32,405 bases of DNA from Rhodothermales bacterium (GTDB lineage Bacteria; Bacteroidota; Rhodothermia; Rhodothermales; JAHQVL01). The stretch lies in assembly GCA_034439735.1 (NCBI GenBank), contig JAWXAX010000071.1:1-32405 (forward strand), written 5' to 3'. The position numbers were made by a program, and so were the translations under genes. Shown here piece by piece: positions 1-32,405 of this stretch (position 1 is the first letter of the stretch; every line of letters begins with the position of its first letter). The notes beneath the pieces are model-generated. The model saw only the letters and a program-made list of their open reading frames with translations. It did no database searches and had not been told where the DNA came from.

Positions 1-67
1 CCGCTGCGTCTGTTCGCGATGACAGGCCTGGTTTTAAAAACACCACTCTGCGCCAACTCCGACATCC

Positions 68-107
68 CATCGCAAATCGCTATTGGCTAATCGCTACTCG
101 CTAATCA
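68..107. repeat. short degenerate repeat at the 3' end of the DUF547 gene
   Basis: An AT-richer stretch repeats the words ATCGCTA and CGCTAATC three to four times in slightly varied form. The stop codon of the DUF547 gene (101-103) lies inside its last unit. Similar word-like repeats sit on other gene ends in this window. Seen directly; function unknown. Confidence 0.55.
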
Positions 108-823
108 TTCAGCGTCCAGTCATACGACAACGTCGTCACCGTCGTGCTTTCAGGGATCGGCGTGGCGCGGTAGGCATTGATGAAGGCGAGGACGGAGGGA
201 TGGTTCCGGGTGAAATCCGACACGTACCAGGTGAAGAGTTCAGAGAGCCGGGCGGTTCTGGCGCCGGCGTCGTAACGCACCAGTTGGGGGCTGGTCATGG
301 CGTGGCGCGTCTGGCGGTCAAGCTGTTCGTCGAGTGTGGCGCCACGGTAGGCCTCGGGGATCAGTTCCGGGCAGCCTCGGGCGGCGCAGACGAGGGCGAA
401 GTGGAGGCGGGCGTCCGGGTAGGCGACGTAGAGCGTCTTTTTCTCGAGGTTGTCCAGCGTGAGGGTCGCGCCGGCGACCGGGTAGGCGGCCTCGTTAAAA
501 AAGCCGGCGTCGTCGAGCGGCGAGGCGAGGGGGAGGCGGTCGACCACGGTCTTGATGACCAGAATATTGTACGCATTGACCAGAAACGCCTTGTCGTCGG
601 CCGGCGCGAGGGCGGCGCGGTCCGTTTCGGCGATGGACTTCAGCAGGGCATCCAGGGCCGCCGGCTCCTTTTTGATGGCGGCGTAATCGACGCGGCCGGC
701 GCGGACGTGTTTCCCGAGAAGGGCATCGACGGAATCGTAAAACGGCTCTTGAGAAGCCGTTTGGGCCAAAATGGGGTGGGTTACAAGGAGCGAAATGAAA
801 GAGAGGAATACGTGCAGACGCAT
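101..823 (-). CDS. DUF547 domain protein, secreted
   Basis: The product is about 240 residues. It begins with a signal peptide (MRLHVFLSFISLLVTHPILAQ, predicted cleavage after AQ) and is otherwise one DUF547 domain. The family hallmarks are visible: a KAFLVNAYNILVIKTVVD stretch near residue 80, and LHFALVCAARGCPEL, with its paired cysteines, near residue 140. DUF547 proteins are widespread exported proteins of unknown biochemical role. A longer reading starts at 928, but that would overlap the toxin gene and bury the signal peptide, so the ATG at 823 is preferred. The start is only 4 bases after the stop of the upstream Doc-like gene, so transcription may read through from the toxin-antitoxin pair. 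The stop codon falls in a short repeat. Confidence 0.85.
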   Translation of the reverse strand: MRLHVFLSFISLLVTHPILAQTASQEPFYDSVDALLGKHVRAGRVDYAAIKKEPAALDALLKSIAETDRAALAPADDKAFLVNAYNILVIKTVVDRLPLASPLDDAGFFNEAAYPVAGATLTLDNLEKKTLYVAYPDARLHFALVCAARGCPELIPEAYRGATLDEQLDRQTRHAMTSPQLVRYDAGARTARLSELFTWYVSDFTRNHPSVLAFINAYRATPIPESTTVTTLSYDWTLND

Positions 824-827
824 GATA

Positions 828-1247
828 TCAGGATTCAGTTCGTGGTGGCGATGTCCGTTGGCTGGAGCAAGCTTCGATCCAGGATGCCAGTGCAGCCTCA
901 TCGTACACTCCGGCGGCTGTTTGCTCAATCATCGTCACCGCTTCGACTTCAGGGGGGACAAAAGCATAGCCGTTTAGAAACAGGAATGCGCGCGTCGCCA
1001 GCAATCCGGCTCGCTTGTTCCCATCCAGAAACGCATGATTTTTGATAATCCCGTAGCAATACGATGCCGCAAGGGTGAATATCGTAGCGTGTTCGTCGTA
1101 TGCAAAGACGTGTTGCGGTTTGGCAAGCGCACTTTCGAGAAGGGTCATATCTCGAACGCCTGCTAGCCCACCAAAGCGCGCTAGTGACTCTTCCTGTAGC
1201 GCCATTACCAGTTCCTTGCTGAGCCAGATGGGGTCGGGGGTGGCCAT
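828..1247 (-). CDS. doc: Doc-type toxin (Fic/Doc family)
   Basis: This 139-residue protein has the size of the Doc branch of the Fic fold. The active-site loop reads HAFLDGNKRAG (His71, Asp75, Asn77, Lys78, Arg79). Lysine replaces the second glycine of the AMPylating Fic motif (HPFxDGNGR). In P1 Doc that difference goes with kinase activity on EF-Tu rather than AMP transfer, so a growth-arresting kinase is the inferred role. The N-terminal SKELVMALQEESLARFGG and RDMTLLESALAKPQ are typical of Doc. The gene follows the antitoxin after 11 bases, in the same direction, as in most such modules. The last 14 residues (Ser/Thr/Pro/Arg-rich) look like an unconserved tail. Confidence 0.88.
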   Translation of the reverse strand: MATPDPIWLSKELVMALQEESLARFGGLAGVRDMTLLESALAKPQHVFAYDEHATIFTLAASYCYGIIKNHAFLDGNKRAGLLATRAFLFLNGYAFVPPEVEAVTMIEQTAAGVYDEAALASWIEACSSQRTSPPRTES

Positions 1248-1258
1248 ATCTTGGTAGT

Positions 1259-1489
1259 TTATTTCGCTAACTCCTTAAAGGCGTTGCGGTGTGTTTTCAT
1301 GAACTCACGGGCGTCTTCGAGCGCTTCCGCGAATTTGGGATCGTAGGGGGTAAGGGTGTAACCCATGGATGATTCGGAAAGGAATAGTTCATCGCCTTCG
1401 CCGAGATTTAAGGCGGAAAGGGCGGTTTGAGGCAGGATTATACCCAGAGAATTACCGATGCGGCGGATTTTGATTTTCTCGGCGTTCAT
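1259..1489 (-). CDS. AbrB/MazE-type antitoxin
   Basis: The 76-residue product starts with a swapped-hairpin AbrB/MazE DNA-binding domain (KIKIRRIGNSLGIILPQTAL, then GEGDELFL), followed by a short charged tail (residues 50-76) that probably wraps the toxin. Its partner downstream is a Doc-like toxin. P1 Doc pairs with Phd, so this is the AbrB-Doc variant of the module, which is known in other genomes. Proteins of this class usually bind their own promoter. A strong palindrome lies about 30 bases upstream of the ATG and is the likely operator. Confidence 0.87.
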   Translation of the reverse strand: MNAEKIKIRRIGNSLGIILPQTALSALNLGEGDELFLSESSMGYTLTPYDPKFAEALEDAREFMKTHRNAFKELAK

Positions 1490-1518
1490 GGTCGTGGTCG
1501 TTTAGCATGTAAAGGTAG

Positions 1519-1533
1519 AACAATTGTTATAAC
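1519..1533. promoter_or_regulatory. candidate operator of the toxin-antitoxin module
   Basis: Two overlapping perfect palindromes, AACAATTGTT (1519-1528) and GTTATAAC (1526-1533), share a GTT half-site. They sit 30 bases upstream of the antitoxin ATG, in an AT-rich spot within GC-rich DNA. Autoregulation by the AbrB-type protein is inferred from the family. Confidence 0.45.
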
Positions 1534-1561
1534 GCTTGTATCGCAGGAAGTTCTCCAAAGA

Positions 1562-2848
1562 TTACCGGGCTGACAGAAATTGGCTTAAAGCGCTCGAAAT
1601 CGAATGGACGTTCCCCCGATCGAACGGCAGGGGCGGCTTGATTTTGATGACATTATGGTCCGGTCCGTCCGTGCTGAGCAGGATACCCTCCTGTTTCAGG
1701 GCTTCGACGGCCGCGGAAGCCGTGGCGGGGTCCGGCGTCCGGGTGACTCGGTCTGCCACGAACTCGACCCCGATAAACAGCCCGAGGCCGCGCACGTCGC
1801 CGATGGCGGGGTGGCGATCCTTTAGGGCGCGGAGTTCGTCGAGGAAGTAGGCGCCGGTTTCCAGGGCGTGTTGTTGGAGGCCTTCTGCCTCGATCACATC
1901 CAGCACCGCGAGGCCGGCCGCGCACGACACCGGGTTGCCGCCGAAGGTATTGAAGTACTCCATGCCATTGTTAAAGGCATCCGCGATGGCCGGCGTGGTC
2001 ACCACCGCCCCCATCGGGTGCCCGTTGCCGATCGGTTTGCCCATGGTGACGATGTCTGGCACGACGCCCTGGGTTTCGAACGCCCAGAAGTGGGAGCCGA
2101 CGCGGCCGAAGCCGACCTGCACTTCGTCGGCGATGCAGACGCCGCCGGCGGCGCGGACGGCGGCATAGGCGGCCGCCAGGAATCCATCGGGCAGGACGAT
2201 CTGGCCGCCGCAGCTCAGGATGGACTCGGCGATAAACGCGGCCGGCGGATGGGCCGCGGCGAGCGCGGCGACAGGGCCGGCGTAGCGCGCGCCGAGGTCG
2301 GTCGATGTGTCTCGATAGAGGCCCCGGTAGGGGTCGGGCGCGGGGGCGATGTGGACCCACGGGGGGGCGCCGCGACCGCCGCGGCTGTTGAACTTGTAGG
2401 GGCTGATGTCGATCGTCGCGGCGGAGTTGCCGTGGTAGGCGTGGTCGAGCGCGATGACATCCTGCCGGCCCGTGTAGGTTCTCGCCAGACGGAGCGCCAG
2501 CTCGTTCGCCTCGGTACCGGAGCAAACGAAATAGCAGACGCTGAGTGGCTCTGGGAAGGTGGCGGTGAGCCGGCGGGCGTATTCGACGAGCCCGTCGTGC
2601 AGGTAGCGCGTGTTCGTGTTGAGCCGGCCGGCCTGCTCCGCGATGGCGCTTACGACGCGGGGGTGGCTGTGGCCGACGTGGCAGACATTGTTCACGCCAT
2701 CGAGGTAGGCGCGGCCCGCCTCGTCGTACAGGTATTGCCCGCGGCCGCGGACGATCTTGAGCGGCTCCCGGTAGGAGAGGCTGAGCGAGGGGCCTAGGTG
2801 ACGCCGGCGCAGGGCCAGCAGGTCGTTGTAGGAGTGGTTGGTGTGCAT
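1562..2848 (-). CDS. class-III PLP aminotransferase / phospho-lyase (ETNPPL-PHYKPL-like)
   Basis: This 428-residue fold-type I PLP enzyme shows the class-III features in order: [13 protein letters not shown] (phosphate cup, about 111-123), HAYHGN (137-141), DEVQVGFGR (241-249) and the PLP lysine in [10 protein letters not shown] (Lys271). The segment [19 protein letters not shown] (76-94) resembles the ethanolamine-phosphate and 5-phosphohydroxylysine phospho-lyases more than ordinary omega-transaminases. Its upstream neighbour is a hydroxylysine-kinase-like phosphotransferase. In many bacteria these two activities are fused in one long protein, so here they probably act in sequence: phosphorylation of an amino alcohol or hydroxylysine, then elimination of phosphate and ammonia. 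The substrate cannot be decided from sequence alone; a plain aminotransferase is possible. Confidence 0.85.
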
Positions 2849-2891
2849 AAGGGATCTCGAAAATGAAATCGGTGGCGCCCGGGAATCGAAA

Positions 2892-3947
2892 TCAGGAGGT
2901 CGGCGTCAGACCCGAAGGGTTTTCGAAACCCTTCGGGTCTTGACGGATCGCAACAAATCGCGCGTGCACCGCCGCCCGATCCAGCCGGGTCAAGCGCTGC
3001 AGCGCCTCCCACGCCGGCGCTTCACTGACGGCCAGGTAGGCGTTGTCCGGCGCCCGGGCGCGCTCGCGCGCCGAGTAGCACACGCTCATCGCCAGTCGCA
3101 GCAAGATCAATTCGAAGGCCAGCGCGAGCTCCTCTTCCGTCAACGGGAAAACGGCGTTGAATCCCTCGAAAACGTGGAGCGCGGCATCTACCGGCTCCGA
3201 TTTCCCCAGCAGTGCGTACGTCGCGGCGATCGCCGGCTCGCAGACCAGCGCCGTCCAGATCAGATCTCCAAAATCGATGACCCCGCTTACACGTATCGTG
3301 GCGCCGGCGGCAGGCACCAGCACGTTGTGGTCGTTGGCGTCGTTATGGATCACCTGCATCCGTAATCGATCCAGCGCCGTCGATGTCTGGTTCGCGAATC
3401 GGTCGAGGATGTCCTCCGCGAAACGGCGACGCGCGGGGTCGGTAATCGCCGGCAGACAGGGAAACGCCAGACCCGCCTGCCGGAGGTCCCAGCGCAGGGT
3501 GCGCTGCATGGCTTCATGCCCGTACCCGCTCAGTGCCCGGTCGAGCCGGCCGAAGTACCGGCCGACGTCCCGGAGCAGCGCCGGCGGATGTTCGGGCAGA
3601 TCCGCCAGAAATCGACCTTCCAGGTAAGTCACGATCCACGCGTGATGTCGTTCGCCGCCGTCGCCTACGACAACTGTGCGAGGATGTCCTTCCACGGTAG
3701 GGCAAATCTTCGGGACCCTCAGTGCGGGATCCGCCGCGGCGAGGTGGAGTAGAGCGCGCTGCTGGAAATCCAGGATGGCCTCGGATTCATCGCTATTCGC
3801 GATCTTTAACACCCAGGCCGTCTCCCCGTCTATTTCGAGGGCCGTGTTGAGGTCGCTATAACTGGGCAGGGCGCGCTGCGACGCCGCAAGTCCGAAAACC
3901 GAGCGAATGAGCGGCTCGATCGCGTCGGGCGAGAACGAAGGGCGCAT
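2892..3947 (-). CDS. APH-family kinase, hydroxylysine-kinase-like
   Basis: The 351-residue product has the aminoglycoside phosphotransferase/choline-kinase fold. Visible parts are an N-terminal lobe with AWVLKIAN (the ATP-site lysine, about residue 48), the catalytic loop [11 protein letters not shown] (about 201-211, catalytic Asp203) and the metal-binding IDFGD (about 224-228). The pattern and the following phospho-lyase gene suggest the AGPHD1/hydroxylysine-kinase group rather than antibiotic resistance. A start at 4004 would overlap the sulfatase by 53 bases; the ATG at 3947 lies 4 bases past the sulfatase stop and is preferred, implying one transcript. The last residues ([11 protein letters not shown]) are encoded by a 33-bp perfect hairpin and are probably not original family sequence. 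Confidence 0.83.
2908..2940. repeat. 33-bp perfect palindrome inside the 3' end of the kinase gene
   Basis: Arms AGACCCGAAGGGTTT (2908-2922) and AAACCCTTCGGGTCT (2926-2940) are exact reverse complements around a TCG loop. It lies in frame in the last codons of the kinase gene. It resembles REP-like palindromes of Bacteroidota; that resemblance is from memory, not a search. Confidence 0.85.
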
Positions 3948-3951
3948 GTGT

Positions 3952-5508
3952 TCAGGGCGACTCGAATCCTTGCCAGTTTTCCGTGTCGTAGTCGCAATCG
4001 CCACTGGGCCGGGTATCTTCAGGGACGTTGTACTGCCGGCGCAACCGCTCCAACTCCGCCTTCATGTCGGCAACGACGCCGGCGTAGTCCGGGTCGTCGT
4101 AGACACTCCGCAGCTCATCCGGGTCGGTTTCCAGGTCGAATAGCTCCCATTCATCCAGGAGGTAGAAATAGATCAGTTTGTGTCGGTCCGTGCGGACGCC
4201 ATAGTGCCGCTGGACGCAATGGGCGTCGGGATATTCGTAGTAGTGGTAATAATGGCTGGTACGCCAGTCAGCCGGCGTGTCGCCCTGGAGGATCGGTTTC
4301 AGGCTGCGGCCCTGCATCGTGGCGGGCGGCGCGACGCCGGCCAATTCGAGAAAGGTGGGGCCGAAGTCGAGGTTGGATACAAAATCCTCGTTCACGCTTC
4401 CCGGCGCGATATGACGCGGCCAACGGACGATCAGCGGGGTACGAAGGGACTCCTCGTACATCCAGCGCTTGTCATACCACCCGTGTTCGCCCAGAAACCA
4501 CCCCTGGTCGGAACTGTAGATGACGATGGTATTATCGGCGAGCCCCGTTTCATCGAGATACTCCAGTAAGCGTCCAATGTTGTCATCCACCGACGCCACG
4601 GCCCTCAGGTAGTCCTTGATATAGCGCTGGTATTTCCAGCGCGTGAGGGAGTCGCCCGTGAGCGGATGGGCCCGGAGCGCCTCGTTTTTGGGCTCATAGG
4701 CCGCATTCCAGGCCGCAAGCTGTTCCGCGGTAAGGTTGGATGGAGGGATGATCTTGAGGTCCAGCGCACGCAAGTTGCTGGCGATCATCATGTGCTGCTC
4801 GCGCGCCGAGCGGGTGCGGCCGGCGTAGTCGTCGAAAAGGGTCGCCGGCTCGGGGATGGTGACGTCGTCGTAGAGCGTGAGATGATCGGGGCCGGGGTCC
4901 CACGCCCGATGCGGCGCTTTGTGCTGATACATCAACATAAACGGCCTGGCGGGATCCCGCTTCGTTTGGAGCCAGTCCAGCGCGATATCGGTGATGATAT
5001 CGGTTGTGTATCCCTCCACGCGCGACGTATCGTCCGGGGCGCCGATGAGCGGATTGTAATAGGTCCCCTGGTCGATGAGGGCTCGCCAGAAGTCGAAGCC
5101 GGTGGGGGTGCTCTGGAGATGCCATTTCCCGACGAGTGCCGTCTGGTAGCCGGCCTGCCGCAACAGCCTGGGAAAGGTGGTCTGGTCGCCGTCGAACGAC
5201 TCGTTGTTCGTGATCTGTCCGTTAATGTGGTTATAGGTCCCGGTCAGGATAGTCGCCCGGCTCGGCGCGCAGATCGCGTTGGTCACGAAACAATGCTTGA
5301 ACACCATGCCTTCACGCGCAAGGCGGTCGATTTGCGGCGTTTCGTTGATGACGGATCCGTACGCGCCGATAGCCTTTGTGCTGTGATCGTCGGAAAAAAT
5401 AAAGACGATGTTCGGAGGAGCCGGGGCCTGTTGCGAACATGCGCCGGCCAGCCATGCGGCTACCACCAGCACAACCGGCCGAGCGAAGCCTGGGAGAAAA
5501 CGGTGCAT
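3952..5508 (-). CDS. lipoprotein sulfatase (type I, formylglycine-dependent)
   Basis: A 518-residue arylsulfatase-family enzyme. A lipobox, LAGAC (Cys24), predicts membrane anchoring after export. The catalytic signature CAPSR (Cys80-Arg84) is the Cys-type site that must be oxidised to formylglycine. Metal ligands are seen in FSDDH (Asp40, Asp41) and in [17 protein letters not shown] near residue 335. The C-terminal part ([14 protein letters not shown], then [16 protein letters not shown]) is usual for sulfatases acting on glycans such as heparan or algal polysaccharide. The precise substrate is unknown. It is the first gene of a cluster with the kinase (4-base gap) and the PLP enzyme. No intact formylglycine-generating enzyme is in this window, only a fragment near 9.6 kb. 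Confidence 0.93.
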
Positions 5509-5571
5509 GATCGGATAGGGTGGTCAGGGGGATGCGTCCCGGATTGAATCCTGCCGGGGGTGAGAATGGGG

Positions 5572-5601
5572 GTAACATACAACGATTCCTCGGTATGTCA
5601 C
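5572..5601. promoter_or_regulatory. imperfect inverted repeat upstream of the sulfatase gene
   Basis: GTAACATAC (5572-5580) and GTATGTCAC (5593-5601) pair at 8 of 9 positions around a 12-base spacer, about 65 bases upstream of the sulfatase ATG. It could be an operator. No regulator gene is nearby, so this is weak. The rest of 5509-5721 shows nothing I can interpret. Confidence 0.25.
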
Positions 5602-5721
5602 CAACACTCCCATGAGTTGCTAACGAGACCTAAACGGGACTATAACCCCACCCACGACCCAAAATGCATGCTCGTCCGCCGGCCCCACCGCGTCCGGTCT
5701 TCCGCGTCGGGGCCGGCGGCG

Positions 5722-6021
5722 TTATCGGGCTGTCGTCTGCCGGATCCAGGCCTCGATGGTTTCGAGGGCGCTGGGCGCCCTGGTTTCTTCGATCTGGCTG
5801 TACTCGGCCGGGAGGGTCGCTTTCCGCGAGTACAAGATCATAGATTCCCCGGTTAAACGCGGCCGTTCTACCGATCACGCCGGCGTCGACCCGCCGACGC
5901 CCCGGTCATCGTAGCGCTGCACCGCGATGCCCCGCCGCGTGAGGTAATCCGCCAGCCCGGGTTGGGCGGTTGCGGTGATAATAGTGAGTCCCATGATAAC
6001 GGTGAGCAGCAGCACGCGCAT
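5722..6021 (-). pseudogene. relic of a secreted alpha/beta hydrolase (S9/S33 type)
   Basis: In one frame, this 100-codon stretch joins three recognisable pieces of a protein normally about 400-480 residues long. They are a signal peptide (MRVLLLTVIMGLTIITA, ending AQ), the piece GLADYLTRRGIAVQRYDDRGVGGST, which is the oxyanion-loop region of these hydrolases, and the C-terminal end AEYSQIEETRAPSALETIEAWIRQ. A TGA stop at codon 49 interrupts the frame. The catalytic-serine region is missing. Large internal deletions that kept the frame, plus a stop codon, mark it as a decayed gene. The family assignment is from recognised motifs only. Confidence 0.72.
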
Positions 6022-6034
6022 GGTTATGTTCAGG

Positions 6035-6060
6035 TTTAGATACTTAGAGAATCATCTAAA
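6035..6060. promoter_or_regulatory. inverted repeat in the promoter region of the NHL gene
   Basis: TTTAGAT (6035-6041) and ATCTAAA (6054-6060) are perfect complements around a 12-base spacer. They lie in the 140-base gap between the divergent hydrolase relic and the NHL-repeat gene. It is AT-rich and well placed for a regulator or promoter, but nothing further supports it. Confidence 0.3.
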
Positions 6061-6162
6061 TGAACGGAGGTTTTGCGCGGAGGTTGCAGGAACGATATTT
6101 TACATCGGCCCTCCGTAGAAAATCGCTTTCAAGGAGGCCTGCGTCACCATATAGCCATCGCC

Positions 6163-7221
6163 ATGAAGCCATCGTCCATGAATCGCCGTTCGTTTGTTCA
6201 GCAGGCTGCCGCACTCGCCGGCACGGCCCTCGTCGCCCCGAACATCATTGTTCGCTCTTCGCTTGACGGCGAGGTGATCGGTCATGGGGAGTTCAAGTAC
6301 CGGGTACACAAGACGTGGGGGAATCTGGATCCTGGCGCGACGCCCGTCAAGAACTGCCACGAGATGGTGATGGATTCGAAGAAGCGCCTCATCATGGTGA
6401 CGGACGAGGCGAAGAACAACATCCTGGTGTACGATAAGTCCGGCAAGCTGCTGGAAAGCTGGGGTACTGAGTATCCGGGCGGGCACGGGCTGACGTTGTG
6501 GGAAGCCGGCGGGGAGGAATTCCTCTTTATCTGCGACCCCGGCCTCGGGTTGGTCGTGAAGACCACGCTCGACGGGCAGGTGCTGCTGCGGATCGAGCAT
6601 CCAAAGACCATTGGACAGTACGCGGAAAACGACCCGTTCCTGCCGACGGAGACGGCGATCGGGCCGAACGGCGACATCTACGTGGCGGACGGGTACGGGT
6701 CGCAGTACATCCTCCAGTATTCGATGACGGGCGAGTTCATCCGCAAGTTCGGGGGCAAGGGGGATGGGGCCGATCAGTTCCAGACGGCGCACGGCGTGTG
6801 CGTGGATACACGGAGCCCGGAGGGCCCGACGTTGCTCATTACTTCGCGCGTCCACAATGCGTTTAAGCGGTTCACGCTGGACGGGACGTATCTCTCGACG
6901 ATCTTCCTTCCGGGCGCGTTTGTGTGCCGGCCGGTCATCTCCGGCGACCACCTGTACGCCGGCGTCTGCTGGTCTCGCCTGAAGTACCTGAACCAGACGG
7001 ATCGTTCGGGCTTCGTCACCATTCTCGACAAGGACGACCGGGTGGTCTCGAACCCCGGCGGCACCCCGCCGGTCTACCGCAACGGCGAACTGCAACTCAT
7101 GGTGCAGGATCTCCCGATCTTCTTCCACTGCCACGACGTCTGCGTGGACGACGACGAGAACATCTACGTGTGCCAGTGGAACGCGGAGAAAACCTACCCG
7201 ATCAAGCTTGAAAGGATTTAA
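6163..7221 (+). CDS. Tat-exported NHL-repeat beta-propeller protein
   Basis: The 352-residue product begins with a twin-arginine signal (MNRRSFVQQAAALAGTALVA, the second Met of the reading), so it should be exported folded. The rest is a beta-propeller of NHL-type repeats: NILVYDKSGKLLESWG, TAIGPNGDIYVADGYG and ILQYSMTGEFIRKFGGKGDG are typical blades, and the last blade, DVCVDDDENIYVCQWN, closes the ring. Homologues include peptidyl-alpha-hydroxyglycine lyase-like and uncharacterised periplasmic propellers; I cannot say which activity applies. The ATG at 6163 is chosen because longer readings lack a signal peptide; 6178 is an equally good start. AAGGAGG at 6131-6137 is too far away to decide. 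The stop codon is embedded in a TTAAGG-rich repeat. Confidence 0.82.
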   Translation: MKPSSMNRRSFVQQAAALAGTALVAPNIIVRSSLDGEVIGHGEFKYRVHKTWGNLDPGATPVKNCHEMVMDSKKRLIMVTDEAKNNILVYDKSGKLLESWGTEYPGGHGLTLWEAGGEEFLFICDPGLGLVVKTTLDGQVLLRIEHPKTIGQYAENDPFLPTETAIGPNGDIYVADGYGSQYILQYSMTGEFIRKFGGKGDGADQFQTAHGVCVDTRSPEGPTLLITSRVHNAFKRFTLDGTYLSTIFLPGAFVCRPVISGDHLYAGVCWSRLKYLNQTDRSGFVTILDKDDRVVSNPGGTPPVYRNGELQLMVQDLPIFFHCHDVCVDDDENIYVCQWNAEKTYPIKLERI

Positions 7222-7268
7222 GGGGTTTAAGGGCCTATTCATTGAACCTTAAACTTCGAACCTTTAAT
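7212..7268. repeat. TTAA-rich degenerate repeat at the NHL gene end
   Basis: Words such as GGATTTAAGG, GGTTTAAGG, GAACCTTAAAC and CGAACCTTTAA recur within 57 bases and cover the stop codon of the NHL gene (7219-7221). A matching stretch lies on the stop codon of the ATPase gene (7600-7632). Confidence 0.55.
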
Positions 7269-7312
7269 ACTGTGGACTGCTATCGCACATCTGGGCCATT
7301 CCTGGTGATCAG

Positions 7313-7337
7313 GCCCCTCCTCGGATCGAGGAGGGGC
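7313..7337. repeat. 25-bp palindrome, copy 1
   Basis: Arms GCCCCTCCTCG (7313-7323) and CGAGGAGGGGC (7327-7337) flank a GAT loop. The identical 25 bases occur at 7536-7560. It could also end transcription of the NHL gene, although no T-run follows. Confidence 0.85.
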
Positions 7338-7535
7338 GAGTTCTGACGTCGATTTATCGAAGTCAGAACGGGGAGGAGTAAAGCCCGGCGTCAACGCAGG
7401 TCATTTTTTTGCAATTCGACCTGAGAGCCGAGTTTGCGAAAATTCAGGTAGAGACGGCGGGGCGTCGTTTGACGCATCTGCCCGGTATCGCTTCGCTCCT
7501 CCCCATCCCGTCAACGCTTCGCTCCGACGGGATTT

Positions 7536-7560
7536 GCCCCTCCTCGGATCGAGGAGGGGC
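7536..7560. repeat. 25-bp palindrome, copy 2
   Basis: An exact second copy of the 7313-7337 palindrome, in the same orientation (GAT loop), 223 bases downstream. Confidence 0.85.
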
Positions 7561-7603
7561 CTGGCCGTCAGGCACGGTTAAGCTCCAAAAAATGTCCAAA
7601 GTA

Positions 7604-9532
7604 TTAAACCTCGAACCTTGAACCCTTAAACGCCAGCAGCCGCAATCCATTCAACGACACCAGCACGGTGCTGCCTTCGTGGCCTATGACGGCGAGGGGG
7701 AGGGGGAGGTTGACGGTGAGGATCGACACGATCATCACGACGATCATGAAGAGGGCAAAGCCGAGGTTGACGTAGAGCGTCTGCCGCGCCTTGCGGCTCA
7801 GTTCGACCATATAGGGTAAGAGGGTGAGGTCGTCGCCCATGAGGACGACGTCGGCCGTCTCCAGGGCGACATCGCTGCCAATAGCGCCCATGGCGATGCC
7901 CATCGACGCCTTTGCGAGCGCCGGCGCGTCGTTGACGCCGTCGCCCACCATGGCGACGGCCCCGTAGGTGCGCTGGAGTTCGTCCAACACCGCCATCTTT
8001 TCAGCCGGCAGCCGGCCGGCATACACGGCATCCACCCCCGCTTCCTTGCCGATGGCCTCGGCGACCGCCTGGTTGTCGCCGGTGATCATGGCGATGTGCT
8101 GGATGCCCAGCCGTTTCAGCGCCAGGATGGCCGCCGGCGCCTCCGGGCGCAGGGCGTCGGCAAAGGCGAGGACGCCCGCGATGTGTTCCGCTCCGTGGCC
8201 GGCACCGATGCCGACGAAGACGCTCGTTTTTCCCTCGGCTTCCAGCCGGTGGAGCGCCTCAATGGCCGCGGTCGATGGGCCGGCCTCTTCGAAAAAACGA
8301 GCGTTGCCGATACGCACGGTGTGCCCGTCCACGCGCCCACGGACTCCCATGCCGGCCACGGCCTCAAAGTGCTGTGGTATGGCGATGGGGATCTCCCGGT
8401 CGTTCGCGGCGCCCACGGTTGCCTGGGCGAGCGAGTGTTCGGACCCCGACTGGAGCGAGGCGGCGAGGGCCAGGAGCGCATTTTCATCGCCGGCCCAGGA
8501 CCCGTTTGCCGTCGGGAGGAGGACGATGTCGGTCACCGTGCGCCGGCCGATCGTAAGCGTTCCCGTCTTGTCGAACGCAATCGCCCGGATGTCCGCCCCG
8601 CGTTCGACGTAGACGCCGCCTTTAAACAGGATGCCGCGCCGGGCGGCGTTGCCGATCGCTGAGAGGATTGTCGCCGGCGTGCTGATGACGAGGGCGCAAG
8701 GGGATGCGGCCACCATGAGCGTCATGGCGCGATAAAAGGCGGGATCGAACGCCTCGCCGAGCACCAGGAGCGGGAACGCGATGGCAAGCCCCGTGAACAC
8801 GATCACCGCCATCGCATAATACTGCTCGGCCGTGTCGATGAAGCGCTGGGTCTGCGCCTTTTCGCCCTGGGCGACTTCCACGAGTTGGATGAGCTTCGCG
8901 ATGGTCGACTCCGCCGCCCGGCGCGTGACGCGGATTTCCAGCGAGCCGTTTTCGTTGAGCGTCCCGCCGAAGACCGTGTCGCCGGGCTTTTTGGGTATCG
9001 GGACGGATTCGCCCGTGAGTGAGGCCTGGTCTACCTTGCTGGCGCCGGCAACCACCTCGCCATCCAACGGCACGAGGTCGCCCGGCCGCACCTGGACGAG
9101 TTCGCCCACCTGGATCTCGCCGGCCGGCGCCTGGACCCATACGCCGTTCCGGGACACGCGCGCCTGCTGGGGGTTGAGCTTCATCAGCTCTCGAATGGCG
9201 TTTCGGCTCCGATCGATTGCAAAATGCTGAAGCGTGTTCGAGAGGGAAAAGAGGAAAAGCAGCATGGCCCCTTCGAACGGGGCGTCGACGAGCGCCGCGC
9301 CGATGGCGGCGAGCACCATCAGCAGATCGATGTCGATCCGCCACTCACGCAGGGCCGACAGGGCGCTACGGAGGCCCATATATCCACCCGATGTATACGA
9401 TATGGCGTATAACGAGGTCGCGAGCGCGGGTGATGCGTCTTGCCAGTGAGCGATGAGACCGGCCATCATGGACAAAAAAGCCAGCGCCGTGAGGCCTATC
9501 TCCAGTCTTCGCGTTTTGATCGGTTGTCCCAT
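7604..9532 (-). CDS. P1B-4-type heavy-metal ATPase
   Basis: A 642-residue P-type ATPase without an N-terminal metal-binding domain. Motifs in order are TGES (173-176), the transmembrane metal motif SPC (277-279), the phosphorylated aspartate in DKTGT (321-325), GDGVND in the hinge, and HEGST (618-622) in the last helix. SPC together with HEGS/HEGG defines the P1B-4 group, whose members export cobalt, ferrous iron or sometimes zinc. The metal here is not decidable. Six to eight membrane segments are visible, including the pair at about 12-60. The final residues after LNGLRLL are encoded by a repeat element whose edge supplies the stop codon. Upstream, 8 bases away, is a formylglycine-enzyme fragment, so the promoter is not obvious. 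Confidence 0.92.
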   Translation of the reverse strand: MGQPIKTRRLEIGLTALAFLSMMAGLIAHWQDASPALATSLYAISYTSGGYMGLRSALSALREWRIDIDLLMVLAAIGAALVDAPFEGAMLLFLFSLSNTLQHFAIDRSRNAIRELMKLNPQQARVSRNGVWVQAPAGEIQVGELVQVRPGDLVPLDGEVVAGASKVDQASLTGESVPIPKKPGDTVFGGTLNENGSLEIRVTRRAAESTIAKLIQLVEVAQGEKAQTQRFIDTAEQYYAMAVIVFTGLAIAFPLLVLGEAFDPAFYRAMTLMVAASPCALVISTPATILSAIGNAARRGILFKGGVYVERGADIRAIAFDKTGTLTIGRRTVTDIVLLPTANGSWAGDENALLALAASLQSGSEHSLAQATVGAANDREIPIAIPQHFEAVAGMGVRGRVDGHTVRIGNARFFEEAGPSTAAIEALHRLEAEGKTSVFVGIGAGHGAEHIAGVLAFADALRPEAPAAILALKRLGIQHIAMITGDNQAVAEAIGKEAGVDAVYAGRLPAEKMAVLDELQRTYGAVAMVGDGVNDAPALAKASMGIAMGAIGSDVALETADVVLMGDDLTLLPYMVELSRKARQTLYVNLGFALFMIVVMIVSILTVNLPLPLAVIGHEGSTVLVSLNGLRLLAFKGSRFEV

Positions 9533-9540
9533 TTGATCGT

Positions 9541-9690
9541 TTATCGGGCGCAGCGGAAGCCGATGGTGTCCGACGTCACTTCCCCGAGTGTTCCGGAGCG
9601 CCAGAATGTCTGGTTAAGATAGGCTTCCGACTTGAAACTCCGTCCCGATAAGGGAGATGGCGCTTCATGAGGACCAGGAGTGCGCCAGAT
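9541..9690 (-). pseudogene. C-terminal fragment of a formylglycine-generating-enzyme-like protein
   Basis: The last 34 residues before the stop at 9541 read SFKSEAYLNQTFWRSG, then EVTSDTIGFRCAR. This matches the conserved end of the FGE-sulfatase/SUMF1 fold, where (S/D)xxGFRC is diagnostic. Upstream, the frame stays open to 9822, but nothing beyond about 9690 looks like the family, and the catalytic core is absent. It is either a relic or a highly truncated gene. It ends 8 bases before the ATPase start on the same strand. The remaining bases up to 9925 hold no gene I can support. Confidence 0.6.
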
Positions 9691-9925
9691 CTCACCCAGC
9701 GGCGCACCCATAAGTGGATTCACGGTTCCGTGAGAAGTTTCTAGCGTACGCCGAGCGTGAAGTGCTACCCGCCGGCCATTGTCCCACGTCCCTGCACCTC
9801 CTCGGCCGGCTACTCTGTCCACGCTATTCGCTGTTGCATTCTAGTCTGGTCCCGGGATTGGTCCGCAGATCCGGGGCCCTTGCTGTTCAGGGTAACGAAT
9901 AGGGCATTCGTACAGGCCTTTTTGC

Positions 9926-10535
9926 TTGCGTCAGCAGTTCGCTGCCTGGTTTCTGGTCATCGTTTGTTTCGCTCCGGCCGCTGTGCTGGCCCAGGGGACC
10001 TCCGCCGAACACGCGGCGGACGACGCGTACTGGGCGCAAAAGGCGCAGGCCTATCCCCCTTTTGAGGTCAACCTGAGCGCGCTGCGGGTGGCCTCGGCCG
10101 GCGAAATGTGCACTCTGGGCCAGTGGGGACCCGTGCTGGAGTGGCCGCACATCCCCGTCACCGCCGCCAATCTACCCGACGGCCGGGTGCTGACCTGGCG
10201 TCGAATGAGGAGGATGCCTTCCCCTCCGGACCCGAATACACCTTTGCCGCGGCCTGGCATCCCGTTTCGGGGACGTTCCAGCTGGTGCCGCACACCTCAC
10301 ACGACATGTTCTGCGCCGGCCAGGTGATGCTGGAAGATGGACGCGTGCTCGTCAACGGCGGGCGCGATACGGTGTCCACGACGAGTTCTTTGATTTTACG
10401 ACCAACACCTGGACCAAAGTCCAGCCGATGAGCAACGGCCGCTGGTACCCGACCTCCGTGGCGCTCGCGATTGGATCGACTTCACCGACGGCGGCGGGGC
10501 CGACGGGCTCGAAGGATCGCAGGTTGGCAGGTTGA
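9926..10535 (+). pseudogene. decayed galactose-oxidase-like (kelch) gene
   Basis: A TTG-started frame has a signal peptide (QQFAAWFLVIVCFAPAAVLAQ) and the propeller entry GQWGPVLEWPHIPVTAANLPDGRVLTW of the glyoxal/galactose oxidase family. Near 10198 one base seems lost: the sequence resumes in another frame as ASNEEDAFP, then EDGRVLVNGGRDTVSTTS. Near 10386 it shifts again to FFDFTTNTWTKVQPMSNGRWYPTSVALA. It then stops in a repeat at 10535. Only about 200 of an expected 600 or more residues remain. Copper-oxidase residues in the C-terminal part are absent, so it cannot be active. Confidence 0.82.
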
Positions 10536-10592
10536 GAACCTGTAACCTGCAACTTGCCAACCTGTAACCTGCAACTTGCCAACCTGTCAACC
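10521..10592. repeat. 22-bp tandem repeat over the DUF427 stop codon
   Basis: The unit beginning AACCTGTAACCTGCAA occurs twice, exactly, at 10537-10558 and 10559-10580, followed by a partial third (AACCTGT). A reversed piece, AGGTTGGCAGGTT, precedes it (10521-10533), making a palindromic cluster. It truncates the galactose-oxidase relic and contains the stop codon of the DUF427 gene (10587-10589). Confidence 0.85.
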
Positions 10593-10868
10593 AATCACTT
10601 CCACCCCTTTCCAGAACGCCACGTAGTCCGTGATTTCGGCGGCGGCGTCTTTGGGGGCTGGGTAGTACCAGGCGGCGGCCTCGTTGGTCTGGCCTTCGAC
10701 GACGAGGTTGTAGTAACTCGCCGAGCCTTTCCACGGGCAGAAGGTTTTCATCGGGTTGAGGCGGAAGTATTCCGAGTGGATCGCGTCCGGCGGGAAGTAG
10801 TGGTTGCCTTCTATGACGATGGTCGCGTCGCTTTCGGCGACGACGGTGTTTTTCCAGATAGCTTTCAT
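10587..10868 (-). CDS. DUF427 family protein
   Basis: The 93 residues match the small DUF427 fold over its whole usual length. They open with MKAIWKNTVVAESDATIVIEG, followed by HYFPPDAIHSEYF, CPWKGSASYYNL and a final DYVAFWKGVEV. The family is a compact beta-barrel of unknown function, common near redox and membrane genes. It lies 88 bases downstream of the four-helix membrane protein, on the same strand, and is probably the last gene of a three-gene operon. Its stop codon lies in a tandem repeat. Confidence 0.88.
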   Translation of the reverse strand: MKAIWKNTVVAESDATIVIEGNHYFPPDAIHSEYFRLNPMKTFCPWKGSASYYNLVVEGQTNEAAAWYYPAPKDAAAEITDYVAFWKGVEVIG

Positions 10869-10956
10869 CTGAGGTACGCCTGGGGATCGTGATGGCAGAA
10901 TGTAAACAGTGGGATATGTGGGATTTCGGTGCTAACGTCGTTTCGGGCGATGCGTT

Positions 10957-11391
10957 TCACCGGCCGGCGGCGAGCGCGTAGGCGAGCAGGCCGGCGCGGA
11001 GGGTCCAGGCGGCCGTGCGGATCCAATTGGTGCGAACGAGTTTGCGGTGGGCGTCGGCGGAGAAGCCGGCTTCGAGGCGGGTGTGTTGCGGCACCTGGAG
11101 GAAGGCCGTGGAGGCCCAGATGACGCCGACGAGCCCCAGGCCGACCCAGAGGAGCTGGGCCGGCACGCCGGCCGGCGGCCGTGCGACAAGCGCAATCGCG
11201 GTCGCCAGTTCGACGGCCATCGGTGGGAAGACGACCCACGTGATGGCGCGTTCGTGGGCGCGCTGGTAGGCGGCAAAACCCTCGCGACCGACCCGGCTAA
11301 AGAGCGGATAATGGACGATCTGGATGACGAGGATGACACCCAGCATGAACCAGGTGACGAAGGCGTTGACGAGCAGAAGATCGATAGTCAT
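10957..11391 (-). CDS. four-helix integral membrane protein
   Basis: This 144-residue protein has predicted membrane helices at about 4-25, 48-69, 80-100 and 126-143. Conserved-looking polar spots are IQIVHYPLFSRVG (residues 23-35) and QVPQHTRLEAGF (99-110), where His, Gln and Arg could form a cofactor or substrate site. I recognise it only as the type of small uncharacterised membrane protein (DUF1772-like in layout) often found with flavin or SDR genes. The ATG overlaps the upstream epimerase stop by four bases, so the two are translationally coupled. Confidence 0.75.
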   Translation of the reverse strand: MTIDLLLVNAFVTWFMLGVILVIQIVHYPLFSRVGREGFAAYQRAHERAITWVVFPPMAVELATAIALVARPPAGVPAQLLWVGLGLVGVIWASTAFLQVPQHTRLEAGFSADAHRKLVRTNWIRTAAWTLRAGLLAYALAAGR

Positions 11392-12803
11392 GAGGGCGAC
11401 GCCGGCGAAAGTGGGATCTGTTGGGGTACGAAGCGGCCGAGTTGATGCCGCAGCGCTGATTCAAGATCCGGGTACTGGAAGATAAATCCGTCGTCGATCA
11501 GGCGTGCCGGCGCGAGGCGCAGGCTTTTAAATAAGGTCTCGTCCGCCATCTGGCCCAGAACGGACAGGGTGAGGGCCGGCGGGATGCGGCCCGCGACGGG
11601 GCGCCGCAGCACCCGCCCGAGCGTCGTCGTGAAGTCGCGCTGGGCGACGGGGCGGGGGCCGACGAGGTTCACCGCTCCTGACAGCGCGCTGTTCATCACC
11701 AGATGGCCGATGGCGTACACCAGGTCGTCCGGCGCGATCCAACTCATGAAGTCGGCCGAACGCCCGACCTGCACGCCAGCGCCCAAGGCGAAGGGCCGGA
11801 CGAGCTGGGCGAGGGCGCCCCCGCGGGGGGTGAGCACGACGCCGATGCGGAGAAGGACAGTTCGAATGCCGGCGGCGGTCGCCGGCGCGGTAGCGCCCTC
11901 CCAGCTTGCACAGACGCGCGCGAGGAAGGTAGCGTCGGCGGTCGGGGTCCGTTCGTCGAGCGCTTCGTCTCCCCGGTCGCCGTAGATGGCGATGCCCGAG
12001 GCCGAGAGGAACGCGGTTGGCGGAGCCTTGAGCCGTGCGAGGGTGTCGGCGAGGAGGTGCGTCCCACGGATGCGGCTCTGCTCGATGCGCGCCCGTTTTG
12101 CGGCGGTCCACCGCAGGGCCACGATGGACTCACCGGCCAGGTGGACGACCGCGTCCAGCCCTTCGAGCTTGCCGGCGTCGATCTCGCCCGTATCCGGGTC
12201 CCAGAAAACCGCGTCCGGCGCGGCGCTACGGCCCCGCACCAGGCGGAGTACCTGATGCCCGCCCGTAGTGAGGAATGCCGTCAGCAGCCGGCCGACCATG
12301 CCCGATGCGCCCGTGATGGCGATGCGGAGGGAGCGGCCGGTGGGGTTGATCGCCTGGTGGACGCGTAGGTCGGTCCGTGTCGTCGCATGGCGGTAGGTGA
12401 ACTGGCTGTCGAGCTGGCGGCGGATGAGGCCGCCGCCGATCCGGTCGCCGAGCCGGCCCAGGGGCAGCTCGTAGCGGAGCGCATCCACGAGCCGGCTCGA
12501 GTTGTCGTCGATGGGCTCCATGTGATGGGTGTGATCCCAGCGGTGAAACGGTCCCGAGCGCTGGATATCGCGGAATTGCCGGCCGGCGACGTAGTCGGCA
12601 TGTTCGGCCACCCAGCGAATCCGGGCCGGCGGCTTCCCGAGCAGCAGCACCGCGCGTTGACCGTCGCGGATGCCTTCGAACGAGGCCAGCGTCACCGGCG
12701 CCCACGGCGGCACCAGGCGCTCGAAGGCGCCCGGACGTTCATGCCAGGCAAAAAGCGCCTCGGCGGAGACAGGCATCGAGCTGGTGTAGGTGCGGTTGGG
12801 CAT
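11388..12803 (-). CDS. SRPBCC domain fused to TIGR01777 epimerase
   Basis: A 471-residue two-domain protein. Residues 1-150 form an SRPBCC (START-like) lipid- or ligand-binding domain (FAWHERPGAFERLVPPW, then HRWDHTHHMEP). From about 160, an atypical short-chain dehydrogenase of the TIGR01777/YfcH group begins with the nucleotide loop ITGASGMVGRLL (Gly165, Gly168, Gly171). It continues with VVHLAGESI, the family-typical RWTAAKRARIEQSRIRGT and SASGIAIYGDRGDE. This fusion is known in cyanobacteria and Bacteroidota. The reaction is unknown; NAD(P) binding is inferred. It is the first gene of the operon with the membrane protein and DUF427. Confidence 0.9.
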   Translation of the reverse strand: MPNRTYTSSMPVSAEALFAWHERPGAFERLVPPWAPVTLASFEGIRDGQRAVLLLGKPPARIRWVAEHADYVAGRQFRDIQRSGPFHRWDHTHHMEPIDDNSSRLVDALRYELPLGRLGDRIGGGLIRRQLDSQFTYRHATTRTDLRVHQAINPTGRSLRIAITGASGMVGRLLTAFLTTGGHQVLRLVRGRSAAPDAVFWDPDTGEIDAGKLEGLDAVVHLAGESIVALRWTAAKRARIEQSRIRGTHLLADTLARLKAPPTAFLSASGIAIYGDRGDEALDERTPTADATFLARVCASWEGATAPATAAGIRTVLLRIGVVLTPRGGALAQLVRPFALGAGVQVGRSADFMSWIAPDDLVYAIGHLVMNSALSGAVNLVGPRPVAQRDFTTTLGRVLRRPVAGRIPPALTLSVLGQMADETLFKSLRLAPARLIDDGFIFQYPDLESALRHQLGRFVPQQIPLSPASPS

Positions 12804-13185
12804 TGGGGGGGAAATGTTTAGGGTTTAAGGATCAAGGTAGGAAGTCGCGGTGTGGACGGCCCTGGCCCTCGGCTCTCGATATGGGACCCAGCGCCGAGTG
12901 GGATCTCAACCTGATAGTTAGCAAGCCGTTTTGGAGGGCGAAATCAGGTCGTAGAGGCCTGGGGTGGTGCGGAGCCGGCCGGGTGGCACGGGCTTTGAAT
13001 TGATTCAGTTACCCATTCGAACCCCACCCTACCCACCACGGAAAGGCGTCTCCCCACCCCGGGACTCTCGCCCACGATTTCATCCACAGGCAGCGGGCTT
13101 CCCATCCGCCCGTGCTCGTGTTAGCCGTCCACCCATCCCACCGGGCGGCGCCGGGCCTCGCTGCCGCGAGCCGAAGCATGTACGC
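12804..13185. other. intergenic region, divergent promoters expected
   Basis: This 382-base gap separates the epimerase operon (minus) from the 185-residue gene (plus). It begins with a TTTAGGGTTTAAGG-type repeat (12829-12842 area), similar to the repeats at other gene borders. Otherwise it is C-rich (ACCCCACCCTACCCACC around 13020-13040). I see no convincing coding sequence, RNA gene or terminator. Confidence 0.4.
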
Positions 13186-13743
13186 ATGACACCTGATAAA
13201 AACCCCTCGAATCGCCCCGTTCGCCTTCGTTCGTTCCCGCCCGATGTACACGACAAAGTATGTGAAGACCTTGTTTCCCGCAATCTGATCAACAACGGCG
13301 ATGTCGCCGCGGCGTATCGCAAACGCCGGGCGCTGCACGCGCTCGGCTCGACGCAGCCGGTGTGGCGTATCCTGGCGCTGAACCCCGCGCTGGACAAGGA
13401 GCAGATCTATGCCACGGCCGCGGACATGCATGGCTACAAGACCGTCCAGACCGATCGCCTCGAACTCATCCAGTTCGTCCGCCGCATTGTCGACCGCTTT
13501 TCCGAGATGCAGTGGCGGAAGCTCGGCATGCTGGGTATCGTCCCGATCGGCACGATCGAAAGCGCCGTCTATCCCACCCGCTGGGTGTTTGGCACCTTCG
13601 ACCCCACGATCCGCGAGGCGCATCAACTGGCGCGGGACTGCTCCGCCAACCACTACGAAATGCGTTACCTCCCCCACGCGCTCGTCGCCGAACTCATCGC
13701 CGAAGTATTTCTGACGCGTCTGGAGCTGCCGCCGGAGGAGTAG
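13186..13743 (+). CDS. uncharacterised 185-residue protein
   Basis: I do not recognise this protein. It has no signal peptide or membrane segment. Its N-terminal 20 residues are basic and Pro/Asn-rich; the rest looks like a globular alpha/beta protein with LHALGSTQPVWRILALNP, RLELIQFVRRIVDRF and GIVPIGTIESAVYPTRWVFGTFDPTIREAHQLARD as its most distinctive parts. The frame is open further upstream to 12964, but that extension is Arg/Pro-rich and unlike protein, so the ATG at 13186 is chosen. Codon use (GC-rich third positions) supports coding. It stands alone, between the epimerase operon and the metal region. Confidence 0.7.
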   Translation: MTPDKNPSNRPVRLRSFPPDVHDKVCEDLVSRNLINNGDVAAAYRKRRALHALGSTQPVWRILALNPALDKEQIYATAADMHGYKTVQTDRLELIQFVRRIVDRFSEMQWRKLGMLGIVPIGTIESAVYPTRWVFGTFDPTIREAHQLARDCSANHYEMRYLPHALVAELIAEVFLTRLELPPEE

Positions 13744-14262
13744 GGCGGGTGCTAATTGTCTGACAGGTTGAGTGTGCGGAGTATCCGTCGCTGGCTCGGA
13801 AGGCGTGTCGGTTATGCTCTTCCATGGGGTTCTTTGTTGGTGTGGTGGATTTAGGTACACAATTCGAGGAAAACTACTTAATCAGCTGGGGCGTTACATT
13901 ACGACTGCGGTCCCTGTGTAGATATTATGTTATTATCACGTCCCCTCGATGGACAGCGCGCCTCTTGCGCGGCGAATAAACATGTACCCGCGCCGGCTTT
14001 TATCGAAACCGCCTCGTTTGTTTTGCCGGTTACCGTAGCTACGTCTTTCCCGGCATATCCCACCGGTGGCACGGAGTCTCTTACCACTCTATCGATGCTT
14101 CGCACGATAGTTCTTCGGGTATGAAGCTCTCCTGATCGGGTGATTGGCCCTATCGCCGATGCGCCCTGGCCGTTCCCGTTTTCGATCCCTGTCGGGTTCT
14201 GTGTATATTCCAGAGCCGGGCCGTGGACTTCCATGGGCTATTCATTATTCAGGAGAAGATTC
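13744..14262 (+). other. gap before the czc operon, probable promoter region
   Basis: This 519-base gap is less GC-rich than its left neighbour, with AT-rich patches such as TATTATGTTATTATCACG at 13922-13939. An imperfect inverted repeat, ATCGGGTGAT (14135-14144) with ATCGCCGAT (14152-14160), lies about 100 bases before the proposed czcC-like start and could bind a metal regulator or form a hairpin. Short open frames on both strands (for example 13927-14124) have no family look. The left edge of the metal-resistance block probably lies here. Confidence 0.35.
14251..14255 (+). promoter_or_regulatory. Shine-Dalgarno that suggests the czcC-like start
   Basis: AGGAG lies 7 bases before an in-frame GTG at 14263. 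It is one of few good ribosome sites in the window and the reason that start was chosen. A second strong match, AGGAGGT at 14370-14376, has no ATG, GTG or TTG behind it. Confidence 0.5.
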
Positions 14263-15738
14263 GTGGTCACGATTTATTACGCATCATGCTGGGCGCTGTG
14301 TCCTTCTTGGGTACAGGCCTGTAGGCGGAATTCCTCCCTTTTGTCTGCTTCCAGCGAACCACAGATCGCAGGAGGTCGACTCAAACGATCCACCGCAACC
14401 GCCCCGCGCCGCCGAGGAAAGCTTTTTGGGCTCGCCGCGTTAACTTTTTTGGTCGTTACTTCGGCGGCATCCCTGGCGCAAGGGAGCACGCAACTCGTCT
14501 ACCAGGTTTCGGATTTCGATGTGTTGGTGGCGGGAGCTAACACATCCCATTCCTCACGTCCAATAGCCTCCGGGGTAGACACGCTGACGTACGAAACGGC
14601 GCTCGGAAAGGCTCTGGCGTCTAATCCGCGCCTTCGCGCGGCAGCGCTCGAGATTGAAGCGCGTCGCGCCCTAACTCGGCAAGCGAATCGAATATCCAAT
14701 CCGTTTCTGGATGCAGAGGCCGAAAACGTGTCGTCCAATGGTCCCGAGGAAGCGATTACGACGGCCATGCTCGGTCAGCTGGTCGAGCTTGGCGGCGATC
14801 GCCTGGCGCGGCACCGCCTGGCGCGGAGCGAAGCAAATCGCGCGGTTGTAGATGCGGCCATTGAAGCACTCTTTATTCGAGGAATCACCCGCGCTCGTTT
14901 TGCCGAGGCCTCGGCGGCGCAGGCACAAAGCCGGCTTTCCCGAACCCTGCGAGCGCTGGCCGATACGATCCTGGCGGCTACGAGGGAGCAGGTAGTCGCA
15001 GGCGACCGTTCGCCGATCGATCAAACCCGCGCGGAGATTTTACTCGCGGAAGCCCGTACCGAGGTCGACAAGGCGGATGCTGAACAAGGGGCGGCCTATG
15101 CGCGTCTGGCCGCCGTGTGGGGCGCCACACCCGATTTCGAAGCGGTGGCGCCGCTGCCGACGCCCAAACCCATCCCGCCCCTCGATTCGCTCCTGGCCGC
15201 GCTTCCACAAAGTGCGTCGATGGCCGTCTGGGAAGTTGAGGCGGAACGGAGAGCGGCGAATCTGCGACTCGAACAGGCGCGTCGCATACCAGATATCACG
15301 CTCACTGCCGGATATCGGCGCTTCACCGAGACGGGAGATGGAGCCTTAGTCGGCCGTTTGAACCTTCCGATTCCGCTATTTAACCGCAATCAGGGAGGCG
15401 TGGACGCCGCGCGTTTCCGGCTTCTGGCCGTCGAGGCGGATCAAGCGGCGGCCGTCTCGGAAATGCGCGCGGTATTGGCCGAAAGGTATGCCGCCATCAC
15501 GTCCGCGTACACCGAAGCCGAGGCGCTCCGAATCGAGGTGATTCCGCGCGCCACGGAAGTAACCGAGCGCATCGAAGAAGGTTATCGCGCGGGACGGTTC
15601 TCGTTGCTCGATTTACTCGATGCGCAGCGCACCCTGACGGCCGCCAGCGCACGCTATCAGGAGGCCCTCGCGCGGTATTACATCACGGCGGCCGACATTG
15701 AGCAGCTTACGTCACGCCCCCTAGAACCGATCGAATAG
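14263..15738 (+). CDS. czcC: outer-membrane efflux protein (CzcC/TolC type)
   Basis: The protein is a TolC-fold channel subunit of an RND efflux complex. After a signal-like helix (KLFGLAALTFLVVTSAASLAQ, about 60 residues from the chosen start) come two OEP repeats. The first starts DTLTYETALGKALASNPRLRAA, with LVELGGDRLARHRLAR. The second shows RIPDITLTAGYRRFTETGDGALVGRLNLPIPLFNRNQG and ends with AGRFSLLDLLDAQRTL, the typical late coiled-coil tip. The start is uncertain: GTG 14263 has a ribosome site but leaves a long N-terminal extension before the signal peptide, whereas a rare start near 14340-14390 would fit the family better. It is the first gene of czcCBA, 5 bases before the adaptor gene. 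Confidence 0.88.
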   Translation: MVTIYYASCWALCPSWVQACRRNSSLLSASSEPQIAGGRLKRSTATAPRRRGKLFGLAALTFLVVTSAASLAQGSTQLVYQVSDFDVLVAGANTSHSSRPIASGVDTLTYETALGKALASNPRLRAAALEIEARRALTRQANRISNPFLDAEAENVSSNGPEEAITTAMLGQLVELGGDRLARHRLARSEANRAVVDAAIEALFIRGITRARFAEASAAQAQSRLSRTLRALADTILAATREQVVAGDRSPIDQTRAEILLAEARTEVDKADAEQGAAYARLAAVWGATPDFEAVAPLPTPKPIPPLDSLLAALPQSASMAVWEVEAERRAANLRLEQARRIPDITLTAGYRRFTETGDGALVGRLNLPIPLFNRNQGGVDAARFRLLAVEADQAAAVSEMRAVLAERYAAITSAYTEAEALRIEVIPRATEVTERIEEGYRAGRFSLLDLLDAQRTLTAASARYQEALARYYITAADIEQLTSRPLEPIE

Positions 15739-15743
15739 CGGCC

Positions 15744-20533
<4,790 letters not shown>

Positions 20534-20552
20534 GCAGTTGATCCCACGGCCG

Positions 20553-20640
20553 TCAGCGACCTCTGTTTCCACACCTAATAGAGAGCCAGTATCACGAATA
20601 GCGTCAGCGCCGCCGCAGAGACCACGCTAAGATATCTGAA
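20553..20640 (-). pseudogene. relic of a cusA-like 3' end
   Basis: Read on the minus strand, the codons give VSAAALTLFVILALY, a stop, then VWKQRSLTAVG. The intact cusA gene ends [25 protein letters not shown]. That is 16 identities in 25 aligned positions, and the DNA similarity (for example CTGTTTCCACAC and AGCGTCAGCGCCG shared) continues through the stop, so homology is not chance. Only the last helix and tail survive. The upstream part (HHENAAFRYL) no longer matches. It lies 20 bases past the czcA stop. Confidence 0.7.
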
Positions 20641-20719
20641 AGCGGCGTTTTCGTGGTGATACGAGGACGTAACGACTCAAAAAACTCAGGAGATGTTCAT
20701 TTAGCGGGTTGCTACGCCT

Positions 20720-20768
20720 ATGTCGTCCAAACTCCACGCCGTTAAATGGCACCGACTCGGCCAGCGCC
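20720..20768 (+). pseudogene. relic of the 5' end of the ferric-reductase-like gene
   Basis: An ATG opens the peptide MSSKLHAVKWHRLGQR. The intact gene at 31563 opens MSPKTYTIKWHRLSER. Over 49 bases, 38 are identical, including TTAAATGGCA. After this point the similarity is lost and the frame ends about 26 codons later. It is on the plus strand like its intact partner. The remaining bases of 20641-20849 show no other gene. Confidence 0.65.
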
Positions 20769-20849
20769 CAGACGCAAAGCGCTTGGATGACGACGACCCT
20801 GTGTGCTTGGTGAGCCCCGCATTCAACACATCCATCGGACTACTTTGAT

Positions 20850-21857
20850 ATGGAAACGAAGGCAGAAAATGTGTCACGTCGTGCCCCCGATAAGAAAAAT
20901 ACCCCCTCCTGGTCGCCATTAAAACGAGGCGAGCAGGTCGAGGTACGCGGCGCCGCAGAGATACTTGCGACCCTGGATGGCGAAGGAGTGCTCGATGATC
21001 TTCCTTTCATGCCGGAAATGATCCCGTTCATCGGTAAGCGGTTCACCGTTTCGAGGCGTATCGAGAAAACGTGTCTGGACTATCCTTCGCAAACATTCCG
21101 GCGTTTCCAACACAACGATGTTGTCTTCCTTGAGGCCTTGAGATGCTCCGGAGAAGCACATGGAGCGTGCCAGCGGGGGTGCATGATCTTCTGGAAGGAG
21201 GCCTGGCTACGAAGAGTTGATGACGCGGAAGAAACCGTTCGCGTCGAGCAACAGGACGCGCTCAGCATACTCGAATCCCGGCTAAAAACGCGCGCTCAGG
21301 GGGACGTCTTTATCTGTCAATCGTCAAGGCTCGAACGGGCTACGGAGCACATTCCGCCAGTAGACCGGGTTATGGTCAGCGTTACGGAAATCCGGAACGG
21401 CAACCGAAAGGTCTTCGAAGTACTGGGGATGTTCGTTCGCACGGCGTTCTGGAAGATGCGCGGTAAACTCCTGGGCACCCACCCCAAAGGAACGCTCGGA
21501 AAAACGCCTACGGAAGCCGTGAATCTGCAGCCAGGCGACTGGGTGGAGGTAAAATCGTACGAAGAAATTTACACAACTCTCGATGCCAGGGGCCGAAATC
21601 GAGGGATGAAATTCGATCTGGACATGCGCTTTTTTTGCGGGGAACGTCACCGGGTTTCGCGGCGCCTTGATCGCATGATTCGAGAAGACACCGGCGAGAT
21701 GCTTCACCCTCAAAATACAGTGCTACTCGACGGCGTAAACTGCCAGTGCATCTTTGCAACGGGCGGATGCCCCAGGGCGGAGGCTTTTTATTGGCGAGAA
21801 ATCTGGTTGAAACGGGTCGGCGACCTCCCCGGGCAAACAGACCACGACCGTTCCTGA
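20850..21857 (+). CDS. uncharacterised protein with two copies of a Cys/His-containing domain
   Basis: This 335-residue soluble protein (no signal or membrane helix) contains one domain twice. Copy 1 (about 26-123) runs RGEQVEVRGAAEILATLD, then FTVSRRIEKTC, VVFLEALRCSGEAHGACQ and WKEAWLRRV. Copy 2 (about 228-323) runs PGDWVEVKSYEEIYTTLD, HRVSRRLDRM, VLLDGVNCQC, GGCPRA and WREIWLKRV. Copy 1 has Cys75, Cys99, His104, Cys107 and Cys111, a plausible metal or iron-sulfur site. Copy 2 keeps Cys298 and Cys307 but lacks partners of Cys75 and Cys111. The linker (124-227) is basic. I have seen similar unnamed proteins in biosynthetic clusters but know no function. It lies between two metal pumps, convergent with cusA. 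Confidence 0.82.
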   Translation: METKAENVSRRAPDKKNTPSWSPLKRGEQVEVRGAAEILATLDGEGVLDDLPFMPEMIPFIGKRFTVSRRIEKTCLDYPSQTFRRFQHNDVVFLEALRCSGEAHGACQRGCMIFWKEAWLRRVDDAEETVRVEQQDALSILESRLKTRAQGDVFICQSSRLERATEHIPPVDRVMVSVTEIRNGNRKVFEVLGMFVRTAFWKMRGKLLGTHPKGTLGKTPTEAVNLQPGDWVEVKSYEEIYTTLDARGRNRGMKFDLDMRFFCGERHRVSRRLDRMIREDTGEMLHPQNTVLLDGVNCQCIFATGGCPRAEAFYWREIWLKRVGDLPGQTDHDRS

Positions 21858-21919
21858 AGACGCGCTACGTATCGTTCAATGGGCTCCGTTTTTTGGCGCA
21901 ATAGGTATGATGGGGCGAC

Positions 21920-24900
21920 TTAGCTGTTTCCCGGCGCGGGCGGTTGCCGCACGCTCGGGAGCGACCGCTGTTTCCACACAAAATAGATCGCCGGTATTAC
22001 AAGCAGCGTCAGCGCCGTCGACGAAATCATTCCTCCCACCATTGGAGCGGCGATGCGCTTCATCACCTCGGAGCCGGTGCCGATGCCCCACATGATGGGG
22101 AGCAAGCCGGCCATGTCCGCGACGACTGTCATCATTTTGGGCCGTATGCGCTCGGCGGCTCCGTGTAATACGGCTTCGTAGAGATCGGAAACCGTGTTCA
22201 TCGCACCCCGCGCGACGCGTTCTCTATAGGCCTGATCCAGATACACGAGCATGATGACCCCGGTCTCGGCCGCCACGCCCGCGAGGGCAATAAAACCCAC
22301 GCCAACGGCCACGCTCAGGTTATAGTCGAGCAAGTACACGAACCAGATCCCTCCGACCAGCGCAAACGGCAGGGAAAGCATGACGATCAGGCTCTCGCCG
22401 ATCCGCTTAAAACTCATATATAGCAGGGCGAAGATGATGAGCAACGTGAACGGGATCACGATCTGCAAGCGCTCTCGCGCGCGCACCATATACTCGTACT
22501 GCCCGCTCCATTCCAGGCTGTATCCGGCGGGCAGCGTCACGCCCTGCGAAACGGCCTCGCGCAAGCGGGCCACCAGCGAGCCAATGTCCGACTCGCGCGT
22601 ATCGACAAACACCCACGACGTACTGCGGGTATTCTCGCTTTTGATCGCCATGGGGCCCTTCTCGAACGAGTAGTCCACCACGTAACGTAGCGGGATCTGC
22701 GCGCCGGCCGGGGTGGGGATCAACACGCGATGCAAGGCGGTCAGGTTGTCGCGCAGCTCCCGGCTGTAGCGCACGCGCACGTTGTAGCGTTCGAGGCCCT
22801 CAACGGTCTGCGTCACCGTTATGCCGCCGATAGCCGTCTGTATCACGTCCTGGACGTCGCCCACGGTGAGGCCGTACCGCGCCGCCTCGTCGCGTTTAAT
22901 GCGGTAGTCCAGATAGTTGTCGCCGACGGTTTTCTCCGGGAACGCCGTCGCCACCCCGGGCACCGTCCGGGCGACGGCGGCGGCCCGTTCGCCGAGGTCG
23001 GCGAGAACCTCAAGATCTGGCCCCATAATTTTTATACCCACCGGCGTGCGGATGCCCGTGGAAAGCATATCGATGCGGGTTTTGATCGGCATCGTCCACG
23101 CGTTGGTGAGCCCTGGAATCACAATGGCGGCGTCCATCTCCTCCACGAGCCGCTCGACCGTCATCCTCTCGCGCCATTCGGACTCCGGTCGGAGTGTGAT
23201 GATCGTCTCCATCATCGAGAGCGGGGCCGCATCGGTGGCCGTTTCGGCGCGGCCGGCCTTGCCGAGCACATGGCTCACTTCCGGAAAGGCGCGGATGATC
23301 TGGTTGGTTTGCTGCAAAATCTCGCGGGCTTTGGCGACGCTCAGACCCGGATCGGTGGTAGGCATATACAGCAGATCGCCTTCGTTGAGGGGCGGCATGA
23401 ATTCCGAACCGAGCCGGAGTAGCGGATACGTGGTCAATCCGAGGGCAAGTAGGGCCAGGCCGATCGTCATCTTCCGGAAGCGGAGCACGAGGCGGATCGC
23501 CGGCGTGAAGAGCGCGATGAGCACCCGGTTGAGAGGATTTTTGTCTTCACGCGGGATCTTGCCGCGGATGAGGTACCCCATGAGGACGGGCACGACGGTC
23601 ACGGCGAGCAGGGCCGCCGCGGCCAATGCGTATGTTTTGGTATAGGCGAGTGGCTCGAAGAGGCGCCCCTCCTGGTCTTGCAAGCTGAAGACGGGCAGGA
23701 AGGAGAGCGTAAGTACGAGCAGGGAGAAAAAGAGGGCGGGGCCGACCTCACGCGAAGCGTCGAGGATGATGCGCCAGTGGTCTTTTTTTCCGGCGTCGCG
23801 CTCCAGGTGTTTGTGCGCGTTCTCCACCATGACCATGGCGGCATCCAGCATGGCGCCGATGGCGATCGCGATGCCGCTCAAGGACATGATGTTGGCGTTT
23901 AACCCCTGCGCGTTCATGATGAGAAAGGCCAACAACACCCCCATGGGTAGGGTAAAGATGGCGACGAGCGCGCTGCGCACGTGGAGCAGGAACACGATCG
24001 TGATCAGGGCGACGATCAGGCACTCCTCGATGAGCGTCCGCGTGACGTTGTCAATGGCGCGTTCGATGAGTCCCGAACGGTCGTACGCCGTATGAATCGT
24101 TACCCCCTCGGGAAGGCCGGCCTTCAGTTCCTCCAGCTTTTCCTTCACCGCTTCGATGGTAGCCAGCGCGTTTTCCTGGTAGCGCATGACGACGATGCCG
24201 CCCACCGTCTCGCCCTCGCCATTCCATTCCAGCACCCCGCGGCGGAGTTCGGGGCCGATGTGTACGTCGGCCACGTTCCGGATGAGCACCGGCGTACCGT
24301 TCCGGTCGGCGCCCAGGGGGACGTTTTCGATGTCCGCGATCGAGGCGAAGTAGCCCAGGCCTCGGACCATAAACTCCGTTTCGCCCAGCTCTACCACCCG
24401 TCCCCCGACATCGTTGTTGCTCCGCTTGAGCGCCGAGACCACCGTGGCGATCGGGATGTTGTAGGCCAGGAGCCGGTTTGGGTCCACATCTACCTGGTAC
24501 TCCTTCACAAAACCGCCGATGCTGGCCACTTCAGCGACGCCCGGCACACTGGTCAGCGGGTAACGCAGGTACCAGTCCTGAATCGAACGGAGCTGCTGAA
24601 GGTCGTACCGGTCGCCGCCGTCGAGCACATACTCGTACACCCAGCCGAGACCGGTGGCGTCGGGCCCAAGGGTGGGCGTTACACCGGCCGGCAGGCGATT
24701 GGAGGCGGTGTTCAGGTATTCGAGAACGCGGCTCCGTGCCCAATAGATATCCGTTCCATCTTCAAAAATGACATAGATGAACGATGAACCGAAGAACGAG
24801 TAACCGCGGACGACTCGGGCTTTGGGAACCGCCATCATGGCGGTCGTGAGCGGATAGGTGACCTGATCTTCGACGACGCGGGGCGCCTGGCCCGGGAATT

Positions 24901-25054
24901 CGGTGTACAGGATGACCTGGACGTCACTCAGATCCGGGATGGCGTCGACCGGTGTCCGCCACATCGCCATCGCGCCGGCGACAGCCAGGAGGAAGGCGAA
25001 AAGCAGCACCAGGACTCGGTGGGTGATGCAGGTTTCAATGAGGCGTTCGATCAT
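21920..25054 (-). CDS. cusA: RND pump, HME4 class (CusA type, copper/silver)
   Basis: A 1044-residue heavy-metal RND pump. The fourth helix reads AIAIGAMLDAAMVMVENAHK (397-415; Asp404, Glu411), the HME4 pattern of Cu(I)/Ag(I) exporters and different from the HME1 motif of czcA. Methionines used by CusA to relay Cu(I) have likely counterparts in EFMPPLNEGDLLYMPTTD, LSMMETIITLRPE and the strongly conserved RIDMLSTGIRTP. The N-terminal TPVDAIPDLSDVQVILYTEFPGQAP (34-58) is also CusA-like. It takes copper or silver from the periplasm or CusB and expels it through the outer-membrane channel. It is the last gene of the array, 42 bases after cusB, and converges with the Cys/His protein gene. Confidence 0.96.
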   Translation of the reverse strand: MIERLIETCITHRVLVLLFAFLLAVAGAMAMWRTPVDAIPDLSDVQVILYTEFPGQAPRVVEDQVTYPLTTAMMAVPKARVVRGYSFFGSSFIYVIFEDGTDIYWARSRVLEYLNTASNRLPAGVTPTLGPDATGLGWVYEYVLDGGDRYDLQQLRSIQDWYLRYPLTSVPGVAEVASIGGFVKEYQVDVDPNRLLAYNIPIATVVSALKRSNNDVGGRVVELGETEFMVRGLGYFASIADIENVPLGADRNGTPVLIRNVADVHIGPELRRGVLEWNGEGETVGGIVVMRYQENALATIEAVKEKLEELKAGLPEGVTIHTAYDRSGLIERAIDNVTRTLIEECLIVALITIVFLLHVRSALVAIFTLPMGVLLAFLIMNAQGLNANIMSLSGIAIAIGAMLDAAMVMVENAHKHLERDAGKKDHWRIILDASREVGPALFFSLLVLTLSFLPVFSLQDQEGRLFEPLAYTKTYALAAAALLAVTVVPVLMGYLIRGKIPREDKNPLNRVLIALFTPAIRLVLRFRKMTIGLALLALGLTTYPLLRLGSEFMPPLNEGDLLYMPTTDPGLSVAKAREILQQTNQIIRAFPEVSHVLGKAGRAETATDAAPLSMMETIITLRPESEWRERMTVERLVEEMDAAIVIPGLTNAWTMPIKTRIDMLSTGIRTPVGIKIMGPDLEVLADLGERAAAVARTVPGVATAFPEKTVGDNYLDYRIKRDEAARYGLTVGDVQDVIQTAIGGITVTQTVEGLERYNVRVRYSRELRDNLTALHRVLIPTPAGAQIPLRYVVDYSFEKGPMAIKSENTRSTSWVFVDTRESDIGSLVARLREAVSQGVTLPAGYSLEWSGQYEYMVRARERLQIVIPFTLLIIFALLYMSFKRIGESLIVMLSLPFALVGGIWFVYLLDYNLSVAVGVGFIALAGVAAETGVIMLVYLDQAYRERVARGAMNTVSDLYEAVLHGAAERIRPKMMTVVADMAGLLPIMWGIGTGSEVMKRIAAPMVGGMISSTALTLLVIPAIYFVWKQRSLPSVRQPPAPGNS

Positions 25055-25096
25055 GAGGGCAACGCAAACGCGCCGGATAGGCGGATAAAGCAGAAA

Positions 25097-26413
25097 TCAG
25101 TGCAGGTGCGAAGCGCCGGCATCGGTGGACGAGGCGGTGTCGCGCGGGGCCGATCGCAGGCGCGCGATGGCCTCTTGCAACCGGCTCTCGCTATCGAGCA
25201 GGAACTGCGCGGAGATGACGACTTCCTCACCCTCCACGAGGCCCGAAAGGACGCGGACGAGGGTGGGGTGGGCGTCACTTTCCTGGCCGAGTTCGACCTC
25301 GCGCGGCTCGAAACTCCCTACATCGCGCCGGACGAATGCGATGGCGCGTGCGCCGGAGCGCAGGATGGCCTCGGACGGCACGACAAGCGCATCGGGAATC
25401 GCGACGCCTTCGATCTGGACGTTGGCATACATGCCCGGCATTAGCGAGCGATCTGGATTGGGAACGACGATACGCACCTGGACGTCGCGGGCAACCTCAC
25501 CCAGGGTCGGATAGATGTAGGCGATGCGTCCCGGGTACGAGCGGCCGGGGAAGTAGGCCAGGGTGATCGCCACAGGCTGGCCCACGCGGATCCAGGGGAG
25601 TTCGTTTTCGAAGAGGCTGGCGTTTACCCACACGTCGCCGAGGTCGGCGATCTGGAAGAGATTGGCGCCGGCCTCGATGTAAGCCCCTTCCACTACGTTT
25701 TTCTCGATGACCACCCCGTCCGCCGCTGCGAGCAGGGGAAGGGTCTTTCGAACCTCTCCCGTCTCGGCGAGTCGATCGATATATTGAGAAGGGATGTCCC
25801 AGTATTCAAGTCGTTTGCGCGCCGAGGCGAGCAGCTGCGCGGCGTCCTGCCGGAGGTAGTCGGGCGCACCGACAGGCAACGCCCGTTCATGTTGCATTGC
25901 GAGAACGAACTCGTTCTGGGTAGCGACGAGTTCAGGGGAATACAGTTCGAGCAGCGGCCGGCCCTTCTCCATCTGCTCGCCAACGGACTCGACATGCAGG
26001 CGCTCGATCCAGCCCGATAGCTTGGTGGTTACCTGGTGGAGACCTTCCTGGTCGTATTCGACCGATCCAACGGCTCGAATCGTCCGTGAAAAGTCGGTAC
26101 GCGTCACGGTGACCGTCCGCACGTTCATGTTTTGAACGACTCGGGGATCGATCGAGACCAGCGTCCCCTCGGGTTGCTCCAACTCATCTTCGTAGACCGG
26201 GACGAGATCCATGCCCATCGTCGATTTGCCGGGGCCGTCGTAGAGGGTATTCGGGTCCATCGGATCCCACCAGTAGGCGATGGGCCGATCCGGCTCCGGG
26301 GCGGGAGGGCGGCTCGGTAGGATCATGGACTGGTGCCGCCCGAGTTGATAACCGGCGAACGCCAGGAGCAAGGCGGCAACCAGGGCGAGGACGATCGCGA
26401 GGGGCTTTTTCAT
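25097..26413 (-). CDS. cusB: RND periplasmic adaptor (CusB type)
   Basis: A 438-residue adaptor. Residues 1-25 anchor it to the membrane. Residues 45-75 carry the CusB-type heavy-metal-binding segment YWWDPMDPNTLYDGPGKS, followed by TMGMDLVPVYEDE. It has methionines and no cysteines, as in Escherichia coli CusB, and fits Cu(I) capture. The barrel-sandwich (LSGWIERLHVESVGEQMEKG and LLAAADGVVIEKNVVEGAYIEAG) and the beta-barrel (VWVNASLFENELPWIRVGQPVAI) follow. The C-terminal end is DAGASHLH. The gene overlaps the upstream channel gene by 4 bases, so the two are co-translated. Confidence 0.94.
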   Translation of the reverse strand: MKKPLAIVLALVAALLLAFAGYQLGRHQSMILPSRPPAPEPDRPIAYWWDPMDPNTLYDGPGKSTMGMDLVPVYEDELEQPEGTLVSIDPRVVQNMNVRTVTVTRTDFSRTIRAVGSVEYDQEGLHQVTTKLSGWIERLHVESVGEQMEKGRPLLELYSPELVATQNEFVLAMQHERALPVGAPDYLRQDAAQLLASARKRLEYWDIPSQYIDRLAETGEVRKTLPLLAAADGVVIEKNVVEGAYIEAGANLFQIADLGDVWVNASLFENELPWIRVGQPVAITLAYFPGRSYPGRIAYIYPTLGEVARDVQVRIVVPNPDRSLMPGMYANVQIEGVAIPDALVVPSEAILRSGARAIAFVRRDVGSFEPREVELGQESDAHPTLVRVLSGLVEGEEVVISAQFLLDSESRLQEAIARLRSAPRDTASSTDAGASHLH

Positions 26414-27747
26414 GGGATGATACCGGAAAGCGGCGTACGACGGATCACCGCCGCGCGCGTTTCGAGGGAAACGGTTCCGAGGACGCGTTCGAGGACGGCA
26501 TACGCCAGGAGGTAGTCCACGAAGGTTTCTTCGTAGGTGACGCGAAGACCGAACGACGCACGTTCAGCTTCCAGGAGATCGAGAAACGAAGCACTGCCGG
26601 AGGAATACCCGGTTAGCGCGGCCTGCCGGGTAGCTTCGGCTTGCGGTAAAAGGGCATTACGCAGAAGCGCAAGCTGGTTGTTATGTTGCTCAATCTCATG
26701 CAAGGCCTCGTCGAGGTGGGTTTCGATCGCGATCGTCACGGCTTCCGCCTGTGCCCGAACACGGGAGCTTCCCAGCCGTGCTTCTTGCAGGCGAGCGCGA
26801 ATACGGCCGCGCTGGATCGGCAGGACAGCCGTGACGCCCAACTCAAGCGCATCCCTTCCCATGGCGCCCGGCGGGTCCGCCGCCGCCGCGATATCGAAAT
26901 AGGTGACGACGACGCCCAGTTCGGGCAGCGCCGTGCGTCGTGCGAGTTCGACGGCTTTGAGGGAACGTCGTTCGGCGGTTGCAATGGCGCCAACTTCGGG
27001 CCGCAGGGCACGAGCCAGCACAAGCAGGGAGTCCCTCGGCGGCAGGGGAGGAGGCGGATTCGGCTGGGCGGTCCCCTGTGGGGCGGCCGGGCTATTTGAG
27101 AGCCGGCGCAGGGTCTCGCGTGCGGCCAGCGCTTCGTGTTCCAGCGTGTAGCGGCGCGTGTTCAGCGACGCGCGCTCGAGTTGCGCCTGCAGGATGGCCT
27201 GTTGGGAGCCGCGGCCGGCTTCATACAGCGCGCGGGCCGTGCCCTCGAACGCCCGGAGACGGACCGTGAAGTCGTCGATAAGCGGGAGCAGCTGTTGCGT
27301 GCGATACAGGGTGAAGTAGGCGCGTTTCAGGTCCAGCCCGAGGTCGAGCGCCAGGGTCCGTGTCTCGTCGGCGGCAATGGAGGCCTCGAGATCGGCGAGA
27401 TCACCCAGCACCCGCCTCGTCCCGGGGTATGGCACCGCCTGTTCGATGCGCCACTGACTGCGCTGCGCGCCGTGCGCCGTCAGCATGGGGTAGGGCTGAT
27501 AGGCCACCATCGCCATGGGGTCCGGCCACGCTGTCACCTGGCGCCGGCGGGTGCCAAGCGCCTCGGTTTCGATCCAGTGGGCGGTTAATTCAGGATTGCC
27601 GGCTTCCAGGGCTCGAAGCAAATCGGCGAGATCCAGGACGGCCGAGGTATCGGCGGGCGGCTCTTGCGCCGTCAGAGAAGCGGGCGCAAGTAGGGCCCAT
27701 AGCGGCACGAGCCACCATAGGGAGGGGAAATAACGAGGCATGGCCAT
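26410..27747 (-). CDS. cusC: outer-membrane efflux protein (CusC/TolC type)
   Basis: A 445-residue channel protein with a signal peptide (about 1-28, ending LTAQ). The first OEP repeat begins LDLADLLRALEAGNPELTAHW and contains QAVPYPGTRRVLGDLA. The second has LARRTALPELGVVVTYFD and ends with the tip motif SGSASFLDLLEAERASFGLRVTYEETF. Residues 78-90 are methionine- and proline-rich (DPMAMVAYQPYPML), which occurs in CusC-type proteins of Bacteroidota. It would form the exit channel of the Cus complex. A proline run near residue 230 (PNPPPPLPPRD) links the repeats. Confidence 0.9.
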   Translation of the reverse strand: MAMPRYFPSLWWLVPLWALLAPASLTAQEPPADTSAVLDLADLLRALEAGNPELTAHWIETEALGTRRRQVTAWPDPMAMVAYQPYPMLTAHGAQRSQWRIEQAVPYPGTRRVLGDLADLEASIAADETRTLALDLGLDLKRAYFTLYRTQQLLPLIDDFTVRLRAFEGTARALYEAGRGSQQAILQAQLERASLNTRRYTLEHEALAARETLRRLSNSPAAPQGTAQPNPPPPLPPRDSLLVLARALRPEVGAIATAERRSLKAVELARRTALPELGVVVTYFDIAAAADPPGAMGRDALELGVTAVLPIQRGRIRARLQEARLGSSRVRAQAEAVTIAIETHLDEALHEIEQHNNQLALLRNALLPQAEATRQAALTGYSSGSASFLDLLEAERASFGLRVTYEETFVDYLLAYAVLERVLGTVSLETRAAVIRRTPLSGIIP

Positions 27748-27834
27748 CTCTTAACAGATTCGATGAACGGCAGAGCGCCGAAGTAAGGCGACCCGGCAGC
27801 GGAGATTGGGCTGCCGGTCCTTCGTCGACGGCGT

Positions 27835-28287
27835 TCAAATCAAGAGATGCGCGTAGAACAGATAGGGCGCCGGGCGCGTGGGGGGAGGCGGATCGGCGAG
27901 CGAAAGATCGAGCGGCCGGACGGTCTCAATCGACGCTACGACGAATTGTGCGGGTAGGACATGCAGGAGGAGCCGTGTCCTGGAGGAATCCTCCTCGGCG
28001 ACTGGAGGCGAAGTGACCGGCGCGGCCATCTGGAACGAACAGCAGGAGGGGTTCGCATCAGGCGGGGCGGAATCCGAGATGCCGGGCCACGGAGATGGCG
28101 ACTCGGGCGCCTCTGGCGCGGCCTCGGAATGACAGGGCGCCCCCTCCGTGACGAGGAGGTCGTAAGCTTCCGTCCGGGGTTCGTATCCCCAGTCCGCCAG
28201 GCCGCAGAGGTGCTGAACGACCGGCATCAAGATGACGGCAATCACTACCCGCGCAACGAGACGCACTACCATGGAATACGGAGGCAT
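27835..28287 (-). CDS. small exported Cys/His protein (HYC_CC_PP-like)
   Basis: The 150-residue product starts with a membrane or signal segment (MVVRLVARVVIAVILMPVVQ), then has HLC (His26, Cys28), CH (Cys52, His53), a CC pair (Cys82, Cys83) and a proline run ending PPPPTRPAPYLFYAHLLI. The order H-x-C, CC, PP and the hydrophobic tail recall the HYC_CC_PP small proteins often found directly before cusC in Bacteroidota. The match is by layout only. The cysteines suggest copper binding in the periplasm. The frame is open to 28374, but the ATG at 28287 puts the signal at the N-terminus. It precedes cusC by 87 bases. Confidence 0.65.
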   Translation of the reverse strand: MPPYSMVVRLVARVVIAVILMPVVQHLCGLADWGYEPRTEAYDLLVTEGAPCHSEAAPEAPESPSPWPGISDSAPPDANPSCCSFQMAAPVTSPPVAEEDSSRTRLLLHVLPAQFVVASIETVRPLDLSLADPPPPTRPAPYLFYAHLLI

Positions 28288-28382
28288 GGTCAGCTCAGAT
28301 GGATTCCTGGTTGTCACGGACCAATACTGAACAGGTTCCCTCGTTACCACACGGGCGGTCGTTCGATCGGTCAAATTGAACG

Positions 28383-29015
28383 TCAGGCCCGTGTGCCTTT
28401 TACGACCACAAACGCGCCCGTGCCGTAGCCATTCACCACCGGATCCGGGTGGTCCATGGTCTCGGCGTCTCGGAAGATCGTTTGAACAAACTGAAGCGGC
28501 GTGAAGCCGGCCGCAAACAGATGCCTGGCCACTTCATCGACCGCGTGGAAGTGCGCGTGCCGATAAAACAGGCTCTCGTTCTTCCGCAACTCGTACTCCT
28601 TACCCAACGAACTCGCACGATCGATAAATCCAACCACGATACAACCGCCCGGGCGAATCACCCGGTGCGCTTCCTGGAAAGCCTGGTCGATGTCCTCTAC
28701 AAAACAGATCGTCGTAACCATGAGGACACCGTCGAACGAGTGATCCGGGAAGGGGAGGGCCTCCGCGGTGCCATCCAGCACTTCGATACCACGTTCCAGG
28801 GCAATCGCCCGCATTGCCGGCGAGGGCTCCACCCCGAGTTGGATGCCCAGCGGCGCCGCGAACCGGCCGGTGCCGACGCCGACCTCGACAAACTCGCCCG
28901 TCGGGGGTAGCAATTCACGGACGGCTTCGATCTCCGAAGCATACGCGTAGGGGTGGGAAGTAAACCAGGCGTCGTACAGGGCGCTTCGCTGCTCAAACGG
29001 ATTTACATCTGGCAT
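28383..29015 (-). CDS. class-I SAM-dependent methyltransferase
   Basis: A 210-residue Rossmann methyltransferase. Motif I is VEVGVGTGRFAAPLG (43-57), the acidic post-I end is LGVEPSPAM (60-68), motif II-like ALPFPDHSFDGVLMVTTICFV spans 86-106, and RVIRPGGCIVVGFIDR spans 117-132. It belongs to a subgroup with FYRHAHFHAVDEVARHLFAAGF near 149-170. The substrate is unknown. No arsenite-methyltransferase cysteines are present, so an ArsM role is unlikely. It sits between copB and the cus genes in the same direction, which suggests a role in the metal response, but that is inference. Confidence 0.85.
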   Translation of the reverse strand: MPDVNPFEQRSALYDAWFTSHPYAYASEIEAVRELLPPTGEFVEVGVGTGRFAAPLGIQLGVEPSPAMRAIALERGIEVLDGTAEALPFPDHSFDGVLMVTTICFVEDIDQAFQEAHRVIRPGGCIVVGFIDRASSLGKEYELRKNESLFYRHAHFHAVDEVARHLFAAGFTPLQFVQTIFRDAETMDHPDPVVNGYGTGAFVVVKGTRA

Positions 29016-29038
29016 GACGATGCCTCACAGGGAGTAGG

Positions 29039-29119
29039 CTATTCAGGCTGAGAATGCCTTCGGTCGATCAGTGCGTTGACCAGAGAAGCGACTTCGGGCA
29101 GTCGTCGGGGCAAGGTCAT
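29039..29119 (-). CDS. possible 26-residue peptide coupled to copB
   Basis: The ATG overlaps the TGA stop of copB (ATGA), and the frame runs 26 codons (MTLPRRLPEVASLVNALIDR, then RHSQPE) to a TAG, ending 23 bases before the methyltransferase start. Coupled start and position argue for translation. There is no homology I can recall. It may instead be a relic of a larger gene or a leader that couples copB to the methyltransferase. Confidence 0.3.
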   Translation of the reverse strand: MTLPRRLPEVASLVNALIDRRHSQPE

Positions 29120-31188
29120 AGTTGCTCCCTTTTGAGAAGCTGAGCGTTGATCGCCACGACCACAGTACTCGCGGACATCAATACCGCGCCCACGGCCGGA
29201 GTGAGAAGGATACCCCACGGGGCAAGCACGCCAGCCGCCAGGGGAATGGCGAAGATGTTGTAACCCGCCGCCCACCAGAGGTTCTGGAGCATCTTCCGGT
29301 AGGTCGCGCGGGACAACGCGACGATCTTCGGGATGTCGCGCGGGTCGGATCGTACCAGCACGATGTGACCGGCCTCCACGGCGACATCGGTGCCGGCGCC
29401 GATCGCGATCCCGATATCGGCGGTGGCCAGGGCCGGGGCATCGTTCACGCCGTCACCCACCATCGCGACTTTCTTTCCCTGATTCTGCAGCTCGCGTACC
29501 TTGGCGGCCTTGTCCTCGGGCAGGACCTGCGCGAACACGGTGTCGATGCCCAGTTCAGCGGCGACGGCATCCGCGACGGCTTGTGCGTCACCGGTGAGCA
29601 TGGCCACTTCGATTCCTCGAGCGTGCAGCGCGCGAATAGCCTCGCGGCTCTCCTCGCGGATAGCGTCCGCTACGGCGAATACCGCCAGTGCCTTGCCGTC
29701 TCTGATCAGATAAATGGCGGCCTGCCCTCGGCTGGCCGCCGCGTCGGCGGCGGCGCGAAGCGTGTCCGACACCTGGGCGTTCTCTGCCTTGAGGAGCGCG
29801 GGGCCGCCCATATGATACTCAACGCCTTCGACCGATGCGGCAACACCCTTCCCGGTCACGGCCCGGAATCCGTCCGATGGCGGCACGTCGAGCGTGCGTT
29901 CTATCGCCGTCTTTACAATGCCACGAGCGATCGGGTGTTCGGACTCCGACTCCACTCCGGCCGCGATACGGAGCAAGTTCTCGTCGGACTCCCCGTCGGC
30001 CACCGACAGCTCTACCACTCGGAACTCTCCCAATGTGAGCGTTCCGGTCTTGTCGAAAATCACAGTATCCAGGTTTCTGGCTTCTTCCAGCCCGCGCCGA
30101 TCCCGCACGAGCAGGCCATTGCGCGCGCCCAGGGTCGTGGAGATGGCGACAACCAGCGGCACGGCCAGGCCGAGAGCGTGTGGACAGGCGATCACCAGGA
30201 CCGTCACCATACGAATGATGGAGAAGTCGATCGACGCACCGAGGAAATACCACACCACCCATGTGACCGCGCCGGCGACGATGGCCACCCCGGTCAGGGT
30301 CCTGGCCGCCCGGTCGGCCAGATGCTGGGCCCGGGATTTTGATGTTTGCGCGTCGGCCACGAGCCGCATAATGCCTGAAAGCTTGGTCTTTTCACCGGTG
30401 CCGGTGACCTGAATGCGCAGAGAACCCTCCCCATTGACGGTCGCGGCGATGACGGCGTCGCCCTCCCTCTTTTTTACCGGCCTGGACTCGCCAGTAATAA
30501 AGGCTTCGTTGAGATCGCTCGTCCCTTTCTGGACGAGGCCGTCCGCTGGCACGCTCTCGCCGGGGCGGACCAGCACGATATCACCCTCCCGCAGCTCGCT
30601 GACCGGGACGGTCTCTTCACCCTGCTCTGAGATTCGAGTCGCGGTGTCCGGGAGTAACTTCGCGAGTTCCTGGAGCGCACCCTGTGCCTGTGAGATCGAG
30701 CGCATCTCGATCCAGTGGCCCAGCAGCATGATGGTCACCAACGTGGCCAGCTCCCACCAGATGGCATCCGCTCGAAGGAAACCGAGCTGGACCACCCACG
30801 AGAAAAGGAAAGCTACCGAAATGGCGAGGGAGATGAGGGTCATCATCCCTGGCAGTCGCGCCTTCAGCTCGCGCCATGCTCCTTTCAGAAAGACCAGGCC
30901 GCCGTAGAAAAAGACGGCCGTGCCGAGGACAGGCGATATCCACGTAGATCCGGGGAACGCGGGCGCCTCGTAGTGAAAGATCATCTGGATATGCGCTGCC
31001 CAGAGGACGACCGGAACGGAGAGGAGCAGGGAGAGCCAGAACTTGTCACGAAACATCTCCGGGCTGTGACCTGCATGCTGGTCGTGGCTTTCATGACCTT
31101 CCGACGTCTTCTGGTGCCCGCCAGGCTCCTTGCCGCCGGCGGGCGGCGCGACGTGATGGCTATGATCGTGGTGGCTGTTTGGGTTCAT
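29116..31188 (-). CDS. copB: P1B-3 copper ATPase (CopB type)
   Basis: A 690-residue copper-exporting P-type ATPase. The N-terminal 45 residues are His-rich (SHHDHSHH, HESHDQHAGH), the usual metal-binding region of CopB. TGES is at 232-235 and the membrane metal motif CPH is at 335-337; CPH defines P1B-3 and goes with Cu(II), Cu(I) or Ag(I) export. DKTGT is at 379-383, and HP of the SEHPIARG nucleotide site and GDGVND are present. It moves copper from the cytoplasm to the periplasm, where the downstream Cus system can take over. A very good ribosome site precedes it. It is the first gene of the minus-strand array. Confidence 0.95.
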   Translation of the reverse strand: MNPNSHHDHSHHVAPPAGGKEPGGHQKTSEGHESHDQHAGHSPEMFRDKFWLSLLLSVPVVLWAAHIQMIFHYEAPAFPGSTWISPVLGTAVFFYGGLVFLKGAWRELKARLPGMMTLISLAISVAFLFSWVVQLGFLRADAIWWELATLVTIMLLGHWIEMRSISQAQGALQELAKLLPDTATRISEQGEETVPVSELREGDIVLVRPGESVPADGLVQKGTSDLNEAFITGESRPVKKREGDAVIAATVNGEGSLRIQVTGTGEKTKLSGIMRLVADAQTSKSRAQHLADRAARTLTGVAIVAGAVTWVVWYFLGASIDFSIIRMVTVLVIACPHALGLAVPLVVAISTTLGARNGLLVRDRRGLEEARNLDTVIFDKTGTLTLGEFRVVELSVADGESDENLLRIAAGVESESEHPIARGIVKTAIERTLDVPPSDGFRAVTGKGVAASVEGVEYHMGGPALLKAENAQVSDTLRAAADAAASRGQAAIYLIRDGKALAVFAVADAIREESREAIRALHARGIEVAMLTGDAQAVADAVAAELGIDTVFAQVLPEDKAAKVRELQNQGKKVAMVGDGVNDAPALATADIGIAIGAGTDVAVEAGHIVLVRSDPRDIPKIVALSRATYRKMLQNLWWAAGYNIFAIPLAAGVLAPWGILLTPAVGAVLMSASTVVVAINAQLLKREQL

Positions 31189-31562
31189 GGGGGTCGCCTC
31201 CTCAATCGTGAATGACAGGCCTTATGCATCCAGGGAGGAGACACATTGTGTCCGCGCAACCCTGATTGTCGGGAAAAAATGTCATACGGCTTTACTACAG
31301 GCATACTACTGAACATCTTATCGAAATGGAACAGCGGCAGGTGACGGAATCAAGTCGGGTACCCTGACAGGGAGCGGTTATTGGATGACACTGGCCAAGA
31401 TTCCCGGCGATGTGCATGCGAGGCGGCGGCCGCGCAGCTCTCTCCTATGGTGGGGGGGAGTCGTTCAACTCGTGTCGCCGTATATTGAATCGCCCCGAGT
31501 TTTCGGAGACCGGGTTATCCGAGAAATACCTCTCGAGCCCAGCAGTTCGCAGTCCCATACCC
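31189..31562. promoter_or_regulatory. divergent control region of copB and the ferric-reductase-like gene
   Basis: This 374-base gap must hold the promoter of the copper array. It contains GACACA-T-TGTGTC (31240-31252), a perfect palindrome 52 bases before the copB ATG. It also has a direct repeat TACTAC at 31293-31298 and 31304-31309, spaced 11 bases, about one helix turn, and flanked by ACAGGCA. Either could bind a copper-responsive regulator; none is encoded in the window. The open frame from 31385 to 31588 looks non-coding. Confidence 0.4.
31197..31203 (-). promoter_or_regulatory. strong ribosome binding site of copB
   Basis: GAGGAGG on the minus strand lies 8 bases before the copB ATG. 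Most neighbours, including czcB, czcA and cusA, lack such a site. Confidence 0.75.
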
Positions 31563-32240
31563 ATGTCGCCGAAAACCTACACCATTAAATGGCATCGACT
31601 GAGCGAGCGCCTGCTTTGGCACCATCTACCATTAGCGGCGCTTTCGAGCATTGCGACAGCGCTCTGCTACCAGTGGGTCGCCTCGAAGGATGTTATCCAC
31701 AATTGGAGCATGGCGACGGCATATCCGTGCCTGGCGCTCCTGGCGGCCACGCTCGTGACGGGCCCGTTGATGGTGCTCCGCGGGAAGAGGCGCCCGGTGT
31801 CCAACGATCTCACGCGCGACATCGGGATCTGGGCGGGGGTTTTAAGCTTCCTCCACACAATTTTCGGCCTCCAGGTGCATTTCCGGGGCCGGATGTGGCT
31901 GTTATTTGTCCCGGACGCACCGATGGCGTTCCCTTTTCTCCGGCTTGATCTATTTGGCATGGCCAACTACACCGGCGTGATCGCTGTACTCGTCGTTTTG
32001 ATGCTTTTGGGCTTGTCGAACGACTGGTCGCTGCGCAGGCTAGGGGTATCGACCTGGAAGAGATTACAACGCTGGAATTATGCGCTGTTCGGATTAGTCG
32101 TGGTACACGGTATCCTGTACCAGATCCTCGAAAAACGAGCGTTCCCTTTTGTTGTGCTATTCGCCGCGATGGGGTTGTGCGTGATCGTGCTGCAAGTGGC
32201 CGGCCGGCGCCGGGTTATGCGGGCGATTCGCGGATGGTGA
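31563..32240 (+). CDS. ferric-reductase-like transmembrane haem protein
   Basis: This 225-residue membrane protein resembles the ferric-reductase-like transmembrane domain (YedZ/MsrQ group). Helices lie at about 22-40, 53-72, 88-105, 136-152, 173-190 and 195-212. Candidate haem-ligating histidines are His98 and His106 (LHTIFGLQVHF) in one helix and His182 (VVVHGILY) in another, as in these b-type cytochromes. No FAD/NADPH domain is attached, so it needs a partner. The frame is open upstream to 31410, but the ATG at 31563 is supported by the homologous relic start at 20720. It is divergent from copB and may adjust the redox state of copper or methionine in the envelope (inference). Confidence 0.82.
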   Translation: MSPKTYTIKWHRLSERLLWHHLPLAALSSIATALCYQWVASKDVIHNWSMATAYPCLALLAATLVTGPLMVLRGKRRPVSNDLTRDIGIWAGVLSFLHTIFGLQVHFRGRMWLLFVPDAPMAFPFLRLDLFGMANYTGVIAVLVVLMLLGLSNDWSLRRLGVSTWKRLQRWNYALFGLVVVHGILYQILEKRAFPFVVLFAAMGLCVIVLQVAGRRRVMRAIRGW

Positions 32241-32405
32241 TCCACACCAAGCGGTAAAACATCAATGTGAAGCGATTATATCAAAACAAAACATAGGACG
32301 GAGATTTACTAAGTATCATCACGGTAAATCCGTTGAATGGCTGCGACGACCGTTCAAGGTTAGAGGCTGAGGGAAGCCACATTAAACCTTGAGAAACTGT
32401 TGAGA
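32241..32405. other. window end, no feature seen
   Basis: The last 165 bases are AT-richer than the rest and hold no open frame, RNA gene or terminator that I can support. Confidence 0.4.

Follow-up and report, generated by a model that had tools for sequence, protein, structure and literature searches.

The copper block and its neighbours

The window analysed here, which is the whole stretch of 32,405 nucleotides, carries a czcCBA cluster on the plus strand (14140-20533), then an orphan gene and then a copper block running from cusA to FRE, as assigned with Pfam. The czcA-type RND pump gene of the first cluster (17306-20533, plus strand; ACR_tran) is intact and is the left neighbour of the relic described below. 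The orphan gene (20850-21857, plus strand) separates the relic from the intact block and encodes a protein of 335 amino acids with no Pfam family above the cut-off. The genome holds one partial paralogue of this gene, on contig C217, and the orphan protein shows an internal duplication, its residues 16-105 and 213-275 both matching the same stretch of that paralogue. The protein was not found in the 113 other genomes of the order that were searched.

The left end of the copper block is an intact cusA on the minus strand (21920-25054; ACR_tran), with homologues in the order at 70-75% identity. On the same strand it is followed by cusB (25097-26413; HlyD_D23 and HMBD), cusC, encoding an outer membrane factor (26410-27747; OEP), a methyltransferase gene (28383-29015; Methyltransf_11) and a copA-like P-type metal ATPase gene (29116-31188; E1-E2_ATPase), the last of which has a 72% homologue in another genome (G006). 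The right end is formed by a plus-strand gene for a ferric-reductase-like membrane protein, here called FRE (31563-32240), for which the Pfam match to Ferric_reduct is weak (24.1 bits against a cut-off of 28).

The contig ends at 32405, 165 bp past FRE and inside a dispersed repeat, and a further copy of the orphan gene is not seen beside the block. The last 98 bases (32307-32405) are one end of this repeat, begin CTAAGTATCATCACGG and recur at or near the ends of about 10 contigs with 94-100% identity; this repeat adjoining FRE is probably the edge of a transposable element. The left contig end (1-107) is likewise occupied by a dispersed repeat, of which the genome carries about 30 partial copies (77-94% identity). 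Elsewhere in the window, an exact 25-base direct repeat (7313-7337 and 7536-7560) lies just downstream of a second P-type ATPase gene (7604-9532, minus strand), and a phosphotransferase-like gene (2892-4004, minus strand) contains an imperfect 42-base palindrome (2904-2945, 88%) in its 3' end.

Gene remnants between czcA and the orphan gene

The gap between czcA and the orphan gene holds a piece of a cusA 3' end on the minus strand and a piece of an FRE 5' end on the plus strand. When positions 20301-21000 were compared by BLAST with the whole 32,405-nt window, a cusA core at 20555-20615 matched 21960-22020 (61 bp, 82%, E 1.1e-11) and 20717-20768 matched 31560-31611 in FRE (52 bp, 77%, E 1.0e-5), both on the same strand as their targets and both inside 235 bp. 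Tblastx joined the two pieces with a sum E-value of 8e-12. In local alignments against 300 shuffles the cusA relic scored 87 (shuffle maximum 39) and the FRE relic 58 (maximum 34 for the local region and 53 for the whole window).

A gapped alignment carries the cusA relic leftwards to 20534, the first base past the czcA stop codon, and the relic as a whole can be placed at 20534-20624 on the minus strand. Identity over 20542-20624 is 62/83, or 75%. The homology breaks off sharply at 20624, with only 2 of the 15 following bases matching; a 7-base run at 20641-20647 keeps the same offset as the alignment and is too weak to use. The relic translates as VSAAALTLFVILALY*VWKQRSLTAV, aligned to the tail of the local cusA. 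A derivation from czcA was considered and rejected, as that gene lies on the opposite strand and cusA matches better.

The FRE relic (20717-20768, plus strand) has an ATG at 20720 followed by 16 open codons, after which the homology ends, again sharply, at 20768. Its translation, MSSKLHAVKWHRLGQR, aligns to MSPKTYTIKWHRLSER of the local FRE and, counted from the ATG, 10 of 16 residues are identical in frame and 11 differences fall in 49 bp. Divergence is thus alike in both relics (25% over 83 bp for cusA and 22% over 49 bp for FRE). The differences are spread over codon positions 1, 2 and 3 as 9/3/9 in the 83 bp of cusA and 7/1/3 in the 49 bp of FRE, counts that are too small for a rate test.

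The cusA relic bears an in-frame stop where homologues mostly have Tyr. We examined sites at codon positions 1 and 2 at which the local base is common to at least 83% of the homologues in the order, and all four differences found there lie on the relic branch (S to A, T to A, P to L and I to L). The situation is reversed at a fifth site, where the local cusA has T and the majority base, the A of a Tyr codon that now reads TAG, survives in the relic. Retention of a majority base lost by the local gene makes the relic a sister of that gene and not a recent copy of it. The in-frame stop, the truncations and the relic-branch changes at conserved sites are the marks of a pseudogene; judged by its sequence, the cusA piece is the end of a dead gene, which was sister to the present cusA and has decayed.

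Between the two relics lies a 92-bp spacer (20625-20716) whose similarity to the cusA side and to the FRE side does not rise above chance, and an 81-bp stretch (20769-20849) separates the FRE relic from the orphan gene with nothing above shuffles. Compared with the block on both strands, neither stretch aligned locally better than shuffles did, and anchored extension into the spacer gave p = 1.0 from the cusA side and 0.45 from the FRE side. We saw no sign of a functional element around the relic, where a promoter-like site was absent and terminators were at chance level; Rfam gave 0 hits within the window.

The earlier note, made from this DNA, had placed two relics beside the intact block in the block's own order and orientation, and self-BLAST, shuffles and tblastx bear this out. 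Its right limit of 20640 for the cusA relic has to be moved back to the point where the homology stops, and its figure of roughly 80% identity describes the two cores well but is too high for the longer cusA alignment. The alignment check that it proposed also went in its favour, in that neither fragment matched another locus better than the intact block.

Closest relatives of the two pieces

The comparison drew on about 114 genomes of the order, two of them from the same family and none from the same genus, and on sets of 29 cusA homologues from the order (70-75% identity) and 18 database relatives of FRE. Within its own genome the cusA relic had no better match than the local cusA and, conversely, a whole-genome search with the cusA 3' end gave a next-best match of 31 bits against 61.7 for the relic. 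Outside the genome the best blastn match of the relic was 76% over 42 bp. Over a conserved stretch of 54 nt it is 74% identical to the local cusA and at most 69% identical to any of the other 29 homologues of the order. Relic and local gene share the tail VWKQRSL..V where homologues in the order mostly have YLWKS or similar; the nearest tail among the 29, FLWRQRSLPEV (L068), means that this feature is not wholly private.

For FRE, the N-terminal KWHRL occurs in the relic and the local gene only, among the 18 database relatives. A search of the genome with the FRE 5' end gave a best other match of 28 bits against 41, a weak control in that the search missed the known relic, presumably on account of its short longest exact run, and further FRE scraps may exist elsewhere. 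Both pieces are therefore closest to the local block, in a comparison that held no genome of the same genus. Relatives of FRE itself are mostly from Acidobacteria, at about 50%, with one from a Draconibacterium MAG, the best at 43-56% identity; matches in its own order and phylum are weak (23-39%) and a plasmid collection yielded relatives at 31-41% only. The FRE gene (31563-32240) is accordingly a candidate for horizontal transfer. The relic arrangement was absent from the other FRE-bearing loci.

Searches for further remains added little. When the window proteins were compared with the window, the sole relic-like match among those listed was the known one at 20545-20625, the others being expected paralogues (czc against cus subunits and the two P-type ATPases). 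Tblastx of the intergenic DNA against the fetched loci gave only weak, short matches. No intact second block was found at the relic site among the roughly 114 genomes of the order, none of which belongs to the same genus; the two genomes of the same family are without a close cusA, czcA or copA. In one genome from another family of the order (G107, contig C45), czcA (3563-6721, plus strand) faces cusA (9889-12993, minus strand); this locus (L100, 854-15518) has czcCBA convergent with cusABC, and three unrelated genes (radical SAM, D-Ala-D-Ala-ligase-like and cyclase-like) between them. Another genome, G003, has copA followed by cusCBA. FRE stood at the end of a block of the copA-cusCBA type in none of the relatives, and in a close form it was found nowhere else in the order.

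Origin of the remnants and comparison with known systems

We propose that the gap at 20534-20849 quite probably preserves what remains of another copy, sister to the copper block or at the least to its two ends; the order and strands of the two pieces, which are those of the block's two outer ends, support this reading. In such a scheme, a sister block would once have lain between czcA and the orphan gene; as a redundant copy it would have been inactivated and its function lost, and successive deletions would then have stripped away almost the entire copy, selection allowing them to reach the two flanking genes but not to enter them. The leftovers, some 90 bp from the 3' end of cusA and some 50 bp from the 5' end of FRE, would have drifted since. 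That the FRE similarity starts almost at the ATG would be expected if an unconstrained upstream stretch had faded. Homologous recombination between two complete tandem copies would leave a single clean copy, so the short edges seem to speak for illegitimate deletion. The FRE relic is truncated at its 3' side too, which one internal deletion does not explain; at least two deletions, or an FRE that was already truncated, would be needed.

Against a lost sister copy it can be said that at least two deletions are required, that the codon-position spread in FRE is odd, on tiny numbers, that spacer and tail match nothing, and that the interior genes leave no trace, with no convincing match to cusB, cusC, the methyltransferase gene or copA in 20534-20850. 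The earlier note had seen here a collapsed copy of the whole block after one internal deletion. The pieces do come from close relatives of the block's two outer genes, but loss of a whole block goes beyond the data and the one deletion does not suffice; the presence of an interior (cusBC, methyltransferase and copA) in the lost copy and the number of deletions are what we infer. The lost copy could have arisen by duplication in place or could have been an older or separately acquired sister block.

One variant is that an older resident cusABC faced czcA with FRE beside it, and that the intact block came later or is a sister that evolved separately. The czcCBA cluster facing cusABC in the other family of the order makes an older cusA beside czcA plausible, and the majority base retained by the relic and the absence of any remaining interior gene of the block would both fit; the relic FRE, however, is close only to the local FRE, with no close form in relatives from the order, from which it follows that both copies probably came from a recent common source. 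We regard this variant as possible, though doubtful. Another possibility is that template switching during DNA repair wrote two short patches, from source sites 1.4 kb and 10.8 kb from the relic, and that the block was never duplicated. The pieces are short, their inner ends are sharp and the DNA between and to either side of them is without a match, all of which such an event could produce, but a random patch would take no account of gene features such as the ATG, where the FRE similarity begins, the cusA piece holds a majority base that is missing from the local gene, and the identity of the pieces as block ends in the right order is explained less well. We consider template switching improbable.

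It is similarly improbable that two independent gene scraps from related clusters arrived separately. In favour of such a history, metal genes form a patchwork in this region and dispersed repeats lie at both contig ends, but the pieces share the order and orientation of the block, show similar divergence and are both nearest to the same local block. The least probable explanation, to which we give very little credence, is that the FRE match is due to chance and that the cusA relic alone is real. Its E-value of 1e-5 applies to 700 bp against 32 kb and becomes about 1e-3 by our scaling to the genome; its score is nevertheless above all 300 shuffles, the residues agree in frame from the ATG and the best other match in the genome is lower, weak as that control is. 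A decayed sister copy is therefore the reading that we retain, and the case is most likely one of ordinary genome decay that happens to be unusually legible.

As such it is a fossil, still readable, of how copy number turns over in a metal-resistance region, in which a related copper block would have been carried twice, or replaced, and then lost. It points to no new mechanism or function; it may prove more widely useful as a model case for searches of intergenic DNA that look for paired fragments from the edges of adjacent clusters. We found nothing specific in the literature on edge relics of copper blocks. The earlier note knew of no description of such a process, yet internal deletion after large duplications has been described (PMC3857721), so the claim to novelty fails and the locus clearly exemplifies a kind already known. 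Duplicates usually end with one copy deleted or inactivated (PMC3857721), and intergenic pseudogene remains are standard in decaying genomes such as those of Sodalis and Buchnera (PMC3091646).

Set beside cusCBA/copA and czcCBA clusters, the intact neighbours are ordinary members, and G003 too has copA with cusCBA after it, whereas the FRE gene at the right end, with no close form elsewhere in the order, is where this block departs from them. The described cases of segmental duplication with internal deletion (PMC3857721) are alike in having two copies, one of which is internally deleted and degenerating; here, in contrast, only edges survive, at a divergence of about 20-25%, and that a duplication took place is itself inferred. 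With the pseudogene remnants of Sodalis and Buchnera (PMC3091646) the relic shares short coding remains that are recognizable by comparison only but, unlike those, it consists of two remains from both ends of one nearby cluster, and the lost unit can therefore be guessed.

Follow-up and report, generated by a model that had tools for sequence, protein, structure and literature searches.

Introduction

The closest described match in fold to the protein analysed here is the Mind bomb repeat (Mib REP; PDB 4xi6, 4xi7 and 4tse), which is built of tandem SH3-like barrels, as is predicted for this protein. However, Mib REP are eukaryotic peptide-binding domains of a ubiquitin ligase, and no sequence relation to them was found. 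The nitrile hydratase beta subunit, the KOW-type ribosomal proteins uL24 and eL21, and CAP-Gly, all SH3-like barrels ranked by Foldseek and VIA-align, gave no sequence match either, and their functions are unlike one another. Kinship with nitrile hydratase was rejected, as fold similarity is its sole basis. A described protein that is linked through its operons is the DUF4910/DUF2172/HTH_47 protein (CA_C2195 family), a recurrent operon partner of the canonical sub-family described below; it is a different protein and not a homologue. In the structural paper on DUF4910, the synthesis of a modified cell-surface carbohydrate was independently proposed from the same type of neighbourhood (PMC4000134).

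Here we analyse a cysteine-containing protein encoded in a stretch of 32,405 nucleotides (the window) from a Rhodothermales bacterium (contig JAWXAX010000071.1). Its gene lies between two metal-efflux systems, as the original prediction had noted (Table 1).

Table 1 Features of the window
Feature	Position	Strand	Basis and remarks
P-type ATPase, flanking the two pumps	7604-9532	-	Pfam
Czc-type efflux genes (OEP/HlyD_D23/ACR_tran)	14140-20533	+	Pfam
Two-barrel Cys protein gene, whole (335 aa)	20850-21857	+	ORF; family alignments
Domain 1, SH3-like barrel (predicted), residues ~25-122	20922-21215	+	Alignments, models, fold comparison
Helical linker (predicted), residues ~134-203, invariant Cys156-Gln157	21249-21458	+	Model; conservation 47/47
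Domain 2, SH3-like barrel (predicted), residues ~224-323	21519-21818	+	Model, fold comparison, alignments
Cus-type efflux genes (ACR_tran/HlyD_D23 with heavy metal binding domain, HMBD/OEP)	21920-27747	-	Pfam
P-type ATPase, flanking the two pumps	29116-31188	-	Pfam

Results

Internal duplication and predicted fold

The open reading frame has no internal stop, and its product has no evident signal peptide or membrane segment; a promoter and terminator scan gave no signal above chance. The protein had been predicted to contain one ~98-residue domain twice, and we indeed observed that copy 1 aligned to copy 2 with a local score of 136 (BLOSUM62), against a mean of 25.4 (sd 4.3, maximum 47) in 1000 shuffles. 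The family profiles of the two domains matched each other in hhalign with a probability of 99.95% (E 2e-37), and copy 1 used as a query in its own genome retrieved copy 2 (E 2e-10). The internal duplication is real.

AlphaFold modelling with 28 sequences predicted two beta-barrels connected by a helical linker (pLDDT 86.7, pTM 0.84), and domain 1 modelled alone gave a pLDDT of 83.0 and a pTM of 0.75. The best structural neighbours of either domain were the Mind bomb repeats (domain 1, Z 7.3 over 70 residues at 2.2 Å; domain 2, Z 6.7), a match that lies below Z 8 and may reflect merely a common arrangement; the others were KOW-type ribosomal proteins, nitrile hydratase beta and CAP-Gly, all of them SH3-like. 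The models are confident and the neighbours consistent, yet Z is 7.3 at best and Foldseek returned no E-value at or below 0.001 for the barrel domains. Because the Z-scores are middling, we describe the predicted structure, two SH3-like barrels with a helical linker between them, as a fold class rather than as a claim of homology. The possibility that the domain is a known fold with another function was only half realized: the predicted SH3-like barrel is a known fold, but it dictates no function.

An unnamed bacterial family

Searches of Pfam, NCBIfam and PDB sequences gave no credible match to the window protein, in line with the earlier statement that no family of known function comes to mind, and a literature search found nothing on the two-barrel Cys family. 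One scan of a species-representative genome collection returned 31 loci, from Acidobacteriota, Actinomycetota, Myxococcota, Pseudomonadota, Gemmatimonadota, Planctomycetota and others, and further relatives came from plasmid records (few) and genome searches (more). The phages and viral contigs searched contained no relatives, and thus nothing suggests a phage gene. The family occurs at a low, patchy prevalence: a match was obtained in 17 of the 396 genomes sampled from the phylum of the acidobacterial locus L004, in 3 of the 392 from that of the planctomycete locus and in 2 of the 369 from the class of the gammaproteobacterial locus. The starting genome is counted each time, and the query and threshold differed between searches.

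The two-domain architecture, ~310-380 residues long, is general in the family. We aligned 31 sequences, after trimming of over-extended ORF starts (L006, L018 and others), and used a second set of 47 two-domain sequences. Shorter relatives with one barrel also exist (L032 7755-8288, L033 7755-8288, L034 7219-8285, L107 9491-10069 and L109 1741-2406); some have a CQ-like motif ahead of the barrel, and in most of them all four of the loop and strand-2 positions are Cys. In L034, two one-barrel genes stand in tandem, which is possibly a split or an ancestral arrangement. In a Caulobacterales MAG (L026 6768-8909), an FAD_binding_3 oxidoreductase precedes the family protein in an in-frame fusion. 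Judged by its sequence, the window protein is a divergent member of this unnamed and uncharacterised bacterial family, since it shares the two ~98-residue copies, the Cys-Gln linker that joins them, and the invariant Cys99, Cys107, Cys111 and Trp115.

Cysteine pattern of the two copies

We counted candidate ligands in the 47 two-domain sequences, which come from several phyla and include the window protein. The five copy-1 ligands named in the original prediction, Cys75, Cys99, His104, Cys107 and Cys111, are all present in the window protein, and the cysteines proved to be conserved in relatives: Cys99, Cys107, Cys111 and the linker Cys156 are found in 47/47 sequences, as is Trp115, while His104 is found in 44/47 and Cys75 in 42/47. 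That list had overlooked the linker Cys156-Gln157 and, in copy 2, Cys263. Cys occupies position 61 in 42 of 46 sequences, and the window protein has Ile there; the cysteine is also missing in L026, L092 and L096 and is common but not essential. By comparison with the family, window copy 1 has thus itself lost one cysteine. Cys61 and Cys75 are never both absent, although the cases are too few to carry meaning.

Domain 2 of the window protein contains Cys263, which corresponds to position 61 of copy 1, and Cys298 and Cys307, the equivalents of Cys99 and Cys107, with Glu311 at the fourth Cys position; copy 1 therefore has the fuller ligand set, as proposed. Cys298 and Cys307 occur in 45/47 sequences, both being absent from the two sister sequences L028 and L029, and Cys263 occurs in 39/47. 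The fourth Cys is missing from copy 2 in all sequences except those of a deep lineage (L102 8821-10260, L103 3902-4807 and L104 8739-11252), in which the pattern of the main lineage is reversed: the fourth Cys is present in domain 2, and Cys75 is absent from domain 1. Since both this sister lineage and the shorter relatives retain the fourth Cys in the copy-2 type of domain, its loss from copy 2 dates, on sequence comparison, from early in the main lineage, and copy 2 shows a conservation of its own. The proposal of duplication followed by ligand loss thus stands for the duplication and the inequality of the copies, but the pattern is old across phyla and is not a recent decay in this protein.

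The predicted secondary structure places Cys99 to Cys111 in the loop preceding the last strand, with Cys61 and Cys75 on either side of the strand-2 region. The cysteines are probably ligands of a structural metal, for example zinc. In barrel 1, loop Cys99, Cys107 and Cys111 together with the strand-2-region Cys61 or Cys75 would bind the metal, most likely Zn(II), and in barrel 2 the same would apply to Cys298, Cys307 and Cys263. An Fe-S cluster, or redox-active cysteines serving a redox step of sugar modification, could instead be considered from the four invariant cysteines (99, 107, 111 and 156), the in-frame oxidoreductase fusion in L026 and the fact that L028 and L029 have lost Cys298 together with Cys307. 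We consider this distinctly unlikely: the near-constant His104 and the spacing C-x4-H-x2-C-x3-C suit zinc better than a standard Fe-S motif, there is only the single fusion, and the joint loss is one event on the tree.

Relatives lie mostly among surface-polysaccharide genes

We examined the genome neighbourhoods of the relatives and found mostly surface-polysaccharide loci. At 23 of 46 loci, the flanks hold at least three genes of a recurrent sugar set consisting of NTP_transferase, PIG-L, NAD epimerase, C-methyltransferase (Methyltransf_13/14), DUF4910, RmlC and DRL_cat. The set recurs across several phyla (L010, L012, L014, L021, L023, L024, L027, L039 and others). The family gene often comes directly after DUF4910 or adjoins a flippase in these loci, each of the two being immediately adjacent in 9 of the 46. 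No checked genome has more than one DUF4910 gene, and in 5/5 genomes with a full copy it adjoins the family gene, so that linkage by chance is not plausible. Many of the remaining relatives lie in other polysaccharide contexts, which include a flippase at L093, a sugar transferase and a glycosyltransferase at L097, and a polysaccharide deacetylase at L099; FemAB/GNAT genes adjoin L022, L103 and L107, and Wzz adjoins L068. Some relatives stand alone (L094, L098, L101, L116 and L117). The family is thus linked recurrently to nucleotide-sugar and polysaccharide-assembly genes.

An alternative reading is that the protein is itself a glycan-modification enzyme, with the W-R/K-E-x-W-L and N-R-G motifs forming the active site and the cysteines being structural. 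The genes do sit inside biosynthetic operons, and polar residues are strongly conserved in both copies (Glu37, Asp43, Glu56, Glu117, Asn250, Arg251, Arg316 and Glu317). We nevertheless find this explanation unlikely, as most of these residues are found in both copies and resemble signatures of the fold, nothing points to a pocket or an enzyme fold, and the nearest folds are binding domains and ribosomal proteins.

The metal pumps of the window

The contig is a sizeable metal-resistance region with two pumps and two P-type ATPases. A SAM methyltransferase gene (28383-29015) lies between the Cus genes and one of the ATPases. The surroundings of the window gene are metal efflux and other genes: it does not belong to an NTP_transferase/PIG-L/epimerase/C-methyltransferase/DUF4910 gene set, the window holds no sugar cluster, and its genome has no DUF4910 gene at E 1e-10.

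This placement had hinted at a function with the pumps, and together with the pump-proximal L030 and L095 and the conserved cysteines it would suit a cytoplasmic metal sensor, buffer or chaperone of the metal-resistance island. Copy 1 would then bind Cu(I), Zn(II) or Cd(II), and copy 2 would report the metal or pass it on to Czc/Cus. However, the gene forms a separate unit, starting 316 bases after Czc and convergent with Cus, and these cysteines are just as invariant in relatives from polysaccharide loci that have no pumps. A conserved HME-RND linkage, as expected of a Czc/Cus component, was not seen among the relatives: only 3 of 47 family members are near metal pumps, namely the window gene, L030 (directly upstream of HlyD_D23 and ACR_tran genes) and L095 (within 10 kb of CusC/B/A-like genes, beside a response regulator, a histidine kinase and a PepSY_TM gene). 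The three sit on separate branches and the tree needs three separate changes, so that the tree does not support a single origin of metal-linked members. Two more relatives from the order of L095 have neither pumps nor sugar genes nearby. With 5-7 RND matches in each of these genomes, chance would be expected to yield such neighbours at a rate of some per cent; two chance pump neighbours among ~16 deep members would be mildly unlikely, although the pattern was picked after the fact. We regard the sensor, buffer or chaperone role as distinctly unlikely. Because the relatives lie mostly among surface-sugar genes, the pumps next door are probably coincidental.

Origin of the window copy

The window gene has a GC content of 55.7%, against 61.7% for the contig. 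A search of 60 near genomes matched only the source itself, and on the tree the window protein falls outside the canonical clade of 30 sequences, a placement that is unsure owing to its long branch. The low GC content, the absence from the near genomes searched and the long branch suggest that the gene was acquired horizontally. A decayed second copy is present in the same genome (L002 1252-1826; contig C217, about 21928-22214). In it, the start of domain 1 is closely followed by the final ~20 residues of a domain 2, read in a different frame, after which comes a short-unit repeat resembling (ATTAGCG)n.

Discussion

Taken together, we tentatively favour, at somewhat less than even confidence, the reading that the window protein is a divergent, probably horizontally acquired, metal-holding tandem-barrel adaptor of surface-glycan assembly. 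The rigid tandem barrels would dock enzymes that make or export a modified surface glycan, although an adaptor is what one would assume by default of SH3-like barrels. The glycan role is uncertain for the window copy, since neither a sugar cluster nor a DUF4910 gene accompanies it; away from such a cluster, it may be a passenger in a metal-resistance contig or may serve a dispersed glycan pathway.

A further, combined reading is in our estimate very unlikely: that the family is a new kind of metal-loaded tandem-barrel protein needed to assemble a modified surface glycan, with one binding and one partner barrel, and that some deep members (the window gene, L030 and L095) were in addition reused in metal-resistance islands. 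If true, such reuse would link the make-up of envelope glycans to metal tolerance. The case also provides a caution that a metal-pump neighbourhood alone is a poor guide to function. The family is widespread and conserved, with invariant cysteines, and has had no Pfam or NCBIfam model. It adds a partner to the DUF4910 operons and, through its recurrent place beside DUF4910, a flippase and enzymes for nucleotide sugars, offers a defined target to the genetics of glycan assembly.
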